From contig NZ_WUBR01000001.1 in the NCBI RefSeq assembly GCF_009807005.1, positions 620,001 to 684,000 on the forward strand: 64,000 nt of DNA, given 5' to 3'. The stretch is from Aurantiacibacter rhizosphaerae. GTDB lineage: Bacteria > Pseudomonadota > Alphaproteobacteria > Sphingomonadales > Sphingomonadaceae. Below the pieces are notes generated by a model. It saw only the letters and a program-made list of their open reading frames with translations. It did not search any database and had not been told where the DNA came from. Below, piece by piece: positions 1 to 64,000 of the stretch; position 1 is the stretch's first letter; the number at the start of each line of letters is the position of its first letter. The position numbers and the translations under genes are program-made.

Positions 1-167
1 TCCAGCAGGCGAACGCCAGCGCTCTGTTCCAGCTTGGCGATCTGCCGACTGACGGCAGCCTTTGAGTATCCTAGAAGCTTGGCAGCGTTCGAAAAGCCAC
101 CTGTGCTTACGACTGCGGCGAACGAAATCATCGCCATTACATTGCCCAGGTCAGGTCTGTCTTCCAT
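1..167 (-). CDS. LysR-family transcriptional regulator, N-terminal part (runs off window)
   Basis: Only the first 55 or so codons are present; the gene continues past the left edge. The visible protein begins [20 protein letters not shown] and continues into a classic LysR winged-helix: a [20 protein letters not shown] helix-turn-helix followed by [11 protein letters not shown]. The start at 167 is supported by an AAGGAGGG ribosome-binding site about 8 bases upstream; the ATG four bases earlier hits a stop within seven codons. It diverges from the aminotransferase gene that starts at 365, the usual layout for a LysR activator and its target, so control of the aminotransferase/MFS pair is a reasonable inference. 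The effector domain is not in the window, so the inducer cannot be guessed. Confidence 0.88.
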
Positions 168-364
168 GCATTCTTCCCTCCTTGAACAGTTGGCCAGAGT
201 CAATCAGCATGAGCCCGACTACCAACATCCATTGTTGCGTCTGTGCAAAAATATGTTCAATATAAGATCAACTGTTGCATGCGCGGTAACTCTGCGCGAG
301 TATGCAATCACGAGAAAATTAACAGTTCGCGATTCGGTTCGCGATGGATGACGGAGAATTATTT

Positions 365-1729
365 ATGGCAGCCCAACGGTCCGAAGCAGCCCTGCGCGAC
401 GAGCGAAGCCAGTTTCACCCTTTCACCTCGATCAATGACATGAAGGCCGATGGTCCGATGATGATTGAATCGGGCTCCGGTGTTCGCATTCGCGACATTC
501 ATGGCAAGGAATATCTGGACGGCATGGCCGGGCTGTGGTGCTGTAACCTGGGTTATGGTCGCAAGGAAATCACCGATGCGATCACGCAGCAGAGCGAGAA
601 GCTGTCGTTCTTCCACACGTTCAACAACATGGGTATCGACGTAGTCGGCGAATGTGCGGAGGAGCTGCTGAAGCGCGCACCGGTGCCGATGTCGAAGATT
701 TTCTTCGGCACTTCCGGCAGCGATGCCAACGAAACCCAGCTTAAGATCATCTGGGTTTACAACAACCTGCGTGGCAAGCCGGAAAAGAAGAAGATCATCT
801 CCCGCTGGAACGCCTATCACGGTTCCAGCGTGGCGACGGCCAGCCTGACCGGCCTGCCGGGCATGCACAAGCTGTTCGACCTGCCCAAAGGCCCAATTCT
901 GCATGTCAGCGCGCCGTATTATTATCGCAACGCGCCCGAAGGCATGTCGGAGCGTGATTTCTCCCGTCATCTGGCGAAGGAACTGGAAGATACGATCGAG
1001 CGTGAAGGCGCCGATACGATTGCAGCCTTCTTTGCCGAGGCGGTGATGGGTGCAGGCGGCCTCATTCCCCCGCCCGAAGGTTACTTCGACGAGATCGTGC
1101 CGATCCTGAAGAAAAACGACATTCTGCTGGTCGCCGATGAAGTGGTTTCGGGTTATGGACGCCTCGGCACGTACTGGGGCGCGCAGTCCTACGGGTTCGA
1201 GCCTGATCTGATCACCTCTGCAAAGGGTGTGACCTCGGGCTATTTCCCGATGTCGGCAGTGTTCGTATCGCCAAAGGTGTGGGACGTGCTGGATGCCGGC
1301 GCCGGTGAAATCGGTGTGTTTGGCCATGGCTACACATATTCGGGCCACCCGGTGGGCGCGGCCGCCGCGCTGGCAGCGCTCAAGCTGATCGATGATCTTG
1401 AAGTCGTTAAGAACGTGGCCGACGTTGGTCCTTACATGAAGCAAGCTCTGCATGACCGGCTGGGTCAGCATGCCCATGTCGGCGATATTCGCGGCAAGGG
1501 CCTGATGCTTGGCATCGAACTGGTGAAGGATCGCGGAACGAAGGAAGCCTTCCCGATGCAGGACCGCACCGGTCGCAAGGTTTTCAAGGCTGCGGCAGAA
1601 CGTGGCCTGATCACCCGTATGCTGGGCGATACCCTGGTATTTGCTCCGCCGCTGGTGATGACCCGCGCAGATGCGGACGAGCTTGTCGACAAGTTCGCCC
1701 TGGCAGTGGAAGACGTGGTCGGCAACTGA
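365..1729 (+). CDS. Class III (omega) aminotransferase, PLP-dependent
   Basis: A 454-residue fold-type I aminotransferase of the beta-alanine/putrescine:pyruvate (omega-transaminase) group. Visible landmarks are the N-terminal HPFTSINDMK segment, the cofactor region GTSGSDANETQLKI, the acidic PLP-N1 ligand motif LLVADEVVSGYGRLG, and the Schiff-base lysine in SAKGVTSGYFP. Members move an amino group from an amine or omega-amino acid to pyruvate or a keto acid, giving an aldehyde or semialdehyde; this fits the many aldehyde dehydrogenases nearby. An in-frame ATG exists at 344, but GGAG at 353-356 is correctly spaced for 365, so I chose 365. It is probably co-transcribed with the MFS gene 49 bases downstream. 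The substrate cannot be fixed from sequence. Confidence 0.93.
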   Translation: MAAQRSEAALRDERSQFHPFTSINDMKADGPMMIESGSGVRIRDIHGKEYLDGMAGLWCCNLGYGRKEITDAITQQSEKLSFFHTFNNMGIDVVGECAEELLKRAPVPMSKIFFGTSGSDANETQLKIIWVYNNLRGKPEKKKIISRWNAYHGSSVATASLTGLPGMHKLFDLPKGPILHVSAPYYYRNAPEGMSERDFSRHLAKELEDTIEREGADTIAAFFAEAVMGAGGLIPPPEGYFDEIVPILKKNDILLVADEVVSGYGRLGTYWGAQSYGFEPDLITSAKGVTSGYFPMSAVFVSPKVWDVLDAGAGEIGVFGHGYTYSGHPVGAAAALAALKLIDDLEVVKNVADVGPYMKQALHDRLGQHAHVGDIRGKGLMLGIELVKDRGTKEAFPMQDRTGRKVFKAAAERGLITRMLGDTLVFAPPLVMTRADADELVDKFALAVEDVVGN

Positions 1730-1778
1730 TCGCCAACCTTCCCAATTGTCGGCGCGTCGGGCGCAGGAGAAAGACGTT

Positions 1779-2957
1779 ATGAACCATAGCGAAGCTAACG
1801 CCGTGCCCTGCGCCGATGCGCAGCCGCCCAGAATTACGCAGACAGGACTGTTCAGCGCAATTCTGGTCGGCCTTGTGGGCGCGATGGTGATTTTCATCAC
1901 GCCCGGCTTCCTGGCCGTGATCGCGCAGATGACCGGCTTTGACGACGATCAGCTAGGCTATCTGGTGGCCTGGGACATCAATGCCATGGCGGTGGCCATC
2001 GGGCTCAGCACCTTTGCGCTGGCCCGCGTTTCCTGGCGAAAGGCGGTGGCGCTGGGCCTGGCGCTGATTATCCTCGGCAACGTCCTCACCGTGCTGCTGA
2101 ACGGGTTTGAGGCGATTGTGGCCGCGCGTGTCGTGGCCGGATCGGGTGCGGGCATCGCCATCGGCTTTTCCTTTGCTGCGCTGGGCCGGGCGAAAAACCC
2201 GGATCGCGCGTTTTCCGTCTATCTGGTGGTGGGCTACTTGCTGGCCTCCGCCTATCTCTACGCGATGCCCTCGATCATGGGGGCCATCACACCGCAAACG
2301 CAGCTGCTGATCTTTGCCGGTATCAATGCCTTGGTACTGCTGTCGCTGGGTGCGCTGCCGGATGGCAGCAAGGATGAGGTCGATATCTTTGCCGAAGGCG
2401 GCAAAATCGATCTGCCCTATTCCGCAGGCGCGCTGATCAGCGTGTTCCTGCTGTTCTTCGCCGTGGTGGGCGTGTGGTCCTATTCAGAGCGGATCGGCGC
2501 GGCCAGCAATCTGTCACCCGAAGTCATCGCCACGGGCCTTTCGGTCGGAACGATGGCCGGCGTTCTGGGTGCGGGCCTTGCCGGCGTTCTTCCCCGTGTA
2601 TGGGGTCGGGCAATTCCGATCACTTTGAGCGGCATCGCCTGCCTGATCGGCTTCCTGCTGTATCGCGGCGACGTTTCGCCCACGGCGTTCACAATTGCCA
2701 CCGTGCTGACGATGCTGAGCTGGAACTTCAGCCAGCCGCTGCTGTCAGGTCTGTGTTCGGAGGCTTGCAGCCGTGGCCGCGTGGTGTGCGCCATGGGTTC
2801 AATCCAGACCTTCGGTTCCGGCCTTGGCCCGGCAGTGGCGGCGGCCACCCTCGTCAGCGGATCGTTCGATCTGATGATCTACGGTGCCTGTGCAACGCTC
2901 ATCCTGAGTGTGGTGATCGCGGTTGCGACGACGACGAGAGCGCGCAAGATCAGCTAG
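1779..2957 (+). CDS. MFS transporter
   Basis: A 392-residue polytopic inner-membrane protein with about twelve hydrophobic segments and small loops, consistent with a major facilitator of the sugar or aromatic-acid type. The first helix lies near LFSAILVGLVGAMVIF and the last ends before the basic tail TTTRARKIS. The start at 1779 is preceded by CAGGAGA; the reading frame is open further upstream into the aminotransferase gene, but the ribosome-binding site decides. It probably imports the substrate, or exports a product, of the aminotransferase it follows. A strong bidirectional terminator lies 100 bases downstream. The exact substrate is unknown. Confidence 0.88.
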   Translation: MNHSEANAVPCADAQPPRITQTGLFSAILVGLVGAMVIFITPGFLAVIAQMTGFDDDQLGYLVAWDINAMAVAIGLSTFALARVSWRKAVALGLALIILGNVLTVLLNGFEAIVAARVVAGSGAGIAIGFSFAALGRAKNPDRAFSVYLVVGYLLASAYLYAMPSIMGAITPQTQLLIFAGINALVLLSLGALPDGSKDEVDIFAEGGKIDLPYSAGALISVFLLFFAVVGVWSYSERIGAASNLSPEVIATGLSVGTMAGVLGAGLAGVLPRVWGRAIPITLSGIACLIGFLLYRGDVSPTAFTIATVLTMLSWNFSQPLLSGLCSEACSRGRVVCAMGSIQTFGSGLGPAVAAATLVSGSFDLMIYGACATLILSVVIAVATTTRARKIS

Positions 2958-3061
2958 CTGTCGATCGGCTGGCGAATGCAGCGTCGGTGTCTGCGTGCGC
3001 CAGGCTGCATTGTGTTCAGGCCAAGTGCCTCGAACCGCTCCATCAAATCCAATCATAAAAA

Positions 3062-3110
3062 AGAGGCCGGAGGTTCGGGTCCTGACCCAAAGCCTCCGGC
3101 CTCTTTTTCT
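3062..3110. terminator. Bidirectional Rho-independent terminator
   Basis: A 12-bp perfect stem (AGAGGCCGGAGG at 3062-3073 with CCTCCGGCCTCT at 3093-3104) encloses a smaller GGGT/ACCC hairpin. TTTTT follows on the plus strand and a run of six A precedes it, so both the MFS gene (+) and the SDR operon (-) can terminate here. Confidence 0.9.
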
Positions 3111-3151
3111 CGTCTGCAAAGCGCTTGGGCAAAGTTGCCCCTGGCCGTGAT

Positions 3152-3955
3152 TTAAAGGAACACGGCCCGCGACAGTCCGCCATCAACGGCAATGGACTCG
3201 CCGGTAATCCCGCTGCCCAGCTTGGAGCACAGGAAGACGATGGGATCGGCCACTTCTTCCACTTCCAGCATCCGCTTCAGCGCAGCCGGATCGCCGGCTT
3301 CGCGTGCCGTGATGGCTTCCACGGTGGTGCCTTCTTCCTCGGCCATCTCGGCAAACCATTCCTCGATATGCTCTGTACGGGTCACGCCGGGGTGGATGAT
3401 GTTCACGGTGATGCCATCCTTGCCGACTTCATCGGAAAGCGTCTTGGTGAAGTGGACCAGCGCCGTATTGCGCATGCCCGACAGTGCCTCGGTGCAGCGC
3501 GCCGTCAGGCCGCCGACATTCACGATGCGGCCCCAGCCAGCCTTGCGCATATAGGGAACGCAGGCTTTCGCGGTGCGGAAGTAGCCGAACAGCTTGGTGT
3601 TGAGGTCAAGCATCAGCATGTCCTCGTCCGCTTCCTCGATCGCGTTGCGCACCAAGCCGCCGGGGGCAGCCGCGCAATTCACCAGGATGTGAACGCCGCC
3701 GAATGTCTCGGCCGTTTTAGCCACCAGTGCTTCCACCGATTCCTTCGATGTGGTGTCGGTCGGCACCACGATGATCTCGCCGCCGGTTTCCTTGCGCAGT
3801 TCCTCTGCCGCTGTCTCCAGCTTGCTTTGCGTGCGCGCGGCGATTGCCACCTTGGCGCCTGCCAGCAGCAGCTTGCGTGCCGTTTCCTTGCCGATGCCAA
3901 CACCGCCGCCGGTGATGACGGCCACCTTATCCTTTAGTCCAAGCTCCAGGCTCAT
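3152..3955 (-). CDS. SDR-fold protein with degenerate active site (first of two paralogues)
   Basis: A 267-residue Rossmann-fold short-chain dehydrogenase/reductase. The dinucleotide motif ITGGGVGIG is intact near residue 14. The catalytic part is not classical. Where the family has Ser and Tyr-x-x-x-Lys, this protein reads VNVGGLTARCTEALSGMRNT, so Ser, Tyr and Lys align with Gly, Ser and Asn. The C-terminus GESIAVDGG is typical of SDRs. The start at 3955 is supported by AGGAG eight bases upstream; a longer open frame upstream lacks such a site. It lies 13 bases after the hydratase-like gene in the same operon. A dehydrogenase with another mechanism, or a non-redox role, is possible. The SDR at 11196 has the same substitutions. 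Confidence 0.88.
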   Translation of the reverse strand: MSLELGLKDKVAVITGGGVGIGKETARKLLLAGAKVAIAARTQSKLETAAEELRKETGGEIIVVPTDTTSKESVEALVAKTAETFGGVHILVNCAAAPGGLVRNAIEEADEDMLMLDLNTKLFGYFRTAKACVPYMRKAGWGRIVNVGGLTARCTEALSGMRNTALVHFTKTLSDEVGKDGITVNIIHPGVTRTEHIEEWFAEMAEEEGTTVEAITAREAGDPAALKRMLEVEEVADPIVFLCSKLGSGITGESIAVDGGLSRAVFL

Positions 3956-3968
3956 TTCACTTCTCCTG

Positions 3969-4742
3969 CTATTGATCATTGCAGACAGAGACGCGCGCCA
4001 TCGTGGCACCGCCAAAGTCTATGTGGATTACATCGTCGTTATAAATCTGCGTGGCGCCAGTGCAGGTGCCAGAAGCAATCAGCTGGCCCTTGCGCAGGGT
4101 TTCCCCCTCCTTATCGCGCAGCCAGTTCGCCAGCCAGACCACGGCATCAAGCGGATTGCCCATCACCAGGGATGTAGCCCCCTCGGCAACTTCATCGCCA
4201 TTGCGCGTGAGCGATACGGGCATGTCGGCAAAGGTATCGTCCCAACCATCGGTCAGCTTTTGCCCCAGCACCAGGGCATGGCCCATCACATTGTCCGCAA
4301 TCAGCAGGGGGAGGGGCAGGTCCGTGGTGACAAAGCGGCTGCGCACGATTTCTATTCCGGCGTGAATGGCCCTGATCGCGGGGACGAGATCCTCGCGCGT
4401 ATAGGCGCCTGCCTTGGGGGCAAGGTCCTCGCCCATTTCGAACACCACTTCGGCCTCGGCATACATTTCCGGCGGGGCGAAGGCGATTGTCTTATCCTGT
4501 GTAGAGATCGCCGCGGCGGGCAAGCGGCCAACCAGCGGCTCAGCTGCGCCGAAGGCATCACGCGATCCTTGACTGGTCAGCCCCAGTTTCCAAGCTTTTA
4601 CCGGCGATGCGCCACGCGCGGCCACCCCGCGCTGGATCGCGTAGGCCTGATCCGCATCCAGTGACCGCTGCGGAAGTTCCACCTGCGATCCGGTGCCGGC
4701 TTCGAACAGAGCCTGTTCGAGCTCGCTTTGGTAGTCCTGCAA
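3969..4742 (-). CDS. 2-keto-4-pentenoate hydratase-like protein (FAH superfamily)
   Basis: A 257-residue protein of the 2-oxopent-4-enoate hydratase / 4-oxalocrotonate decarboxylase family. These enzymes act late in catechol meta-cleavage, adding water to 2-hydroxypenta-2,4-dienoate or decarboxylating oxalocrotonate with a divalent metal. Visible family features are WKLGLTS near residue 50, the metal-ligand ExE in YAEAEVVFEMGEDL, the second acid in IHAGIEIVRSRF, and LIASGTCTGATQIYND near the C-terminus. It is the first gene of a two-gene minus-strand operon with the SDR and diverges from the aldehyde dehydrogenase at 4919. No ring-cleavage extradiol dioxygenase is in the window, so its substrate may differ from the meta pathway. 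Confidence 0.85.
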   Translation of the reverse strand: MQDYQSELEQALFEAGTGSQVELPQRSLDADQAYAIQRGVAARGASPVKAWKLGLTSQGSRDAFGAAEPLVGRLPAAAISTQDKTIAFAPPEMYAEAEVVFEMGEDLAPKAGAYTREDLVPAIRAIHAGIEIVRSRFVTTDLPLPLLIADNVMGHALVLGQKLTDGWDDTFADMPVSLTRNGDEVAEGATSLVMGNPLDAVVWLANWLRDKEGETLRKGQLIASGTCTGATQIYNDDVIHIDFGGATMARVSVCNDQ

Positions 4743-4918
4743 TGGAATCTCCTGTGCCGGTTGGCAGCGATTTTATTGTCCCGCTTATGCAACAACGAAA
4801 CTTTTAAATCCAGTATTGTTTACAAATATGGATTGCGCTATCTAGGTTTCGGAATCGCCAGACAGGCGTCGTTTGCGCGCCTTTTGCGCGCCTGCATTTC
4901 GATTGTTGAGGTAATGAT
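4743..4918. promoter_or_regulatory. Divergent promoter region with short palindrome
   Basis: This AT-richer 176-base gap separates the hydratase operon (-) from the long catabolic cassette (+). It holds a near-perfect inverted repeat, TTGTTTACAA, at 4816-4825, a candidate operator. No regulator gene is adjacent; the nearest is the LysR gene at the left edge. Confidence 0.45.
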
Positions 4919-6427
4919 ATGAACGAACAGACCGCTATTCACGCCCAGGCCGATCAGCTTGGTGCCGCACTCGCGAAGGGTCCGCGCGGACTGATCATCG
5001 ACGGCAAGACCGTGCAGGCGCAGTCGGGCAAGACCTTTGCCACGGTCAATCCGGCCACCGGCCAGGAAATCTGCCAGGTTGCCCATGGCGATGCCGCCGA
5101 TGTCGATCTGGCGGTGCGCGCCGCGCGCAGGGCGCTGGAAGATCCTTCCTGGCGCAATATGAGTGCGGTCGATCGTTCGAAGGTGCTGAACCGTCTGGCC
5201 GACCTGATCGAGCGCGACGCTGCCGAACTGGCCGTGCTGGAATGCATGGATAATGGCAAGCCCGCCGCGCTGACGCAGGCAGTCGAGATCGAGGGTTCGA
5301 TCAAGACCTTCCGCTATTTCGCCGGTTGGCCCACCAAGTTTGGCGGTGAAACGCTGCCGGTATCACCGCGCAGCGGGGCACAGATCCTGAACTACACCGT
5401 GCGGGAGCCTGTGGGCGTTTGCGGCCTGATCGTGCCGTGGAATTATCCGATGTCGATGGCTGCCTGGAAGGTGGCGCCGGCTCTGGCCGCGGGTTGTACC
5501 GTGATCCTGAAGCCTGCCGAGCAGACGCCGCTGACGGCCCTGCGCCTTGCCGAACTGGCACTTGAAGCTGGCGTTCCGCCAGGGGTCTTCAACGTGATCA
5601 CCGGCTTTGGTGAAGCTGGCGCTGCGCTGGTCGATCATCACGGCGTCGACAAGGTGGCCTTCACCGGCTCCACCGCCGTGGGCAAGGCCATCGTGCGCGG
5701 TGCCACCGGCAACCTCAAGAAGGTTAGCCTGGAACTGGGCGGCAAGTCTCCGCAGATCGTATTGCCCGATGCGGATCTGGATGCTGCGGCAGCCTCGATC
5801 GCGGCAGGCATCTTCTTCAACCAGGGCCAGACCTGCACCGCAGGCTCGCGCCTCTATGCGCACTCCTCCATCAATGATGAGCTGCTGTCGCGCATTGCCG
5901 ATCAGGCTGCGCAGCTCACCATCGGTAACGGTCTTGATGAAGGCGTAAACTTCGGTCCGCTGGTCTCGCAAGAGCAGTGGGACCAGGTGAATTCCTACGT
6001 CGATATCGGCAAGAACGAAGGTGCCGACATCATGATCGGCGGCTCTCGCCCAACAGGCATGGATGACGGCTTCTTCTTTGAGCCCACGATCATGCGCAAC
6101 GCCGGCCCGGACATGCGCATCGTGCGCGAGGAAATCTTCGGCCCCGTTCTCAGTGCGCTGAGCTGGGACGATGTGGATGATCTGGTGACGCAGGCGAATG
6201 ATTCCGATTTCGGCCTGTCTGCCGGCATCTGGACGAACGATATCAAGCAGGGCCATCGACTGGCCGGCGCAGTGAAGGCCGGCACGGTCTGGATCAACTG
6301 TTTCAACCTTGTCGACAACGCCACGCCATTCGGCGGTTTCAAGCAGTCGGGCTGGGGTCGTGAGCACGGCCGTCAGTCGATGGAACTCTACAGCGAGATC
6401 AAGAGCGTGTGGGTCAACTTGAGCTGA
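4919..6427 (+). CDS. NAD(P)-dependent aldehyde dehydrogenase
   Basis: A 502-residue ALDH-superfamily enzyme close to betaine-aldehyde / phenylacetaldehyde dehydrogenases. The full set of motifs is present: LIVPWNYPMSMAAWKVAPAL, the cofactor motif FTGSTAVGKAI, the general-base glutamate in LELGGKSPQIV, and the nucleophile cysteine in FFNQGQTCTAGSRL. It oxidises an aldehyde to a carboxylate in the cytoplasm. The start at 4919 follows GAGGT with a good spacer. It opens a plus-strand series that runs with short gaps or overlaps to 14050, so it probably handles the aldehyde made by the aminotransferase or by the ThDP decarboxylase of the same cassette. The substrate is not defined. Confidence 0.93.
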   Translation: MNEQTAIHAQADQLGAALAKGPRGLIIDGKTVQAQSGKTFATVNPATGQEICQVAHGDAADVDLAVRAARRALEDPSWRNMSAVDRSKVLNRLADLIERDAAELAVLECMDNGKPAALTQAVEIEGSIKTFRYFAGWPTKFGGETLPVSPRSGAQILNYTVREPVGVCGLIVPWNYPMSMAAWKVAPALAAGCTVILKPAEQTPLTALRLAELALEAGVPPGVFNVITGFGEAGAALVDHHGVDKVAFTGSTAVGKAIVRGATGNLKKVSLELGGKSPQIVLPDADLDAAAASIAAGIFFNQGQTCTAGSRLYAHSSINDELLSRIADQAAQLTIGNGLDEGVNFGPLVSQEQWDQVNSYVDIGKNEGADIMIGGSRPTGMDDGFFFEPTIMRNAGPDMRIVREEIFGPVLSALSWDDVDDLVTQANDSDFGLSAGIWTNDIKQGHRLAGAVKAGTVWINCFNLVDNATPFGGFKQSGWGREHGRQSMELYSEIKSVWVNLS

Positions 6428-6468
6428 CACGCGCCTTTCCCAAACAGAAAACAGACACAGGAGCAGGT

Positions 6469-7503
6469 ATGAGCAAGACTATCATAGTCGCCACCGATGG
6501 GCAGGCGCTTATCCGTACGCATGACGAGGGCGAGAACTGGTATCGCATCAATATTGGCCAGGATCTGGAATATGATGACCGGGTTCGCTGCCTGCTGGTC
6601 GATCCCGCCGATCCCACGGCGCTGTTTGCCGGTGCGGAAAAGGGCCTGTTCTACAGTTCCGATCGCGGCGTTCACTGGAGTCGCGTTGAATGTGCGCTGG
6701 ATGGGTTTTCCGTCTGGAAGATCGTTGCCAGCGAAAGTGACCCCAAGGTGATGTACGCAGGCACCGGCGCGCCCACGCTCTCCATCCTCTTCCGCTCACG
6801 CGATGGTGGCAAGACCTGGGAGCGTACGACGCTGGAAATGCCGGAATTCTGCGCCGGGGTTAACCGCCCGCGCATGCTGGCGCTGGCCGTCGATCCCGAT
6901 GATGCCAATGATGTATGGGCAGGCGTGGAAGAAGGCGGCCTGCACCGCAGCCGCGATGGCGGCGATACGTGGGAACGGATCGACACCAACTGGTCCGAAT
7001 TCGGTGGCAATTCCGACATTCACGATATCATGGTTCTGAAGCAGCCCGATGGTTCCAAGGTGCATCTCGCCCTGACGGTGATTGCACTTTATCGCTCCAC
7101 GGATGATGGCAAGACCTGGACCCGCCAGCCCGCGAAGGAGACCTGGGGTCTTCGCTATTCTCGCCTGCTGCTGCGCAAGCCGGGCAGCAGCCAGGATGTG
7201 GCCGTGGGCATCGGCGATGGCACGCCCGGCACGCAGGCTTCGATCCTGGTGTCCAACGACGCTGGCCAGACCTGGACGAAGTCCGAACTCGACAAGCCTT
7301 CGAACTCGTGCATGTGGGCCTTTGGTGCCAACCCCGAAGACCCCGATTACTTGCTGGCCGCCAGCAAGTTCGGCTATCTCTACCGCTCCACCGATGCCGG
7401 CAAGACCTGGGCAAAGGAATGGCGCGAATTTAACGAGGTGACGGATATCACCTGGGTGCCTGGTGTTCCGGAAGACTTGGGGCTGCCGCATGTCACAAAC
7501 TGA
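6469..7503 (+). CDS. Asp-box (BNR) beta-propeller protein, cytosolic
   Basis: A 344-residue protein built almost wholly of Asp-box repeats. I count seven: DEGENW, SDRGVHW, SRDGGKTW, SRDGGDTW, STDDGKTW, SNDAGQTW and STDAGKTW, spaced 45-60 residues apart. This predicts a sialidase-like or WD40/YVTN-like propeller. Such proteins are usually exported, but this one has no signal peptide or hydrophobic N-terminus (MSKTIIVATDGQALIRTHDE). It has none of the arginine triad context of a sialidase, so a glycosidase role is unlikely; a scaffold, lyase or lactonase role is possible. The start at 6469 is preceded by CAGGAGCAGG. Its end overlaps the VOC gene by 14 bases, indicating translational coupling. 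Confidence 0.82.
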   Translation: MSKTIIVATDGQALIRTHDEGENWYRINIGQDLEYDDRVRCLLVDPADPTALFAGAEKGLFYSSDRGVHWSRVECALDGFSVWKIVASESDPKVMYAGTGAPTLSILFRSRDGGKTWERTTLEMPEFCAGVNRPRMLALAVDPDDANDVWAGVEEGGLHRSRDGGDTWERIDTNWSEFGGNSDIHDIMVLKQPDGSKVHLALTVIALYRSTDDGKTWTRQPAKETWGLRYSRLLLRKPGSSQDVAVGIGDGTPGTQASILVSNDAGQTWTKSELDKPSNSCMWAFGANPEDPDYLLAASKFGYLYRSTDAGKTWAKEWREFNEVTDITWVPGVPEDLGLPHVTN

Positions 7504-7978
7504 GAAATCCCCGATCCGGGTGGCAAAGATCGCCCACATCGTGCTGTTCGTGAAGGATCCTGAGGCTTCGGCCAAATGGTACAGCGATGTGCTGAACATG
7601 AAGCTGGTCGCGCGGGCTGGAGACGGCCCCTACAAGGGCGGCGTCTTCATGAGCTTCGGCCTCAGCGATCATGACATCGCGCTCTTCCCCGGTGACGCCG
7701 AAGGCGAGAAGGGCAAGGAGTTCGAGCATATCGGGCTGATGATGGACGGCACCAGCATGGACGATCTTCGCCGCAACTATTCCTTCTTCAAGGAACGCGG
7801 CGTCAAGATTGCCGAAATCCTCGATCACGGCGTGTCGACCGGCATCTATTTCTACGATCCCGACGGGCACATGCTGGAAGTTTTCTGCCAGCGGATCGAT
7901 CAGGAAGGCGGCGCCTCGCAAGCCGAATTGAACCGCAATCAGGGCCAGGCCGAACCGGTCGACCCGACGCTGCTCTGA
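7490..7978 (+). CDS. VOC (glyoxalase/dioxygenase superfamily) protein
   Basis: A 162-residue vicinal-oxygen-chelate protein. Two beta-alpha-beta-beta-beta modules are visible: KIAHIVLFVKDPEASAKWYS at the N-terminus supplies the first metal His, and EHIGLMMDG and YFYDPDGHMLEVFCQ supply the others. Family members include glyoxalase I, extradiol dioxygenases, epimerases and dehalogenation or ring-cleavage enzymes acting through a divalent metal. The gene begins inside the 3' end of the propeller gene, in another frame, so the two are very likely translated together. The C-terminal 25 residues are polar and probably disordered. The reaction cannot be assigned from sequence. Confidence 0.88.
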   Translation: MSQTEKSPIRVAKIAHIVLFVKDPEASAKWYSDVLNMKLVARAGDGPYKGGVFMSFGLSDHDIALFPGDAEGEKGKEFEHIGLMMDGTSMDDLRRNYSFFKERGVKIAEILDHGVSTGIYFYDPDGHMLEVFCQRIDQEGGASQAELNRNQGQAEPVDPTLL

Positions 7979-8055
7979 TCCCACCATCGATGGGCGAGCC
8001 TGCCGCCAAGGCGGTTCAGACTTAGCGATCCCTCGTTGAATACAGGAATATCATA

Positions 8056-8661
8056 ATGACGACCTACGCACCGAATTTCGGTCCTTTCCACGTTCGCAAA
8101 TGGTTCAGCCAGGTTGAAGAGATCTGGGCCGGTGAAACCGGTGCCGCTGCGGATGGAGAGCCGGTGATCAAGTTCATGATCGGCGCCTGCATCAAGAACC
8201 CCTATGCGGGTGAATTCGTGGAAGACCTTTCGGCATGGATCGAAGGTTCGCCCCAGCTTGGCATCGAGATCGGTCGCCGGCTCAACGCCCTTTCGGGCGG
8301 CGCCAAGATCGAAAGCTATGGCAAGGCGATCATGGTGGGCCTGGACGGCGAGTATGAGCACGGCAACGCCCTGCTGACGAACCCCGCAGCCAACCCCGTG
8401 CGCGATGCCGTGGGCGGCGGCGCATCCTGGGTTCCCTCCACCGGCAAGCGCGGCGTTCCCGGCACGATCCTGGATATTCCGTTCGGCCACAAGGACGCTC
8501 TCTATGTCCGCTCTCACTATGACACGATGAGCGTTTCGTTCGACGATGCGCCCAACCGCGATGAAGTGATCGTGTGCTGGGCCTTCGCCACGCGCGGACG
8601 TCTCAACGCCCGGCTCGGCGGCCTCAAGGCTGAAGATGCCGAGGGCAACGGGCTTACCTGA
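8056..8661 (+). CDS. AA_synth (PF06684/DUF1185)-type protein
   Basis: A 201-residue protein with the hallmarks I recognise for the 'amino acid synthesis' family: GKAIMVGLDGEYEHGNALL, NPVRDAVGGGASWVPS, KRGVPGTILDIPFGHKDAL, and YVRSHYDTMSV ending in a GRLNARLGGLK tail. Despite the Pfam name, no reaction is established for the family to my knowledge; members tend to sit in catabolic operons. The start at 8056 has an AGGAAT site upstream. It is followed after three bases by the alpha/beta hydrolase gene, so the two probably act on related intermediates, for example lactone or enol esters. Family membership is fairly sure; function is unknown. Confidence 0.8.
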   Translation: MTTYAPNFGPFHVRKWFSQVEEIWAGETGAAADGEPVIKFMIGACIKNPYAGEFVEDLSAWIEGSPQLGIEIGRRLNALSGGAKIESYGKAIMVGLDGEYEHGNALLTNPAANPVRDAVGGGASWVPSTGKRGVPGTILDIPFGHKDALYVRSHYDTMSVSFDDAPNRDEVIVCWAFATRGRLNARLGGLKAEDAEGNGLT

Positions 8662-8664
8662 TCG

Positions 8665-9594
8665 ATGGCGAATAACAGCGTCTCCACCCCCGGCGGGGCC
8701 CCCGTTCCCGTTACGGAACTTGAATCGGAACGGACCCGCCGCATCGCCAGTGGCGACACGGGCATTTTCGTACGCGAATGGGGCGATGAGGATGCGCCCG
8801 CGATCGTGCTGTTGCATGGTTTGCGCGGCTATTCCGGCACGTGGAGAACGCTGGCTTCGCAGCTGAAAGATCGCTGGCGCCTGATTGCGTTCGACACGCG
8901 CGGGCGCGGCAGCAGCGACTGGGACCCGGACCGCAACTATTACACCGACGCCTATCTGGCGGATCTCGAAGCCGTCGTGGACGGGTTGGGCCTAGAAAAC
9001 TTCGTGCTGGTTGGCCATTCGATGGGTGGCACGACCTCCTATTGCTATGCCGCAAAGCATCCGGACCGCGTGAACGCTCTCGTCGTAGAAGATATCACGG
9101 CCGGCTCCTCCGTAACCGGCGCAGGTTTCGAACGTATCGTGGCAGAGATGAATGCTCTGCCCACCCGGTTTGCCAACTGGGCGGAGGCGCGGGCCTATTG
9201 GCGCAAGCTGCGGCCCAATGTTTCCGATGCTGCAATTGAAGAGCGCCTGTTTGAATCCATGCGCGAAGGCGAAGGCGAAGGTGACGAGGTGATCTGGCGC
9301 TATGATGCCGATGGCATCGTGGCCACCCGCGTTAAGCCCGACAGCGCCCGCGTGGTTGACCTGCATCCCGTTATTTCGGCCATTCGCACGCCCACGATGG
9401 TGGTCCGCGGTGGCCGCTCCGATTTCTGCAATCTCGACAAGGTCAGGGAACTCGAAGCAGCGAACCCCGTCCTGACGCACGCCAGCGTGGAGGAGGCATC
9501 GCACTACGTCCATGACGACGCCCCCGAAAGCTTCCTGCGACTGGTGGAAGGCTTTCTTGCAGGGGTAAAGGCCTGCCGCAGCGCGACCCGATAA
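8665..9594 (+). CDS. Alpha/beta hydrolase
   Basis: A 309-residue cytosolic alpha/beta-hydrolase with an intact triad. The nucleophile is in VLVGHSMGGTTSY, the acid is probably Asp in VVRGGRSDFCN, and the histidine is in EASHYVHDDAP. The oxyanion-hole motif LLHGLRGYSGTW lies near residue 50. It resembles enol-lactone, carbon-carbon bond or epoxide hydrolases found in aromatic degradation. The start ATG lies three bases after the stop of the AA_synth gene, with no independent ribosome-binding site, so translation is likely coupled. The class is certain; the substrate is not. Confidence 0.92.
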   Translation: MANNSVSTPGGAPVPVTELESERTRRIASGDTGIFVREWGDEDAPAIVLLHGLRGYSGTWRTLASQLKDRWRLIAFDTRGRGSSDWDPDRNYYTDAYLADLEAVVDGLGLENFVLVGHSMGGTTSYCYAAKHPDRVNALVVEDITAGSSVTGAGFERIVAEMNALPTRFANWAEARAYWRKLRPNVSDAAIEERLFESMREGEGEGDEVIWRYDADGIVATRVKPDSARVVDLHPVISAIRTPTMVVRGGRSDFCNLDKVRELEAANPVLTHASVEEASHYVHDDAPESFLRLVEGFLAGVKACRSATR

Positions 9595-9606
9595 GAAAAG
9601 AGTGAT

Positions 9607-11199
9607 ATGATGAACGGCAATTCCGGCAATGATAACGATCAATCCGCCCCGCTTGGTGCGGACCTGCTGCTAGACAGCCTGTACGATGCCGGAGCGCGGA
9701 TCTGTTTCGCCAATCCGGGCACCACCGAACTCAGCCTGGTCAGCGCACTGGCGCGGGACGGGCGGATGCGCTGCGTCCTCAGCCTGTTCGAAGGCGTATG
9801 CACCGGCGCTGCCGATGGCTACGCCCGCGTCTCCGGCGAAGTGCCGCTTACGCTGCTGCACCTTGGCCCCGGTTTCGCCAATGGCATCGCCAATTTGCAC
9901 AACGCCCGCCGCGCAGGCTCTCGCATCGTCAATTTGATCGGCGATCATGCCACCTGGCACCTGGAATATGATGCGCCGCTGACGTCGGACATTCATTCGC
10001 TGGCGAGCCCCGTCTCGCGCGAGGTTATCTATCTCGACAAGCCGGATGCGATCGCTGACGGTGTGACCAATGCATTTGCCGCCACCAATATCGCAGAAGG
10101 CGGCGCGGCAACCATCATCTTCCCCACCGATGTGGTGGATGCGCCTGCGCCTGCCGATGCGACGGCCTTGGCGCAGGTTCCGTACAGCCCCGCGCCAGTA
10201 GCGGATGCCAAGATTGAGTCTTCAGCCAAGGCGCTGGACGAGGGCGGGGATGTCGTGGTTCTGCTTGGCGGAAACGCCTTGGGCGAAGCTGGCGTCCGCG
10301 CTGGCGGAAGGCTGGCCGCCGCACTGGGCGGCCGCTTGCTGATGGAACCATACCCCGCGATTGTAACGCTGGGCGGCGATCTGCCAAAGGTAGAGCGCCA
10401 GGCCTATTTCCCTGACGACGTGATCGCGCAGATGGGCGAATCCCGCGTGGTGCTGGCCGGTGCCCGCATGCCGATCAGCTATTTTGGCTATGAAGGCTGG
10501 CCCAGCCAGCTGGTGCCGGAAGATCGTCTGGTGCGACTGGCAGAGCCTGGCGACGATGCCGTGGCGGCTCTGGAAGCGCTGGCAGATCACTTCGATGCCA
10601 AGGCTGCTACTGCGCCAGTTGCTGCCGAAGACGTGAACTCTCCCCCGGCAGACAAGGACGTCTCCGCCGCCTCGATCGTTGAGGAATTGCTGGTTCAGCT
10701 GCCTGAAGATTCGATCATCTCGCTGGAAGGCTCCACCATGGGCGGGCCTTGGCTGCGCAATGCGCATCGCGCGCCGAAGCACCGCGTCATCACCAACACC
10801 GGCGGTGCAATCGGGCAGGGCCTGCCCTGCGCCGTTGGCGCCGCATTGGCGCAGCCCGATGCGCGCATCGTCTCGCTGCAGTCGGATGGCAGCGCTCAGT
10901 ACACGCTGCAATCGCTGTGGACGATGGCGCGAGAGGGGCTGAAGGTCACCATCATCATCGCGGCAAACCACCGCTACGCCATCCTGCAGACAGAGCTGAA
11001 CCGCGCAGGCGTCCCGCTGGATGACAAGGTCGTCGCCAACCTTACCAAGCTGGATCATCCCCGGGTGGACTGGGTATCGCTGGCGCAGGGTTATGGCGTT
11101 GAGGCGACTTATGCCCGCACCAATGGCGAACTGGCAGAAGCCATGCGCCGCGGCCTTTCGCTGGATGGCCCGATGCTGATCCAGGCCGAACTTCCGTGA
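9607..11199 (+). CDS. ThDP-dependent decarboxylase/lyase (acetolactate synthase-like)
   Basis: A 530-residue thiamine-diphosphate enzyme with the three domains of the benzoylformate decarboxylase / acetolactate synthase family. The cofactor-activating glutamate is in LSLFEGVCTGAADGYAR (about residue 60), the central domain spans roughly 190-330, and the ThDP/Mg site is QSDGSAQYTLQSLW followed by AANHRYAI. In this last motif the usual first Gly of GDG is Ser. Enzymes of this class decarboxylate 2-keto acids to aldehydes or join them to acceptors. Sitting between a hydrolase and an SDR, and near two aldehyde dehydrogenases, a keto-acid decarboxylase role is plausible. ATG codons at 9607 and 9610 are both possible. 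The stop overlaps the next gene's GTG start by four bases. Confidence 0.88.
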   Translation: MMNGNSGNDNDQSAPLGADLLLDSLYDAGARICFANPGTTELSLVSALARDGRMRCVLSLFEGVCTGAADGYARVSGEVPLTLLHLGPGFANGIANLHNARRAGSRIVNLIGDHATWHLEYDAPLTSDIHSLASPVSREVIYLDKPDAIADGVTNAFAATNIAEGGAATIIFPTDVVDAPAPADATALAQVPYSPAPVADAKIESSAKALDEGGDVVVLLGGNALGEAGVRAGGRLAAALGGRLLMEPYPAIVTLGGDLPKVERQAYFPDDVIAQMGESRVVLAGARMPISYFGYEGWPSQLVPEDRLVRLAEPGDDAVAALEALADHFDAKAATAPVAAEDVNSPPADKDVSAASIVEELLVQLPEDSIISLEGSTMGGPWLRNAHRAPKHRVITNTGGAIGQGLPCAVGAALAQPDARIVSLQSDGSAQYTLQSLWTMAREGLKVTIIIAANHRYAILQTELNRAGVPLDDKVVANLTKLDHPRVDWVSLAQGYGVEATYARTNGELAEAMRRGLSLDGPMLIQAELP

Positions 11200-11981
11200 G
11201 TGCACAACAGCGCCTCGCAATCCTGACCGGCGGCAGCGGCGGCCTGGTTCCCGGCATTGCAGAAGTGCTGGCACACGCCGGCTTCGCCATAGTTTTGACC
11301 GCGCGGCGAGAGCAGCCCCTTAATGACGCTGCCGAACGTCTTGCTGCGCGGGTGGATACGCCCGTGGTTGCAATCCCTTCCGATGCCACCGATCCGGCAT
11401 CCGCTGCCGCATTGGTGCAGCAAGTGACGGACCGTTTCGGCCGGGTCGATGTGCTGGTAAACGCGGCGGCCAGTTCAACGCCAATCGGCGGCGCGATCGA
11501 GAGTGTTGAAGTCGATGCATTAATCGCGGATGCGAATGTGAAGGTGGGCGGATATCTGCGCTATACGCAGGCTGTCGTCCAGGCGATGAAGAAGAATGGC
11601 GGGGGCCACATCATCAATATCGGCGGGTTGACCGGACGATCGAGTGACACGCTGAGCGGCCTTCGCAATGCAGCCGTCTCTCACATGACAAAGGTTCTGT
11701 CCGATCAGCTGGCAGCGGACAATATCACCGTGAATGCCGTGCATCCGGGCATCGTTCTCACCCCGCATCTGGAAGAACTTTTCGCCGATTTGGCGCAAGA
11801 TCGCGGCGTGTCCATCGATGTGATCGAAAGCGAATTCCTGGCTGATATTCCAACCGGGAAATTTCTCTCCGTCGCCCAGGTGGGACGAATGGTGGCTTTT
11901 CTAGCGGAAGCGCAGGACAGCGCCATCACCGGTCAGTCGCTCACCGTGGATGGCGGATATTCTCGCGGTATTTTTCTCTGA
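11196..11981 (+). CDS. SDR-fold protein with degenerate active site (second of two paralogues)
   Basis: A 261-residue short-chain dehydrogenase-like protein starting at a GTG that overlaps the ThDP gene's stop by four bases (GTGA), so the two are translationally coupled. The glycine motif reads LTGGSGGLVPG. The catalytic stretch IGGLTGRSSDTLSGLRNAAV replaces the classical Ser, Tyr and Lys with Gly, Ser and Asn, exactly as in the SDR at 3152. Both also share the C-terminal VDGG-S-R-x-x-FL ending (VDGGYSRGIFL here). The shared substitutions define a common subfamily and make ordinary Tyr-Lys hydride-transfer chemistry doubtful. It probably acts on the product of the ThDP enzyme; whether it is a redox enzyme is open. 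Confidence 0.88.
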   Translation: MSAQQRLAILTGGSGGLVPGIAEVLAHAGFAIVLTARREQPLNDAAERLAARVDTPVVAIPSDATDPASAAALVQQVTDRFGRVDVLVNAAASSTPIGGAIESVEVDALIADANVKVGGYLRYTQAVVQAMKKNGGGHIINIGGLTGRSSDTLSGLRNAAVSHMTKVLSDQLAADNITVNAVHPGIVLTPHLEELFADLAQDRGVSIDVIESEFLADIPTGKFLSVAQVGRMVAFLAEAQDSAITGQSLTVDGGYSRGIFL

Positions 11982-11990
11982 ACGGAGTCG

Positions 11991-12569
11991 ATGGACATGC
12001 AGAATGGAATCGGATCACCACGCGTAAAATACCCCCTTTCGATGCGTATTCTGCACTGGATCAGGGCAGTCATCATCCTGGGGCTGATCTGGTCGGGCTG
12101 GTATATGACCGAACTGCCCGAAACCACGCCAATGGAAACCTTCGATCTGTTCTATCCCAATCACAAGCAGTTCGGCGTGCTCGTGTGGTTGCTGGCGCTG
12201 GTTCATCTCACGATCCGATACCGCAATCGCCGCATTCTGCCGCAGACGCCGAGTGGCCTGCATGGGTGGGAGAAAGCCCTGTCACACGCGGTGCATTATT
12301 CGATCATCGCGCTGACGTTGCTGGTGCCGCTGCTGGGCTATGGCATGTCCTCCACCTTTACGCAGAGCGACGGCGTGCCGTTCTTCTTCTTCGGCGAAGT
12401 TCCGGAGATCCTGCCCAAGAACGATAACGTCTACGAAGTTTTCGACATGCTGCACAAATACAGCGCCTACGTTCTGCTTGGGCTGATCGTCCTGCATGTT
12501 GCAGGCGCGCTGAAGCATCGCTGGCAGGACAGTGGCGGCGAAACCGACGTGCTGCCCCGCATGCTTTAA
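11991..12569 (+). CDS. Cytochrome b561-family di-haem membrane protein
   Basis: A 192-residue integral membrane protein with four predicted helices and candidate haem-ligand histidines in ILHWIRAVIILG, ALVHLTIRYR, HAVHYSIIAL and LIVLHVAGALKH. This matches bacterial cytochrome b561, which passes electrons between quinone and a periplasmic or membrane partner. Its presence inside a soluble-enzyme operon suggests that one oxidation in the pathway feeds the respiratory chain. The ATG at 11991 is only three bases from GGAG; an in-frame ATG at 11997 has the better spacer and may be the true start. Confidence 0.85.
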   Translation: MDMQNGIGSPRVKYPLSMRILHWIRAVIILGLIWSGWYMTELPETTPMETFDLFYPNHKQFGVLVWLLALVHLTIRYRNRRILPQTPSGLHGWEKALSHAVHYSIIALTLLVPLLGYGMSSTFTQSDGVPFFFFGEVPEILPKNDNVYEVFDMLHKYSAYVLLGLIVLHVAGALKHRWQDSGGETDVLPRML

Positions 12570-12610
12570 CCTGTCTTTCAGACCGGCATTATCTTTCAGG
12601 AGTTCACCCG

Positions 12611-14050
12611 ATGCCCGATCAGGCACTAGAAATGCTTTGCCCAGACCATCTCGATGCCGATGGCATGACGGTCACCAATCCCGCAGACGGCTCCACCGTC
12701 GCCACGATCCGCGGTTTCGATACCGATGCGCTGACGCAGATTATCGAGCGGGCCGACGCCGCGCGGCACGAATGGGCCGCGCGCACTGCGAAGGAACGCA
12801 GCGACATCCTGCGCAGATGGTATGACCTGATCTGCGAAAATACAGAGGCGCTGGCACGGCTGATGACGCTGGAAAGCGGGAAGCCGCTGGACGAGGCGCG
12901 CGGCGAGGTGAAATACGGCGCATCCTTCATCGAGTGGTTCTCTGAAGAAGCGCGCCGTGCCTATGGCGAGGTGATCCCGCCGCACGCCGCCGGGAAGCGC
13001 ATTGTCACGCTGCGCCAGCCCGTGGGCACCTGCGCCGCGATCACGCCGTGGAATTTCCCCATGGCGATGATTACACGCAAGGCCGGACCGGCGCTGGCCG
13101 CTGGCTGTTCGATCATCGTGAAGCCTGCTGCCATGACGCCGCTTTCCGCGCTGGCGCTGGAAAAGCTGGCGCGTGAGGCGTGCATTCCTGAGGACCTGTT
13201 CAGGGTCACACCTGCTATCAAATCCTCCGCTGCGGGCGATCTGTTCTGCACCCACCCCGCCGTGCGCAAGATCAGCTTCACCGGATCGACCGAGGTCGGC
13301 AAGGTCATCATGGAAAAGGCTGCCGGGCAGGTGAAACGCCTCAGCCTGGAACTGGGCGGGAATGCGCCGTTCATCGTGTTTGATGATGCCGATATCGACA
13401 AGGCCATCGAAGGCGCTCTTGCATCCCGCTTCCGCAACGCCGGGCAGACCTGCGTCTGCGCCAACCGATTCCTGGTGCAGGATGGCATCCATGATGAATT
13501 CGTAAAGCGCCTGTCGGATCGTGTGTCCGCGATGAAGGTGGATGATGGCTTGCGCAATCCATCGGGTATGGGGCCGCTGATCAGTGACAAGGACGCCAGC
13601 CGTGTTGCAGATCTGGTTGCCGCTGCCGAGGCGCAGGGCGCAGTGCGCAGCGGAACGGCGCCCAGCGTTCCCGAAGGCAACGCCTTCCACGCGCCCGTCG
13701 TGCTGAAAGATGTGACCACGAAGATGGACATCGCGCATGAGGAAATTTTCGGCCCCGTCGCGCCGGTGCTGCGCTTTTCCAGCGAGTCTGATGCACTGCG
13801 TATCGCGAATGATACGCCGTATGGCCTTGCCGCCTATGTCTTCACATCGGACGCCGCGCGCCAGTGGCGCATGATGGAAGGCCTGGAATATGGGATGGTC
13901 GGCGTGAACGATGGCCTGATCTCGACCGAGGTCGCACCGTTCGGCGGCGTGAAGGAATCCGGCTTCGGCCGCGAGGGCTCCAGCCACGGCCTCTCCGAAT
14001 ACATGAATATCAAATACTGCCTGATCGGCGCCTTGGCCGAAAAGGAATAA
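12611..14050 (+). CDS. Succinate-semialdehyde dehydrogenase-like aldehyde dehydrogenase
   Basis: A 479-residue ALDH most like GabD. Characteristic stretches are ITPWNFPMAMITRKAGPALA, FTGSTEVGKVI, the general base in LELGGNAPFIVFDDADID, and the nucleophile in FRNAGQTCVCANR. The neighbouring second cysteine (TCVC) is usual in GabD enzymes. It would oxidise a short semialdehyde, such as succinic or malonic semialdehyde, to the diacid using NAD(P). This fits the omega-aminotransferase at the head of the region. The start at 12611 follows CAGGAG. It is the last gene of the cassette; a stem (AACCCGC/GCGGGTT, 14058-14080) without a T-run follows. Confidence 0.9.
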   Translation: MPDQALEMLCPDHLDADGMTVTNPADGSTVATIRGFDTDALTQIIERADAARHEWAARTAKERSDILRRWYDLICENTEALARLMTLESGKPLDEARGEVKYGASFIEWFSEEARRAYGEVIPPHAAGKRIVTLRQPVGTCAAITPWNFPMAMITRKAGPALAAGCSIIVKPAAMTPLSALALEKLAREACIPEDLFRVTPAIKSSAAGDLFCTHPAVRKISFTGSTEVGKVIMEKAAGQVKRLSLELGGNAPFIVFDDADIDKAIEGALASRFRNAGQTCVCANRFLVQDGIHDEFVKRLSDRVSAMKVDDGLRNPSGMGPLISDKDASRVADLVAAAEAQGAVRSGTAPSVPEGNAFHAPVVLKDVTTKMDIAHEEIFGPVAPVLRFSSESDALRIANDTPYGLAAYVFTSDAARQWRMMEGLEYGMVGVNDGLISTEVAPFGGVKESGFGREGSSHGLSEYMNIKYCLIGALAEKE

Positions 14051-14057
14051 CAGCCAA

Positions 14058-14080
14058 AACCCGCGTTAAAACGGCGGGTT
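14058..14080 (+). terminator. Hairpin after the catabolic cassette
   Basis: AACCCGC at 14058-14064 pairs with GCGGGTT at 14074-14080, eight bases after the GabD-like stop codon. No T-run follows, so it may be a weak or Rho-assisted terminator or a transcript-stabilising stem. The rest of the 254-base gap to the PepSY gene shows no gene. Confidence 0.45.
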
Positions 14081-14304
14081 AGTGCGCCTTCTGCTGGGGC
14101 TATCGCGATTTCGCGGGTGATTTCGGCTGCGAAAACGGACTTTGAATTCCCGTGCGTGGCCGAAATTACAAGCTATCGAAGCACAAGGGCAATTTGCCTC
14201 CGGCCGGTCCGTGTCATCTTACGCTTTAAGAACAAAGCTTGATGGATTGCAGCACAAACGCGCTGCACCATCGGGGTCGATCGCCACCTCCCTAACGGGG
14301 TGAA

Positions 14305-15699
14305 ATGCTATCGGTTCCGCGATGGTGCCAGCCAATGCAATCGCTCAGGATTCCGTCTTGGAGATCGCTATTGACCGGTCCGATGCAGGCCCAGAATTTT
14401 TACGTCAAGGTACACCGCTACCTTGGCCTGTGCCTTGCATTTTTTCTCATTATCATCGCCGGTACAGGCAGCATAATCGCCTTCTATGACGATTTCGAGA
14501 ATACCTTCAACGCGCGCATGCGCATCGTGGAACCGCAGGCGCAGGGCTGGACGCTGGACGATGCGCTGCGCATCCGGCAGCAGCTGGAAGAGGAAGATCC
14601 GCGCTCGCACGTCTTCTCCCTGCAATTCCCGCAAAAGGCGGACCAGTCCCTGTTCTCTCGTGTCATGCCGGCCATCGATCCGGCAAGCGGCGAACCTTAT
14701 GTCATCGATTATGACGAGGTTTTCGCCAACCCCTACACCGGGGAACGCCTTGGCCAGCGGATCATCGGCACGCCTACGCTGAACCCGGAAGGCCTGTTCT
14801 CCTTCCTGTATTACCTACACTACGCGCTGATCTTCCCGCTTGGCATCGGCATTCTGTTGATCGGGACGCTGGGATTGTTCTGGGCCGCGGAAAGCGCGAT
14901 CGGCCTTTATCTTTCGCTGCCAGCAAAGGTTCGGCCCAGCAAAAGCGGGCGCAAGCCCCGCCCGTTCCTGAAGCGGTGGTCCACATCGTGGAAGATCAGC
15001 CGCGGGGCCAATTCCACTCGCCAGATCCTGGATCTGCACCGCGCCTCCGGCCTCTGGCTCTGGCCGCTGCTAATGATCTTCGCGATCACCGGTTTCGCCC
15101 TGAACCTTGGCGGGCCTTACGCCGATGTGATCAGCAAATTTGCCGATTACGAACATTTCCAGGAACGCCCACCGGTAGAGCCGCTCGAACAGCCGCTGAT
15201 CGATCCGCCCGTCGACTGGTTCCAGGCGGCAACCCTGGGACAGCGATACTTCGCCCAGCAGGCGGAGACGGAAGGCTTCACTCTCGGCAAGCCGGCAGCG
15301 CTGGAATATCGGCGCGATCTGGGCCTGTATTTCTTCTCCATGCACACCTCGCGCGATGTGCTGGATGGGCAGGGCAACCCCACCGAAACCAATTCCCCCG
15401 CCACCACCGCAACTCTTGCAATCGACGCACGCGACGGGCGTTTCATGGGGCTGCAGCTGCCCACGGGGCAACGCGCGGGCAACACCGTCACCAGCTGGCT
15501 GATCGCACTGCACGTTACCGCAATAGGCGGGCGGCCCTGGCAGATCGCTGTCTCCATCTTCGGGCTGGCGGTGGTGACGATATCGGCCACCGGCCTGCTG
15601 CTGTGGTGGCGCCGCAGAGGCACCCGGCGTGCCGCCAAGCCTGCCGTCCGCAAGCAGGCAAAACCCGCCACGCCCATCAACGCCGCAAAAACGGGATGA
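14305..15699 (+). CDS. PepSY-associated transmembrane protein
   Basis: A 464-residue inner-membrane protein of the PepSY_TM family. The first helix is in YVKVHRYLGLCLAFFLIIIA, a middle pair is around HYALIFPLGIGILLIGTLG, a third lies in DLHRASGLWLWPLLMIFAIT, and a last one comes before the basic tail LLLWWRRRGTRRAAK. Conserved histidines near the helix ends (VHRYLG, LHYALI, DLHRAS, ALHVTA) could bind haem. Relatives next to TonB receptors are thought to reduce ferric chelates in the periplasm. The gene precedes a TonB receptor by 52 bases, supporting an uptake role. The start is uncertain: ATG codons at 14305, 14335 and 14383 are all in frame, and only the first has a weak GGGGTG nearby. Confidence 0.82.
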   Translation: MLSVPRWCQPMQSLRIPSWRSLLTGPMQAQNFYVKVHRYLGLCLAFFLIIIAGTGSIIAFYDDFENTFNARMRIVEPQAQGWTLDDALRIRQQLEEEDPRSHVFSLQFPQKADQSLFSRVMPAIDPASGEPYVIDYDEVFANPYTGERLGQRIIGTPTLNPEGLFSFLYYLHYALIFPLGIGILLIGTLGLFWAAESAIGLYLSLPAKVRPSKSGRKPRPFLKRWSTSWKISRGANSTRQILDLHRASGLWLWPLLMIFAITGFALNLGGPYADVISKFADYEHFQERPPVEPLEQPLIDPPVDWFQAATLGQRYFAQQAETEGFTLGKPAALEYRRDLGLYFFSMHTSRDVLDGQGNPTETNSPATTATLAIDARDGRFMGLQLPTGQRAGNTVTSWLIALHVTAIGGRPWQIAVSIFGLAVVTISATGLLLWWRRRGTRRAAKPAVRKQAKPATPINAAKTG

Positions 15700-15751
15700 T
15701 TGCCCGCGATTGCACACAGACGAATTTCAATTTTTTCCACGGGAGGTTAAA

Positions 15752-18022
15752 ATGAATACCAAGAAGACAAGACTGACACGAATATCCGCATTGCCACTTT
15801 CGGGATGCGTCGCGCTTTGCCTGGCCGGTTTGCCCGGCACGGCACTGGCTCAGGATCAGAGCCAGGACCAGAACGAGGTAAACCAGAACTCCAACGAGAT
15901 CATCGTGACGGCGCAGAAGCGGGAGGAGCGTTTGAGGGACGTTCCTGTTCCGGTGACGGCAGTTGGCGGCGCTGATCTGCTTGCTACGAATCAGACGAAG
16001 GCGCAGGATTTCTTTTCCAGCGTGCCCGGCGTCAATCTGCAGTTCCAGAACAACCGCGCGCAGCTGGCCATTCGCGGCATCACAACCAGCCCTGTAACCG
16101 GCAACCCGGTGGTCGGTTTCGTGATCGACGATGTACCCTATGGCTCCTCCACGGGTCAGGGCGGCCTGTTCGGCGCTGCCCCTGACATCGATCCGTCGGA
16201 ATTGGCCCGCGTGGAAGTGCTGCGCGGTCCGCAGGGCACGCTGTACGGTGCCAGCAGCATCGGCGGCCTGGTGAAGTATGTCACCATCCAGCCCAAGCTT
16301 GGCATTCTTGAAGGCTCTGTCGGCGGCGGCGTGCAGCTGGTGCGCGGCGGCGGCCAGACCCTTGGTTACAGCGCGCGGGGCGCGATCAACGTGCCGCTGG
16401 GCGATGATTTCGCCATCCGCGCCAGCGCGTTCACCCGTGAAGAGCCCGGCTATATCGACAATGTCCGCACCGGTGAGGATGACATCAATTCGTCCCGCGT
16501 GACGGGCGGCAGGCTTTCGGCATTGTGGGAACCGAGCGATTCCTTCGCCCTGACGCTGGGCGCGATGTACCAGGTTCGCGATATCTACGGATCGTCCAAC
16601 GTGGATGCGCGCACCGGCTCTTTCTACGAGCAGACCGATCAGCTTGGTTCGGGCCGCAGCCAGTCCGAAATTCAGATGTACCGTGCCCAGATCGAAGCCG
16701 ATCTTGGCGCTGTGGATCTCACTTCGATCACGGCGTTCTCACGCTCCACCAATTACGACAATCAGGACTTCACGGCATCGCCGCTGACGGTATTCCTGTT
16801 CCCGGCGATTTTCCCGCCCACGATACCGGAATTCGGCAACGTCCTGTTGCAGACCTATGATGTCGACAAGATCTCTCATGAAACGCGTTTTGCGGGTTCG
16901 ATCGGTGACATGTTCGACTGGATCGTGGGCGGTTTCTACACCCACGAAAAAGGCAATTACACGATCGACACTTTCGCCATCAATCCTCTGGATGGCGATG
17001 TGTATGGAGTGCCCGTGGTATGGCGTGATGACATCAAGTACCAGGAATACGCCGCATTCGCGAATGTGACTGCTCAGCTTACCGATCGTTTCGATATTCA
17101 GTTCGGCGGGCGTTACAGCCGCAATGACCAGGAAATGACCCACCGCGAGTGGTTCCAGGGCCTGCCCTATCCGGCAGATCCGTTCTATTCCACCACCAAC
17201 CCGGAAGCGAGCGGCGAAGCCTTCACCTACCAGATCGCTCCGCGTTTCAAGCCGACGCCCGATCACATGATCTATGGCCGACTGGCTACGGGCTATCGCC
17301 CCGGCGGGCCGAACGCAGGTTGTAACGACGATCCGGTTGAGCCGGTGCCTTGCGAGTTCAAGCCCGATAAGACGGTGAACTATGAACTGGGTGCCAAGGG
17401 CGAATTGCTGGATGGCGTGATGTCCTATGACGTTTCGCTGTTCCACATCGACTGGACGGACATCCAGATCACGCAGGTATCCTCGCTGGGCACGTTCACC
17501 TTCAACAGCAATGCGGGCATGGCGCGCAGCCGCGGCTTCGAACTCGCGCTGGAAGTCAGGCCCACGGACGGGCTGACGCTGGCCGGTTGGTATGCCTTCG
17601 TCGATGCCACGCTGCAGGAAGGCTTTGCATCAGAGGCGCTGTTTGCAGAGGAAGGCGATCGTCTGCCGTTTTCCAGCAGGCATTCGGGCCGTTTCTCGGT
17701 TGATTACGAAACGCCGATTGCAGCGGGTGATGCCTTCGCCATGTTCGGCGCATCGGCAACCTATGTGGGTGAGCGTAAGGGCGAGTTCGTGCCGTTCCCG
17801 GCTGCGGCCCCTCTGCGCGCATCTTATCCCGGCTACGTGCAGTTCGACGCCCACGCCGGGCTCGATTTCGACAATTGGAACGTCAACCTGTTCGTTCAGA
17901 ACCTGACGAACAAGCACGGCGTGATCGGCGGCGGTTTCTACAACCAGAGCACGTTTAACGAGAACTGGTTCAACTACACCCAGCCGCGCACGGTGGGGAT
18001 CAACGTCGCTTACGACTTCTGA
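15752..18022 (+). CDS. TonB-dependent outer-membrane receptor
   Basis: A 756-residue TonB-dependent transporter. A signal peptide (CVALCLAGLPGTALAQ) is followed by a TonB-box/plug start at EIIVTAQKREERLRDVPVPV and plug landmarks VPGVNLQFQNNRAQLAIRG and VEVLRGPQGTLYGASSIGG. A 22-strand barrel follows, ending in the terminal phenylalanine (INVAYDF) needed for assembly. It would take up a chelate or an organic substrate across the outer membrane using TonB energy. The start at 15752 is set by GGGAGGTT. The frame is open upstream into the PepSY gene, but the signal peptide places the true start here. Two hairpins follow, giving termination in both directions. The ligand is unknown. Confidence 0.93.
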   Translation: MNTKKTRLTRISALPLSGCVALCLAGLPGTALAQDQSQDQNEVNQNSNEIIVTAQKREERLRDVPVPVTAVGGADLLATNQTKAQDFFSSVPGVNLQFQNNRAQLAIRGITTSPVTGNPVVGFVIDDVPYGSSTGQGGLFGAAPDIDPSELARVEVLRGPQGTLYGASSIGGLVKYVTIQPKLGILEGSVGGGVQLVRGGGQTLGYSARGAINVPLGDDFAIRASAFTREEPGYIDNVRTGEDDINSSRVTGGRLSALWEPSDSFALTLGAMYQVRDIYGSSNVDARTGSFYEQTDQLGSGRSQSEIQMYRAQIEADLGAVDLTSITAFSRSTNYDNQDFTASPLTVFLFPAIFPPTIPEFGNVLLQTYDVDKISHETRFAGSIGDMFDWIVGGFYTHEKGNYTIDTFAINPLDGDVYGVPVVWRDDIKYQEYAAFANVTAQLTDRFDIQFGGRYSRNDQEMTHREWFQGLPYPADPFYSTTNPEASGEAFTYQIAPRFKPTPDHMIYGRLATGYRPGGPNAGCNDDPVEPVPCEFKPDKTVNYELGAKGELLDGVMSYDVSLFHIDWTDIQITQVSSLGTFTFNSNAGMARSRGFELALEVRPTDGLTLAGWYAFVDATLQEGFASEALFAEEGDRLPFSSRHSGRFSVDYETPIAAGDAFAMFGASATYVGERKGEFVPFPAAAPLRASYPGYVQFDAHAGLDFDNWNVNLFVQNLTNKHGVIGGGFYNQSTFNENWFNYTQPRTVGINVAYDF

Positions 18023-18037
18023 TCCGGCAAAAATAAT

Positions 18038-18071
18038 GGGCCGGCACCTGTTCGCGGACAGGTGCCGGCCC
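18038..18071 (-). terminator. Rho-independent terminator for the cytochrome c gene
   Basis: A 14-bp perfect stem, GGGCCGGCACCTGT at 18038-18051 with ACAGGTGCCGGCCC at 18058-18071. Read on the minus strand it is followed by ATTATTTTT, so it should end minus-strand transcription from the gene at 18131-18619. Confidence 0.75.
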
Positions 18072-18082
18072 TCGCAGGGGGA

Positions 18083-18116
18083 AGCCCGCGGCGAAGAAAT
18101 TCGCTGCGGGCTTTTT
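18083..18116 (+). terminator. Rho-independent terminator for the TonB receptor gene
   Basis: AGCCCGC at 18083-18089 pairs with GCGGGCT at 18106-18112, with an inner GCGAA/TTCGC stem, followed on the plus strand by a T-run. It ends the PepSY-receptor transcript. Confidence 0.82.
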
Positions 18117-18130
18117 CCGTTTTGTCAGAG

Positions 18131-18619
18131 TCAGTTGGCCTCGTGAATATCGTCCGGCCAGCTGGGGGAAATGCCAGCGGGTTCCGACATGTACTTCTCA
18201 TGGCAGGAGCTGCACACGTTATACAGCGTTCCGCCGATCTCCAGCACCTTGGCAGGATCCTTCGCATTGGCGGCGGCCTCGGCCTGTCCGGCCACTTCTA
18301 CCAGCCCTTGCGAATAGGCCATCCAGTCAGAGCCGTGGCCCTCGGCATATTGCGGCTGCTGCAATTGCTCACCATAGGAGGCCAGCTGGCGGGCAGCCTC
18401 GGCAGTGCGTTCCCACTCGGCATCGTTCTGCGGCGTGACCTCGCGCGATCCGTTCTCGTCGCTGATGTACTGCACCGCGTTCCAATATGTTTCGGAGGTG
18501 GGCTGCACCTGCTCCACCATCATCAGTCGCACGGCGTCTCCGCCCGCTTCCTCGCCCTGCGAACCGCATCCGCTGATCGCCAGAGCGGCGCCGACAAGAA
18601 CAATTGCTTTCACACGCAT
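18131..18619 (-). CDS. Small lipoprotein c-type cytochrome
   Basis: A 162-residue exported monohaem cytochrome. The N-terminus MRVKAIVLVGAALAISGCGS has a lipobox (ISGC), so the mature protein is probably lipid-anchored facing the periplasm. A single haem site, CSSCH, lies near the C-terminus in YNVCSSCHEKYM. The rest is helical and charged (QPQYAEGHGSDWMAYSQG), suggesting a cytochrome c'/c-556-like helical bundle with the haem motif at the end. The start at 18619 gives the signal sequence; the upstream frame has no signal or ribosome-binding site. It stands alone between the receptor and the membrane-protein pair. It could carry electrons to or from the PepSY or b561 proteins. Confidence 0.85.
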   Translation of the reverse strand: MRVKAIVLVGAALAISGCGSQGEEAGGDAVRLMMVEQVQPTSETYWNAVQYISDENGSREVTPQNDAEWERTAEAARQLASYGEQLQQPQYAEGHGSDWMAYSQGLVEVAGQAEAAANAKDPAKVLEIGGTLYNVCSSCHEKYMSEPAGISPSWPDDIHEAN

Positions 18620-19060
18620 ATCATCACCCCACTGATTGGCACCGCACACCGATGTGCCGACTGCCTCTCCGAGCATCTTAGCGGGCGCGGGTGACGTGCT
18701 GAATATGATGGGGGTTAGGAACGCGTTGCAACGGGGGTTACAGGCGCCGTTTTTGGCGGCGACCATGCGATGTGACACAACTTTGCGGGGTACAGTGCAA
18801 AGGTTGCTCCATGCGTTTGAATTGCGCGGCAACTCCTCGCGTCAGAGGCATCGCTCGCACCGCTACATAGCGCTTCAGGACAAGTGCGCACGCATCCAGG
18901 TCCGCTTCCTGCGAAACCCTGCCCAAACGTATCCGTTTCGAACCGTTTCAAAACGTAGATCGTGTTGTCGGCACCCCCGCGGGCGTTCAGAAATTGCGCC
19001 TTAGCCGGTCGCATATTCAGTTCGAATCGGCAGTCAAAATGGATTGAGGGGATAACCGGA
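18620..19060. other. Intergenic region without a recognisable gene
   Basis: These 441 bases hold the divergent upstream regions of the cytochrome c gene (-) and the membrane-protein pair (+). Open frames crossing it are of low-complexity basic composition and have no start signals. A repeated element, CGTATCCGTTTCGAACCGTTTC, shows two CCGTTTC copies around 18930-18950 and may be a regulatory site. I see no RNA gene. Confidence 0.4.
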
Positions 19061-19546
19061 ATGTCCATCGCTACATTCGCTGACGGGCTCTACGCCACGT
19101 CTTTTTCGACCGCGCTCCGTGAAACGACGTGGATCATCCCGGATTTGCAGGCCGTGCACATTCTGGCGATCTCCGTCGTGATCGGCTCTGCCTTGATAAC
19201 GGAGCTGCGATTTGCCGGCATACTGGCCACCGATCGGCCTGCGCCCGATGTCTTGCGCCGTTACCTGCCGTGGATGCGCGCTGCTTTGTGGGTGCTGCTG
19301 GCCACCGGCATCCTGCTGGTGATTGCAGAGCCGCAGCGGACATTGGGCAACGTGGTTTTCTGGCTGAAGATGGTTCTGGTGGCCGGGGCCAGCCTGGTCA
19401 CGATCCAGGCCCGGAAAGGCCTGCTGCGCTCCAGCGCCGGGACGAACGAGGCTGCCGCGCATGAAACCTCCCGCGGATTGGCTTTTATCATGCTGCTTGT
19501 CTGGTGCGCAGTGATCTTCTGCGGACGGTTCATCGCCTACACGTAA
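19061..19546 (+). CDS. Four-helix membrane protein (DUF6644-like), first copy
   Basis: A 161-residue inner-membrane protein with four hydrophobic segments: around VHILAISVVIGSALITELRF, LWVLLATGILLVI, WLKMVLVAGASLVTI and FIMLLVWCAVIFCGRFIAY. Motifs LQAVHILAIS, DLR/ELRFAG and the ending W-A-V-I-F-GR are shared with the next gene, so the pair arose by duplication. The family resembles DUF6644 membrane proteins of unknown role; the conserved helix-1 histidine might bind haem or metal. The start at 19061 has GAGGGGAT upstream. It is followed by its paralogue after 54 bases and probably forms a heterodimer with it. Confidence 0.75.
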   Translation: MSIATFADGLYATSFSTALRETTWIIPDLQAVHILAISVVIGSALITELRFAGILATDRPAPDVLRRYLPWMRAALWVLLATGILLVIAEPQRTLGNVVFWLKMVLVAGASLVTIQARKGLLRSSAGTNEAAAHETSRGLAFIMLLVWCAVIFCGRFIAYT

Positions 19547-19600
19547 GGCATCGACCGTCCCCTAGCGCCACTCCTGTCCAGCTATTTGGAAGAAACCGCC

Positions 19601-20107
19601 ATGACACTCGAAACAACACTTCAGCAGATTAATGATCTGCCGCTTTCCGCAGCCATTCGCGAGAACATCAATGCCTTTCCGATGCTGGAATCGCTGCACG
19701 TTCTGGCCGTCGCCATCGTATTCGGCACGATCCTGGTGGTGGACCTTCGCCTGTTCGGCATCGCCTCGCACCGCAGCAGCGCACAGCGCCTGTCGGCAGA
19801 ACTGCTGCCCTACACTTGGGGCGCTTTCGTTCTGGCCGTGATCACCGGCGTGCTGATGTTCATCACCAACCCCATTTCCTATGCCAACAACACCGAATTC
19901 CTGATCAAGCTGATCCTGATCGCGGTGGCCGGGCTGAACATGGTGTGGTTCCATTCCACCACCTATCGCCGGATTGCCGAATGGGATGAGGATATGCCGC
20001 CGCCGACTGCCGCGCGTATCGCCGGCGCGGTATCGTTCGTGCTGTGGACGGCCGTGATCTTCCTGGGCCGCTGGATCGGCTTCACGCTGGAGTTCTTCTT
20101 CTTCTAG
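19601..20107 (+). CDS. Four-helix membrane protein (DUF6644-like), second copy
   Basis: A 168-residue paralogue of the preceding gene. It has the same four-helix layout: LESLHVLAVAIVFGTILVVD, LRLFGIASHR, YTWGAFVLAVITGVLMFI, FLIKLILIAVAGLNMVWFHS and WTAVIFLGRWIGF, ending with a run of five aromatics or acid (EFFFF). The His in helix 1 and the WF-HS histidine are candidate haem or metal ligands. The start ATG at 19601 follows GGAAG; a TTG 15 bases earlier is in frame but poorly placed. Function is unknown; an electron-transfer or small-solute role next to a cytochrome c is speculative. Confidence 0.75.
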   Translation: MTLETTLQQINDLPLSAAIRENINAFPMLESLHVLAVAIVFGTILVVDLRLFGIASHRSSAQRLSAELLPYTWGAFVLAVITGVLMFITNPISYANNTEFLIKLILIAVAGLNMVWFHSTTYRRIAEWDEDMPPPTAARIAGAVSFVLWTAVIFLGRWIGFTLEFFFF

Positions 20108-20139
20108 GAAGTTGCCGTCATGGCAAAATGGGGCGGGGG

Positions 20140-21213
20140 TTACTCCCCGTCCTTCAAATGCGGGAACCGCCCCGGAGAGACGCCGGTCCATTCCTTGAAC
20201 GCCCTGGAAAAGGCCGCAGTGTCGGAATAGCCAAGCTGGTCCGCAGCGACCGCCAGCGACATTCCCGGCTTGCCCAAAATGATCTGCGCCCGTTCCTTCC
20301 GCGCTTCCTGCAGCAAGGTGCGAAAGGATGTGCCTTCCTCCGTCAGCCGCCGCCGCAGGGATCGCTCCGACAGCCGAAGTTCGGCGGCAACCGATGCGCA
20401 ATCCACATGCGTTCTGCCCAGCCAGCGGGCGATGATATCGCGGGTGAGCGAGACGAAGCTCTCACTCGGCGCCGATTCCGGCCCCATCAGATCCAGCAGA
20501 TGCCATTCCAGGATCGTGCGCAGCTTCGTATCTTCCGAAGGCACCGCGCTGGCAAATGGCATGTCCAGCGCCTCGTTCCGGATCACAAGACCGTTGACCG
20601 GTTGATTGCCGAGGACAGGTGCGCGGAAATACTGCGAAAGCCGCTCTTCGCGCCCCTCGATCGAATGTTCGAAATGCACTTCGTCTGGCGCCCATTTCGA
20701 AGATGTCAGCTCTCGCAAAAGCGTGACGTAACCGCCGATGGCAAATTCTGAATCCTGCAGGCGTGGCCACACCCGCTCATCATTGATGCGATAGCAATAG
20801 GTTGTCGTCTCCTCGCTGCGAACGCTTTCGAATATGGTTCGCGTCTGCAGCCGTGACTGGAACATGATTAGATATTGCAGCGCGCCGCGCAAATGGCCCG
20901 ATGCGCGCAGCAAAGCATAGAACGGCCCCATGTTCGCCAGGCCGAACGCCGATCCCATCTCCAGACCGAGATAGGGCCGATCGAACTTCTCCGCGGCGCT
21001 TTCCACCAGTGCAACATAGCGGTGCAGCGGTACGAATTCATAAGGCGTGTCCAGCTGGGAACGGAACATTCCGTGTTCGCGCAGCAATGGATCGATCTGT
21101 TTGCCAACGTCCGACAGGGCATCGAAAAACGCCGTGAGAAAGAGCAGGCGGATCATGCCCAAATTGCCCTTGTCGGAACGGTCCTGGCTCTCTTCGTCCA
21201 TCAATACTTCCAT
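20140..21213 (-). CDS. AraC-family transcriptional regulator
   Basis: A 357-residue regulator with the 'arabinose-binding AraC' N-terminal domain (about 20-220, LHRYVALVESAAEKFDRPYL, GLANMGPFYALLRASGHLRG) and a C-terminal double helix-turn-helix. The DNA-binding part includes SVAAELRLSERSLRRRLTEE and AADQLGYSDTAAFSRAFKEW followed by TGVSPGRF. This layout is that of OruR/ArgR-like and amine-metabolism activators. It diverges from the operon that starts at 21375, so it probably activates that operon in response to an amine or amino acid. The start at 21213 is the upstream-most ATG; an internal ATG five codons later is an alternative. Confidence 0.92.
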   Translation of the reverse strand: MEVLMDEESQDRSDKGNLGMIRLLFLTAFFDALSDVGKQIDPLLREHGMFRSQLDTPYEFVPLHRYVALVESAAEKFDRPYLGLEMGSAFGLANMGPFYALLRASGHLRGALQYLIMFQSRLQTRTIFESVRSEETTTYCYRINDERVWPRLQDSEFAIGGYVTLLRELTSSKWAPDEVHFEHSIEGREERLSQYFRAPVLGNQPVNGLVIRNEALDMPFASAVPSEDTKLRTILEWHLLDLMGPESAPSESFVSLTRDIIARWLGRTHVDCASVAAELRLSERSLRRRLTEEGTSFRTLLQEARKERAQIILGKPGMSLAVAADQLGYSDTAAFSRAFKEWTGVSPGRFPHLKDGE

Positions 21214-21374
21214 TTCACGCGCATGCTATTGGCCGATTATGCAAGGGGTCAATCCCTACCTGCAATTTACAGTAAGCCCCCCAAAAGCCGAAACCCGCTG
21301 ACCTACCCACGCATCGCGATGCGATATCCAAAGCACGATAATTGCTGGATCGACAAGGGTTTGAGAGGTGTACG

Positions 21375-22601
21375 TTGAGTAACTCGGAATTCAATTTGCA
21401 GCCGTCGCAGAATGGCTACGATGATTCTGCCGTGTCTGCAAATGACAAAGGCGCTGGTGCCGCCTTGCCGGATCTTCCCAAGATCGATTTTCTGTACCTG
21501 TCGGAACCCGACATGGTGCGTGCCGGCGTTACCGACATGCCCAGCTGCATCGATGCGATCGAGGAAATGTTCGGCCTGCTGCATGCCGGTGACTACCGCA
21601 TGGCTGGCGGCAACAACAATTCCCACGGCGCGATCATCATGTTCCCGGATGATTCCCCGTTTCCGGACATGCCGAAGAACACCACGGACAGGCGCTTTAT
21701 GGCGATGCCGGCCTATCTTGGCGGCTCGTTCCGCACGGCCGGGATGAAATGGTACGGATCGAATGTCGCCAATCGCGAGAAGGGTTTGCCGCGCTCGATC
21801 CTCACCTTCATGCTCAACGATGCCGATACGGGCGCACCGCTTGCGTTGATGTCGGCAAACCTGCTGTCCGCCTATCGCACCGGCGCCGTGCCCGGCGTGG
21901 GCGCGCGGCATCTGGCGCGCAAGGATTCCCGCGTTGTGGGCATTACCGGTCCGGGGGTGATGGCGCGCACGTCGCTTTCTGCCTTCATGGATGCATGCCC
22001 GCAGATCGATACCGTGAAGGTTAAGGGGCGCGGCCAGGCCAATCTGGATGCTTTCACCAGCTGGGTGAAGGAAACCTACCCGCAGATCAGCGTGCGCCAG
22101 GTGGACACTGACGAAGAGATTGTCCGCGATTCCGACATCGCCACCTTCTGCGCGTCGGTCCCCACGGGCGACCCGTCCATCTACCCCACCGTGCGCCGCG
22201 AATGGGTGCGGCCCGGCACGTTTCTTTCCATGCCAGCACCATGCAATATCGATGATGGCATGAATGGCAGCGACGTTCGCAAGGTTCTGGATTTCACCGG
22301 CCTTTACGAGGCCTATCTGGAAGAGCTGCCCGCACCACGGCACATCCACATTCCGGCCGTTGGCGTGAAGTATTTCGACCTTATCGAAGAAGGCAAGCTA
22401 GCGCGCGACGCGCTGGAAGACCTCAGCGCCATCGTCGCCGGTGCCACGCCTGGCCGCCGGAATGATGACGAGATCATCATCCTGTCGATCGGCGGCATGG
22501 CGGTGGAAGATGTGGCCTGGGGCACGATGGTATACCGAAACGCCGTTGCCAAGGGCATCGGCACCAATCTCAATCTCTGGGAACAGCCAGTGCTGAAATA
22601 G
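21375..22601 (+). CDS. Ornithine cyclodeaminase / tyramine oxidase subunit B-like protein
   Basis: A 408-residue member of the ornithine cyclodeaminase/mu-crystallin superfamily, closest to what is annotated as 'tyramine oxidase subunit B'. It has KIDFLYLSEPDMVRAGVTDM, MKWYGSNVANREKGLPRSI, MSANLLSAYRTGAVPGVGAR, the NAD-binding VVGITGPGVMARTSL, and the C-terminal GGMAVEDVAWGTMVYRNA. Relatives deaminate cyclic or alpha-amino acids, or reduce imines, with NAD. I place the start at TTG 21375 because GAGAGG precedes it; a leftward extension is possible. RidA and a FAD oxidoreductase follow, a set typical of amine oxidation with imine handling. Confidence 0.85.
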   Translation: MSNSEFNLQPSQNGYDDSAVSANDKGAGAALPDLPKIDFLYLSEPDMVRAGVTDMPSCIDAIEEMFGLLHAGDYRMAGGNNNSHGAIIMFPDDSPFPDMPKNTTDRRFMAMPAYLGGSFRTAGMKWYGSNVANREKGLPRSILTFMLNDADTGAPLALMSANLLSAYRTGAVPGVGARHLARKDSRVVGITGPGVMARTSLSAFMDACPQIDTVKVKGRGQANLDAFTSWVKETYPQISVRQVDTDEEIVRDSDIATFCASVPTGDPSIYPTVRREWVRPGTFLSMPAPCNIDDGMNGSDVRKVLDFTGLYEAYLEELPAPRHIHIPAVGVKYFDLIEEGKLARDALEDLSAIVAGATPGRRNDDEIIILSIGGMAVEDVAWGTMVYRNAVAKGIGTNLNLWEQPVLK

Positions 22602-22644
22602 CCTGCGCCTGGTCCTTCCCTCATCTCAAGAAAAGCGAGTTTCC

Positions 22645-23067
22645 ATGACAAAAGTCATCAAGGTCAAGACCGGTAACAAGTTCGAGGAGCACGGCTCCTA
22701 TTCCCGCCTGGTAGCGGTTGACGACATGATCTACGTGTCCAACACCGCCGGTCGCAATCCGCGCACCAAGGAATTTTCGGAAGACCTGGCTGAGCAGACC
22801 AATCAGGTGCTGGACAATATCTCCACCGCGCTGGCCTCTGTCGATGCCGTGCTGGAAGATGTGGTATCGGCGCGCGTCTATGTGCAGTTTCCAGAGAATA
22901 TCGACGTGATCATGGAAGCCTATGGCAAGCGTATGCGTGGCATCAATCCCGTCCTCACCATGACATGCCCGCCGCTCGGCTCCGCCCAGTACAAGGTGGA
23001 GATCGACGTCACCGCCATTCGCGGTGTGTCGAAGGCGGACGTGGAAGAGCGCCTGATCACGCTCTGA
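22645..23067 (+). CDS. RidA family protein
   Basis: A 140-residue RidA/YjgF/UK114 protein (FEEHGSYSRLVAVDDMIYVS, NTAGRNPRTKEF, QTNQVLDNISTAL, DVVSARVYVQFPEN, VLTMTCPPLGSAQYKVEID). Classical RidA has an arginine near residue 105 and a Glu close to the C-terminus; here the equivalent stretch is GINPVLTMTC, so the canonical arginine is replaced and it belongs to a RidA side family. These hydrolyse reactive imines or enamines released by amino-acid oxidases. It sits between the cyclodeaminase-like gene and a FAD amino-acid oxidoreductase, which fits exactly. The ATG at 22645 has AAGCGAG upstream. Confidence 0.9.
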   Translation: MTKVIKVKTGNKFEEHGSYSRLVAVDDMIYVSNTAGRNPRTKEFSEDLAEQTNQVLDNISTALASVDAVLEDVVSARVYVQFPENIDVIMEAYGKRMRGINPVLTMTCPPLGSAQYKVEIDVTAIRGVSKADVEERLITL

Positions 23068-23121
23068 TCGCCGCCAGATCCGCCACGGCCACCCACCTTC
23101 TCCAGCAAGAGAGTTTGTCCC

Positions 23122-24414
23122 ATCGCCCCCCAAATAGATCCTGTTTCCACGTCGAACACCTTCCCGAGTGAGACCAAGGTCGTCATCATCGGCGGGGGTA
23201 TCGTCGGTCTGTCCACGGCGCTGTGCCTGGCAGAACGCGGCATTCCGGTCGTCGTGCTGGAGAAGGGGCGGATCGCCGGGGAACAGTCTTCGCGGAACCT
23301 CGGGTGGGTGCGCAAGGTCATGCGTCCGCCGGTGGACCTGCCGATGGCGCAGGCGGCAGATCGCCTATGGGCCGCAATGCCTGAGCGGGTGGGGGACGAT
23401 TGCGGCTTTCGTACCTCTGGCATTGCCTATGTTTCCCGCACCGAACAGGAACAGGAGGTTTACGAAGGCTGGCTGAATACGGTGGAGGGATCGGGCGTCG
23501 ATTCCCGCCTGCTAACCCCTGCGCAAATCGCAGATCTGGCACCCGGCAGCACGGGCGAATGGGTCGGCGGTATTATCACCCCGTCGGATGGCCGCGCGGA
23601 GCCGACCAAGGCATCCAGCGCAATCGCCAAGGCAGCCATGGCCAAGGGGGCCATCATCGTGGAAAATTGCGCCGTGCGTACGCTCGACATGACGGCAGGC
23701 GCCGTCAGCGGCGTGGTGACCGAGCATGGCGCGATCGCGTGTGAGCAGGTGGTGCTGGCAGGCGGCGTATGGTCGCGCCGCTTCCTCGCCAATCACGGCG
23801 TGCAACTGCTCACCCTGCCGCTGGTTGCAGCGGTTTTGCGTACCGATCCCATGGAGGGGCCGACCAATTGTGCGGTGGGCGGCGCCGATTTCTCTTTCCG
23901 TAAAAGGCTGGATGGCGGGTATACGATCACGCAGCGCGGCGCGCTGTTCGCCCCGCTTACGCTGGATCACCTGCTGATCGGCCTGGATTACCTGCCAACC
24001 CTGATCGCGCAATGGCGCAACCTAAGGGTTTCGCTGGGGCGCGAATTCGTGGCCGATTTCAAACTGCCGCGCCGGTGGAAGGCCGATGAGACATCGCCGT
24101 TTGAAATGGTGCGGACGATGGACCCGCCGGTGAACGAGGGGCTGAACCAGGAAGCCATGCGCAACCTGATCGCGGCCTGGCCGGAATTCCAGCAGGCGAA
24201 AATCGCGCAGCAATGGGGCGGCATGATCGATGTGACGCCCGATTCCATGCCGGTTATCAGCCCAGTCGATGCGCTGCCAAATCTGATGCTGGCAACAGGG
24301 TTTTCAGGCCATGGCTTTGGCACCGGGCCTGCCGCTGGCGCTCTGGTGGCTGACATGCTGACAGGCGACACACCGATCATCGATCCGGAGCCTTACCGGC
24401 TGGGTCGGTTCTGA
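23122..24414 (+). CDS. FAD-dependent oxidoreductase (DAO family), start codon non-canonical
   Basis: About 430 residues of a D-amino-acid oxidase/dehydrogenase-type flavoenzyme. The FAD motif is VVIIGGGIVGLSTAL, followed by VLEKGRIAGEQSSRNLGWVR. The C-terminal FAD motif is MPVISPVDALPNLMLATGFS GHGFGTGPAAG. It would oxidise a C-N bond to an imine, handed to RidA. No ATG, GTG or TTG occurs in frame between the RidA stop (23067) and a GTG at 23254 that lies after the FAD motif. The frame is open throughout, and AAGAGAG lies eight bases before an ATC at 23122, which I take as the probable start. Alternatives are a real loss of the start codon or a sequence error. Confidence 0.82.
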   Translation: MAPQIDPVSTSNTFPSETKVVIIGGGIVGLSTALCLAERGIPVVVLEKGRIAGEQSSRNLGWVRKVMRPPVDLPMAQAADRLWAAMPERVGDDCGFRTSGIAYVSRTEQEQEVYEGWLNTVEGSGVDSRLLTPAQIADLAPGSTGEWVGGIITPSDGRAEPTKASSAIAKAAMAKGAIIVENCAVRTLDMTAGAVSGVVTEHGAIACEQVVLAGGVWSRRFLANHGVQLLTLPLVAAVLRTDPMEGPTNCAVGGADFSFRKRLDGGYTITQRGALFAPLTLDHLLIGLDYLPTLIAQWRNLRVSLGREFVADFKLPRRWKADETSPFEMVRTMDPPVNEGLNQEAMRNLIAAWPEFQQAKIAQQWGGMIDVTPDSMPVISPVDALPNLMLATGFSGHGFGTGPAAGALVADMLTGDTPIIDPEPYRLGRF

Positions 24415-24452
24415 AGGTTTCGGCGTCACGCTGGGCCCACACCGCCCCGCCA

Positions 24453-25322
24453 TTGCTCGCCATCCTGTTGTGGGGCGGCAATGCCATCATCGCCAAGGCG
24501 TCCGCCACGATCATCGCGCCGGCAGAGCTGAACTTTGCACGCTGGCTGCTGGCGGCGCTGCTGCTTGCGCCATTTGCCGCCCTGCAGATCATGCGCAACC
24601 GTGCCGCGCTGGTGCGGCAATTGCCACGCCTGTGCGTGCTGGGGCTGTTCGGCAGCGCGCTGTTCCCCTTCCTGATGTATGTTGCCGCAGGATACACCAC
24701 GGCCACCAAGGTCGGTATTATTCAAACGCTGATGCCGCTCATCGCCATCGGCCTTTCCGCTGCGTTCTTCCGCGGGGCGATAGGGCGGGGCGTGCTGGCG
24801 GGGGCTGCCCTGTCCATGGCAGGCGTGATTGTGGTCATCACCAATGGTCAGCCGGGTATGTTGCTGATGCAATCGCCCAATCGGGGTGACCTGATAATGC
24901 TGGCGGCCACTGCGTGTTTCGCCCTTTACAGCGTGCTGCTGGCGCGGTGGCGCGGGCCGATACCCATGGCCGCATCCATGTTCGTGCAGGCGTGCACGGC
25001 GGTGGCGGCGATGGTGCCAATCATGCTGCTGACCGAGGCGAAAGATCTGGAACCCGCTGCCGTTCCGCTGATCGCCTATGCAGGGGTGCTCGGCTCCGTC
25101 GCGGCGCCGCTGTTGTGGATGCAGGGGGTGGCGCTGATCGGCTCTTCACGCGCATCGCTGCTGTTCAACCTGCTGCCGCTGGTGACGGCGGGCCTTGCTG
25201 TCGTGCTGCTGGGAGAGCCACTGAGCGCGCCGCTGATCATCGGCGCCATGCTGCTGCTGGCGGGCGTTGTAATGGCCGAACAGGCGGCGAAGAAGCTTCC
25301 CACCCATTCGGCCAATAATTGA
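24453..25322 (+). CDS. EamA/DMT-family transporter
   Basis: A roughly 289-residue membrane protein with ten predicted helices in two EamA repeats. The first begins LLAILLWGGNAIIAKASA and the second around GDLIMLAATACFALYSVLL. Such drug/metabolite transporters usually export amino acids or metabolites. The start is unsure: the TTG at 24453 leaves no residues before helix 1, while a CTG at 24411 overlapping the previous stop (CTGA) would add LKVSASRWAHTAPP in frame. Neither has a clear ribosome-binding site. It is the last gene of the amine operon and ends exactly against the stop codon of the convergent aldehyde dehydrogenase. Confidence 0.85.
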   Translation: MLAILLWGGNAIIAKASATIIAPAELNFARWLLAALLLAPFAALQIMRNRAALVRQLPRLCVLGLFGSALFPFLMYVAAGYTTATKVGIIQTLMPLIAIGLSAAFFRGAIGRGVLAGAALSMAGVIVVITNGQPGMLLMQSPNRGDLIMLAATACFALYSVLLARWRGPIPMAASMFVQACTAVAAMVPIMLLTEAKDLEPAAVPLIAYAGVLGSVAAPLLWMQGVALIGSSRASLLFNLLPLVTAGLAVVLLGEPLSAPLIIGAMLLLAGVVMAEQAAKKLPTHSANN

Positions 25323-26858
25323 TCAGCCGAAGGCGTCCGCGCTTTCCAGCCGCATGCAAACGGCCTTCGGCTCGGTAAAGGCGTTGATCGCCTCGGTCCC
25401 GAACTCGCGGCCAAGGCCGGACATCTTGTTGCCACCGAAGGGCATCGAGAGATCGAGGATGTTGTGCGTGTTGAGCCAGACCGTGCCGGCATCGATCCGC
25501 TCCGCCAGGATATGCGCGCGATCGAGGTTGTTGGTCCAGATACTGGCCGCCAGCCCATATTCCGACTGGTTGGCCAGCGATACGAAATCGGCAGGATCCT
25601 CCACGCGCATGGCGCAGACGACGGGGCCGAAGATTTCTTCCCGCATCACGGTCATATCCGATGTGACATCGGCCAGAACGGTGGGGCGGTAGTACCAGCC
25701 ATCGCCCGATCCGCTTTGGCCGCCAGCCATCGCCGTGGCACCCTCTGCCACACCAGCATCCACCAGGCTGCGAACGCGATCCTGCTGGCGTGCAGAGATC
25801 AGCGGGCCGATCTGGGTGGAGGGATCGAAGGGTGAACCCATCTGCATTTCATCGGCGATGCGGCTGACGCCTTCCATTACCTTGTCGTAAATCGGTGCTT
25901 CTACCAGCAGCCGCGAACCGGCGGTGCAGATCTGCCCGGAATTGGAGAAGATCGCTGCCGCCGCGCCGGGAATGGCACGCTCCAGATCGGCGTCCGCCAG
26001 GATGATGGTGGGCGATTTGCCGCCCAGTTCCAGCGTCACGCGTTTCATGGTGCGAGCCGACGCTTCGAGAATGCGCTGACCCGTGGCGGTGGAGCCGGTG
26101 AAGGCGATCTTGCGCACCAGCGGGTGGTCCACCAGGGCGGCACCGGCATCTGTGCCAAGCCCGGTCACGATGTTTACCGCGCCTGCGGGAAAGCCTGCCT
26201 CCGCGATCAATTCACCCAGCCGCAGCGTGGTGAGGGAGGATTCTTCCGAAGGCTTCAGCACCACCGTGCAGCCAAAGGCAATCGCCGGGGCCAGCTTCTG
26301 AATGGCCTGGCCGATGGGGAAATTCCACGGCGTGATCCCGCCGATAACGCCCACGGGCCGCCGCTCTGTATAGGCGCGGTAAAGCGCGTCTTCCGGCACC
26401 AGCGGATTGTGGGTGACGTATTCGCCGTTGATCTTGGACGCCCAGCCCGCAAAGTAGCGCAGGCCGTCAATCGTGAACTGCAGGTCGATGGCCTGCGTCA
26501 CGGCCAGCAGCTTACCACTGTCCAGCGCTTCCAGCGCGGCCAGCTCGTCGCGGTGCTTCTCCACCAGCAAGGCAAGGTTTTCCAGCAACCGCCCGCGATC
26601 CAGCGGACGCATCCGGCGCCATTCACGGCTTTCGAAACAGGCATGCGCGGCCTTTACCGCGCGATCGACATCGGCCGCATTGCAGGCGGGAAAGGCCATG
26701 ATGCTTTTGCCGGTTGCCGGATCGATAGCGTCGATGGTCTTGGTGGAGCCTGAAGGTTCAACCAACTTCCCGTCGATCAGCAGGCGGCCGCTGGGGAGTT
26801 TGGCAGATGATGCAGCGCGAGAATGATCTGGCGCGGCCGTTTGTTCTTGGGTCGTCAT
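25323..26858 (-). CDS. NAD(P)-dependent aldehyde dehydrogenase
   Basis: A 511-residue ALDH of the betaine-aldehyde / gamma-aminobutyraldehyde type. Motifs are ITPWNFPIGQAIQKLAPAIA, FTGSTATGQRI, the general base in LELGGKSPTIILADADLE, and the nucleophile in FSNSGQICTAGSRL. The start follows CAGGAG. It is transcribed just after an APC amine/amino-acid permease (two-base gap) and converges with the amine-oxidation operon. Together they suggest import of an amine, oxidation to an aldehyde by a flavoenzyme, then oxidation to an acid here. Its stop codon abuts that of the EamA gene with no base between. Confidence 0.93.
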   Translation of the reverse strand: MTTQEQTAAPDHSRAASSAKLPSGRLLIDGKLVEPSGSTKTIDAIDPATGKSIMAFPACNAADVDRAVKAAHACFESREWRRMRPLDRGRLLENLALLVEKHRDELAALEALDSGKLLAVTQAIDLQFTIDGLRYFAGWASKINGEYVTHNPLVPEDALYRAYTERRPVGVIGGITPWNFPIGQAIQKLAPAIAFGCTVVLKPSEESSLTTLRLGELIAEAGFPAGAVNIVTGLGTDAGAALVDHPLVRKIAFTGSTATGQRILEASARTMKRVTLELGGKSPTIILADADLERAIPGAAAAIFSNSGQICTAGSRLLVEAPIYDKVMEGVSRIADEMQMGSPFDPSTQIGPLISARQQDRVRSLVDAGVAEGATAMAGGQSGSGDGWYYRPTVLADVTSDMTVMREEIFGPVVCAMRVEDPADFVSLANQSEYGLAASIWTNNLDRAHILAERIDAGTVWLNTHNILDLSMPFGGNKMSGLGREFGTEAINAFTEPKAVCMRLESADAFG

Positions 26859-26860
26859 GA

Positions 26861-28369
26861 CTAGCTCCTGGAGGGGGCCGCACTTGCGGAAGACTGGGGC
26901 GCTGAACCATCGGCTGGGGTGGCCACGTCGCCTTCCACGTGGGTGGAGCCCACGCTGGCGTGAATGTCGGGCCGGTACTTGCGCAGGTAAATGCCGTGCA
27001 GCAGGCCCATGGTGATCAGCACCAGGAACAGCAGCGGCAGGCTGTTTACGATAACTAGATCCGTGCCGGTCAGTGCGGAATAATTGTCGAGCGAAAGATA
27101 GGTGATCACCGCGATGATCAGGCCACCGGTAAGCGGGGCCACGGTCTTGCCGAAGGAATATTCACCACGCCGGGCGAAGAACAGCGGGATCGACAGCGAT
27201 GTTGCCGCGATCAGGATTTCCAGCCCCACCGCGCCCATGGAAGACAGGCTGGTCGTCAGGCTGAGCAGGGGATCGAGCCCGGCAATCGCGAACGCGCCGA
27301 TCACCACGGTCAGCACCACCGTAAGCAGCAGGCATGCCACATAGGGAGAACCGTGACGCGGGTGAATGCGGCCCAGTTGTTGAGGGATCAGGCCATCGCG
27401 CGACAGGGCGTAGATGTAGCGGGCGATGTTGTTGAAGAAACCGATTGCGGCGGCAAACAGGCTGGTAACGGTCAGCAGGCTGAAGGCCTCCCGGCCAATG
27501 CGGCCCAGATATTCTGCGGCAATGCTGGTGACCAGGCCACCCGGATCGGCAGCGGCGACTTCCTTGATCTTCTCCGGGCTGACCGCCAGCACGAGGCACC
27601 AGGATGACAGCACGTAGAACGTGCCGAGGATCAGCACGGCCCCATATGTGGCGCGCGGGATATTGCGCCGCGGATTGCGCGCTTCTTCCTGATAGATTGC
27701 CGAAGCTTCAAAGCCGATGCAGCCGTTGATTGCGTAGATCAGCGCAATGCCAAGGCCCGGCGCAAAAATCGTGGTGGGCATGAAGCTGGAGAAATCCAGC
27801 CCGTCCAGACCGACATGATACAGGATCATGATGTCGATCAGCAGGATCAGACCGACTTCCAGCAGCAACGCAATGGCGAGGACTTTGGCTGCCAGGCTGA
27901 TCTTGTGATAGCCAAGCCAGGTAACCGCAGCGATCGTGATGGCCGCCCAGATTTCCCACCGTGTCGCCAGTCCGAAAGCCGACTGGAACAGATCGGCCGC
28001 AAAATACGCCATGGCCCCGATGACGGAGGCCGCGGCGCAGATATAGGCGGTAACCGCGACATAGGCGGCGGCAATCCCGGCCTCCTTGTTCAGGCTTAGC
28101 GCGATGTAGGCATAGAAAGCGCCAGCGTTGCGCACATGCGGTATCATCCGCACGTAACCCATGGCGAACAGCATCATGACGCCGCAGACCAGCAATTGCG
28201 TGCCGGGCATGCCAGCGCCATTGCCGAAGGCGAGTGCCAGGGGAATAATTCCGGCCAGCACCCCCATCGGGGCCGCGCAGGCCAGGATCATGAAAATGAT
28301 GTCGCCCGCGCCAAGGGACCCGCTCAGGGAGCCGGTGCCTTCTGCCTGTCTCATGCCGTCATCGCTCAT
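26861..28369 (-). CDS. APC-family amino acid/amine permease
   Basis: A 502-residue inner-membrane transporter of the amino acid-polyamine-organocation superfamily with about twelve helices. The unwound helix-1 signature is visible in IIFMILACAAPMGVLAGIIP, and YAINGCIGFEASAIYQEEAR matches the helix-6 GFE motif that lines the substrate site. It would import an amine or amino acid with a cation. It is followed after two bases by the aldehyde dehydrogenase and starts a short operon. The C-terminal 40 residues are hydrophilic and low-complexity (DGSAPQSSASAAPSRS). The substrate is not defined. Confidence 0.92.
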   Translation of the reverse strand: MSDDGMRQAEGTGSLSGSLGAGDIIFMILACAAPMGVLAGIIPLALAFGNGAGMPGTQLLVCGVMMLFAMGYVRMIPHVRNAGAFYAYIALSLNKEAGIAAAYVAVTAYICAAASVIGAMAYFAADLFQSAFGLATRWEIWAAITIAAVTWLGYHKISLAAKVLAIALLLEVGLILLIDIMILYHVGLDGLDFSSFMPTTIFAPGLGIALIYAINGCIGFEASAIYQEEARNPRRNIPRATYGAVLILGTFYVLSSWCLVLAVSPEKIKEVAAADPGGLVTSIAAEYLGRIGREAFSLLTVTSLFAAAIGFFNNIARYIYALSRDGLIPQQLGRIHPRHGSPYVACLLLTVVLTVVIGAFAIAGLDPLLSLTTSLSSMGAVGLEILIAATSLSIPLFFARRGEYSFGKTVAPLTGGLIIAVITYLSLDNYSALTGTDLVIVNSLPLLFLVLITMGLLHGIYLRKYRPDIHASVGSTHVEGDVATPADGSAPQSSASAAPSRS

Positions 28370-28536
28370 GATTTCGCTGTCCTCCCACCGCTTTGCGCGG
28401 TTGCAATTATGCCCATGATCAATGGCAATTCGACCGCGCAGGGGTATTGCCCTCGGGCCGCGTTAGAATGCTTTTTCGGCCAAGGCCGATGATTACGTCC
28501 ACTGGTGCCACAGGCATGATCGCCTGCAGAACGCCG

Positions 28537-29340
28537 TTACTCGCCGTTGGCAGGGGCCAGCGCGATCACCCGCAGCGGGCTGCCGGAGCCGCCCTTGATC
28601 TTCAGCGGTGTGGCCACGATGACGGATCCGAACACCGGCAACTGATCCAGATTGGTCAGGCACTGCAGGCCATACCGGCCATTGCCGTGCAGGATGGAGT
28701 GGGCAGGCAGCGGCTCATCGAAAGAGCTTGCCTGCCCTGCATCGGTGCCCACGGTTTCCACGCCCAGACCGATGCAGTCACGCTCCTGCACCAGAAAGCG
28801 CATCGCGTCGGCATCGGGGCCGGGCGAATGCGCGCCATCATCCTTCAGGTTGAGATATTCCAGCGTGCCGACCTTTTTCGACCAGTTGGAGCGGAGCAGG
28901 ATCCAGTGCTTTTCCGGGATCTGGCCATTGGCTTTCTCCCAGTTTTCCAGAAAGGCGCGGGTGACGATGAAATCTTCGTCCTGCGCAGATTCATCGGCGA
29001 TATCGATCACCACGGCGGGATGGATGAAATCACGCGGGGGAATGGCATCGACCGTGCCGTTGGGAACGTCGCGGCCTGTGATCCAGTGCGCCGGGGCATC
29101 GAAATGCGTGCCGGTATGCTCGTTCATGGAAATATTGTTCCAGTACCAGGCGGGGCCATTGCCATCGTATCGCGACACGGTTTCCATGCGGAATGGCTCA
29201 CACTGGCCGAATTCTGACGGCAGTACGATCACTGGAAAATCGGTGGAGAGGATATTGGTCAGGTCCACCACGCGAAGATCGCCGCTGGCGATCTCGCCGA
29301 TGAGGCCGCTGAGCGCGGTGTTTGATGATTGGTCGGTCAT
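28537..29340 (-). CDS. Cyclase-family protein (kynurenine formamidase-like metal hydrolase)
   Basis: A 267-residue member of the putative cyclase/arylformamidase family. The metal-binding signature is MNEHTGTHFDAPAHWITGRD, preceded by DLTNILSTDFPVIVLPSEFG. The general base and later ligand region is around HPAVVIDIADESAQDEDFIV. Relatives hydrolyse N-formylkynurenine, isatin or cyclic intermediates. It overlaps the DUF35-SDR gene by four bases (ATGA), so it is coupled to the thiolase-CoA ligase operon as its last gene. Its length is usual for the family. The substrate is unknown, though ring opening before CoA activation is plausible. Confidence 0.9.
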   Translation of the reverse strand: MTDQSSNTALSGLIGEIASGDLRVVDLTNILSTDFPVIVLPSEFGQCEPFRMETVSRYDGNGPAWYWNNISMNEHTGTHFDAPAHWITGRDVPNGTVDAIPPRDFIHPAVVIDIADESAQDEDFIVTRAFLENWEKANGQIPEKHWILLRSNWSKKVGTLEYLNLKDDGAHSPGPDADAMRFLVQERDCIGLGVETVGTDAGQASSFDEPLPAHSILHGNGRYGLQCLTNLDQLPVFGSVIVATPLKIKGGSGSPLRVIALAPANGE

Positions 29341-30551
29341 AGGTTTTTCTCCCGGGCATAGAGCATCGGATCGTCCAGCCAGCGCGCCATCGCATCGCTG
29401 GCCACGTCGCCGACGCAGCTTTGTTCGCGCCCCTGCTGCAGCGCATCCACGATGGTTGCGGCGATGCGGGCGGGGGCAACTTTGGGTGGAGGCATCGTCT
29501 GATGGTCCTCGTCATCCACCGGTCCCACGAACACGGAGAGGACGCGTACGCCGCTGCTACGCATTTCGTGGCGGAAGGACTGGAGCAGAGAGAGGCGCGC
29601 AGCTTCCGCGGCGGAAAGGGCGGACTGGTCTGCCGCGCCAGACAAGGCCTGGCTGGAAATGATATCCACGAATGCGCCGTGCGGCCGCCCGGCCAGCATC
29701 GGCGCGCAGGCCCCCGCCAGCCGCGCCATGCCGATGGCGGAAATCTCGAACGCGCGGCGCATTTCGACGGGGTTCGATCCAATGCTGACCCCGCCTGCAC
29801 GGACATGGCGCGCCGTGTTGATAACCAGGTCGAGCGGCCCGGCAATCTTGCTCAACGCCTCGGCCAGACTGACCTGATCGACGATGTCGAGCGGCATGCT
29901 CTGCACATTGTCCAACTGCAGGGCGGCCAGCTGGGTATCGGACTGGCGACCGGGGGCCTGAATGCCGGCAATAATCAATCCCGCGCCAGCCTTGTGCAAT
30001 GCGGTGACCACGGCCTGCCCGATGGCGCTGCGCGCATCGGTAACCAGCACCGTCTTGCCTTTCAGCGGCACAGTGAATTCGCGGAACTGCGGGTCTGCCA
30101 TGTCGAAATCTCCATTGGGCGGCACGGCGAACAAGGCCGCATTTCCGCCGCGATCCAGCATCAGACGGATTTCCGCCCGATCATGCGTGGCAAGATCGCG
30201 GTGCAGGTGAGCCAGGGCTACAGGGCCTGCATCCAGCGCCACCTTCCCCATGCGCCAGGGCAGGTGATCGCGGAAATACAGATCGGTGGATACGCGGATC
30301 GTCGTCTCGCTCAGCACCAGCGCACCGGCGGGAACATCCTGCCATGTCAGTTCACCCCAGCACACTGGGCACGCATCGCGCGGCGGATAGGTTATCTCTC
30401 CGCAATCGCAGCATTTCTGCAGCACAAAGCGGCCCTGCGCCGCGCGCGCCGACATGGCGTGCATCGCCCGGCTTCGTGCAGGGGGCGAGAGGTGCCGCGC
30501 CTTCTTGCGCGCTATCGGATCGCGGGTTTCGCGGTTGCGCCAGTCGCTCAT
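29337..30551 (-). CDS. DUF35 (zinc ribbon + OB fold) fused to degenerate SDR domain
   Basis: A 404-residue two-domain protein. Residues about 25-160 form a DUF35 unit: a zinc ribbon with CCDCG and CPVCW cysteine pairs, then an OB-fold (GALVLSETTIRVSTDLYFRD). Residues about 175-400 are SDR-like, but the glycine motif reads TDARSAIGQAV instead of TGxxxGIG, and the catalytic Tyr-x-x-x-Lys position reads LSAAE. It is therefore unlikely to be an active dehydrogenase. DUF35 proteins are partners of thiolase-like enzymes; the thiolase gene is next door. The ATG at 30551 overlaps the thiolase stop by four bases, which fixes the start over a longer upstream frame. Confidence 0.85.
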   Translation of the reverse strand: MSDWRNRETRDPIARKKARHLSPPARSRAMHAMSARAAQGRFVLQKCCDCGEITYPPRDACPVCWGELTWQDVPAGALVLSETTIRVSTDLYFRDHLPWRMGKVALDAGPVALAHLHRDLATHDRAEIRLMLDRGGNAALFAVPPNGDFDMADPQFREFTVPLKGKTVLVTDARSAIGQAVVTALHKAGAGLIIAGIQAPGRQSDTQLAALQLDNVQSMPLDIVDQVSLAEALSKIAGPLDLVINTARHVRAGGVSIGSNPVEMRRAFEISAIGMARLAGACAPMLAGRPHGAFVDIISSQALSGAADQSALSAAEAARLSLLQSFRHEMRSSGVRVLSVFVGPVDDEDHQTMPPPKVAPARIAATIVDALQQGREQSCVGDVASDAMARWLDDPMLYAREKNL

Positions 30552-31720
30552 GCCAATGCCTTCAACGCGGCGGCGCCTGTGCACACGCCGCGATCATAAT
30601 TTACCAGGCCGAAGCCGGAGACGACCGAGATAGTCGCATCGGGCACCTGATCGCCCAGCGGTTGCCGGATGATCTGCCGCATTCCCTCGGTCACATTCTG
30701 GAAACCGCCCGCTGCGCCCGCCTGCCCGGCAGATAGCTGTCCGCCATTGGTGTTCAGCGGCAGGTCGCCATTTAAGTCGAAACTGTTGTTCTGGATGAAC
30801 TCGGCAACCTTGCCCTTCTCGCAAAAGCCGAGATCTTCCAGTTGCATGGCCACGATGACGGGATAATCGTCATAGACCTGCAGGGTATCGACATCGCCGG
30901 GCGCGATGCCCGCCGCGTTCCAGAAGGTATCGATATCCATGGCCCAGCCGCCGCGCAGCTGCACGGGGTCTTCGGGAAAGGCATTGTGCCGTTCGATCGT
31001 GGCCATGATCGTGGCCGCCTGCAAACCGCGCTCTGCGGCAATTTCCGGCGTGGTGACGATGAACGCCTCCGCCCCGGCGCAGGGCATCACGCAATCGAAC
31101 AGGTGAACGGGATCGGCGATGGGGCGCGCGCCCAGATAGGCTTCCAGCGTCAGCGGCTTTCGCTGCAGGGCCAGCGGGTTGGACATGGCATTGGCGCGCT
31201 GCGCCACGCACAGCTTGCCGAAATCTTCCCGGCTGACGCCAAACTCGCGCATGTAGCTGTCAGTGATCAGCGCAAAGGTCGCATTGGGTCCGCCAAAGCC
31301 ATAGGGATAGACGGCATCCTGCGAAAAGCGGGAGAAGGTGGAGAGACTGTGGCGGAAGCTGTCGATCTGATTGGTGTCAGCCGCCACGCAAACCACCAGT
31401 TCGGCATCGCCGCATTGCACGGCGCGGGCGGCGCGGCGCATGGCCATCACGCCGCTGGCCCCGCCTGTGGGCAGGTGATCCAGCCAGCGCGGCGTCAGGC
31501 CAAGGTGCTGCGTCATGCCAACGGCGGAATCGGGGACGGAGGAAAAGCTGGAGAAGCAGAAGCCATCGATATCGGCTGACGTAACGCCAGTGTCGCGCGA
31601 TAGCTGTTTCAGCGCCTTGCCCGCCCACCAATGCGCGCTTTCGGAAGAGAAGCGGACATAGGGCACTGTGGTTGGCGCGCAGACCACCACGCCATCATAA
31701 GGGGCGGGTGCCCGGCTCAT
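30548..31720 (-). CDS. Thiolase-family protein lacking the canonical Cys and His
   Basis: A 390-residue SCP-x/lipid-transfer-type thiolase fold. Where thiolases carry the nucleophilic Cys, this reads LPTGGASGVMAM. The usual GHPxGxSG is GQAGAAGG (His to Gln). The position of the HDCF-like motif reads LQVYDDYPV. A Cys near the end (GVCTGAAAL) remains. This pattern resembles Ltp2-type retro-aldolases that pair with a DUF35 protein in steroid side-chain removal rather than true thiolases. The next gene encodes a DUF35 fusion, strengthening that reading. Four-base overlaps on both sides show tight coupling with the CoA ligase and the DUF35-SDR protein. The substrate is unknown. Confidence 0.87.
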   Translation of the reverse strand: MSRAPAPYDGVVVCAPTTVPYVRFSSESAHWWAGKALKQLSRDTGVTSADIDGFCFSSFSSVPDSAVGMTQHLGLTPRWLDHLPTGGASGVMAMRRAARAVQCGDAELVVCVAADTNQIDSFRHSLSTFSRFSQDAVYPYGFGGPNATFALITDSYMREFGVSREDFGKLCVAQRANAMSNPLALQRKPLTLEAYLGARPIADPVHLFDCVMPCAGAEAFIVTTPEIAAERGLQAATIMATIERHNAFPEDPVQLRGGWAMDIDTFWNAAGIAPGDVDTLQVYDDYPVIVAMQLEDLGFCEKGKVAEFIQNNSFDLNGDLPLNTNGGQLSAGQAGAAGGFQNVTEGMRQIIRQPLGDQVPDATISVVSGFGLVNYDRGVCTGAAALKALA

Positions 31721-33333
31721 ACGCTCCGCTTCTTCAATGCGCGGGTATCGTGCAATTGACCGGCCTCCAGATATTTGACAGCCATATCCTTCAATGCAGC
31801 GCGCAGGATCTTTTCAGTAGGCGTGCGCGGCAGTTCTTCCACGAAGCCGATCCAGCCCGGCACCTTGTAATAGGCCATCTGCTCCAGCCCCCACTGTGCA
31901 ATCTGCGTGGCCGTGTCGCCATCGCCAGATGCGCCTTCCTCGGTCACGATTAGGGCGGCAACCTCGTCCCCGCGCACGGCATCGGCAACTGCCGCCACCG
32001 CAACCTGATCGATAGCCGGATGCTTGGCCAGGATCGATTCCACCTCGACCGCAGAGATATTCTCGCCCGAACGGCGGATCACGTTCTTCTTGCGATCGAC
32101 GAAGCGCAGATCGCCATCGGCATCGCTGGACACGATATCGCCGGTGTGGAACCAGCCGCCTTCCCATGCCTCCGCCGTTGCCTCCGGATTTTTCAGATAT
32201 TCGCGGAAGAAGCCGTAGCGCGGATTGTCGCCAGCGCGGCGCACCAGCAATTCTCCCGGTGCATCGCCCTCCACGTCGTTTCCATTGTCATCGACGATGC
32301 GGATTTCCACCGCGTCGGTTGGGTGGCCGAAGCAGGCGGTGCCAACCTTGCGCGGCTCCTCATGGGCGCTGATCACGCCGCCGCTGCCGGTTTCGGTCAT
32401 CGCCCATGCCTCGATCAGTGGGAAGCCGAAACGCTCCTCGAACGGTGCGTGCAGCTTTGCCGGTGAGCCTGCGCCGAAACCGAAGCGAACATTGTGTTCG
32501 CGGTCTTTCGGGCTGGGCCTGGCGGTCATCAGCATGGCCGGCATCACGCCCAGGTAATGCAGGCAGGTGGCCTTGCTATCACGCACGGAATCCCACCAGG
32601 TGGAGGGGTGGAACCGATCCAGCACCGTCAGGCAGCCGCCCACGGTGATCATCGCCATGACGGATACCGCCAGCGCATTCATGTGGAACAATGGCAACGG
32701 GGTGAGCATCCGCTCCTCCCCCATGCGCAGCGAGATCAGCCCGCCGACATCGCGATACCAATCGCCCGAATGGAGGAAATATTCATTGCTGAGGACACAG
32801 CCCTTGGGCCGCCCCGTCGTGCCGGAGGTATAGAGCAGCGCAGCTTCGCGCTGGCTGTCTTCGCCCGAAAGCGTGCCACCGCGGCGCAGCAGGGGCCGAA
32901 CGGGATCGTTCGGCCTGATTGGCGCGGTGGAGCTGCCCACTGCCTTTGCGGCCTCTGCAACTTCCTCGTGCCTTTCGGCGACGACGAAGGCCGCCGCCAT
33001 TTCGGAATGCTCGATCAGATATTCCAGCTCGCTACTGCGCAGGTCCGGATTGATGGGCACGATGGAGGCACCCAGGCTGTTTGCGGCAAGGAATATCTCG
33101 ATGAAATCGGGGCGGTTCTGCAGCAACAGGCCGATACGCGTGCCCTGGCCATATCCGGCCGCTGCCAGCGATTCCTTGCGCGCCCGCACGCGCTTCAGCA
33201 TTTCGGCATAGGTGATCTCACCCGCCGGAATGCCGTAAATGCCCGCCGTTTCGGGAAGTACATTGAGGAATGGCTTGTCAGCCCAGCGTTCAGCCGTGGC
33301 CTTGAAGCGCCCGAAAATCGTCGCTTGTTCCAA
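31717..33333 (-). CDS. Acyl-CoA synthetase (AMP-binding; CaiC-like)
   Basis: A 538-residue ANL-superfamily ligase. The P-loop is LLYTSGTTGRPKGCVLSNEY, the A5 region is EAWAMTETGSG, the hinge region is FHTGDIVSSDADGDLRFVDR, and the C-terminal lysine is in RTPTEKILRAAL. It activates a carboxylic acid to its CoA thioester via an adenylate. It is the first gene of the operon, overlapping the thiolase gene by four bases. Upstream, at 33378-33411, are palindromic ATATG-type sites matching that before iorA, so it is likely repressed by one of the MarR proteins encoded just upstream. Confidence 0.92.
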   Translation of the reverse strand: MEQATIFGRFKATAERWADKPFLNVLPETAGIYGIPAGEITYAEMLKRVRARKESLAAAGYGQGTRIGLLLQNRPDFIEIFLAANSLGASIVPINPDLRSSELEYLIEHSEMAAAFVVAERHEEVAEAAKAVGSSTAPIRPNDPVRPLLRRGGTLSGEDSQREAALLYTSGTTGRPKGCVLSNEYFLHSGDWYRDVGGLISLRMGEERMLTPLPLFHMNALAVSVMAMITVGGCLTVLDRFHPSTWWDSVRDSKATCLHYLGVMPAMLMTARPSPKDREHNVRFGFGAGSPAKLHAPFEERFGFPLIEAWAMTETGSGGVISAHEEPRKVGTACFGHPTDAVEIRIVDDNGNDVEGDAPGELLVRRAGDNPRYGFFREYLKNPEATAEAWEGGWFHTGDIVSSDADGDLRFVDRKKNVIRRSGENISAVEVESILAKHPAIDQVAVAAVADAVRGDEVAALIVTEEGASGDGDTATQIAQWGLEQMAYYKVPGWIGFVEELPRTPTEKILRAALKDMAVKYLEAGQLHDTRALKKRSV

Positions 33334-33377
33334 TGATGGTTCCTGTTCGCCAGCCCGATCAGGGGCGCATTATAACA

Positions 33378-33411
33378 ATATGTATCTGCATATGTTTAGG
33401 CATATACATAT
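33378..33411. promoter_or_regulatory. MarR-type operator cluster before the CoA-ligase operon
   Basis: Two overlapping inverted elements: ATATGTATCTGCATAT at 33378-33393 and GGCATATACATAT at 33399-33411, 45-80 bases upstream of the CoA ligase start. The first matches 13 of 16 bases of the perfect palindrome before iorA (38228). Confidence 0.65.
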
Positions 33412-33444
33412 CCGTGTCAATGCGAGTTATGCGCTTTCAGGCCA

Positions 33445-33906
33445 TCATTTCTGGAGGCGCGACAGGTTCTCCAGCATCTTCACGATCACCTTCTGGCACG
33501 TTGCCAGTTCCTCGCTGGTGGTGCCTTCGCGAAGGGCGGCGAAATAGTCCTCCATCACCGGCCAGTTCTCTTCCAACTGTTTGCGCCCCAGCGGCGTCAT
33601 CATGATTTCGCGGCGGCGCAAATCTCCCTTGGGGATGCGGCGTTCGATCAGGCCCTGCGCCGCCATTGCATCCACCGCGCGGCTGGTGGTCGACTGTTCG
33701 CTGAAGGTGCGTTCCGCGATCTCGTTGATGGTGAGGCCGTCCTCGATATTGAGGATGGACAGCGTCCTGATGTCCACCAGGCTGACTTCGCTGTCGCTCA
33801 AGGCGCGCTTTTGCGCTTGCTGCCCCAGGTTGGACAAGCGGTTCACCATATAGGGCAGGTAGCGTTCCAGCGCGTCATAGGTTGCGGGCGGCGCGGTTTT
33901 TGTCAT
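33445..33906 (-). CDS. MarR-family regulator (first of tandem pair by position)
   Basis: A 153-residue winged-helix MarR protein. The recognition helix region is INEIAERTFSEQSTTSRAVD and the wing contains DLRRREIMMTPLG; dimerisation helices flank these. Such repressors leave DNA on binding aromatic acids or CoA thioesters. Its start overlaps the stop of a second MarR gene by four bases, so both are made from one transcript. It lies directly upstream of the CoA ligase operon and its palindromic sites and is a good candidate for their regulator. The two MarR proteins are clearly divergent in sequence. Confidence 0.9.
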   Translation of the reverse strand: MTKTAPPATYDALERYLPYMVNRLSNLGQQAQKRALSDSEVSLVDIRTLSILNIEDGLTINEIAERTFSEQSTTSRAVDAMAAQGLIERRIPKGDLRRREIMMTPLGRKQLEENWPVMEDYFAALREGTTSEELATCQKVIVKMLENLSRLQK

Positions 33907-34397
33907 GGCTCTTCTTTTCTTCCGTTGAGATCAGCCCGTTGACCAAGAATCTGCAACGATTGCAAAGCCTGTTGCAGATCTGCATCCCCAATCCCGTCAA
34001 ACAGACTGTGCAAAAACGCATCATGGCGACGCTGGGCAGCGCGATAAAGCTGCGCCCCTTCTGGCGTCACCTGCACCACGAATGCGCGGCGATCGCTCGG
34101 GCTCATTTCGCGTGTTATCAGCCCATCGGCTGCAAGGCGGCTGGTGAGGCCGGTGACATTGCCGCCGGTAACCTTCAGCTTGCGCGAAAGAGCACCCTGC
34201 GTCAGCCCCTCGGGCGCCTGGCAAAGCTGCGCCAGCGCATCGAACTTGGCCAGGGTAATGCCATGCTCTTCCAGCAAGACACGGTTCAGGCGATTGAAGA
34301 CGGCGCTGTGGAAGTCCATCGCGGTCTTCCAGATGCGCGCCTCGACAATGCGATCATCGTCCTGCGATCTGGTGGCTGGCACGCAGTCTCCCGGCAT
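33903..34397 (-). CDS. MarR-family regulator (second of tandem pair)
   Basis: A 164-residue MarR protein with helix-turn-helix QGALSRKLKVTGGNVTGLTS and wing SDRRAFVVQVTPEG. A longer N-terminal helix (DRIVEARIWKTAMDFHSAVF) precedes the winged helix. It ends overlapping the next MarR gene by four bases. Upstream lies iorB with a 91-base gap that holds a short stem, so the pair may be cotranscribed with iorAB or use its own promoter. Its ligand is unknown; arylpyruvates, arylacetates or their CoA esters would fit the neighbouring enzymes. Heterodimer formation with its partner is possible but unproven. Confidence 0.9.
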   Translation of the reverse strand: MPGDCVPATRSQDDDRIVEARIWKTAMDFHSAVFNRLNRVLLEEHGITLAKFDALAQLCQAPEGLTQGALSRKLKVTGGNVTGLTSRLAADGLITREMSPSDRRAFVVQVTPEGAQLYRAAQRRHDAFLHSLFDGIGDADLQQALQSLQILGQRADLNGRKEEP

Positions 34398-34488
34398 TGC
34401 ATCAGTCCCCGTTCGTAATCAGCGCGAATGACATGGTGTGCCTTCACTTGGCGCTCATGCGAACTGGTCGGCCTCAGGGCAAGGCCGA

Positions 34489-36054
34489 TTATTCGAAAGA
34501 TCGAATAGTTTTGATCAGCCCGTCCAGATCGCCACCTTCGCCATCGCGGATCGCGGTTTCGCGCAGACGCTTTGCCCATTCGGCGGCGTCGTCCCGTTCG
34601 GCGAACCGTTCGATCTCGTTCGTGACCCGGGCGAACTTGGACAGTCCGCGTGCATGGGTATCCGAATACCCTTTGATCAGCCGGCGACATTTCACGGTCT
34701 CCACGCCCAGCGCATAATTGCGCGTGGCCATGTCGCGCACCAGCGCAAGCCAGGCGTCGCGATGGTCGATTTCCTCCTGATGCCGCAGCGATGATCTGCG
34801 CATACCGCGCATGCCCGCCACGAAATACAGCATGAGGAACCAGCCCGGCGAATAGGTGCGCACCCGCCGCCCCTTGCTGACGCGCCGATCCAGCCAGCCA
34901 TACAGGCCCTCCCGGTTTTGCAGCCAGCGGCCCAGCCCGGCGGGCATCAAGCCGACGACTTCTTCCATGCGCGGGTGCATATATTCGGTCGTGTGGAAAA
35001 TCGTATCGTCGCTGAGGCCGATCTCGTCGGCGATACGGCCACGGCGGGCAGCCCGCGTCTTCAGATCGGCAACGCGCACCACATCATCATAAGCCATGGC
35101 GTTGGCCACATATTTGGCGCCCGCGAGGGTCAGTTCGAAATCATGCGCCTCGCCGCCCAGTTCGGTGTCCAGGCGGAACAGATCTTCCACGATATCGAGA
35201 TATTCCGCGCCATATTCGGCATCCTGGAAATCCACCACCTTGGACAGGCCCAGCCGCGCCATCGTGGCGATCTGCGGGCGCAGGCCCTGCTCCAGCCGTT
35301 CCACCAGCCTCGCCGCGCGGGGCGATGTGGGCGGGGTGGCCAGCGGCTGTACGAGCACCGGTTCCTCCAGAGCCTCCTTCGCCTCTTCATCGGTCTGCTG
35401 GCTGCGCGCATAGGCCGCATCGAAAGTGCGGATGCTGGCAGCCACGCCCTTGCCGCCTTCGGCGATCACGGCGTGGTATTCCTCGGTCGAGAAGGGCAGG
35501 GCGCCTGACGCTGCCAGCGCGCCGAACATGGCAGAGGAGATGACGCTACCATTTGCGACGGCCAATGCGTTCATATCGTAGATGATCTGCCGCTGCGCAG
35601 TCACGCCGATGGCGTCCACCACCGCGCTGCTATCTGCAATGCCTTCCCCCGGCGCGCTCTTTTCAGCGATCGCAAGGGAGCGGTGGCTCGATGCGATCAA
35701 AGTGGTGCGATCGGGTGTAACGATGCCGCGCAGGATGGATCGGCCTGCCTCGATGAATTCAGACGCGATCACCACGTCGACATCGCCGGGTGTCGGCATC
35801 TGCGCCAGGATCGGGGATTTGCCGTCCTGCGGGCGCATCATTTCAACGTAATAGATCGTCGCACCGGTACGCTGCGCCACGCCGGGCACGGAGGTGGACT
35901 GCGCGATCCAGCCCGCATTCTCTGCCAGCTTCACGATCCAGCCTGTCAACACGCCGCCGCCCTGGCCGCCCATGGCCACGATGGCGAGGGAGATCGGACG
36001 CTCGGTTGCATCGCCGGCCCGTTCGAGGGGAAGCTTCACGGTTTCATCGCGCAT
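34489..36054 (-). CDS. iorB: Indolepyruvate:ferredoxin oxidoreductase, beta-type subunit (long form)
   Basis: A 521-residue protein. The N-terminal ~220 residues are the pyruvate-oxidoreductase gamma/IorB catalytic domain (IVAMGGQGGGVLTGWIVKLA, MRPQDGKSPILAQMPTPG). The remaining ~300 residues are a helical extension found in long-format alphaproteobacterial IorB proteins. With IorA it oxidatively decarboxylates arylpyruvates (indole-, phenyl- or hydroxyphenylpyruvate) to aryl-acetyl-CoA and reduces ferredoxin or another acceptor. Its start codon overlaps the iorA stop by one base (TGATG). A small stem directly follows the stop. The product aryl-acetyl-CoA would link transamination of aromatic amino acids to downstream CoA chemistry. 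Confidence 0.9.
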   Translation of the reverse strand: MRDETVKLPLERAGDATERPISLAIVAMGGQGGGVLTGWIVKLAENAGWIAQSTSVPGVAQRTGATIYYVEMMRPQDGKSPILAQMPTPGDVDVVIASEFIEAGRSILRGIVTPDRTTLIASSHRSLAIAEKSAPGEGIADSSAVVDAIGVTAQRQIIYDMNALAVANGSVISSAMFGALAASGALPFSTEEYHAVIAEGGKGVAASIRTFDAAYARSQQTDEEAKEALEEPVLVQPLATPPTSPRAARLVERLEQGLRPQIATMARLGLSKVVDFQDAEYGAEYLDIVEDLFRLDTELGGEAHDFELTLAGAKYVANAMAYDDVVRVADLKTRAARRGRIADEIGLSDDTIFHTTEYMHPRMEEVVGLMPAGLGRWLQNREGLYGWLDRRVSKGRRVRTYSPGWFLMLYFVAGMRGMRRSSLRHQEEIDHRDAWLALVRDMATRNYALGVETVKCRRLIKGYSDTHARGLSKFARVTNEIERFAERDDAAEWAKRLRETAIRDGEGGDLDGLIKTIRSFE

Positions 36055-38210
36055 CAGACAGCCTCCACCAGCACGCGGTTACGGTCCCGGCGCCTTTGCA
36101 GGAAGCCGATCAGCGCCAGCGAGGCGCGCGCCTTGAACCTGTCCCACCATGTGGGATTCTGGATGATATCCGCACGATAGAATGACGGGCACAGAACCGC
36201 CGCCTCCGACACTTCGCCGCAATTGCCGCAGCCGACGCAGGAATTGTCGATTGCCGCAACGGGATCGTCCCGCAGGGGATCGTCCAGGTGTTTGACCGAT
36301 AGCGACGGGCAACCCGAAAGGCGGATGCAGGCGTGATCGCCGGTGCACACGTCCTCGTCCACGCCGAAACGCTCCTTCACCACGCGCTTGCCTGATTTTA
36401 CCGCCGCAGCAATCTGCGGCTTCTCGCGGCGCTGCTTGTTGAGCATGCATTCGGAAGAGGCGATGATGATCTTCGGGCCTTCCTCCTCGGTGGTGAGGGC
36501 CTCTGTCAGAACCTCTTTCATCTTGCCCACATCATAGGTGCGATCAACCTCTCGCACCCATTTCGCCCCGATACCGCGAACGGCCTTGTCGATCGGGTTG
36601 TTGGTGTTGCGAGACTTGTTGAACGCGCGGGAGGAAAGGATGTCCTGCCCACCCGTGGCGGATGAATAGAAATTGTCGACGATCAGGAAAACGCCGTCGT
36701 GCTTGTTATAGATGGCATTGCCGATGCCGCTGGTCAGGCCGTTGTGCCAGAAGCCGCCATCGCCCATTACTGCGATGGACCGTTTGCCGGTGCTGCGGCT
36801 GAACGCCGATGCCGATGCGCCGCCAAGGCCAAAGCCCATCGTGGTGTTGCCGATGTTGAAGGGCGGCAGGATGGAGAACAGGTGGCAGCCGATGTCGGCC
36901 GATACGTGATGTTCTCCAAGATCCTCGTTCACCATCTTCATCGCGGCGAAGATCGGCCGTTCCGGACAGCCGGTGCACAGGCCCGGCGGGCGCGCTGGGA
37001 CGACTTCCTTCAGTTTCTCAACCGATGGCATGGCCAGCACGTCAGACGCATCGGGGCGCGGCGGGCGATTGCCAAGCAGCTGCGGCTCCGTCGCTTCCAG
37101 GAATTGCTCCAGCCCTTCCATGATCGCGGCAACGGAATAATCGCCGCCCATGGGCAGAACGTCCTTGCCGAAGATGCGCGCCTTGTGATGCTTGCGGCGC
37201 AGCACCGTGTTCAGGGACTGCTCCAGATATTCCGGCTGCCCCTCTTCCACCATCAGGACGGCGTCCTTGTCGCGCGCGAAATCCTCGATCTCGCTGTCGA
37301 TCATCGGGTAGGTGACGTTCATCACGTACATCGGGATGCGCGTGTTGCCATAGGCATCCGACAGGCCGAGATATTGCAGGGCGCGGATCACGTTGTTGTA
37401 CATGCCGCCCTGCACGACGATGCCGACCTTGCCGTCTTCCGGGCCGAACCATTCGTTCAGCTTGTTGTCGCGGATGAAGTCTATCGCGGCTGGCAGGCGC
37501 TGTTTGATCTTCTCCTGCTCATGCTCGTAAGCTGCGGGCGGGAGCACGATCCGGTCCAGTTCGCGGGTGGGATTGTTTAGCGCGTCATCAATTGAAAATT
37601 CCGGGCGGACATTGTCCTTCGCCACGAAGCTGCCGTGCATGTGGCAGGTGCGCACCCGGACCTCCAGCATGACGGGGGTGTTCGATGCCTCGGAAAGCTG
37701 GAAGCCTTTCTCGATCAGGTCGACAATACGGGCATGGTCGGGACGAGGGTCCAGCAGCCACATCTGCGATTTCATGGCAAAGGCGTGGGTACGCTCCTGC
37801 ATGATGGAGGAGCCTTCGCCGTAATCCTCACCGATGATAACCATCGCGCCGCCGGTAACACCGCCCGACGCAAGATTGGCCAGCGCGTCAGACGCGACGT
37901 TGGTTCCCACCGTGGATTTCCACGCGACCGCCCCGCGCAGCGGATAATTGACCGAGGCCGAAAGCATGGCGGCCGCGGTTGCTTCACTGGCGGAGCTTTG
38001 GAAGTTGACGCCGAGTTCGCCGAGAATGTCCTGCGCATCGGACAGCACATCCATCAGATGCGAGATCGGCGATCCCTGATAGCCGCCGACATAGGAAACC
38101 CCGGATTGCAGCAAGCCCTTGGTGATCGCCAGGATGGCCTCACCCTTGAAGACTTCGCCTTCGCCGAGGCGCAAATGTTCCACTTCCTTGGCGAATGAAC
38201 GTTCAGCCAT
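36054..38210 (-). CDS. iorA: Indolepyruvate:ferredoxin oxidoreductase, alpha subunit
   Basis: A 718-residue ThDP/iron-sulfur subunit. The N-terminal domain contains GYQGSPISHLMDVLSDAQDI and KSTVGTNVASDALANLASGG. The ThDP-binding region is VMGDGGFWHNGLTSGIGNAI, preceded by CTGCPERPIFAAMK. The C-terminal part carries clustered cysteines (CTGDHACIRLSGCP and CVGCGNCGEVSEAAVLCPSF) for [4Fe-4S] clusters. It works with IorB in arylpyruvate oxidation. The start at 38210 lies 18 bases from a perfect ATATGCA/TGCATAT palindrome, so transcription is very likely under MarR-type repression. The gene is full length. Confidence 0.93.
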   Translation of the reverse strand: MAERSFAKEVEHLRLGEGEVFKGEAILAITKGLLQSGVSYVGGYQGSPISHLMDVLSDAQDILGELGVNFQSSASEATAAAMLSASVNYPLRGAVAWKSTVGTNVASDALANLASGGVTGGAMVIIGEDYGEGSSIMQERTHAFAMKSQMWLLDPRPDHARIVDLIEKGFQLSEASNTPVMLEVRVRTCHMHGSFVAKDNVRPEFSIDDALNNPTRELDRIVLPPAAYEHEQEKIKQRLPAAIDFIRDNKLNEWFGPEDGKVGIVVQGGMYNNVIRALQYLGLSDAYGNTRIPMYVMNVTYPMIDSEIEDFARDKDAVLMVEEGQPEYLEQSLNTVLRRKHHKARIFGKDVLPMGGDYSVAAIMEGLEQFLEATEPQLLGNRPPRPDASDVLAMPSVEKLKEVVPARPPGLCTGCPERPIFAAMKMVNEDLGEHHVSADIGCHLFSILPPFNIGNTTMGFGLGGASASAFSRSTGKRSIAVMGDGGFWHNGLTSGIGNAIYNKHDGVFLIVDNFYSSATGGQDILSSRAFNKSRNTNNPIDKAVRGIGAKWVREVDRTYDVGKMKEVLTEALTTEEEGPKIIIASSECMLNKQRREKPQIAAAVKSGKRVVKERFGVDEDVCTGDHACIRLSGCPSLSVKHLDDPLRDDPVAAIDNSCVGCGNCGEVSEAAVLCPSFYRADIIQNPTWWDRFKARASLALIGFLQRRRDRNRVLVEAV

Positions 38211-38227
38211 ATCAAAACCCCTTATTT

Positions 38228-38243
38228 ATATGCAAATGCATAT
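38228..38243. promoter_or_regulatory. Palindromic MarR-type operator before iorA
   Basis: ATATGCAAATGCATAT is a perfect 7-bp inverted repeat with an AA centre, extended by one T/A pair on each side (38227-38244). It sits 18-33 bases upstream of iorA. Similar sites occur at 33378 and 50713. Confidence 0.75.
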
Positions 38244-38278
38244 ATAGGGGCTCCGGGCGTGTCAATCGGTGTGCGCTA

Positions 38279-39610
38279 TCAATCCAGAACCAGATCGATG
38301 CGCTGGGCGTTCATCGCGAAGTTGGGCATGTAGCGGCGCAGGATAGCCGCCTCGATCATGGTCCGCTCGGTCGCATCCTTGGCCTTGGCCATTTCCGCGT
38401 CCACCAGATCTCCATCGCGGCCAAAGGCGCGCAGGCCCGCCAGATCTGCCCACACCATCCAGAAAGACTTGCCGTCAGGCGCAATCCAGCCGGGCGCGAT
38501 CTGCGGGGCATAGGCGCGGGCACCGGCATCGCCATCGGGCGTCCAGGCGGTGTCCTCATGAACCTGACGCCACGGACCCCAGGGATTTTCGGAAACCCAC
38601 ACGCCAAGATAGCTTGGCTTGCCGAATTCCGTGCCATCCTCGGCATTGCCGATCCCGGCGCTGGTCATCATGTAGATCCCCAGCGCCTCGTTCCACACGA
38701 CGCTGGGCAGCCAGGATTCCACCACCAGATCGCCAGGAAACAGGTTTGTGTAATTCACCCAGCCGCGCGGGAAAGTGTGCACCGGCTGCCGATCCGCGAT
38801 ATCGCAGGACCAGCGCGCAGTGCCATCCTCATCGCGGCCCGCAAAGAAGCGGTAGGCATCGCGGCTCAGCATGCTGTCCTTCTTCACCCGGAACATCACG
38901 AGCTGGTTCATCAACCCGTCGACACTGCCGTTGAGGCCGTAGACATAGATATAGCCATCGCGGTTCTGGCTGTAGGCCGGCCCTTGCTGCAGGAAGGAGA
39001 GCAGGGAGAAGGCGCCGTTTTCCTCGTTCAGGAAGGGGAAGCCAGCGCCCGCCTGCTCATCCCAGCCTTCCCAGATCACGGGGCTGGAGCCATCGCGGTT
39101 CAACCACGTGGCGCCGCCATCGGGTGAATGGATCAGCTTCGCCCCGGTCCAGTGGCGGGGCCGGTCCTCTGCATCATCCAGCGTGGCGAGGAATTGATAA
39201 AGGTGGTTGCCGACGGCGAGCACGCCGTGGCCGTAATAGGAAGGCGCATTTTCGGGGAGGGCGGCCCGATCAAACACCGGATAGCCTTCCAGCTGCGCCA
39301 TTTCGGCACCTTGTGGTCCACCCTCGATGGTCCACAAACGGGTGCTGTAGAAAGTTGCTGGCGGCGGTGCCCAGCCGGCTCCGTCATTCACGACGATCAG
39401 CTGGTTTCCGTCTGCCGTGACGGTCATCTTGTAACCATCGCCCTGGCCGCCCAGCCGCAGGATCGAATTGGCAGCAGGCACCGCGCTGCTGACGTGCGCA
39501 GGTACAGGGGCTTCGGCGTGCTTTGCAAAGGCAGAGGTAAACAATCCGCCATGTATAGAAGCCAGACCAATTGCGGCGACAGAGCCCAGGAATTCGCGTC
39601 TCTTGGTCAT
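38279..39610 (-). CDS. Tat-exported DUF4185-type beta-propeller protein
   Basis: A 443-residue exported protein. The N-terminus KRREFLGSVAAIGLASIHGG carries a twin-arginine signal. The mature part looks like a DUF4185 five-bladed propeller related to glycosyl-hydrolase folds: repeated Asp-rich turns such as HSPDGGATWLNRDG, VMFRVKKDSMLSR, YLGVWVSENPWGPW and ILRRYMPNFAMNAQ. No catalytic pair could be assigned. It is the last gene of a three-gene minus-strand set of exported proteins; a strong hairpin separates it from the middle gene. It may bind or cleave a polymer or glycan outside the cytoplasm. Function is unknown. Confidence 0.78.
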   Translation of the reverse strand: MTKRREFLGSVAAIGLASIHGGLFTSAFAKHAEAPVPAHVSSAVPAANSILRLGGQGDGYKMTVTADGNQLIVVNDGAGWAPPPATFYSTRLWTIEGGPQGAEMAQLEGYPVFDRAALPENAPSYYGHGVLAVGNHLYQFLATLDDAEDRPRHWTGAKLIHSPDGGATWLNRDGSSPVIWEGWDEQAGAGFPFLNEENGAFSLLSFLQQGPAYSQNRDGYIYVYGLNGSVDGLMNQLVMFRVKKDSMLSRDAYRFFAGRDEDGTARWSCDIADRQPVHTFPRGWVNYTNLFPGDLVVESWLPSVVWNEALGIYMMTSAGIGNAEDGTEFGKPSYLGVWVSENPWGPWRQVHEDTAWTPDGDAGARAYAPQIAPGWIAPDGKSFWMVWADLAGLRAFGRDGDLVDAEMAKAKDATERTMIEAAILRRYMPNFAMNAQRIDLVLD

Positions 39611-39628
39611 GGTCTTCTCTCCGGAAGT

Positions 39629-39659
39629 CCGGTTCGGGCCCAGGATGAGCCCGAACCGG
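39629..39659 (-). terminator. Intercistronic hairpin
   Basis: An 11-bp perfect stem (CCGGTTCGGGC at 39629-39639, GCCCGAACCGG at 39649-39659) in the 58-base gap between the lipoprotein and DUF4185 genes. No T-run follows on the minus strand, so it may protect or process the transcript or partly stop it. Confidence 0.6.
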
Positions 39660-39668
39660 GAAAGGGCC

Positions 39669-40481
39669 TTACTGGATCTCGTCGCCAGTCTTCATTTCAA
39701 CGGTCCCGTCTTCGGTAACCTTGAAAAGCGGGTCTTCACGCTCGCAGAAATATTCCTGCATCACGTATTCCGGATTGCGCCTGTAGCCGTAGGTGAAGGT
39801 GTACGGCTCCAGCAGCATTTCAGGGTCTTCGATGGTGATCTCGTTCTCCATCAGGTCCGCACCGACCATCTTGATACGCTCGGTAATCACCATTTCAGAG
39901 CTGTGCGGAATTTCGAAGAACTCGACATCTTCCTTCACGCCCTTGGTGGTGACGACCAGCGTATCGCCTTCCCACGTGCCGGAGGAATAGCCGTAGAAGT
40001 TGGGGATCATGTCATCGGCTGATGGCAGCGGCTGATCCAGGTTGATGCGGCGCGTCTGGGTCAGGAACTCGGCAAGAACCGTGACCCGGCCGGGCGTCTG
40101 GAGGATTTCCAGCGGGAAGATCGCCCCCATGATCATCGGCATGCCTTCGGGCATGCACTGGGTGCTGGGATCAACCTTGGGTGTGCCGGCTGCCAGCAGC
40201 GCGTCACGCTCTTCGCGAAGGGCCTTCCATTCGGAAGCGTAGGGTTCCTTCAGCTTCGGGCCGTCTCCGGGCACGGGCAATTCGAGGAAGGTGTTTTCCT
40301 CACCAGCGAAGGGGTCGGGCCAGATTTCCCAAACGCCAGAAATGTTCTGGGGCTGGTAAACCACGCTTGAGGTAGCCGTGTCCGCCACTTCATTCGGCTC
40401 CTGCGCACCGGCGGTGGTGGCGCATGCGCCCAATGTCATTGCCGTTGCCAAAAGCAGTGCTTGCTGAGTTTTCCGCATCAT
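39669..40481 (-). CDS. Exported lipoprotein of unknown function
   Basis: A 270-residue protein with a lipoprotein signal, LLLATAMTLGACATTAG, so the mature Cys is probably lipidated. The rest is rich in beta-strand (NISGVWEIWPDPFAGEEN, TPGRVTVLAEFLTQTRRINL, FYGYSSGTWEGDTLVVTTKG, YTFTYGYRRNPEYVMQEYFC). The segment SSGTWEGDTLVVTTKG is shared with other secreted sphingomonad proteins of unknown role; I do not recognise a named enzyme domain. The RBS AGGGAG precedes ATGATG. It is flanked by strong hairpins on both sides, and by DUF6152 upstream and DUF4185 downstream, so the three probably act together in the cell envelope. Confidence 0.75.
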   Translation of the reverse strand: MMRKTQQALLLATAMTLGACATTAGAQEPNEVADTATSSVVYQPQNISGVWEIWPDPFAGEENTFLELPVPGDGPKLKEPYASEWKALREERDALLAAGTPKVDPSTQCMPEGMPMIMGAIFPLEILQTPGRVTVLAEFLTQTRRINLDQPLPSADDMIPNFYGYSSGTWEGDTLVVTTKGVKEDVEFFEIPHSSEMVITERIKMVGADLMENEITIEDPEMLLEPYTFTYGYRRNPEYVMQEYFCEREDPLFKVTEDGTVEMKTGDEIQ

Positions 40482-40529
40482 TCTGTTCTCCCTGCCAACC
40501 GGAGTGGCTGGCGCTCAATTACAAATATG

Positions 40530-40557
40530 GTCGGGCCGATGTTTAAATCGGCCCGAC
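40530..40557 (-). terminator. Intercistronic hairpin
   Basis: An 11-bp perfect stem, GTCGGGCCGAT at 40530-40540 with ATCGGCCCGAC at 40547-40557, in the gap between DUF6152 and the lipoprotein gene. On the minus strand it is followed by CATATTTGTAATT, a weak T-rich tail, so it could attenuate transcription. Confidence 0.6.
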
Positions 40558-40589
40558 ACCATTCAGTCAGGGTTGCAACCTGACCAAGC

Positions 40590-40976
40590 TTACCAGCCGC
40601 TGAGAACGCGGCCGTCAGGCAGCTTGATGGTCTTCAGCATGCCGCCGGGCTTGCCGTTGCGCAGCGGGTAGAAGTCCACATCCACCCGGTCACCGGCGCG
40701 CAGGGTGTTGTGCCTCCAGCCGGCCTTGCTCATCATGTTCACGCTGCTGCATTCGAAGACGTAGCGAACCGTCTTGCCGCCTTCCTTCACGTTCACCACC
40801 ACGAAAGAATGCGGGTTGGTGAAGCGGAATTCGGAAATGGTGGCGCTGCGCTTTGAAGCGATCTGGTTCTGATCGAACATCGCGAAAGAGTGGTGTGCGA
40901 CTGCCGGCGTTGCGACGGCACCGATTGCGAGGCCGAGGGCACCAAGCTGAAGGGCAATTTTCTTCGAGATTTTCAT
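40590..40976 (-). CDS. Secreted DUF6152-type small protein
   Basis: A 128-residue exported protein. A cleavable signal (LQLGALGLAIGAVATPAVAHH) is followed directly by a HHSFAMFD motif, then ISEFRFTNPHSFVVVNVKEG and FECSSVNMMSKAGW. The HHSFA...F-NPHS pattern is that of DUF6152 proteins; the histidines may bind a metal. It is the first gene of the exported trio. The start at 40976 has GGAGAG five bases before it and yields a proper signal peptide; a longer upstream frame without a signal is unlikely. It diverges from a membrane-tethered regulator at 41358. Function is unknown. Confidence 0.82.
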   Translation of the reverse strand: MKISKKIALQLGALGLAIGAVATPAVAHHSFAMFDQNQIASKRSATISEFRFTNPHSFVVVNVKEGGKTVRYVFECSSVNMMSKAGWRHNTLRAGDRVDVDFYPLRNGKPGGMLKTIKLPDGRVLSGW

Positions 40977-41357
40977 TATTCTCTCCATTTTCACTGTTCT
41001 TGCGTGGTCAACAATCTGCCCGTTTGCGTGTGATCCGATTTCCTCAATTGCGGTTTCGAGGGCGTCGTATCGGCGAGTGCCAACTGGCTGACTTGAACAA
41101 TGATCTAGTACCCAAAGCCCCTCTGGCGAAGCGTTTACCTGTTGTGTAACGGTTTCGGATGGCACATAAAAAGTATATAATTCAAACTTTTAATCGATTA
41201 CAGCCCGTTACACTTGGCATGTTACAAAAAGAATTGCCTCTGGCGCATTTCGTGAACCTGCTGCATTGCTGGCGTGAATTCTGAACATCGGTTAAGCGAT
41301 TTATTGCAAGTTTAAAACAAATTTGTAGGGTTGCGTATCACTGGCACGGGAGATTCC
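40977..41357. promoter_or_regulatory. Divergent AT-rich regulatory region
   Basis: A 381-base gap between the DUF6152 operon (-) and the first membrane-tethered regulator (+). It holds TGTAACGG at 41145 and CCGTTACA at 41205 (a wide inverted repeat), another TGTTACA at 41220, and TTGCAAGTTTAAAA at 41304-41317. GTTAC-type elements also occur before the third regulator at 61907. No gene is seen here. Confidence 0.6.
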
Positions 41358-42701
41358 ATGGCATCAGAGGACAAAACGGACGGCGATCGCCTGTCTCGTG
41401 CCGCCGCCAATATTCGCCCGGCGCTTGAGGAAGCGGGGTCTGACAAGCTGCTGGAGCTTTTCGATTACCTGCTGGCCAAGTCCATCGCCGGTGAGTCGCC
41501 ATCGGAACAGCAGATCGCCAGCGAAGCGTTCCTGGGCGAATCAGCCGCAGGCAATTCATCCAACCCCAATGTGCGCGTGCGTATTCACCGGCTGCGCAAA
41601 TTGCTCGCCGCAGAGTGCGATGCCGACAGCGGCGATTGCCTTGAAATCCCCGTAGGCGATTACTGCCTGCGACTGGCGGAAAGGGACGATACGAAAGGTC
41701 TGCCATGGATGGGTGATCTGATCGCCCGCTTCAGGTCAGCCGATGCCCGTAGCCGCAAGGTCACCATCGGCATCGCTGTTGGCGTGGCACTGGTCGCGAC
41801 ACTTATCGTTGCCGCATTGCTGAACCGTAATGTCGAGCCTTTGTCGGGCACCGTCATGTGGCAATCCTTCGATCGCAGCGGTCGGCCTGTAACCATCGTT
41901 TTCGGCGATTATTACATGTTCGCAGAGCTTGACGCAGGAGAGGGTGCCAGTGAGGGCGCGAGCGGCGGGGGGCCAAGACTGGTATGGGATCGCACGGTCC
42001 CAACGCGTGAGGACCTTACGATCTATCAGATCCTGAACCCCGCCAACGCTGACGGCACGGTGGATTTCAACCAGCAATTCGTCAGCGCAGGCACGATCCA
42101 AGCCATATCCAACCTGCGCAAGACATTGGCGCGGCTGCCATCCTCTCGCTACGCCAACGTCAATCTGGTTGCCGCATCGCAAATGACGCCAGAGATGCTG
42201 CGCGATACCGACATCATATTCGTTGGCCAGTTCAGTGGCATGCCGGTGTTGCTGAAAGACCCGCTGCTGCGCGCATCCAGCCTGACCCTCAGCCCGCAGC
42301 TCGATAGCCTGAGTGAGGCTGACGGCACCGAGCGTTATCGCTCCGACGGGATGAGCCTGACCGACGAACGTATCGGCCGCCGCGATTATGCCTATCTCGC
42401 GGCGATGCCTGGCCCGGCTGGAAACCGTATACTCATGTTCGTGGGGCTGGGAGAGGCTGGGCTGCGCGAAGCCGGAGAACTGTTGGGCGATGTACAGCAA
42501 TTGCAGGAGCTTGCCTCCACCGCGGACAAGATCGAGGACGGTTTCGAAGGCGTCTACCGCGTGCGCACCATTGGCGAGGTGAACGTCAACGCCACGCTGA
42601 TCCTCGATCGGCCGCTGGACACAGAATCGGTGTGGGACGATTCCGGCGAGGTGCCGCTGTACCGGCCCATTGATCCTGACGCTGCGAATGTCCGTGAGTA
42701 A
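41358..42701 (+). CDS. Membrane-tethered winged-helix regulator (paralogue 1 of 3)
   Basis: A 447-residue predicted one-component regulator. Residues about 15-105 form a winged-helix DNA-binding domain (LLELFDYLLAKSI, VRVRIHRLRKLLAAE, LEIPVGDYCLRL) like that seen at the N-terminus of rhizobial adenylate-cyclase-type and CadC-like proteins. One helix, TIGIAVGVALVATLIVAALL, follows. The ~290-residue C-terminal part should face the periplasm and contains FGDYYMFAELD, DIIFVGQFSGM and RRDYAYLAAM, motifs shared with the proteins at 49286 and 61912. The start at 41358 is set by GGGAG. No kinase or enzyme domain is present. The serine-hydrolase-like gene follows within 60 bases. Confidence 0.8.
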   Translation: MASEDKTDGDRLSRAAANIRPALEEAGSDKLLELFDYLLAKSIAGESPSEQQIASEAFLGESAAGNSSNPNVRVRIHRLRKLLAAECDADSGDCLEIPVGDYCLRLAERDDTKGLPWMGDLIARFRSADARSRKVTIGIAVGVALVATLIVAALLNRNVEPLSGTVMWQSFDRSGRPVTIVFGDYYMFAELDAGEGASEGASGGGPRLVWDRTVPTREDLTIYQILNPANADGTVDFNQQFVSAGTIQAISNLRKTLARLPSSRYANVNLVAASQMTPEMLRDTDIIFVGQFSGMPVLLKDPLLRASSLTLSPQLDSLSEADGTERYRSDGMSLTDERIGRRDYAYLAAMPGPAGNRILMFVGLGEAGLREAGELLGDVQQLQELASTADKIEDGFEGVYRVRTIGEVNVNATLILDRPLDTESVWDDSGEVPLYRPIDPDAANVRE

Positions 42702-42759
42702 GACTTCTTTGACCGATTTCGCAATGTCGAACGGCCTGTCTCTCTCTCAACATCGCCTA

Positions 42760-44154
42760 ATGAAAAACCGGATAAATGCGGCGATTGCTGCGCTGACCAT
42801 GCCCTTCTTGCCAACCCTCGCCCACGCCGATGATGTGAGCGATCTGGTGGAGGCGGAACTGGTGAGGAGCCAGACGCCCGGCATCGCCATCGCCGTGCTG
42901 CGTGATGGATCCTTGCTGCGCGCGCAGGGCTTTGGCGAGGCCGATATTGAACTGCACGTGCCGGTTCATCCCGATACGCTGTTCAAGACCGGCGCAACCG
43001 GCACGCAATTGACTGCGGCGGCTATCATGCTGCTGGTGGAAGATGGCAAGCTGGGCCTGGATGATCCCGTCACCCAATATCTGCCCGGCGCCCCGTCGAA
43101 ATGGGAAGGCGTGACTATCCGCCAGTTGCTCAATCACACCTCCGGCCTGCCAGCCACGCCGAACGGGGATTTCCGCGCCGATTACACCAGGGACGAACTT
43201 CTTGGCATAATCGCGGCGCAGGATATCAACTATCCGGCAGGCAAGCGTTGGCGGTTCAGCTATGCTGGCTACATCGTTCTGGGTTTCGTGATCGAGGAAG
43301 TGACCGGGCAGCGCTGGAGCGATTTCATGCAACAGCGGATCTTTGCGCCGCTCGGCATGCATTCCGCGCGCGGTATCGACGAAATGGCGATCATTCCCAA
43401 TCGTTCGTCGGGCTATGAACTGCGCGATGGCGAGCTGCGCAATGCGGAATGGATTTCCGGCACGGCAAATTCCACCGCCGACGGCTCTCTCTATATGTCG
43501 GTGCTGGATTATGCCGCATGGGCGCAGGCCATGTCTGCCAAGTCATTGCTCAGCCCGGCATCCTGGCAGCAGCTGGCCACCTCTGCCACCATCGCGGACG
43601 GTGCAAGCTGCGGCTATACGCCCGGCTGGTTTCAGGATTCGCCGCGCGCATCGCAATGGCATTCCGGCATCTGGCAGGGGTTCCAGACATACGCGCTGCG
43701 TTATCCGGAGCAGGATCTGACGGTGACGGTGTTCGCCAATGGCGATGGCGCGGATGTGCAGGGGCTGGCGCGGCGCGTAGCGGCGTTGACCGATCCGTCA
43801 CTCGCGCGGCAGGCTGCGGCACCTCTTGCCGACGCCGATCCCGCTGAAACGGCCAGGGCGCGGGACCTGATCGAAAGGATCGTGGAAGGCCGGGCCGAGC
43901 AGGCAGAGTTCGCCGATTTCGCCGAACTGGATTTTACCGAACTGACGGTGATGAACGCCGGTATCCTTGAAGGGTTCGGCACGCTGGAGGATTTTGCCCT
44001 GTTCGACCGGCAGGCGAATTGCGGCGAGACGTCCTATCGCTACCGCGCCCGCTATGCCGATGGGCTGGTGGAAATCCGCCTTGGCAAAACCGCGGACGGC
44101 AGGATCAATAATCTTGAAATCCTGCCGCTGCGCGATTGGGCGGAACCGCTTTAA
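42760..44154 (+). CDS. Beta-lactamase class C-like exported protein with inactivated active site
   Basis: A 464-residue protein of the serine beta-lactamase-like family with a signal peptide (MKNRINAAIAALTMPFLPTL AHA). Family landmarks flanking the active site are present: TLFKTG...TQLTAAAIMLLVEDG, VTIRQLLNHTSGLP and YIVLGFVIEEVTG. The nucleophilic Ser-x-x-Lys aligns with ATGT (FKTGATGTQLT), and the Tyr-Ser-Asn motif is reduced to FSYAGY. It therefore cannot acylate in the usual way. A C-terminal domain of ~100 residues follows. The chosen start gives a good signal peptide, though in-frame ATGs exist at 42688 and 42724. It may bind a peptidoglycan-like ligand, perhaps as partner of the upstream regulator. 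Confidence 0.85.
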   Translation: MKNRINAAIAALTMPFLPTLAHADDVSDLVEAELVRSQTPGIAIAVLRDGSLLRAQGFGEADIELHVPVHPDTLFKTGATGTQLTAAAIMLLVEDGKLGLDDPVTQYLPGAPSKWEGVTIRQLLNHTSGLPATPNGDFRADYTRDELLGIIAAQDINYPAGKRWRFSYAGYIVLGFVIEEVTGQRWSDFMQQRIFAPLGMHSARGIDEMAIIPNRSSGYELRDGELRNAEWISGTANSTADGSLYMSVLDYAAWAQAMSAKSLLSPASWQQLATSATIADGASCGYTPGWFQDSPRASQWHSGIWQGFQTYALRYPEQDLTVTVFANGDGADVQGLARRVAALTDPSLARQAAAPLADADPAETARARDLIERIVEGRAEQAEFADFAELDFTELTVMNAGILEGFGTLEDFALFDRQANCGETSYRYRARYADGLVEIRLGKTADGRINNLEILPLRDWAEPL

Positions 44155-44795
44155 CGATCGTTGTGCGCTTCCTTGCGCTTCACCCAGTCGGCATAGGTGG
44201 GGCGGGCAAGCTGAAACAGATCGTTGCACCTCGTGTACTGGCCCGCGCCGTGCATGCGGCCCACCAGCTTCATGGCGAGGGTATCGACATGCAGCCTTTC
44301 GGGATCGACCAGATCGTCTCCGATATGGAAGCGCAGCACTTCGCCCAGCACGATGGTGGTGAGGCCGGCGTCGATGCTTTCATACAGGCGGCACTCCATC
44401 GATACCGGCGCTGACGCGATGCGCGGCGGCGCGATGACGGAGGAGGGGAGCGTGGCAAGGTCTGCCGCGTCAATCTCGTCAAATTCCGGCGGCGCATCGA
44501 TGCAGGTCAGATTCATCGCCGGGGCATCCCCTTCGCTGACAAGGTTGACCACGAATTCCTTCGTATCCAGCACATTGCGGGCGCTGTCCTTGTAGGTGCC
44601 ATCCGGGCGGCGCATCAGCCCGATGGCGACCAGCGGCGGCGCGGAACCCATCATGTTGAAGAAGCTGTAGGGCGCGGCGTTGCGCACGCCATCTGATGAC
44701 AGCGTGGTCAGCCACGCAATCGGGCGGGGCGTGATGGCCGCGCTCATCAGCTTGTACCGGTCCGGCGTTTCGACCTTCGAAAAGTCAAATTCCAT
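44151..44795 (-). CDS. Flavin reductase-like FMN-binding protein
   Basis: A 214-residue FMN-binding split-barrel protein (KLMSAAITPRPIAWLTTLSS, NAAPYSFFNMMGSAPPLVAI, NVLDTKEFVVNLVSE). Family members supply reduced flavin to a monooxygenase or act as flavin oxidoreductases. No partner monooxygenase is encoded in the window. It starts directly after the nitrilase stop on the same strand, so both share an operon. Its end overlaps that of the convergent serine-hydrolase-like gene by four bases. The start MEFDFSKVETP is the usual one for this family. Confidence 0.9.
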   Translation of the reverse strand: MEFDFSKVETPDRYKLMSAAITPRPIAWLTTLSSDGVRNAAPYSFFNMMGSAPPLVAIGLMRRPDGTYKDSARNVLDTKEFVVNLVSEGDAPAMNLTCIDAPPEFDEIDAADLATLPSSVIAPPRIASAPVSMECRLYESIDAGLTTIVLGEVLRFHIGDDLVDPERLHVDTLAMKLVGRMHGAGQYTRCNDLFQLARPTYADWVKRKEAHNDR

Positions 44796-45734
44796 TTATT
44801 GATCCTCAATCTGGCGAACGGCGTTTTTCGGCGAGACGTCTACAGACAATTGGAAGATATCGGGGCGGGAATAATGACCCGTCACATCGAAATCATATTT
44901 GCCGCGCACAACGGCATCCGGATCGATCGTGGCATATAGAATGGTCTCGCCAGAGAAATCCGGCCCTGCCAGAACTTCGCCCAGCGGATCGACGATCAGG
45001 CTGCCGCCTCGCAGCAGCACGGTTTCAGGATCGTCACCCAAAGCGCAATCGTAATCATCCGGATAGGCCCCGCGGGTGATGTGCTGGCATGCGGACAATA
45101 CGAAGCAGCGCCCTTCAAGAGCGACATGCCGCATGGAGCCTTCCCAGGCATCGCGATCATCCGCGGTGGGCGCGCAATACAGGGTCACGCCCTGGTCAAA
45201 CATCGCCATGCGCAGCATCGGCATGTAGTTTTCCCAGCAGATCACCGCGCCGATGCGGCCCAGCTGGGTTTCGATCACGGGCAGTGTCGATCCGTCGCCA
45301 AAGCCCCAGATCAACCGCTCCGCCCCCGTGGGCATCAGTTTGCGATGCTTGGCCACCAGGCCTTTCTCACCATCGAAAAACAAGGCGGTGCAATACACCG
45401 TGCCGCCGTCGCGTTCGATAACGCCGATCACCACGAAGGTGTCAGTCGCGGCAACCACCTCTTCCAGCAGGGCGACTTCCTGCCCGTCCAGATCGATCGC
45501 GCTGGCGTGGTAGCGGCGATAATCCTCACGCCCTTCCGGCTTGCGCATGCCCACTGGCGTGCCGAATGATGCGCCCTTGGGATAGCCGCCCAGGAATGCT
45601 TCCGGAAAAACGATCAGCCGCGCGCCCTTGGCCGCGGCTTGTGCGATCAGCGATGCGGCCTTCTTTGCCGATTGCAGGGCGTCCTGCGGGAATGATGCCG
45701 CCTGCACGACGGCTGCTGTGAATGGTTCTGCCAT
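44796..45734 (-). CDS. Nitrilase-family carbon-nitrogen hydrolase
   Basis: A 312-residue nitrilase-superfamily enzyme with a complete Glu-Lys-Cys triad: Glu in LIVFPEAFLGGYP, Lys in KHRKLMPTGAERL, and Cys in AVICWENYMPML. The context of the Cys (CWEN) and the GGYP loop match true nitrilases, so it probably hydrolyses an organic nitrile to acid and ammonia. It shares an operon with the flavin reductase and diverges from gentisate dioxygenase across a 111-base gap carrying a TTTTAAGCTTGCAA site. The start MAEPF at 45734 has GGGAA upstream; an ATG four codons earlier is also possible. Confidence 0.9.
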   Translation of the reverse strand: MAEPFTAAVVQAASFPQDALQSAKKAASLIAQAAAKGARLIVFPEAFLGGYPKGASFGTPVGMRKPEGREDYRRYHASAIDLDGQEVALLEEVVAATDTFVVIGVIERDGGTVYCTALFFDGEKGLVAKHRKLMPTGAERLIWGFGDGSTLPVIETQLGRIGAVICWENYMPMLRMAMFDQGVTLYCAPTADDRDAWEGSMRHVALEGRCFVLSACQHITRGAYPDDYDCALGDDPETVLLRGGSLIVDPLGEVLAGPDFSGETILYATIDPDAVVRGKYDFDVTGHYSRPDIFQLSVDVSPKNAVRQIEDQ

Positions 45735-45809
45735 GATGTTTCCCATGCCCGGTTTCGCGCCGAATTGCGCCTGAACTCTTCATACTGACGTTGACTCTTG
45801 CGCATTTTA

Positions 45810-45823
45810 TTTTAAGCTTGCAA
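45810..45823. promoter_or_regulatory. Operator-like site between nitrilase and gentisate dioxygenase genes
   Basis: TTTTAAGCTTGCAA at 45810-45823 lies in the divergent promoter. It matches 13 of 14 bases of the reverse complement of the site at 41304 and 10 of 14 of those at 49232 and 51573. Confidence 0.55.
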
Positions 45824-45845
45824 CAAATTTCCATGGAGAGTGATC

Positions 45846-46973
45846 GTGAGCGACGCGAATTACGACAGTTACCGTGAAGATGTGGTCGGGCGCGCCAATG
45901 TGACTGATACGCCGGAGCGTGTGGCCTATTACAAGCGTCTGGCAGAACTCGGCACCGGTGCATTGTGGACCGTGGCCAACAAGATTGAGCCGTGGGAGCC
46001 TGCCTCGACCTCGCAGCCGATGCTGTGGCGTTACAACGATCTGCGTGAGGATGTTCTGCGCGCGCTGGATCTGGTGACCCCGGAAGAGGCGGGGCGCCGC
46101 GTCGTCTATCTGGAAAATCCGGGTCGCAGCGATGTGGTGGCAGCGGTTGGCTGGCTGTATTCCGGCTTGCAGGTGATGAAGCCGGGCGAGTGCGCATCCT
46201 CGCACCGGCACAGCGCATCGGCGCTGCGCTTCATCATGGAAGGAAGCGGCGCGTTCACCAATGTGGATGGCCAGAAACTCACGCTTGGCGCGAATGACTT
46301 CGTGCTGACGCCAAACGGAACCTGGCACGAACACGGCGTGGCCGAGGATGGCAGCATCTGCATCTGGCAGGATGGCCTGGACATCCCGCTGATGAACGCG
46401 CTGGATGCCAATTTTTACGAGGTGCATCCGGAGCTGAACCAGGCGGTGAACTATCCGGTCGATGCATCCGTTGCGACATGGGCCAATGCGGGCCTGCGTC
46501 CCTGGGGCTCCACTTGGGACAAACGCTATTCCCCGCTGCTGAAATATGAATGGGCCCCCACTTACGAGGCGCTGCAAAGCTATGGCCGCGTGACCGACGG
46601 TTCGCCCTTCGATGGCGTGCTGATGGAATACGTCAATCCCGATACGGGCGGCCCTGTAATGTCCACCATCGGCGCGCATATGCAGATGCTGCGCCCCGGC
46701 GAACGCACCAAGGCGCACCGCCAGACGGGCAGCTTTGTCTACCAGTGCTGCAAGGGCAAGGGCTGGTCCATCATCAACGGACAGCGTTTCGATTGGCAGG
46801 AGCGCGATATCTTCGTGATCCCGTCATGGATGTATCACGAACACGCCAATGCCTCTGACACCGAGGATGCTTGCCTTTTCGCCTTTCACGATCTGCCAGT
46901 CATGCGCAGCCTGGGTCTCTACCGAGAGGAAGCCCTGGGCGAGAATGACGGGCATCAGCCGATAATCACCTGA
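45846..46973 (+). CDS. Gentisate 1,2-dioxygenase-like bicupin
   Basis: A 375-residue bicupin of the gentisate / 1-hydroxy-2-naphthoate dioxygenase family. The N-terminal cupin holds the iron ligands in SSHRHSASALRFIMEGSG and NGTWHEHG; the C-terminal cupin has AHRQTGSFVYQCCKGKG and PSWMYHEHAN. It cleaves gentisate between C1 and C2 to maleylpyruvate using Fe(II) and O2. The GTG at 45846 lies six bases after GGAGAG; another GTG six bases earlier is in frame. The FAH-family hydrolase gene follows after 22 bases, giving a lower gentisate pathway. No maleylpyruvate isomerase gene is seen, so direct hydrolysis is possible. Confidence 0.9.
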   Translation: MSDANYDSYREDVVGRANVTDTPERVAYYKRLAELGTGALWTVANKIEPWEPASTSQPMLWRYNDLREDVLRALDLVTPEEAGRRVVYLENPGRSDVVAAVGWLYSGLQVMKPGECASSHRHSASALRFIMEGSGAFTNVDGQKLTLGANDFVLTPNGTWHEHGVAEDGSICIWQDGLDIPLMNALDANFYEVHPELNQAVNYPVDASVATWANAGLRPWGSTWDKRYSPLLKYEWAPTYEALQSYGRVTDGSPFDGVLMEYVNPDTGGPVMSTIGAHMQMLRPGERTKAHRQTGSFVYQCCKGKGWSIINGQRFDWQERDIFVIPSWMYHEHANASDTEDACLFAFHDLPVMRSLGLYREEALGENDGHQPIIT

Positions 46974-46995
46974 ACATTCAGATCAAGGACCTGTA

Positions 46996-47907
46996 ATGCG
47001 ATTAGTTACTTACCGCGCTTCCGTAGAAGCAGAGGCCCGTCTGGGCGCAATCCACGACAACACGATCATCGATCTTGCCCGTTTCGGCGCGGCGAAGGGC
47101 GTGGAACTGCCTTCCAGCATGCTGGAATTCATTGATCTGGGACCCTCGGCCGTAACCGCCGTCTCCGCCCTGATCGACAGCTGCGATGGCAATTTCGGCG
47201 TGGGCTGCACCATGCCGCTGGCCAATGCAAAGCTGCTCGCCCCCATTCCGCGCCCGCGCAAGAACGTGTTCGGCATCGGCCTGAACTATACAGAGCATGT
47301 GGCAGAAAGCGCCAAGTCGCTCGACACTTCTACCGAATTGCCGCGTGAGCCGGTGATCTTCTCCAAGCCGCCGACCACGGTTATCGGCCCGGACGAGCCG
47401 ATCCTGCACAACAAGGAAATCACCAAGCAGCTTGACTGGGAAGTTGAACTGGCTGCCATCATCGGCACCCGCGCCAAGGGCGTTTCGCGTGAAGATGCGC
47501 TGGCCTACGTGTTCGGTTACACCGTCTGCATCGATATGAGCGCGCGCGATTGCCGCCGTGCGGGCCAGTGGATCTATTCCAAGGGTCAGGACACCTATTG
47601 CCCGATGGGCCCCGTGGTGGTGACGGCGGACGAGATCCCCGATCCGCAGACGCTGGACCTGTGGCTTACCGTGAACGGCGTGGAAAAGCAGCGCAGCAAC
47701 ACGGCCTATATGCTGTTCAAGGTGGACGAACTGGTTGCCGACATCAGCAAGGGCATCACGCTGGAACCGGGCGACATCATCGCCACCGGTACACCTGCCG
47801 GCGTAGGCGCGGGCCGCGATCCGCAGGAATTCCTGTGGCCGGGCGATACGATTGTTGCCACCGTCGAAGGGATTGGCACCCTGCGTCACCCGATCGTCGA
47901 CGCTTAA
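46996..47907 (+). CDS. Fumarylacetoacetate hydrolase-family protein (maleyl/fumarylpyruvate hydrolase candidate)
   Basis: A 303-residue FAH-family protein. The core motifs are VFGIGLNYTEHVAES, PVIFSKPPTTVIGPDEPILH, the metal ligands in LDWEVELAAIIG and CIDMSARDCRRAGQWIYSKG, and the IIATGTPAGVGAGRDP loop. Family members cleave C-C bonds in beta-keto acids with Mg2+. After gentisate dioxygenase, hydrolysis of maleylpyruvate or fumarylpyruvate to pyruvate is the likely role. An N-terminal ~70-residue extension (YRASVEAEARLGAIHDNTII) is usual in this subfamily. A strong terminator follows. Confidence 0.9.
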   Translation: MRLVTYRASVEAEARLGAIHDNTIIDLARFGAAKGVELPSSMLEFIDLGPSAVTAVSALIDSCDGNFGVGCTMPLANAKLLAPIPRPRKNVFGIGLNYTEHVAESAKSLDTSTELPREPVIFSKPPTTVIGPDEPILHNKEITKQLDWEVELAAIIGTRAKGVSREDALAYVFGYTVCIDMSARDCRRAGQWIYSKGQDTYCPMGPVVVTADEIPDPQTLDLWLTVNGVEKQRSNTAYMLFKVDELVADISKGITLEPGDIIATGTPAGVGAGRDPQEFLWPGDTIVATVEGIGTLRHPIVDA

Positions 47908-47924
47908 GCTTCAAGCCATCGAAG

Positions 47925-47962
47925 AAAACGGGGAGTCCAACAGCGGTTGGTCTCCCCGTTTT
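47925..47962 (+). terminator. Rho-independent terminator
   Basis: AAAACGGGGAG at 47925-47935 pairs with CTCCCCGTTTT at 47952-47962, with an inner CCAAC/GTTGG stem. The T-run and downstream TGTTTTATG mark the end of the gentisate transcript. The symmetric flanks could also stop the convergent thioesterase/MarR operon. Confidence 0.88.
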
Positions 47963-48021
47963 GTTTTATGCTGTGAATTTGCGGGGAGGCCCAGAAGCGC
48001 GGCTGCCTCTCGAATTGAATC

Positions 48022-48441
48022 TCAGCTTGCGACAGTTTCGCCCATCATTCTTGCGCGAATATCATCGGGCCAAGGCACGGATTTCTGCGCCTTCAGATCC
48101 ATGCACACCAGCGTCGCCTTTGCCTTCAGGCGCACTTCCTCGCCGCACAGGAACACCGCCTCATAAGTGCAGCTGGACCTGCCGATCTTCACCGGCGTGA
48201 TCCGCACCGTCAGCAGATCACCCATGATGCTGGGCGCCAGGAACTGGGTTTCCAGCTGGATCGTGGGCACGCCAATACCGCGGGTGACATGCATCGATTT
48301 GAAATCGGCATGCAATTCCTGCTCGAACCAGTCTTCCACCGCGGCATTCAACATCTCGAAATAGCGCGGATAGAATACGATCGACGCGCCATCGACATGG
48401 GCGAAGCGAACACGGGTGGTTGTTTCAAAACAGCTATTCAT
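48022..48441 (-). CDS. Acyl-CoA thioesterase (4HBT hotdog family)
   Basis: A 139-residue hotdog thioesterase. The catalytic signature VRFAHVDGASIVFYPRYFEM matches the 4-hydroxybenzoyl-CoA thioesterase type, with the conserved Asp in HVDG. The rest (PSIMGDLLTVRITPVKIGRS) follows the family. It hydrolyses an aryl- or acyl-CoA to the free acid. Its start overlaps the MarR stop by four bases. Next to gentisate dioxygenase, release of gentisate or a related hydroxybenzoate from its CoA ester is an attractive role, as in salicylyl-CoA/gentisyl-CoA routes, but this is inference. Confidence 0.88.
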   Translation of the reverse strand: MNSCFETTTRVRFAHVDGASIVFYPRYFEMLNAAVEDWFEQELHADFKSMHVTRGIGVPTIQLETQFLAPSIMGDLLTVRITPVKIGRSSCTYEAVFLCGEEVRLKAKATLVCMDLKAQKSVPWPDDIRARMMGETVAS

Positions 48442-48947
48442 CGATCGCCCATAAGAACAGAACGCAACTGGCCCAGCAGGCGGACAAGCTCTTCCTTGTC
48501 TCCCTCAGGTACGTTGCTGAAAAACTCGTTGGTCCAACTGTGGTGGGCCTCGGCCAGTTCGATGAACCTGCGCGTGCCCGCTTCGGTGATGGATACGATT
48601 GCGGAACGGGCATCCTTGGGGTTCGTCATCGTCTGCACCAGGCCCTTTTCCTGCAATTGGCGGACGATGACGGTGACGTTGCCGTTGGACACCAGCAGCG
48701 CCCGCGAAAGCGCGCTCATCTGCAGGCCTTCCGGAACACGGTAGAGCGCGGCCAGCACATCGAAGCGGGGAAGGGTGGTGTCGAAGTCATCCTCGAACTT
48801 GCGGCGGATCTGCTTCTCGCCCATTTTCGCGCAGGCCAGCAGCCTGACCCAAAGGCGCAATTCGGTGGAGCCCGCGCCTGCCGGAACCTGGGTTTCCCCC
48901 GCGTCCGTACCGGAGGTGGGGGATGGGGAGTTGTCGTTCGCCGTCAT
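48438..48947 (-). CDS. MarR-family transcriptional regulator
   Basis: A 169-residue MarR protein. The winged helix includes MSALSRALLVSNGNVTVIVR QLQEKG and the wing DARSAIVSITEAG; flanking helices LWVRLLACAKMGEKQIRRKF and FIELAEAHHSWTNEFFSNVP form the dimer. The N-terminal ~25 residues are low-complexity. It precedes the thioesterase with a four-base overlap. Similar CTTTAAG-type sites occur upstream of this locus (49232) and of neighbouring operons (45810, 41304, 51573), so it is a candidate regulator of the gentisate module. The ligand is unknown, perhaps an aryl-CoA or hydroxybenzoate. Confidence 0.9.
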   Translation of the reverse strand: MTANDNSPSPTSGTDAGETQVPAGAGSTELRLWVRLLACAKMGEKQIRRKFEDDFDTTLPRFDVLAALYRVPEGLQMSALSRALLVSNGNVTVIVRQLQEKGLVQTMTNPKDARSAIVSITEAGTRRFIELAEAHHSWTNEFFSNVPEGDKEELVRLLGQLRSVLMGDR

Positions 48948-49285
48948 GCTATCGTTGCCCTTCGCGCCGCTGGCAGTGCCCGTTCCTGACCCGGTATGCA
49001 GGGTGGCGAAACGGATCGATGATGATCATGGGCAGCAGCCGATGCCTGCAAGCCCCATGAAGGGCGTGCAGGTTGGGCGCGGCCCACGTCGGAATGCTGT
49101 TAACCTGATCCACTTCCACGATGTTTCCTACAGCAGTCACCGGAATGCCAGCTTCATTTTTGACCCAATGCTCAAACCGATGCCTGCACCGGCGGCACAA
49201 TACGCAACGCGCATTCCTCTCTCCTCTTTTGCTTCAAACTTAAAGGAAAAATGCCAATGCGCCAAGTCAGAATGATAAATGGCGG
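48948..49285 (-). other. 338-base gap with a short ORF of doubtful coding value
   Basis: Between the MarR start and the second winged-helix regulator. On the minus strand, GAGGAGAGAGGA is followed by an ATG near 49215 that opens only 25 codons (MRVAYCAAGAGIGLSIGSKM then KLAFR). A second frame starting at a TTG (49200) runs 83 codons to 48949. Neither has a recognisable domain, and codon use is unlike the neighbours. A leader peptide, a frameshifted remnant or plain leader RNA are all possible. The 12-base sequence TGCAGGCATCGG occurs twice. Confidence 0.35.
49232..49245. promoter_or_regulatory. Operator-like site upstream of the MarR/thioesterase operon
   Basis: CTTCAAACTTAAAG at 49232-49245 is the exact reverse complement of CTTTAAGTTTGAAG at 51573-51586. 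It lies upstream of the short ORF and the MarR operon, just before a GAGGAGAGAGGA ribosome-binding site. Confidence 0.6.
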
Positions 49286-50509
49286 TCAGGGCAGGGGATA
49301 TGCGGCCACCAGCCGCCTGCTGAGCGGCTGCCCGACAGGTGATTGCACTTCGAAAACAGCCTCGAACTTGCGCGCCCCGTCCAGCTTTTCCCTTAAAGCG
49401 GCGATCTCCGCCGGCTGGTTCAGCATTTCCGCCATCGCGGCAGAACCCCTGTCCCCCAGCCCTGCGAAAAGGATCAGGCGGCGACCGTTCGGCGCATCGC
49501 GCACCGACAGATATCCGTAATCCGTGCCCGCCTTGCTCTGTCCTTCGGTGTAGACCTGGGCCGTATATGATGCGCCGGTGGTCAGATTGTCCAACCGGTT
49601 GAACGCCGCCAGTTGCAGATTTGAATCGCTAAAGACGATCGTATTCAGAGGGCCAAGTTGCGATAGCCTGCCCACGAAGACCACGTCCCGCGTACGCAAA
49701 AGCTCCGGCTCCAGCGCGGAAACCGGCAGCAGCTCTGCCTCGCCATCGCCAGATCCGAGATTGGCCAGCAGCCGTCCCTGCACATTCCACGCTGTCTCCA
49801 GTGCGGCTATGGATGCAAAGCGCAGGTTGAAATCGTAATATTGGTAAAAAGCTTCGGGATGTTCCTGAAGAAAGATGCTCAGCTCGTCCCTGGTCTGGAT
49901 ATCCGGCGCCAGCACCATGCGCTGAATGCTGCGTTGGTCCTCCGTCTCTGCCAGCAGGAGGTTGTCACCCACGGCGATCACCGGATCGAAAAGCCCGGCT
50001 GCGGTGCCAAGGATGCCCTGCCTATCGGCGTGGTTTCCGCGAACCGGATCTTGCGACGTCGGCCAGTATAGCCATGCCATGAAAATCATCGCGGCAAAGG
50101 CAAACAGCATCAGCCCGCTGCCCAGCGCAGGATTTGCCAGGAAAGCCTTCGCGATGCTCGTCGCCTTGTAAGGGGTGTCGCTATCTTCCAGGATAACGCG
50201 GTATTCGCCCTTGGGAATCGCCAGGCGCGGCCCGGTGGCGCCATCGTAATGATCTTCCAGCCGCTTTCTCAGCCGGTGGACATAGACGCGGATGCCGGAA
50301 TCGGAGCTGGATTCCAGCGCCGCCTGATTGCCCAGCAAGGCCACCGCCACCTCGATCTCTTTCGGAGATCGGTCATCGTCCGAATGTTCGACCAGGAAAT
50401 CGAACAATTCTATCTGCTTCGCCGAACGGCCCTTCGCCAGAACTTCCCGAAACCGGGCAGTCTCTTCCTCGAACTTCTTCACGGAGTCATTGGGCGAGCC
50501 GATTGTCAT
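49286..50509 (-). CDS. Membrane-tethered winged-helix regulator (paralogue 2 of 3)
   Basis: A 407-residue protein with the same layout as those at 41358 and 61912. The N-terminal winged helix spans about residues 30-110 (KQIELFDFLVEHS, IRVYVHRLRKRLEDHY, LAIPKGEYRVIL). A single helix (GLMLFAFAAMIFMAWLYW) anchors it. The extracytoplasmic part has VGDNLLLAETED, DVVFVGRLSQLGPLN and DYGYLSVRDAPNG, aligning with the D-Y-Y, D-I-V-F-V-G and R-D-Y-A-Y-L motifs of its paralogues, although the first is weakened. It sits next to the MarR/gentisate module. An ATATACATTTGCATAT site lies about 200 bases upstream. The signal sensed is unknown. Confidence 0.78.
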   Translation of the reverse strand: MTIGSPNDSVKKFEEETARFREVLAKGRSAKQIELFDFLVEHSDDDRSPKEIEVAVALLGNQAALESSSDSGIRVYVHRLRKRLEDHYDGATGPRLAIPKGEYRVILEDSDTPYKATSIAKAFLANPALGSGLMLFAFAAMIFMAWLYWPTSQDPVRGNHADRQGILGTAAGLFDPVIAVGDNLLLAETEDQRSIQRMVLAPDIQTRDELSIFLQEHPEAFYQYYDFNLRFASIAALETAWNVQGRLLANLGSGDGEAELLPVSALEPELLRTRDVVFVGRLSQLGPLNTIVFSDSNLQLAAFNRLDNLTTGASYTAQVYTEGQSKAGTDYGYLSVRDAPNGRRLILFAGLGDRGSAAMAEMLNQPAEIAALREKLDGARKFEAVFEVQSPVGQPLSRRLVAAYPLP

Positions 50510-51012
50510 GGAGATTCGATACCAGAAGCCGGTTTGCGCATGCGACCCCCTGCCCAGAAGGCCAAGGCAAGGGGGCTGTACAACGTAGTTTTAGCCGCTT
50601 TCACTTATCCGAACCTGACTGCATGGCAAGCGCCGGACGCGCCTGAAGAGCGGACCGGGAGGCGCTGGAGGAAAGGCGATAAATAGGCATTTGCAATTAG
50701 TTTAACCTTGAAATATACATTTGCATATATTGATTCGACGACGTGTCCAGAGCGCACCTTGGCGTGAGAGAGGGCACAGTCTTCGCCGGAGTGGCGCAAA
50801 TCTGCAAGTTTCGTGGGTAAAACCCCTTGCAAAGCCAGCCGCCCGACCCGGCACTTTTTGACCCGGGGCAAACGGACTGACCATCAGCGTCAGAAACCGG
50901 ATGTTCCAACCCTTAGGCTCCGGCGCACTTCCTCTCCCAAGCGTCGGAGCCGCCTCTTTCGAAAATCTGCGATGCCGCAGCCAAAGCCTCGGCCAATGGT
51001 TCAGCCAATCCC
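50510..51012. other. 503-base gene-free region containing an operator-like site
   Basis: No open frame here has a domain, good start signal or neighbour-like codon use. The only clear element is ATATACATTTGCATAT at 50713-50728, matching the iorA operator at 13 of 16 bases. The stretch to the Lrp gene end is otherwise featureless; I see no RNA gene. Confidence 0.5.
50713..50728. promoter_or_regulatory. Third copy of the ATATGCA-type operator
   Basis: ATATACATTTGCATAT shares 13 of 16 bases with the iorA palindrome and the right half TGCATAT exactly. It is about 200 bases upstream of the second winged-helix regulator (start 50509, minus strand), the only gene it could serve nearby. Confidence 0.5.
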
Positions 51013-51468
51013 TCACCCCGTGGGATAGCCTCTCCACTGCTTGATCGTGCGAATGGCGAAACTGGATCGCATCGCACTCACTCCCGGCAGCAGTGACAGG
51101 CATTCCCGATGAACCCTGTCGAACTGTTCAAGATCATGCGCGGCAAGGCGCAATATGTAGTCAGCCTGCCCGGTGGTGAGATGACATTCCAGAATATCGT
51201 CAAACCCGCACACCGCCTTCTCGAAGCTTTCCATGGCGCCCCTGCTCTGGCTCTCCAGCGTGATTTCCACGAAAGCATGTAGCTTCAGGCCCAGTCGCTG
51301 CGGATCCAGCACCGCAGAATAACCGGCGATGAATCCCGCGGATTCGAGCGATTTGATCCGCCTGTGACAACTGGAAGTGGAGGCGCCCACGATCTCCGCA
51401 AGCTCTGCGATAGAGCGCGACGAATCGCTTTGAAGGGCACGAAGTATCGATTGATCGATGGCGTCCAT
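51013..51468 (-). CDS. Lrp/AsnC-family regulator (AldR-like)
   Basis: A 151-residue Lrp/AsnC protein. The N-terminal helix-turn-helix is SIAELAEIVGASTSSCHRRI and the C-terminal RAM domain contains VLECHLTTGQADYILRLAAH. Lrp-type proteins form octamers that bind amino acids. It diverges from alanine dehydrogenase across 128 bases, the arrangement of AldR/Lrp activators of ald in other bacteria, so it probably controls ald in response to alanine. A CTTTAAGTTTGAAG site lies in the same promoter region, close to ald. Confidence 0.93.
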   Translation of the reverse strand: MDAIDQSILRALQSDSSRSIAELAEIVGASTSSCHRRIKSLESAGFIAGYSAVLDPQRLGLKLHAFVEITLESQSRGAMESFEKAVCGFDDILECHLTTGQADYILRLAAHDLEQFDRVHRECLSLLPGVSAMRSSFAIRTIKQWRGYPTG

Positions 51469-51572
51469 AATTTCCCACCTTCAGGCTGATACCGGGATGA
51501 TATCCCAACATCTCAGCGTTTGCCACCGATTATGGCAAGAACGGGCACACGAAAACGATATAATCGGCCTCA

Positions 51573-51586
51573 CTTTAAGTTTGAAG
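51573..51586. promoter_or_regulatory. Operator-like site before ald
   Basis: CTTTAAGTTTGAAG lies 10-24 bases upstream of the ald start, overlapping the ribosome-binding region (GAAGGAGA). It is identical, in reverse, to the site at 49232. Confidence 0.55.
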
Positions 51587-51596
51587 GAGAAACGAG

Positions 51597-52712
51597 ATGC
51601 GTGTCGGCACAGTCAAGGAAATCAAGAACCACGAATATCGCGTCGGCCTGACGCCCGAAAGCGCGAACGAGCTGGTGCTGAACGGCCATGAAGTCTGGGT
51701 TGAAGCGGGCGCCGGCGAAGGCATCGGCGCGAGCGACGACGATTATGAAGCAGCTGGCGCGAAGATCCGTCGCACGGCAGCGGAAATCTTCGCCGAGTGC
51801 GAAATGGTGGTGAAGGTCAAGGAACCGCAGGCGGTTGAACGCGCGCAGCTGCGCAAGGGCCAGATCCTGTACACTTACCTGCACCTTGCCCCCGACGCTG
51901 AACAGACCGCCGATCTGGTGAAGTCCGGCGTGACGGCGATCGCCTATGAAACCGTCACCGGTCCGGGCAATTCGCTTCCGCTGCTGAAGCCCATGAGCCA
52001 GGTTGCCGGCCGCATGTCGATCCAGGCAGGCGCCACTGCACTGCAAAAGGCGCAGGGCGGCCGCGGCGTGCTGCTGGGCGGCGTGCCGGGCGTGCTTCCG
52101 GCAAAGGTCGTGGTGATCGGCGGCGGCGTAGTGGGCTTCAATGCCGCGCAGATGGCCGTCGGCATGGGCGCGGATGTCACCATCCTCGATCGTGATCCCT
52201 CGGTTCTGGAAAAGCTGGACAACCACTTTGAAGGCCGTGCCCACACGCTGTTTTCCAGCCGTGCCGCGCTGGCCGCGCAGGTTGCCGAGGCAGACCTGGT
52301 GGTTGGTGCCGTGCTGGTGCCGGGTGCAGCCGCTCCCAAGCTGGTGACGCGTGATATGCTGTCGACCATGCAGCCGGGTGCCGTGCTTGTGGACGTGGCC
52401 ATCGACCAGGGCGGTTGCTTTGAAACCGCGAAGGCTACCACCCATGCAGACCCCACCTATGTGGTGGACGGGATCGTGCATTATTGCGTCGCCAACATGC
52501 CGGGCGCAGTCGCGCGTACCAGCACCTATGCGCTGAACAACGTGACCATGCCGCACGCGCTGCGCATCGCCAACAAGGGCTGGAAGGCCGCGCTGAAGGC
52601 AGATGCCCACCTGGCGGACGGTCTGAATGTCCACGAAGGCCAGATCACCTACGAAGCCGTGGCAAACGATCTTGGCTACGACTACGTGCCAACGGCATCC
52701 TTGTTGGACTGA
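51597..52712 (+). CDS. ald: Alanine dehydrogenase
   Basis: A 371-residue alanine dehydrogenase of the usual length. Key features are [20 protein letters not shown] at the N-terminus, the substrate lysine and histidine in [11 protein letters not shown] and [11 protein letters not shown], and the NAD motif [20 protein letters not shown]. It oxidatively deaminates L-alanine to pyruvate and ammonia with NAD. With omega-aminotransferases that make alanine from pyruvate, this recycles pyruvate and releases ammonium, a common partner reaction in amine catabolism. The ATG at 51597 follows GAAGGAGA. A divergent Lrp regulator is next to it. Confidence 0.96.
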
Positions 52713-52751
52713 TCCGGATATTGGCGCTGATTTGTCGGCGCCATGCTCTAT

Positions 52752-52783
52752 TCCCGGACCCTGCCAGTGCGCGGGGTCCGGGA
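52752..52783 (+). terminator. Hairpin after ald
   Basis: TCCCGGACCC at 52752-52761 pairs perfectly with GGGTCCGGGA at 52774-52783. No T-run follows, so it may be a weak terminator or an mRNA-stabilising stem. Confidence 0.55.
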
Positions 52784-52894
52784 TATGACCTAAGTCATCA
52801 CTCTTATGGTCGATCTTGCAATCATATAAAAAGCCCCCTCGTTTGTAGACTTGCTACCCTGAACCGGGTGAGGCGTGATGAGGGGTTTCTATAA

Positions 52895-54208
52895 ATGAAT
52901 CGCAAGAATGTTCTGGCATCGAACCGTGGATTGGCGTCTGCCGTAGCTAGCCTGATGGGCGCTGCTGCGGCGGTCTGTCTGCCAGTTTCGCTCCATGCGT
53001 CCGAGGTTGAGGACGTTAGCGTACCGGCTGAACTGCCGGGTCCGGGGCCATATCTCTATACATCGGCCGAAGTGCCCGCTTTGCAGGTGGAGATCGTCAC
53101 CAACGGTCTATCCCCCCTCTATGCCATCGAATTCCTACCCAATGGAGATGCCCTGCTGGTAGAGCGCGGGGCGCAGCTTCGCCTGCTGCGCGATGCAACC
53201 GGCGATGATGCGCAGCTGGAAAGCGTGCCGGTTGCCGGAGCGCCCGCATATCTGGGCGTCGACAATCTTCATCCCGATGATGTTCTGGGCATTCAGGACA
53301 TCGTGCTGGACCCCGATTTCGCGAACAACAGCACGCTGTATTTCACCTATAACAAGCCGATTGGCCTGGATGAGGATGTGCAGCGGATCACCGCCTCCAC
53401 CGTGCTGGCCCGCGCCATATTCGATGGTGAGAGGCTGCACGACATCACCGACATTCTGACTGGCGAGGCCATGGTGGGCGTCGGCGGATCGCGCATTCTG
53501 CCAACCAGTGACGGGATGCTTTACATCTCTGTCGGCGCGCTGAGCACAGGCGATATCGAATCGGCGCAGCGGACTGACAATATCTACGGCAAGAGCCTGC
53601 GCATCCGGAAGGATGGCACGGTGCCGCAGGATAATCCCTATGCGCAAACGGCGGGCGCGCGGCCGGAAATCTGGACATATGGCCATCGCGATCCACTGGG
53701 CCTGGCTGCCGATCCCAAAACGGGGCGGCTGGTGTCGTCAGAGCATGGGCCGCAGGGCGGTGATGAACTGAATGAGCTGATGGCGGGCGGCAATTACGGC
53801 TGGCCGCAGTCCACCTATGGCACCGAGTATGGCGGCTCTCCCTTGCCTGCAAACCCGGTGGCAGAGGGGACGACCGGCCCCTTGCTGATCTGGTCACCAT
53901 CCATCGCGCCAAATGGCATCGCGTTCTACACCGGCGACGCCATGCCCGGTTGGGAGCGCAGCCTGTTCGTCACCAGCGCGCGCCGGGGACAGATCAACGG
54001 CACGGGCGCCCTGATCCGGCTGGTGCTGAACGATGATCTGCAGGAAGTGCGGCAGGAAGTTCTGCTGGCCGATCTTCACCAGCGGATGAAGGACGTGGCG
54101 CAAGGACCCGATGGCCTGCTGTACGTGGTGACGGATGAGCCGGACAGCATCGTCCTGCGCATCAAGCCCGCCGACGATGGCGACGAGGCCGCTGCACCGG
54201 GCGACTGA
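52895..54208 (+). CDS. PQQ-type aldose sugar dehydrogenase-like protein, exported
   Basis: A 437-residue six-bladed propeller of the glucose/sorbosone dehydrogenase (YliI/Asd) family. A signal peptide (LMGAAAAVCLPVSLHA) precedes LYAIEFLPNGDALLVERGAQ. Later motifs include GIQDIVLDPDFANNSTLYFT, ILPTSDGMLYISVGALS, EIWTYGHRDPLGLAADPKTG and SSEHGPQGGDELNELMAGGN YGWP. The His-Arg-Asp and the Glu-His-Gly-Pro motifs match the active-site region. It would oxidise a sugar or related alcohol in the periplasm using PQQ. It stands alone, with a stem at 54215 after it. PQQ biosynthesis genes are not in the window. Confidence 0.88.
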   Translation: MNRKNVLASNRGLASAVASLMGAAAAVCLPVSLHASEVEDVSVPAELPGPGPYLYTSAEVPALQVEIVTNGLSPLYAIEFLPNGDALLVERGAQLRLLRDATGDDAQLESVPVAGAPAYLGVDNLHPDDVLGIQDIVLDPDFANNSTLYFTYNKPIGLDEDVQRITASTVLARAIFDGERLHDITDILTGEAMVGVGGSRILPTSDGMLYISVGALSTGDIESAQRTDNIYGKSLRIRKDGTVPQDNPYAQTAGARPEIWTYGHRDPLGLAADPKTGRLVSSEHGPQGGDELNELMAGGNYGWPQSTYGTEYGGSPLPANPVAEGTTGPLLIWSPSIAPNGIAFYTGDAMPGWERSLFVTSARRGQINGTGALIRLVLNDDLQEVRQEVLLADLHQRMKDVAQGPDGLLYVVTDEPDSIVLRIKPADDGDEAAAPGD

Positions 54209-54214
54209 TGGCCG

Positions 54215-54238
54215 GGCGCGGGTTCCTGTACCCGCGCC
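54215..54238 (+). terminator. Hairpin after the sugar dehydrogenase
   Basis: GGCGCGGGT at 54215-54223 pairs with ACCCGCGCC at 54230-54238, seven bases after the stop codon. A weak terminator with no immediate T-run. Confidence 0.55.
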
Positions 54239-54338
54239 GACCATCCCAAAAAACCTCCTGTAGATCGGATTGCCCCGGCGTATTAGAGACGCGGGCGGCA
54301 CCGATTGCGCGTTGCCGAGTAAAACGGGACAGGAGCCG

Positions 54339-54791
54339 ATGGCAGGCAAGTTTTTCGACGAATGGGAAATTGGCGAGACGATTGCCCATGATATCCGCCG
54401 CACGGTGACGGAGACGGACAATCTGCTGTTCTCCACCATGACGCACAATCCCCAGCCGCTGCACCTGGATGCCCATGCCGCCGCCGAAAGCGAGTTCGGG
54501 CAGATCTTGGTGAACGGCACCTTCACCTTTGCCCTGATGGTGGGGCTGAGCGTGGCAGACACCACGCTGGGCACGCTGGTGGCCAATCTTGGCTATGACA
54601 AGCTGGCGCATCCCAATCCCACGTTCCTGGGCGATTCCATGCGTGCCGAAACGGAAGTGGTGGACAAGCGGGCCAGCAAGTCTCGCCCCGGATCCGGCAT
54701 CGTTACCTTCAGGCACCGCCTGCTTAACCAGCGGGACGAGGTCGCGTGTGAATGCCTGCGCATGGCGCTGATCAAGGGTAGCGGATCGTGA
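54339..54791 (+). CDS. MaoC-family dehydratase
   Basis: A 150-residue hotdog MaoC-like hydratase/dehydratase. Motifs are the catalytic Asp/His loop THNPQPLHLDAHAAAESEFG and QILVNGTFTFALMVGLSVAD. The related mesaconyl-CoA / beta-methylmalyl-CoA dehydratases convert an unsaturated acyl-CoA to a 3-hydroxyacyl-CoA. Its stop overlaps the GTG start of the next gene (CitE-like lyase) by four bases, exactly the arrangement of a mesaconyl-CoA hydratase with malyl-CoA lyase. The start at 54339 follows CAGGAGC. Confidence 0.9.
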   Translation: MAGKFFDEWEIGETIAHDIRRTVTETDNLLFSTMTHNPQPLHLDAHAAAESEFGQILVNGTFTFALMVGLSVADTTLGTLVANLGYDKLAHPNPTFLGDSMRAETEVVDKRASKSRPGSGIVTFRHRLLNQRDEVACECLRMALIKGSGS

Positions 54792-55633
54792 GGCTGCGCA
54801 GCCTGCTGTTCGTGCCAGCGGACAGGCCCGAACGCTTTGCCAAGGCGGCAGCCAGCGGGGCGGATGCGATCATCATCGATCTGGAGGATTCGGTCGCGCC
54901 GGCAAACAAGGGCAGGGGCCGCGATGCGGTGGCGCAATTCCTGCAATCGCCGGGGAACACCACGGTAATCGTCAGGGTGAACCCGCTGGACAGCGGCGAG
55001 ACGGAAAGCGATCTTGCCGCGGTGCTGCCACGTCCGCCGCATGGCGTGATGCTGCCCAAGGCGGAAGGCGCGGCCAGTGTTGCCGGGCTAGTGCAGATGA
55101 TGGACGGGGCGCAAATCCCGGTGTTGCCCATCGCCACGGAAACGGCATCTGCCATGTTTGAATTGGGCAGCTATCGCGATGTGCCAACGCCGCTGCTTGG
55201 CCTTACCTGGGGCGCGGAGGATTTGCCCGCCGCCATCGGCGCGGCCACATCGAGAGAGGCGGATGGCAGCTACACACCGCCCTATGAACTGGCGCGCAGC
55301 CTCACCCTGTTTGCCGCCCATGCGGCGGGCACGGCTGCGATTGAAACCGTCTTTCCCAATATCAAGGATACAGATGGCCTTGCCGCATATGCCGCGCGCG
55401 GGCGGCGCGATGGCTTTGCCGGGATGATGGCAATCCACCCTGCGCAGGTGGAGATCATCAACGCCGCGTTTCAGCCCACCGAGGATGAGATCGCGCACGC
55501 GCGCGCTGTAGTGAATGCTTTCGAGGCCCAGCCGGAGACGGGCGCCCTGCAATTGAATGGATCGATGATTGATCGCCCGCACCTGTTGCAAGCCCGGCGA
55601 GTGCTGGAACAGGCGGACCCTCTGGACCATTGA
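54788..55633 (+). CDS. HpcH/HpaI-type CoA-ester lyase (CitE-like)
   Basis: A 281-residue TIM-barrel CoA-ester lyase. The signature RSLLFVPADRPERFAKAAAS and IIIDLEDSVAPANKGRGRD is that of CitE / malyl-CoA lyase; later landmarks are LPIATETASAMFEL, LTWGAEDLPAAIGA and GFAGMMAIHPAQVEIINAAF. It cleaves a beta-hydroxyacyl-CoA such as beta-methylmalyl-CoA or malyl-CoA to acetyl- or propionyl-CoA and glyoxylate. The start is GTG overlapping the MaoC stop, so the two are translated together. The enoyl-CoA hydratase follows in the same direction. Confidence 0.9.
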   Translation: MRLRSLLFVPADRPERFAKAAASGADAIIIDLEDSVAPANKGRGRDAVAQFLQSPGNTTVIVRVNPLDSGETESDLAAVLPRPPHGVMLPKAEGAASVAGLVQMMDGAQIPVLPIATETASAMFELGSYRDVPTPLLGLTWGAEDLPAAIGAATSREADGSYTPPYELARSLTLFAAHAAGTAAIETVFPNIKDTDGLAAYAARGRRDGFAGMMAIHPAQVEIINAAFQPTEDEIAHARAVVNAFEAQPETGALQLNGSMIDRPHLLQARRVLEQADPLDH

Positions 55634-55683
55634 GAAACCGTGAGATTGGCCAAGCGCCAGATCCAGTATTCAACGGAGACACC

Positions 55684-56469
55684 ATGACAGATTATAAGAA
55701 CATTCTTGTGGAGCAGCGCGGCAATGTGACGCTGGTCACCCTCAACCGGCCCGATTCGCTCAACGCGCTGAACACCGGTGTTCTGGCCGATCTGATCGAT
55801 GCCTTTGCCGCGTACGAAGCGGATGACACGCAGCGATGCGCCGTGCTGACCGGCTCTGGTGACAAGGCCTTTGCCGCCGGTGCCGATATCAAGGAGATGG
55901 TGGAGAAGGACACGGCGCAATTCTTCAACGAGGATTTCTTCGCCGGATGGACCGATGATTTCACCCGCCGCACCCGCAAGCCGTGGATCGCGGCGGTAAA
56001 CGGCTTTGCGCTGGGTGGCGGATGCGAAGTGGCGATGATGGCGGATTTCATCATCGCATCGGACAAGGCGCGCTTTGGCCAGCCGGAAATCAAGCTGGGC
56101 GTGCTGCCCGGCATGGGCGGAACGCAGCGGCTGGTTCGCGCGGTGGGCAAGGCGAAGGCGATGGACCTGTGTCTGACGGGCCGCATGATGGACGCCGCCG
56201 AGGCGGAGGCGAGCGGCCTTGTGGCCCGCGTGGTGGAGCATGACAGGCTGCTGGACGAAGCGATGGAAGCCGCCGCGCTGATCGCAAGCATGGCGCCGCT
56301 GGCCGCCATGGCCAACAAGGAAGCGGTTGATGCAGCGTTTGAAAACACGCTGGACCAGGGCATCAAATACGAACGCCGCCTGTTCCAGGTGATCACAGCA
56401 ACCGATGACAAGACCGAGGGAATGAAGGCTTTCGTCGAAAAGCGCGATCCGAAATGGACGGGGCGCTAA
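55684..56469 (+). CDS. Enoyl-CoA hydratase/isomerase
   Basis: A 261-residue crotonase. The oxyanion hole and active-site motifs are AFAAGADIKEMVEKD and AVNGFALGGGCEVAMMADFI, with the catalytic Glu region KLGVLPGMGGTQRLVRAVGK. It adds water to 2-enoyl-CoA or isomerises it in beta-oxidation-like steps. It follows the MaoC/lyase pair by 50 bases with its own ACGGAGAC ribosome-binding site. Longer in-frame extensions upstream lack a good start. The pathway is not identified, but three successive CoA-ester enzymes suggest breakdown of a branched or dicarboxylic acyl-CoA. Confidence 0.92.
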   Translation: MTDYKNILVEQRGNVTLVTLNRPDSLNALNTGVLADLIDAFAAYEADDTQRCAVLTGSGDKAFAAGADIKEMVEKDTAQFFNEDFFAGWTDDFTRRTRKPWIAAVNGFALGGGCEVAMMADFIIASDKARFGQPEIKLGVLPGMGGTQRLVRAVGKAKAMDLCLTGRMMDAAEAEASGLVARVVEHDRLLDEAMEAAALIASMAPLAAMANKEAVDAAFENTLDQGIKYERRLFQVITATDDKTEGMKAFVEKRDPKWTGR

Positions 56470-56500
56470 AGCGCTGCCGCATCCGGTGACGCGCTGATTT

Positions 56501-57307
56501 CTATTGTGTTGGCGCTGTCACCAGCGCCTTACCCTCCGGTGCGAAGGTGACGCTGGCAAGATCTGGCGCAAGGGCGCATTCGCCGGGCTTCACCACCTCT
56601 GTGCCGCCGATCACGATCTCTCCTGAAAGGGGCAGCACCAGGAGTGATTGGGTATAGCTGTACAGCAGCCCATCGTCCGGCAGCCCGTCTATCCAGTCCA
56701 GCCGGAAGGCCGGGCCATCCACCAGCGAAGCATGTCCGCTGGCGGGCAGGCTTTGATGCAGTTCGCGATCATATGGCGACCCGTCGGCGATCTTCACGCC
56801 TTGCTCCAGATGCAATTCTCTTGGACGGCCATAATCGTACAGGCGATAGGTGATGTCGCAATTCTGCTGCACCTCGATGATGGAGCAGCCCGGACCGATG
56901 GCGTGAACTGTATTGGCCGGAATGTAGAAGAAATCGCCTGCCTTCACCTCGAACCAGGTCATCAGCTCTTCGATTGAGCCGTCTTCCGCGGCGCTGCGGA
57001 TCGCCTCTTCATCCAGCGGCCTATCGAAGCCGATGCCAAGGCACGCGCCGGTTTCTGCCGCAATCACCAGCCAGCATTCCTCCTTGCCGCGATCACCAAG
57101 CCCGGCGGCCTTGGCCTGCTGCCTGTTAGGGTGACACTGAACGGAGAGCTTTTCGCTGGTGAACAAGTACTTCACCAGCAGATCCGGCATTTCAGCGGGT
57201 GGTTCGAACCAAACCTCTCCAACGCGCGTACCATCGGGCGCAGTGAAGGGCGCGGGAAGTTCATCACGACCCCAGACTTTTTCGACAATTCGGGGCGCCA
57301 GCAGCAT
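56501..57307 (-). CDS. manA: Type I mannose-6-phosphate isomerase-like protein
   Basis: A 268-residue cupin of the type I phosphomannose isomerase family. The zinc site includes SVQCHPNRQQAKAAG and YIPANTVHAIGPGCSIIEVQ, and the C-terminal YRLYDYGR is typical. It interconverts mannose-6-phosphate and fructose-6-phosphate. The length fits short bacterial ManA proteins. The chosen start MLLAPRIVEKVWG is the family N-terminus; the same frame stays open for another 1,000 bases upstream, antisense to the sulfotransferase-like gene, but that part is not coding. The ribosome-binding site is weak. Confidence 0.85.
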   Translation of the reverse strand: MLLAPRIVEKVWGRDELPAPFTAPDGTRVGEVWFEPPAEMPDLLVKYLFTSEKLSVQCHPNRQQAKAAGLGDRGKEECWLVIAAETGACLGIGFDRPLDEEAIRSAAEDGSIEELMTWFEVKAGDFFYIPANTVHAIGPGCSIIEVQQNCDITYRLYDYGRPRELHLEQGVKIADGSPYDRELHQSLPASGHASLVDGPAFRLDWIDGLPDDGLLYSYTQSLLVLPLSGEIVIGGTEVVKPGECALAPDLASVTFAPEGKALVTAPTQ

Positions 57308-57391
57308 CGACCCATGATTAGCGGCAAATGCTGCGAAAACAATGCTACGCAAAATTGCGCTCACCCCTGAACAGCGGGTAAGCATCACGCA

Positions 57392-58429
57392 ATGGCCGAT
57401 ATTAAACAGATAGAGCGCGATCCGCGCTGGCTCCCCCACGCGCTGGATATGCAGGGGCAGCGAATGCAATTCGTGCAGGTTTCGCGCGATGTGCTCTCCC
57501 AGCCGCCGTTCCTGGCCGATTTCAAGCCCGAAGGCGCTGCTGGCGCGGCATGGCTCTCCTTCGATCAGGTAAGGGCGTTGAAGCCCGAAACCGGGCCGCT
57601 GCACTTCATCTTTCATTCCGCCTTTTGCCGATCCACCCTGCTCGTTCGCGCGCTGGAGGCGCAGGGTATCTCGGCGGGTCTGGCCGAACCGGGCATCATC
57701 GCACAACTTGCCGGGGCCGGGGCCGGGGCCGGAGCAGGGGCAGGCGCTGGCGCAGGCACAGAGGCTGCATCGCTGGTGAAACCCGTGTGCGATCTGCTGT
57801 CCCGCCCGTGGGGGCAGGGGGAGGCGGTGTTCGTCAAACCCACCAATCATGCCAATATGCTGATCCCCGCGCTGCTGGACGCGCGGCCCGATGCCAGCGC
57901 GGTTCTGATGACCAATGATCTTGCGCCTTTCCTGCGATCCGTATCGCGGCGCGGGCTGATGGGGCGGCGCTGGGGCAGGCAGCTTTACCTGGAGCTGATG
58001 GGCTATGCCGGGATGGACCTTGGCATGGACGCGCGCGAGCAATTCAGCATGACGGACCTGCAGGCGGCAACGGTCGGCTGGTTCATGTCGCAACGCCTTT
58101 TCGCCAATTTGCTGGCAGGGCCGCAGGGCAAGAGGCTGCGCGTGCTGGACGGTGACCGGTTCAATTCCGACCGTGCCGACACGCTGGAAGCCGTATTCGC
58201 GCTGGCCGGCATGAACGTCCCGCCGGAGAAAATCGCAGCAATCGTGGATGGCCCACGCTTTCGCAGTCATGCCAAGCTGGGCGGCGATTTCTCGCCCGGT
58301 GCAGGCAATGTCGCACCCGATGCGCCGCCGCCCATCGTGGAGGAGGAAATCGCCCAGATGCAGCAATGGATCGGCATGGTCGCACAGCAGGCCGGGCTGA
58401 AGGTGCCGCTGACGCAGACCCTGTTCTGA
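57392..58429 (+). CDS. P-loop sulfotransferase-like protein
   Basis: A 345-residue protein with a possible PAPS-binding 5'-phosphosulfate loop, FIFHSAFCRSTLLVRALEAQ, and a later KPTNHANMLIPALLDARPDA segment. The rest is helical and family-typical (LRVLDGDRFNSDRADTLEAV). The Gly-Ala stretch around residue 108 (nucleotides 57708-57758) is an eight-fold AG repeat from 6-bp units GGGGCC and variants, a likely site of slippage or length variation, although no frame change would result. It is antisense to a frame extended from manA. The acceptor is unknown. Confidence 0.75.
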   Translation: MADIKQIERDPRWLPHALDMQGQRMQFVQVSRDVLSQPPFLADFKPEGAAGAAWLSFDQVRALKPETGPLHFIFHSAFCRSTLLVRALEAQGISAGLAEPGIIAQLAGAGAGAGAGAGAGAGTEAASLVKPVCDLLSRPWGQGEAVFVKPTNHANMLIPALLDARPDASAVLMTNDLAPFLRSVSRRGLMGRRWGRQLYLELMGYAGMDLGMDAREQFSMTDLQAATVGWFMSQRLFANLLAGPQGKRLRVLDGDRFNSDRADTLEAVFALAGMNVPPEKIAAIVDGPRFRSHAKLGGDFSPGAGNVAPDAPPPIVEEEIAQMQQWIGMVAQQAGLKVPLTQTLF

Positions 58430-58435
58430 CGGCGC

Positions 58436-58651
58436 CTAGTCCTCCGCCTTGGCGTCCTCTTCTTCGCGCAGGAAAATCTCCTCTATCGTCAGTTCGAATA
58501 CATCGGCGATGCGAAAGGCCAGCGGCAGGCTGGGATCGTATTTGCCGGTTTCGATGGCGTTGACACTCTGCCGACTGACTTCGAGCCGTTGCGCCAGGTC
58601 TTGCTGGCTCCACTCCTTCATCGCGCGCAGCACGCGCAGGCGGTTCTTCAT
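58436..58651 (-). CDS. Small XRE-family regulator
   Basis: A 71-residue Cro/CI-type helix-turn-helix protein, nearly all DNA-binding domain: LRVLRAMKEWSQQDLAQRLE, VSRQSVNAIETGKYDPSLPL, then an acidic tail. This matches small YgzD/YozG-type regulators that accompany a membrane protein gene. It overlaps the upstream membrane-protein gene by four bases and so is the third gene of that operon. A perfect TGTCAA-N6-TTGACA inverted repeat overlapping the operon's -35 region (59487) is a likely autoregulatory site. Confidence 0.9.
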   Translation of the reverse strand: MKNRLRVLRAMKEWSQQDLAQRLEVSRQSVNAIETGKYDPSLPLAFRIADVFELTIEEIFLREEEDAKAED

Positions 58652-59256
58652 GCGCCGCCTGCCTGTTCGGCCCGGTTGCTGCGGGCAATCCACCATCGGG
58701 TCAGGCCCATGCCCAGCGCCCAGACAGGCACGGATAGCCAGCCGGGTGCATGAGGCACCAGTTCGAACTCTTCGAAAAAGCCCCATAGCGAGGCGAGGCC
58801 CATCAACAGGGCAAGTCCGCCCATGTTCGACATGATGGCAAGGTGGCGAAGATATTCGTCCTGCTCATCCATGATGTAGCGCGCCATCACCCAGATCATG
58901 GCGAAAATCGGCAGAATCGGCAGAGCAGCAATCGCCCACAATATCGGCCCCTCCAGCCCGGCAGCGCGGGTAAGCCAGACGGCGATACCCAGGCCCGCAA
59001 TATAGGCGAGCGATGCTGCCAGCATGCCGCGATTATAGCGGCGGACGGCGGGGCTGGACGTTCCGCTGCGATCCTCGCACCGCTCCCCCGCTTTCATCAG
59101 CGGATAAAGCAGCACCCCGGTGCTGGCCATGAGGAGGATGGACGTGGTCTTGCCGATGGCGTCAATGACCGAAAGGCCTGCGATGAGGCCCATCAATCCC
59201 AGGATTGCTCCGATCCAGAACCCCGGACTGCGCCGCTCGATCCAGCCATCGGTCAT
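58648..59256 (-). CDS. Six-helix membrane protein of unknown function
   Basis: A 202-residue inner-membrane protein with about six hydrophobic segments (FWIGAILGLMGLIAGLSVID, TTSILLMASTGVLLYPLM, AASLAYIAGLGIAVWL, ILWAIAALPILPIFAMIWVM, MGGLALLMGLASLWGFFEEF, WLSVPVWALGMGLTRWWI). It overlaps the small XRE gene (four bases) and the 60-residue gene before it (four bases, ATGA). This XRE plus polytopic membrane protein pairing resembles DUF2178-like loci of unknown role. The start at 59256 fits the overlap; no strong ribosome-binding site is needed for a coupled gene. Confidence 0.8.
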   Translation of the reverse strand: MTDGWIERRSPGFWIGAILGLMGLIAGLSVIDAIGKTTSILLMASTGVLLYPLMKAGERCEDRSGTSSPAVRRYNRGMLAASLAYIAGLGIAVWLTRAAGLEGPILWAIAALPILPIFAMIWVMARYIMDEQDEYLRHLAIMSNMGGLALLMGLASLWGFFEEFELVPHAPGWLSVPVWALGMGLTRWWIARSNRAEQAGGA

Positions 59257-59435
59257 GCTGCGCACCGCGATTTCAGGAAGCAGCTGCCAGAAGCACCGAT
59301 GGAGAGAATGGCCAGGGCTGGCAGTGCCACGAACATGGGTTCCGCAGTTTCGCTGGCGATCAGCCCGGCTTTCACCGCGAGGGCGAGTGCGATCATGGCG
59401 GCGGCCCACAGCAGCGTCTTTGTATTCTGAAACAT
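59253..59435 (-). CDS. Small two-helix membrane protein
   Basis: A 60-residue protein with two hydrophobic segments (LLWAAAMIALALAVKAGLIA and PMFVALPALAILSIGA) and a short polar C-terminus. A strong AAGGGAGC ribosome-binding site precedes its ATG at 59435 and its stop overlaps the next gene by four bases, so it is almost surely expressed as the first gene of the membrane-XRE operon. No function can be assigned. Confidence 0.78.
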   Translation of the reverse strand: MFQNTKTLLWAAAMIALALAVKAGLIASETAEPMFVALPALAILSIGASGSCFLKSRCAA

Positions 59436-59463
59436 ATCAAGCTCCCTTGTAACTATGTAAAGG

Positions 59464-59504
59464 AAACTAGACACGCCATCCACCAATGTCAAGCAAGGTT
59501 GACA
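59464..59504 (-). promoter_or_regulatory. Promoter and inverted-repeat operator of the membrane/XRE operon
   Basis: On the minus strand, TTGACA (59492-59487) is separated by 17 bases from TAGTTT (59469-59464). The -35 overlaps a perfect inverted repeat, TGTCAAGCAAGGTTGACA on the plus strand at 59487-59504. This is a good site for the XRE protein to repress its own operon. Confidence 0.65.
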
Positions 59505-59552
59505 GAAGGATTGGCTGCCTTGACCTTGACCGTCACATGCCTTTGAAACGAA

Positions 59553-59605
59553 AAGAAAAAGCCCCGCCTGGCCCTTCATGCAGAAAGGGCGATCAGGCGA
59601 GGCTT
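59553..59605 (-). terminator. Terminator for the second TonB receptor gene
   Basis: On the minus strand, AAGCC-CGCCTG (59605-59594) pairs with CAGGCGGGGCTT on the far side, enclosing a GCCCTTT/AAGGGC stem, followed by TTTTTC TTTTCG. A Rho-independent terminator for the receptor at 59657. Confidence 0.75.
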
Positions 59606-59656
59606 CAGGCGGCGGCGGCACCCGCAATGTGCCTTTCCGCCAGGGAGGTTCGTTGG

Positions 59657-61819
59657 TCAGAACCGCTTGGTTACGCCTACGCGGAACTGGCGCGGTTCCA
59701 CTATGCGGCTGTTCACGCCTTCCACGCCCGCCGCGGGCTCTCCGGGGAAGCGAGTGGTGTAGAAATAGTCGATATCATCGTCCTTGGAATCGAGGACGTT
59801 GAGAAGCTCGGCATGGAATTCCCAGCCATTCAGGAAGGCGATATCCTGCGGCGTCCATGCTACGCGGGCATTCACCAGGGTGGTGGCATCGCCGCGGACG
59901 GAATTGTCCTCGATCAGCGGGTGCGGCCCGAGATAGCGTAGCCGCGCGGCGGCATTCCAATCGGGGAAGGCGGCTGCAATGCCCAGCTCGCCTGAATTCT
60001 CCAGCGCACCGGGCACGAAGTTCTGCCCATCGGGCAATCCGGCAAAGCGCGAGGTGGTGCCGGTCCACACGGCGTCCACTGCCAGCCAGTTATTTGGCTT
60101 GTAAAACGCGGTGAGTTCGTACCCGTGGCGCTTGCCCGGATCGCTGGGCTCCACGGCGCCGGCATCGCCCACATAGATCAGCTCGCTCTCTATGCTGGAC
60201 CACCAGTAAACCGCCGTCAGGATCATGCCGCCGCGTTCGAAACGCATGCCCAACTCCTCGAAATCGCCTTCCACCAGGCCCGGTGCGGGATCGACAGGAG
60301 CGGTAATGCCGCGCGCATCGTTGGAATGGAAGCCCTCGCCATAGTTCGCGTACAGAGCGATGCCGTCCGCCACTTCGTAATTCACGCCGATCTTGGCGCC
60401 CAGCGCATCGTCCGACACATCGCCAGACCAGCTGAGCGCGCCGCGCAGGGCGCGGGTTTCGAAATTGTACCAGTCATTGCGCAGGCCGGCGATCACCATC
60501 AGGCGGTCCACAGGCTGCCACACCGCTTCTGCATAAAGGCCCAGCGATGCCTCATCCACGGCGAAAGCCCCGACGGTGAATTCCGTCACGCCATTGATCG
60601 TCTCGTCCAGGCCAACTTCGGAAATATCGTCATACCGGCCTTCCGCGCCCACCCGCAGTGACAACGTATCGGCCAGCCGCGCGGTGTGTTCCACGCGCCC
60701 GCCGAAGGTCCACAGCTTGTCATACTGGCGGATCTGGTCCCCGTTCACCGGGTCTTCCAGGAAATAGGTGAAGTTGGACAACAGCTGCCAGTCGTAATGC
60801 TGCGCATAGGCGGTGATGCGCCAGTCATCGGAAAGGTAATGCGCGGTGAGGATGCCGCGCTCCGTATCTCCGCGCAATGTCTTGTCGAGTGCGCAGAACC
60901 GGTCTGCGCACAAGGGCGTGCCCACCACGCGTTCGGGCAATTGCTCGGTCGGGGCCCAGCTGGCGTTGTAGTAATTGTAGCTGAGCGAAAGATCTCCATC
61001 GGCAATGCCGGTGGTGTATTTGATAAAGGCGGAATAGCCTTCGAAATCCTCCGGCAATTCCCAGGGGCCATCGTTGAACTTGGCCTGGCCCGCCACCAGC
61101 AATTCGCCATCACCGATGCTGGTGGAGCCGCCACCGACGAAGCGCCTATAGCCATAGCTGCCGATCTCTGCGCTGGCGAAAGGTTGCAGCCTGTCATGCG
61201 TGATGATTTCGGATGACCCTACGAAGGAGAAATCGCCCGCATCCGCGCGATAGGGACCCTTGCGATAATCCACGCGGGCCACGGTTTCAGGTATCAGGCC
61301 GTTCACATCCAGATAGCCCTGGCCATGGCCATGCGTGCGAAAATTCACTGGCATATCGTCGATATACAGGGAATAGTCGGTGCCGTGATCGAGGTTGAAC
61401 CCGCGCAGGAAAAACTGGTTCGCCTTGCCGCCGCCCGAATGCTGCGTCGCGATCAGGCCGGGAGTGGCTTCCAGCAATTCACCGGGGCGCAGAAGCGGGC
61501 GGATTTCGATATCCGCGCCCGCCACTCCGCCTTCGCTGGCCGCGCCCGCCTGCCCGATGCGCCGTTCCCCGCGACCGAATACGTAGATCACCTCTCCTGT
61601 GTCCATATCGCGCACGACATTGGTATCGTCGTCATTCGCCTTGGCCGGAGTGGTGCCCGCGGCACGCGGCTGCTGCGTCGCAGGTTCAGACACCGGCGCA
61701 TCGCCCTCGCTGTCGTGTGCCTGTGCCTGTGCCTGTGCCTGTGCTTGTGCCTGTGCGGGCAATGCGACGAATATCGTGCTGGCGGAGGCAAACAGGGTGA
61801 GGCGAATGCGGGGGTTCAT
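59657..61819 (-). CDS. TonB-dependent outer-membrane receptor (second)
   Basis: A 720-residue TonB-dependent transporter. The signal peptide LFASASTIFVALPAQA is followed by a (QA)n stretch from 6-bp TGTGCC repeats. Plug features are GEVIYVFGRGERRIGQ, IATQHSGGGKANQFFLRGFN and a HGHGQGYLDVNGLIPETV loop. The barrel follows and ends with the terminal phenylalanine (FRVGVTKRF). The His/Gly-rich loop may contribute to ligand binding. The ligand is unknown. It diverges from a membrane-tethered regulator only 92 bases away, so the regulator may sense the state of the receptor or its ligand. A terminator follows. Confidence 0.92.
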   Translation of the reverse strand: MNPRIRLTLFASASTIFVALPAQAQAQAQAQAQAHDSEGDAPVSEPATQQPRAAGTTPAKANDDDTNVVRDMDTGEVIYVFGRGERRIGQAGAASEGGVAGADIEIRPLLRPGELLEATPGLIATQHSGGGKANQFFLRGFNLDHGTDYSLYIDDMPVNFRTHGHGQGYLDVNGLIPETVARVDYRKGPYRADAGDFSFVGSSEIITHDRLQPFASAEIGSYGYRRFVGGGSTSIGDGELLVAGQAKFNDGPWELPEDFEGYSAFIKYTTGIADGDLSLSYNYYNASWAPTEQLPERVVGTPLCADRFCALDKTLRGDTERGILTAHYLSDDWRITAYAQHYDWQLLSNFTYFLEDPVNGDQIRQYDKLWTFGGRVEHTARLADTLSLRVGAEGRYDDISEVGLDETINGVTEFTVGAFAVDEASLGLYAEAVWQPVDRLMVIAGLRNDWYNFETRALRGALSWSGDVSDDALGAKIGVNYEVADGIALYANYGEGFHSNDARGITAPVDPAPGLVEGDFEELGMRFERGGMILTAVYWWSSIESELIYVGDAGAVEPSDPGKRHGYELTAFYKPNNWLAVDAVWTGTTSRFAGLPDGQNFVPGALENSGELGIAAAFPDWNAAARLRYLGPHPLIEDNSVRGDATTLVNARVAWTPQDIAFLNGWEFHAELLNVLDSKDDDIDYFYTTRFPGEPAAGVEGVNSRIVEPRQFRVGVTKRF
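61716..61757. repeat. Hexamer tandem repeat (TGTGCC)n in the receptor signal region
   Basis: Six to seven tandem TGTGCC units, one reading TGTGCT and the last TGTGCG, encode the Ala-Gln repeat just after the predicted signal-peptidase site. Unit length is a multiple of three, so changes in copy number would not shift frame. Confidence 0.85.
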
Positions 61820-61906
61820 CGGGCAATCATTTCCGTGCAGTTTCTAACGAAGATCGTGTTGAAACATCCGCTATCGCCTTGCACCGTTATTTACGGTAAC
61901 CGGCGC

Positions 61907-61922
61907 GTAACATGGATGTTAC
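61907..61922. promoter_or_regulatory. Palindrome overlapping the start of the third winged-helix regulator
   Basis: GTAACATGGATGTTAC is a perfect 7-bp inverted repeat with a GG centre and contains the ATG start at 61912. Another inverted element, GTTATTTACGGTAAC, lies just upstream at 61886-61900. GTAAC/GTTAC elements also occur before the first regulator. Confidence 0.65.
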
Positions 61923-63096
61923 AGACCTTTTCCAAGCTGAAATCGAGAGACTGCAAGCAGCCGGAGTTCCCGGTAAAAGTGGCCGCGTGCGCGAATTGTT
62001 CGATTTTCTTGCGCGGCGCGGTCCCGATGCACGCAGCGCCTCTCAGGATGACCTGGCGCGAGAGGTGTTCGGCCAGGAAACCAGCGACGCTGACGATGCA
62101 ACCGTGCGCGTCTACATCCACCGACTGCGCAAGAAGCTGGAAGATTTCTACGCCGCGGATGATGAGGCGGACGGCGGGGTTCGCATCGTGCTGCCCTCGG
62201 GAACCTATGCCCTCCGCATGGAAGGCGGCGGCGTGGAAGATGTGCAGACGAGGCCCGGCAGCTATCGCGCCAATCGCCCCAGCACGCTGATTGCCGCAGG
62301 CGTGGCGCTGATTGTGTTGGCGCTGGTGGCGCTGTTCGCGTGGACCCAGCGCGCAGATGCGCCCAACGCATTCTGGCAGCCGCTGGCCGCATCGGACAGG
62401 CCCGTGCTGCTGGTGCTGGGCGATTACTACATCTATGGCGAGATCGATCCTGTCCGGCCTGAGCAAAGCCGCCTGATCCGCGATTTCCGCGTGGATTCAG
62501 AACAGGATCTGGCTGCGCTGCAGGAAGCGGAGCCTGATCGGTATGGGTATGCCGAGGACGTTGGCCTCAGCTATCTGCCGTTCTCCAGCGCATATGGACT
62601 GCGCGATGTGATGCCGGTGCTGTCCCGCGGCGGCAAGGACGTGGAGGTGATCGCGTCGTCAGAGCTTACGCCCGACATGCTCAACCGTTTCGACATCGTC
62701 TATGTTGGCCTTCTTTCCGGAATGGGATTGCTGGAAGAGCAGATCTTTGCGGGCAGCAGCCTGCGCATGGGCGAAAGTTATGACGAGATCGTGGACCGCG
62801 AAAGCGGCCAGATCTGGACCAGCGAGGAAGCGCGCACGCTCGCCTCGCCGGCGTTCTATCGCGACTATGCCTATCTCACCCGCTTTACCGCTTCTACCGG
62901 GGCGCAGGTGGTGGTGATCGCCAGCCAGCGGGAGACGGGACTGCGCGGAATCAGCCAGATCGTGGTGTCGGGCGAATTGCCTGCCGAGATGGATCAGGCC
63001 CTAGGCGGCAAGGGTTTTGAAGCGCTGGTGCAGGTAACAGGGCAGCAGGGCGCGGATCTGGATGACCGGACGATCCTGGCCCGGCAGCGTCGCTGA
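61912..63096 (+). CDS. Membrane-tethered winged-helix regulator (paralogue 3 of 3)
   Basis: A 394-residue protein with the same three-part layout. The winged helix covers about residues 20-105 (RVRELFDFLARRG, VRVYIHRLRKKLEDFY, VLPSGTYALRME). The membrane helix is TLIAAGVALIVLALVALFAW. The extracytoplasmic domain contains LGDYYIYGEIDPVRP, DIVYVGLLSGMGLLEEQIFA, and RDYAYLTRF, closely aligned with paralogue 1. It diverges from a TonB receptor and shares its 92-base promoter region; a palindrome covers its own start codon, consistent with autoregulation. Start evidence is limited to the ATG in that palindrome. The sensed signal is unknown; an envelope or ligand state is the simplest idea. Confidence 0.8.
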   Translation: MDVTDLFQAEIERLQAAGVPGKSGRVRELFDFLARRGPDARSASQDDLAREVFGQETSDADDATVRVYIHRLRKKLEDFYAADDEADGGVRIVLPSGTYALRMEGGGVEDVQTRPGSYRANRPSTLIAAGVALIVLALVALFAWTQRADAPNAFWQPLAASDRPVLLVLGDYYIYGEIDPVRPEQSRLIRDFRVDSEQDLAALQEAEPDRYGYAEDVGLSYLPFSSAYGLRDVMPVLSRGGKDVEVIASSELTPDMLNRFDIVYVGLLSGMGLLEEQIFAGSSLRMGESYDEIVDRESGQIWTSEEARTLASPAFYRDYAYLTRFTASTGAQVVVIASQRETGLRGISQIVVSGELPAEMDQALGGKGFEALVQVTGQQGADLDDRTILARQRR

Positions 63097-63213
63097 ACTT
63101 CGCAAACCACTGTAATTACAACACCTTTCGGTGAAACTCCGGTTCGCCTCGCGCGGGGCCTTGCGAGCAATCTTGCCAGCCATTGCCGGGCCAAAGCCCA
63201 TGGTCGCCGTTAT

Positions 63214-63243
63214 CTTGTCATTCACCCAGCTACGCCTACATTG
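63214..63243 (+). promoter_or_regulatory. RpoH (heat-shock) promoter before ftsH
   Basis: CTTG at 63214-63217, a 17-base spacer, and CCTACATTG at 63235-63243 match the alphaproteobacterial sigma-32 consensus CTTG-N17-CYTATxTxxG closely. It lies 27 bases upstream of the ftsH start. Confidence 0.6.
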
Positions 63244-63269
63244 AGGCTTGCGAAAGGACACGTTCTCAC

Positions 63270-64000
63270 ATGAGTGACAATCAAGAGCCGGAAAATGGCA
63301 ACGGCGGCAACGGCGGTGGCAATCCCTGGATGAAAAGCCTGATGATTTGGGGCGGGATTTTCCTTGCCCTGTTGCTGGCTGTATCCCTGTTTGGCGGCCC
63401 GCGTGAAGCGCCCGGCACCGCGATCCTTTATTCCGATTTCAAGGACAAGGTCGCCGAAGGCTCCGTGGCCGAGGTGAAGATCGCGCCCGATCGGATTTCC
63501 GGCGTCCTAAAGAACGAAGAGCGTTTCGTGACCACGCCCGTTCCCGGCGATGTCAATCTCACCACCCAGCTGGAAGAGGCTGGCGTGGAATACACCGGCA
63601 CCCAGCCTGAGCAGATGAACGTGCTGCTGGTGGTGCTGATCCAGGCGCTGCCATTCCTGCTGATCCTGGGCATCGCATTCTTCGCGCTGCGACAGGTGCA
63701 GAAGGGCGGCGGCGCTGGCGGTGCAATGGGCTTTGGCAAATCCAAGGCAAAGCTGCTGACCGAGAAACAGGGCCGCGTGACGTTTGACGATGTTGCCGGC
63801 ATTGATGAAGCGCGCGAGGAATTGCAGGAAATCGTCGAGTTCCTGAAAGATCCGCAGCGCTTCTCCAAGCTGGGCGGACAGATCCCCAAGGGCGCGCTGC
63901 TGGTCGGCTCCCCCGGTACGGGTAAGACGCTGCTGGCCCGCGCGATTGCGGGTGAGGCTCGCGTGCCGTTTTTCACCATTTCAGGTTCCGACTTTGTCGA
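63270..64000 (+). CDS. ftsH: ATP-dependent zinc metalloprotease FtsH, N-terminal part (runs off window)
   Basis: About 243 residues are present. After a short Gly/Asn-rich start ([16 protein letters not shown]) comes the first membrane helix ([20 protein letters not shown]), the periplasmic domain, and the second helix ([20 protein letters not shown]). The AAA+ domain follows: [20 protein letters not shown], the Walker A motif [13 protein letters not shown] (Ser for the usual Pro at the second position), and [12 protein letters not shown]. FtsH degrades misfolded membrane and some cytosolic proteins. The gene is probably heat-inducible through the RpoH-type promoter before it. The protease half lies beyond the window edge. 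Confidence 0.95.

Follow-up and report, generated by a model that had tools for sequence, protein, structure and literature searches.

A candidate DUF35-dependent thiolase-fold retro-aldolase in an iadF-G-H-I-like operon of Aurantiacibacter rhizosphaerae

Auxin degradation and thiolase-fold aldolases

By breaking down auxin, bacteria influence root growth, and work to engineer the iad genes into plant commensals is under way (PMC12633357). In the iad loci of Variovorax paradoxus CL014 and Bradyrhizobium, the genes iadF, G, H and I stand in that order alongside iorA/iorB-like and MarR genes (PMC12633357, PMC9613470), and the accessible part of one report treats iorB/iadB and iorA/iadA as marker genes of the pathway (PMC9613470). 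Variovorax needs every one of iadF, G, H and I for anthranilate; C10H9NO4 accumulates when F, G, H or I is deleted, a strain with the F, G and H genes and without I forms a C8 product, C8H7NO2, and C8H7NO3 is detected with the full gene set (PMC12633357). On the strength of annotation, a thiolase together with a dehydrogenase has so far been credited with the carbon-carbon cleavage in this pathway: a preprint names the Variovorax IadG a ketothiolase and IadH an alcohol dehydrogenase.

Two aldolases of steroid side chains are also relevant here. In CtSal-CtShy(DUF35) of Comamonas testosteroni, an aldolase acting on bile-acid side chains (9MYR, PMC12329534), the DUF35 part is likewise fused to another domain, and the accessible portion of the paper describes CtSal as inactive when its catalytic acid is changed (C304A, C304S or C304H). 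TcLtp2-ChsH2(DUF35) (6OK1) has the same fold, a DUF35 partner and a base Tyr, which lies in the motif YDHF, and according to the part of the source available to us it cuts beside a hydroxyl-bearing ring carbon (C17), as we propose below for an indole. The available section of a review holds that DUF35 is apparently unimportant for aldolase/hydratase activity in the ChsH/Ltp2 system.

The operon and its relatives

Here we analyse a 64,000-nucleotide stretch of the A. rhizosphaerae genome (the window), in which four overlapping genes match, by order and orthology, the iadF-G-H-I genes for auxin degradation in bacteria. The relevant features, all on the minus strand, are as follows.

25323-26858 (-): aldehyde dehydrogenase, possibly in the entry route (Pfam; homologue at 74-82% in 7 of 11 other clade loci)
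26861-28369 (-): amino-acid permease, possibly in the entry route (Pfam; homologue in 8 of 11 other clade loci, within the flanks available around them)
28537-29340 (-): IadI, isatin hydrolase by homology, cyclase fold (357.9 bits to isatin hydrolase A, 5nna)
29337-30551 (-): IadH, DUF35 fused to a pseudo-SDR (Pfam; model mean pLDDT 89.6)
29340-30068 (-): residues 162-404 of IadH, the SDR half, in which glycine motif and Tyr/Lys are missing
30360-30413 (-): zinc-ribbon cysteines C47, C50, C61 and C64 of the IadH DUF35 part (invariant in 72 of 72 fusions)
30548-31720 (-): IadG, thiolase-fold protein, proposed retro-aldolase (CtSal 163.5 bits, TcLtp2 135.2 bits; fold match to CtSal, Z 48.3)
30863-30874 (-): IadG motif YDDY (Tyr283-Asp284-Asp285-Tyr286), standing where thiolases have HDCF (read in the sequence; invariant in 81 of 81)
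31717-33333 (-): IadF, AMP-forming acyl-CoA ligase (Pfam AMP-binding, 212.5 bits)
33445-33906 (-): MarR-family regulator (Pfam MarR_2, 45.9 bits)
33903-34397 (-): MarR-family regulator (Pfam MarR_2, 54.6 bits)
34489-36054 (-): IadB, iorB-like subunit (NCBIfam PRK08312, 688 bits, over cut-off)
36054-38210 (-): IadA, iorA-like subunit (NCBIfam IOR_alpha, 284 bits, short of the 650.9 set as cut-off)

The four genes overlap by four bases, as the original prediction had stated, with ATGA at all three junctions; for IadH we took the ATG at 30551 as the start rather than the mechanically called GTG at 30584. Both iad marker genes are present at 34489-38210, and two MarR genes lie beside the operon. 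Identities to the inferred Variovorax locus are 55% for F, 59% for G, 40% for H, 53% for I, 45% for B and 65% for A, the last being cut by the end of the locus. The region first singled out, 29337-33333, omitted the fourth gene, which proved the most informative one: IadI matches isatin hydrolase A (5nna) at 357.9 bits over residues 8-262 of 267 and isatin hydrolase B (4J0N) at 250 bits, with no notable difference seen. This full-length homology includes the metal-site stretch EHTGTHFDAP, and on this basis IadI is assigned as a putative isatin hydrolase.

Among 80 relatives in named genomes, a fused DUF35-SDR gene follows straight after the thiolase-like gene in 72, DUF35 stands there alone in 4 and the remaining 4 are cut by contig ends, a frequency that makes the adjacency no matter of chance. 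With the four contig-edge loci set aside, DUF35 adjoins the IadG gene in 76 of 76 assessable loci, and the fusion to an SDR, which had been called an unusual architecture, is in fact the norm in the IadH family (72 of the 76). An isatin hydrolase gene is found in 72 of 74 judgeable loci, though it does not always adjoin IadH, and an IadF homologue in 61 of 80. That the four DUF35-only loci (L067, L079, L085 and L081) prove an SDR to be unnecessary was considered and rejected, since each has a separate intact IadJ-group SDR beside it; what they show, more narrowly, is a DUF35 partner with no fused SDR half.

A thiolase fold without thiolase residues and its DUF35 partner

Three motifs read in the IadG sequence, GGASG, YDDY and GGQLSAGQAGAAGG, mark the places where thiolase catalytic residues would be expected, and here the earlier reading of lost residues held throughout the family. 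The nucleophilic Cys, aligned with that of 6esq and 7yvy, is replaced by Gly87, the His of the GHP motif by Gln333, and the His and Cys of HDCF by Tyr283 and Asp285, each in 81 of 81 homologues. Position 89, which is Cys in 2 of the 81, was tried as the thiolase Cys site and rejected because the nucleophile aligns with Gly87.

By sequence, the best solved relatives of IadG are CtSal, the uncharacterised thiolase 4u4e (141.7 bits) and TcLtp2; by fold, CtSal and TcLtp2 rank first and second, although the TcLtp2 score (Z 45.9) ties with those of true thiolases such as 6esq (45.5) and only the lead of CtSal is clear. As far as the accessible text on CtSal allows the comparison, the base Tyr, two Gln and the Gly at the hydroxyl are common to both proteins, and all 81 homologues keep the IadG equivalents of CtSal Tyr302, Gln347, Gln352 and Gly89. 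The catalytic acid differs: neither the Cys304 of Sal nor the Tyr344 of Ltp2, as described in the parts of the sources available, is present in IadG, where Asp285 and Gln333 stand instead in 81 of 81. Asp285 occupies the Cys304 position, and a gapped alignment puts Tyr344 at Gln333 or beside it, where CtSal has Gln352. The His of YDHF in TcLtp2 is likewise Asp in IadG, and the CtSal oxyanion residue Gln161 is Pro or Ala in the IadG homologues. It counts against a retro-aldolase that Asp285 matches neither the CtSal Cys nor the Ltp2 Tyr; the inactive Cys304 variants of CtSal, the replaced Gln161, the TcLtp2 tie with thiolases and the review's view of DUF35 weigh on the same side.

IadH is, by Pfam, a single 404-residue protein with zf-ChsH2 (41 bits, over cut-off) and adh_short (68 bits); OB_ChsH2_C, with a cut-off of 27.1, reaches no more than 22.5 bits. 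The neighbour had thus been correctly named as a DUF35 protein, and as one fused to an SDR that has lost its glycine motif and Tyr/Lys: TDARSAIG stands at the TGxxxGxG place and LSAAE at the YxxxK place. The TGxxxGxG motif is found in none of the 72 fusions, including that of Variovorax, which is likewise a pseudo-SDR, and Asp172 is present in all 72 (9 of the 80 loci were left out of this residue alignment as contig-edge, DUF35-only or, in L064, too short). A fold search with the IadH model returned SDR entries only among the matches listed, because the SDR domain fills the list. Compared with CtShy, IadH has four Cys as zinc ligands where C3H1 was reported, and its fusion partner is a dead SDR where CtShy has a MaoC hydratase. 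A decayed IadJ as the source of the pseudo-SDR was rejected at 20.8 bits at best. Both the Tyr and the Lys of YxxxK are retained in 6 of the 72 IadH proteins, which also weighs against the retro-aldolase reading.

Proposed reaction, entry route and alternatives

We consider it probable that IadG-IadH is a DUF35-dependent thiolase-fold retro-aldolase of the lower auxin (indole-3-acetic acid) pathway, which would convert dioxindole-3-acetyl-CoA to isatin and acetyl-CoA. In the mechanism that we infer, IadF would make the CoA ester of dioxindole-3-acetate (DOAA), the window's organism presumably using the same substrate as Variovorax, and IadH would hold IadG in a complex via its zinc-ribbon/OB (DUF35) part. 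Tyr283 of IadG would deprotonate the tertiary hydroxyl at C3, cleavage between C3 of DOAA-CoA and its side-chain CH2 would follow, and Asp285 would most likely protonate the acetyl-CoA enolate, releasing isatin and acetyl-CoA. The SDR half, as a dead Rossmann domain, would serve in structure or channelling, and IadI would hydrolyse isatin to isatinate. The C3 atom of DOAA, being both quaternary and hydroxyl-bearing, should make a beta-keto intermediate chemically impossible; the pathway context names a substrate that would bar thiolase chemistry. The candidate retro-aldolase of the original prediction is in this way supported by its closest sequence and fold relatives, the base Tyr and Gln pair, the lost thiolase residues, the DUF35 partner and the pathway context. 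Such a reaction is redox-neutral, explains the need for both G and H, and would join auxin and steroid catabolism in one enzyme family, with a predicted indole substrate for IadG-IadH and a steroid for CtSal-CtShy. It would account for the published formulas without a reductant, but C8H7NO2 needs an assumed later reduction, the metabolite reported without IadI having this formula and isatin being C8H5NO2.

In the clade of sphingomonads and azospirilla to which the window belongs, the lower pathway is present but the known auxin oxygenase is missing. Unlike the Variovorax and Bradyrhizobium loci, the window has no IadCDE near its operon, two MarR genes occupying the place of IadD and IadE in other loci; its own genome holds no IadD orthologue (best 31%), and a search of 10 other clade genomes found none in any of them (at most 34%, vs 62-66% in three controls). 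An IadJ-type SDR is near the operon in none of 11 clade loci, and the best SDR in the window's own genome reaches 39%, SDRs being many and similar. These absences count against DOAA-CoA as the substrate, which is less certain here than in Variovorax. Two Ring_hydroxyl_A genes are present in the genome; the two-subunit one (L002, contig C3), near catechol ortho-cleavage genes, is 26% identical to IadD, and its best models, anthranilate (197.8 bits) and benzoate dioxygenase (197.6 bits), lie far below cut-off. As a clade-wide replacement for IadD it was rejected: at E up to 1e-60 its orthologue turned up in 3 of 25 genomes, each of them among the 11 without IadD.

Genes for amine or amino-acid oxidation lie near the window's operon instead, and the FAD oxidase, RidA-like, permease, aldehyde dehydrogenase and Ior-like genes close by might act on oxidised-tryptophan substrates, for instance dioxindolyl-ethylamine or -alanine; among the tyramine-oxidase papers listed there is nothing on the OCD-family gene. 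More speculatively, IadG-IadH could be a third retro-aldol solution on the thiolase fold (Tyr-Asp vs Tyr-Cys or Tyr-Tyr), acting on an indole side chain with a dead dehydrogenase as scaffold, and fed in the window's clade by a route other than IadCDE, such as one from oxidised-tryptophan amines or amino acids. The missing IadD and IadJ-type genes and the oxidation genes nearby would also suit the same retro-aldol chemistry on another beta-hydroxyacyl-CoA, such as an oxindole that is substituted or has a different origin, or some other aryl tertiary alcohol, rather than auxin-derived DOAA-CoA. We regard this as unlikely, since the operon itself contains the strong isatin hydrolase match, and IadG with its active-site residues is conserved between the window's clade and the oxygenase-bearing loci.

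The ketothiolase and active dehydrogenase proposed for Variovorax (PMC12633357) would, with IadF, remove the acetyl group reductively to give dioxindole, on which IadI would then act; the C8H7NO2 that builds up without IadI (PMC12633357) favours such a route. It nevertheless seems improbable to us, because the thiolase residues and the SDR glycine motif are missing throughout, the fused SDR half is itself missing from 4 loci, IadI is homologous to isatin hydrolases, and isatin plus water gives the reported C8H7NO3, which dioxindole plus water does not. A BbsAB-type (benzoylsuccinyl-CoA) thiolase or a PhlABC-type acyltransferase with a DUF35 subunit is scarcely credible: both systems have a DUF35 partner and the fold is alike, but the third acyltransferase subunit is not among the annotated operon genes, IadG has Gly for the nucleophilic Cys, BbsB (86.5 bits) and PhlC (65.2 bits) score much lower than CtSal, and the NCBIfam BbsB model gives 83.9 bits against a cut-off of 750. 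In the tree of the family, whose labels leave out 13 short loci, L101 is labelled 'noD' with an IadD match of 397 bits, the line being drawn at 400 bits.

Layout of the iad operon and its probable pathway

The operon reads as follows, in the order in which it is transcribed.

36054-38210, minus strand: iorA-like gene (IadA), first in transcription order
34489-36054, minus strand: iorB-like gene (IadB)
33903-34397, minus strand: MarR gene
33445-33906, minus strand: MarR gene
31717-33333, minus strand: AMP-forming acyl-CoA ligase (IadF)
30548-31720, minus strand: thiolase-like gene (IadG)
29337-30551, minus strand: DUF35-SDR fusion (IadH)
28537-29340, minus strand: cyclase-fold gene (IadI), last in transcription order

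The four-base overlaps of the original prediction are present, as three ATGA junctions linking the ligase, thiolase-like, DUF35-SDR and cyclase-fold genes; such overlaps are frequent among co-transcribed genes and unremarkable alone. Its motif readings of the thiolase-like protein and the SDR half also held when the protein sequences were read. In sequence comparisons, IadI matches isatin hydrolase A (5nna) across residues 8-262 of 267, with a score of 357.9 bits, and kynurenine formamidases with less than 30 bits, and because it resembles the former and not the latter, auxin catabolism is indicated. The available text of PMC9613470 gives iorB/iadB and iorA/iadA as the markers of iad-like loci and MarR control as governing them. 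The available text of a preprint credits a nine-gene iad region (C to K2) with anthranilate formation in Variovorax paradoxus, and names IadF an acyl-CoA synthase, IadG a ketothiolase, IadH an alcohol dehydrogenase and IadI a kynurenine-formamidase-like amidase (PMC12633357). Genome G862 is taken as Variovorax, since its IadD, part of the IadCDE auxin oxygenase, matches both Variovorax IadD structures with 984 bits over 436 residues; identity between the window and this locus is 65% for A (truncated where the locus ends), 45% for B, 55% for F, 59% for G, 40% for H and 53% for I.

Active site of IadG and its DUF35 partner

Among solved proteins, IadG scores highest with CtSal (163.5 bits), a bile-acid side-chain aldolase from Comamonas testosteroni (PMC12329534, in part), followed by 4u4e (141.7), the steroid side-chain aldolase TcLtp2 (135.2), 7yvy (130), the thiolase 6esq (87) and BbsB (86.5). 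The predicted structure (mean pLDDT 88.6, with a weak stretch at 128-137) likewise has CtSal as its best fold match (Z 48.3, rmsd 2.6, 375 aligned), and places TcLtp2 second at Z 45.9, level with thiolases such as 6esq (45.5). As described in the accessible part of PMC12329534, the base of CtSal is Tyr302 and its acid Cys304, the latter positioned by Gln347 and Gln352, with Gly89 by the substrate hydroxyl, and the catalytic residues of TcLtp2 are Tyr294 and Tyr344. CtSal Tyr302, Cys304, Gln347, Gln352 and Gly89 align, with a chain offset of 24 residues, to IadG Tyr283, Asp285, Gln328, Gln333 and Gly87; Gly86, Gly87, Tyr283, Asp284, Asp285, Tyr286, Gln328 and Gln333 are invariant in 81/81 IadG sequences, which carry Pro (72) or Ala (9) at the CtSal Gln161 position. 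When thiolases are aligned, the nucleophilic Cys of 7yvy and 6esq falls on Gly87, the HDCF-type His and Cys on Tyr283 and Asp285 (7yvy carries Asp-Ala at these positions), and the GHP-type His, judged against both, on Gln333 or the adjacent position. From these alignments and the conservation, IadG therefore keeps the aldolase base of CtSal and TcLtp2 together with the glutamines but lacks the thiolase residues, and it differs from known aldolases in its invariant Asp, at a position occupied in them by Cys or, in combination with a separate Tyr, by His. The homologues in loci L056 and L105 have Cys at position 89 (GGAC), two residues past Gly87, and an otherwise unchanged YDDY site.

The four zinc cysteines of IadH are invariant in all 72 fusions (the window and 71 loci), and are found also in the 4 stand-alone DUF35 proteins. 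In the SDR half, TGxxxGxG occurs in 0/72 fusions, Asp replaces its first Gly in every one, and 6 have both the SDR Tyr and the SDR Lys. The fusion of G862 reads TDGKTETG and FSASK, and the separate SDR there, IadJ, reads TGGSAGIG and YSATK. Descent of the SDR half from a decayed IadJ was rejected, at 20.8 bits at best; its modelled fold is closest to 5u4s (Z 33.7, next 27.9). The steroid Sal-Shy and ChsH2 systems offer a close parallel: in the available text of PMC11321319, Sal-Shy binding runs through DUF35, ChsH2 is a DUF35 with an inert MaoC domain, and DUF35 is apparently unimportant for aldolase or hydratase activity in the ChsH/Ltp2 system.

Removal of the side chain

The original prediction of a retro-aldolase looks good, and can be sharpened by naming the pathway, the substrate and products, and the residues involved: IadG and IadH probably act as a DUF35-dependent retro-aldolase, converting dioxindole-3-acetyl-CoA to isatin and acetyl-CoA. 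The available text on Variovorax reports that deletion of F, G, H or I in each case lowers anthranilate and leads to accumulation of C10H9NO4, assigned by its authors to dioxindole-3-acetate (DOAA); that C8H7NO2 accumulates in the iadI deletion and in strain CDEFGH-JK2, which is without I; and that the complete pathway yields a formula of C8H7NO3 (PMC12633357). By those authors' inference, a ketothiolase and a dehydrogenase take off the side chain reductively, and their available text is without the terms 'DUF35', 'aldol' and 'Claisen', or 'retro' and 'SDR' at the start of a word. Judged by its chemical structure, DOAA has a quaternary C3 that bears the hydroxyl, which precludes a beta-keto intermediate, whereas a retro-aldol split of its CoA ester would lead straight to isatin and acetyl-CoA. 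Adding water to isatin makes C8H7NO3, matching the formula of the complete pathway, and adding it to dioxindole makes C8H9NO3, which differs from it; the C8H7NO2 seen without IadI would be isatin reduced by other enzymes, as we assume. TcLtp2 carries out similar chemistry at a hydroxyl-bearing ring carbon, C17 (PMC12329534, in part). The retro-aldolase reading would correct the current iad annotation; in the open-access literature searched, which mostly excludes subscription journals, titles and the starts of abstracts revealed neither a retro-aldolase for iad nor a DUF35-SDR fusion.

Distribution, entry step and neighbouring genes

Named genomes were scanned with a 14-row IadG alignment, and the best 80 of at least 560 confirmed relatives were kept. 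Among these best 80, a fused DUF35-SDR lies directly 3' of IadG in 72, DUF35 alone follows in 4 (L067, L085 and two Alcaligenes loci, L079 and L081) and a contig end interrupts the remaining 4. An isatin hydrolase accompanies 72 of the 80, is missing from L041 and L064 and is unjudged in 6; its gene sits upstream of the oxygenase genes in L079, L081 and L085. Homologues of F, A and B occur in 61, 33 and 33, within flanks of at most 8 kb and on many short contigs. In whole genomes drawn by taxonomy, the fused protein was matched in 4/149 of the family, 11/385 of the class and 8/398 of the phylum, each count including the window's own genome, and in 25/299 of G862's family; in some (L006, L023, L024, L025, G990, G1150) the match is limited to a single part. 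In Aromatoleum evansii (L051) and A. toluvorans (L059), an iad-type locus includes both IadD and IadJ.

The window's IadG belongs to a branch of 12 rows, with support 100/95, whose members come from Erythrobacteraceae, Sphingomonadaceae and Azospirillaceae, plus one unplaced alphaproteobacterial MAG. No IadD orthologue was found in its own genome (best 31%), in 10 other clade genomes, a search that left out L046's, or in the genome of L047, outside the branch (at most 34%, against 62-66% in three controls); the own genome is also without a close IadJ (best 39%). An intact IadJ-type SDR accompanies 41/44 IadD-carrying loci (of the other three, two are on contigs or loci too short to judge and one is cut), 2/23 loci labelled as without IadD, one of which, L101, has a 397-bit IadD, and 0/11 other loci of the clade. 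In the 8-kb flanks of those 11 lie OCD-family genes (9), permeases (8), aldehyde dehydrogenases (7) and FAD oxidases (6). The lower pathway of the clade, excluding the entry step, is clear.

The window itself has an OCD-family gene, a RidA-like gene and an FAD oxidase in a row (21342-24414, plus strand), the first scoring 656 bits, above the cut-off, with the model for tyramine oxidase subunit B; both the OCD and the FAD gene have paralogues on contig C3 (L009) of the same genome. There, L009 and L010 (C3:383000-421000) hold a second cluster, with Rieske alpha/beta, ferredoxin reductase, catechol dioxygenase, muconate-lactonising-type and amidase genes, perhaps for anthranilate breakdown. A thiamine-diphosphate enzyme (9607-11199, plus strand; PRK07586 588 bits, over the cut-off; benzoylformate decarboxylase model 168 bits) is conceivably an isatinate decarboxylase. 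At 44796-47907 lie a nitrilase-family gene, a gentisate 1,2-dioxygenase-like gene (317.9 bits, under the cut-off) and an FAA hydrolase, homologues of which adjoin the iad module in L047. Two small DUF6644 membrane proteins are adjacent at 18962-19546 and 19586-20107 (both plus strand), and their homologues adjoin the module in L036, L037, L039 and L046.
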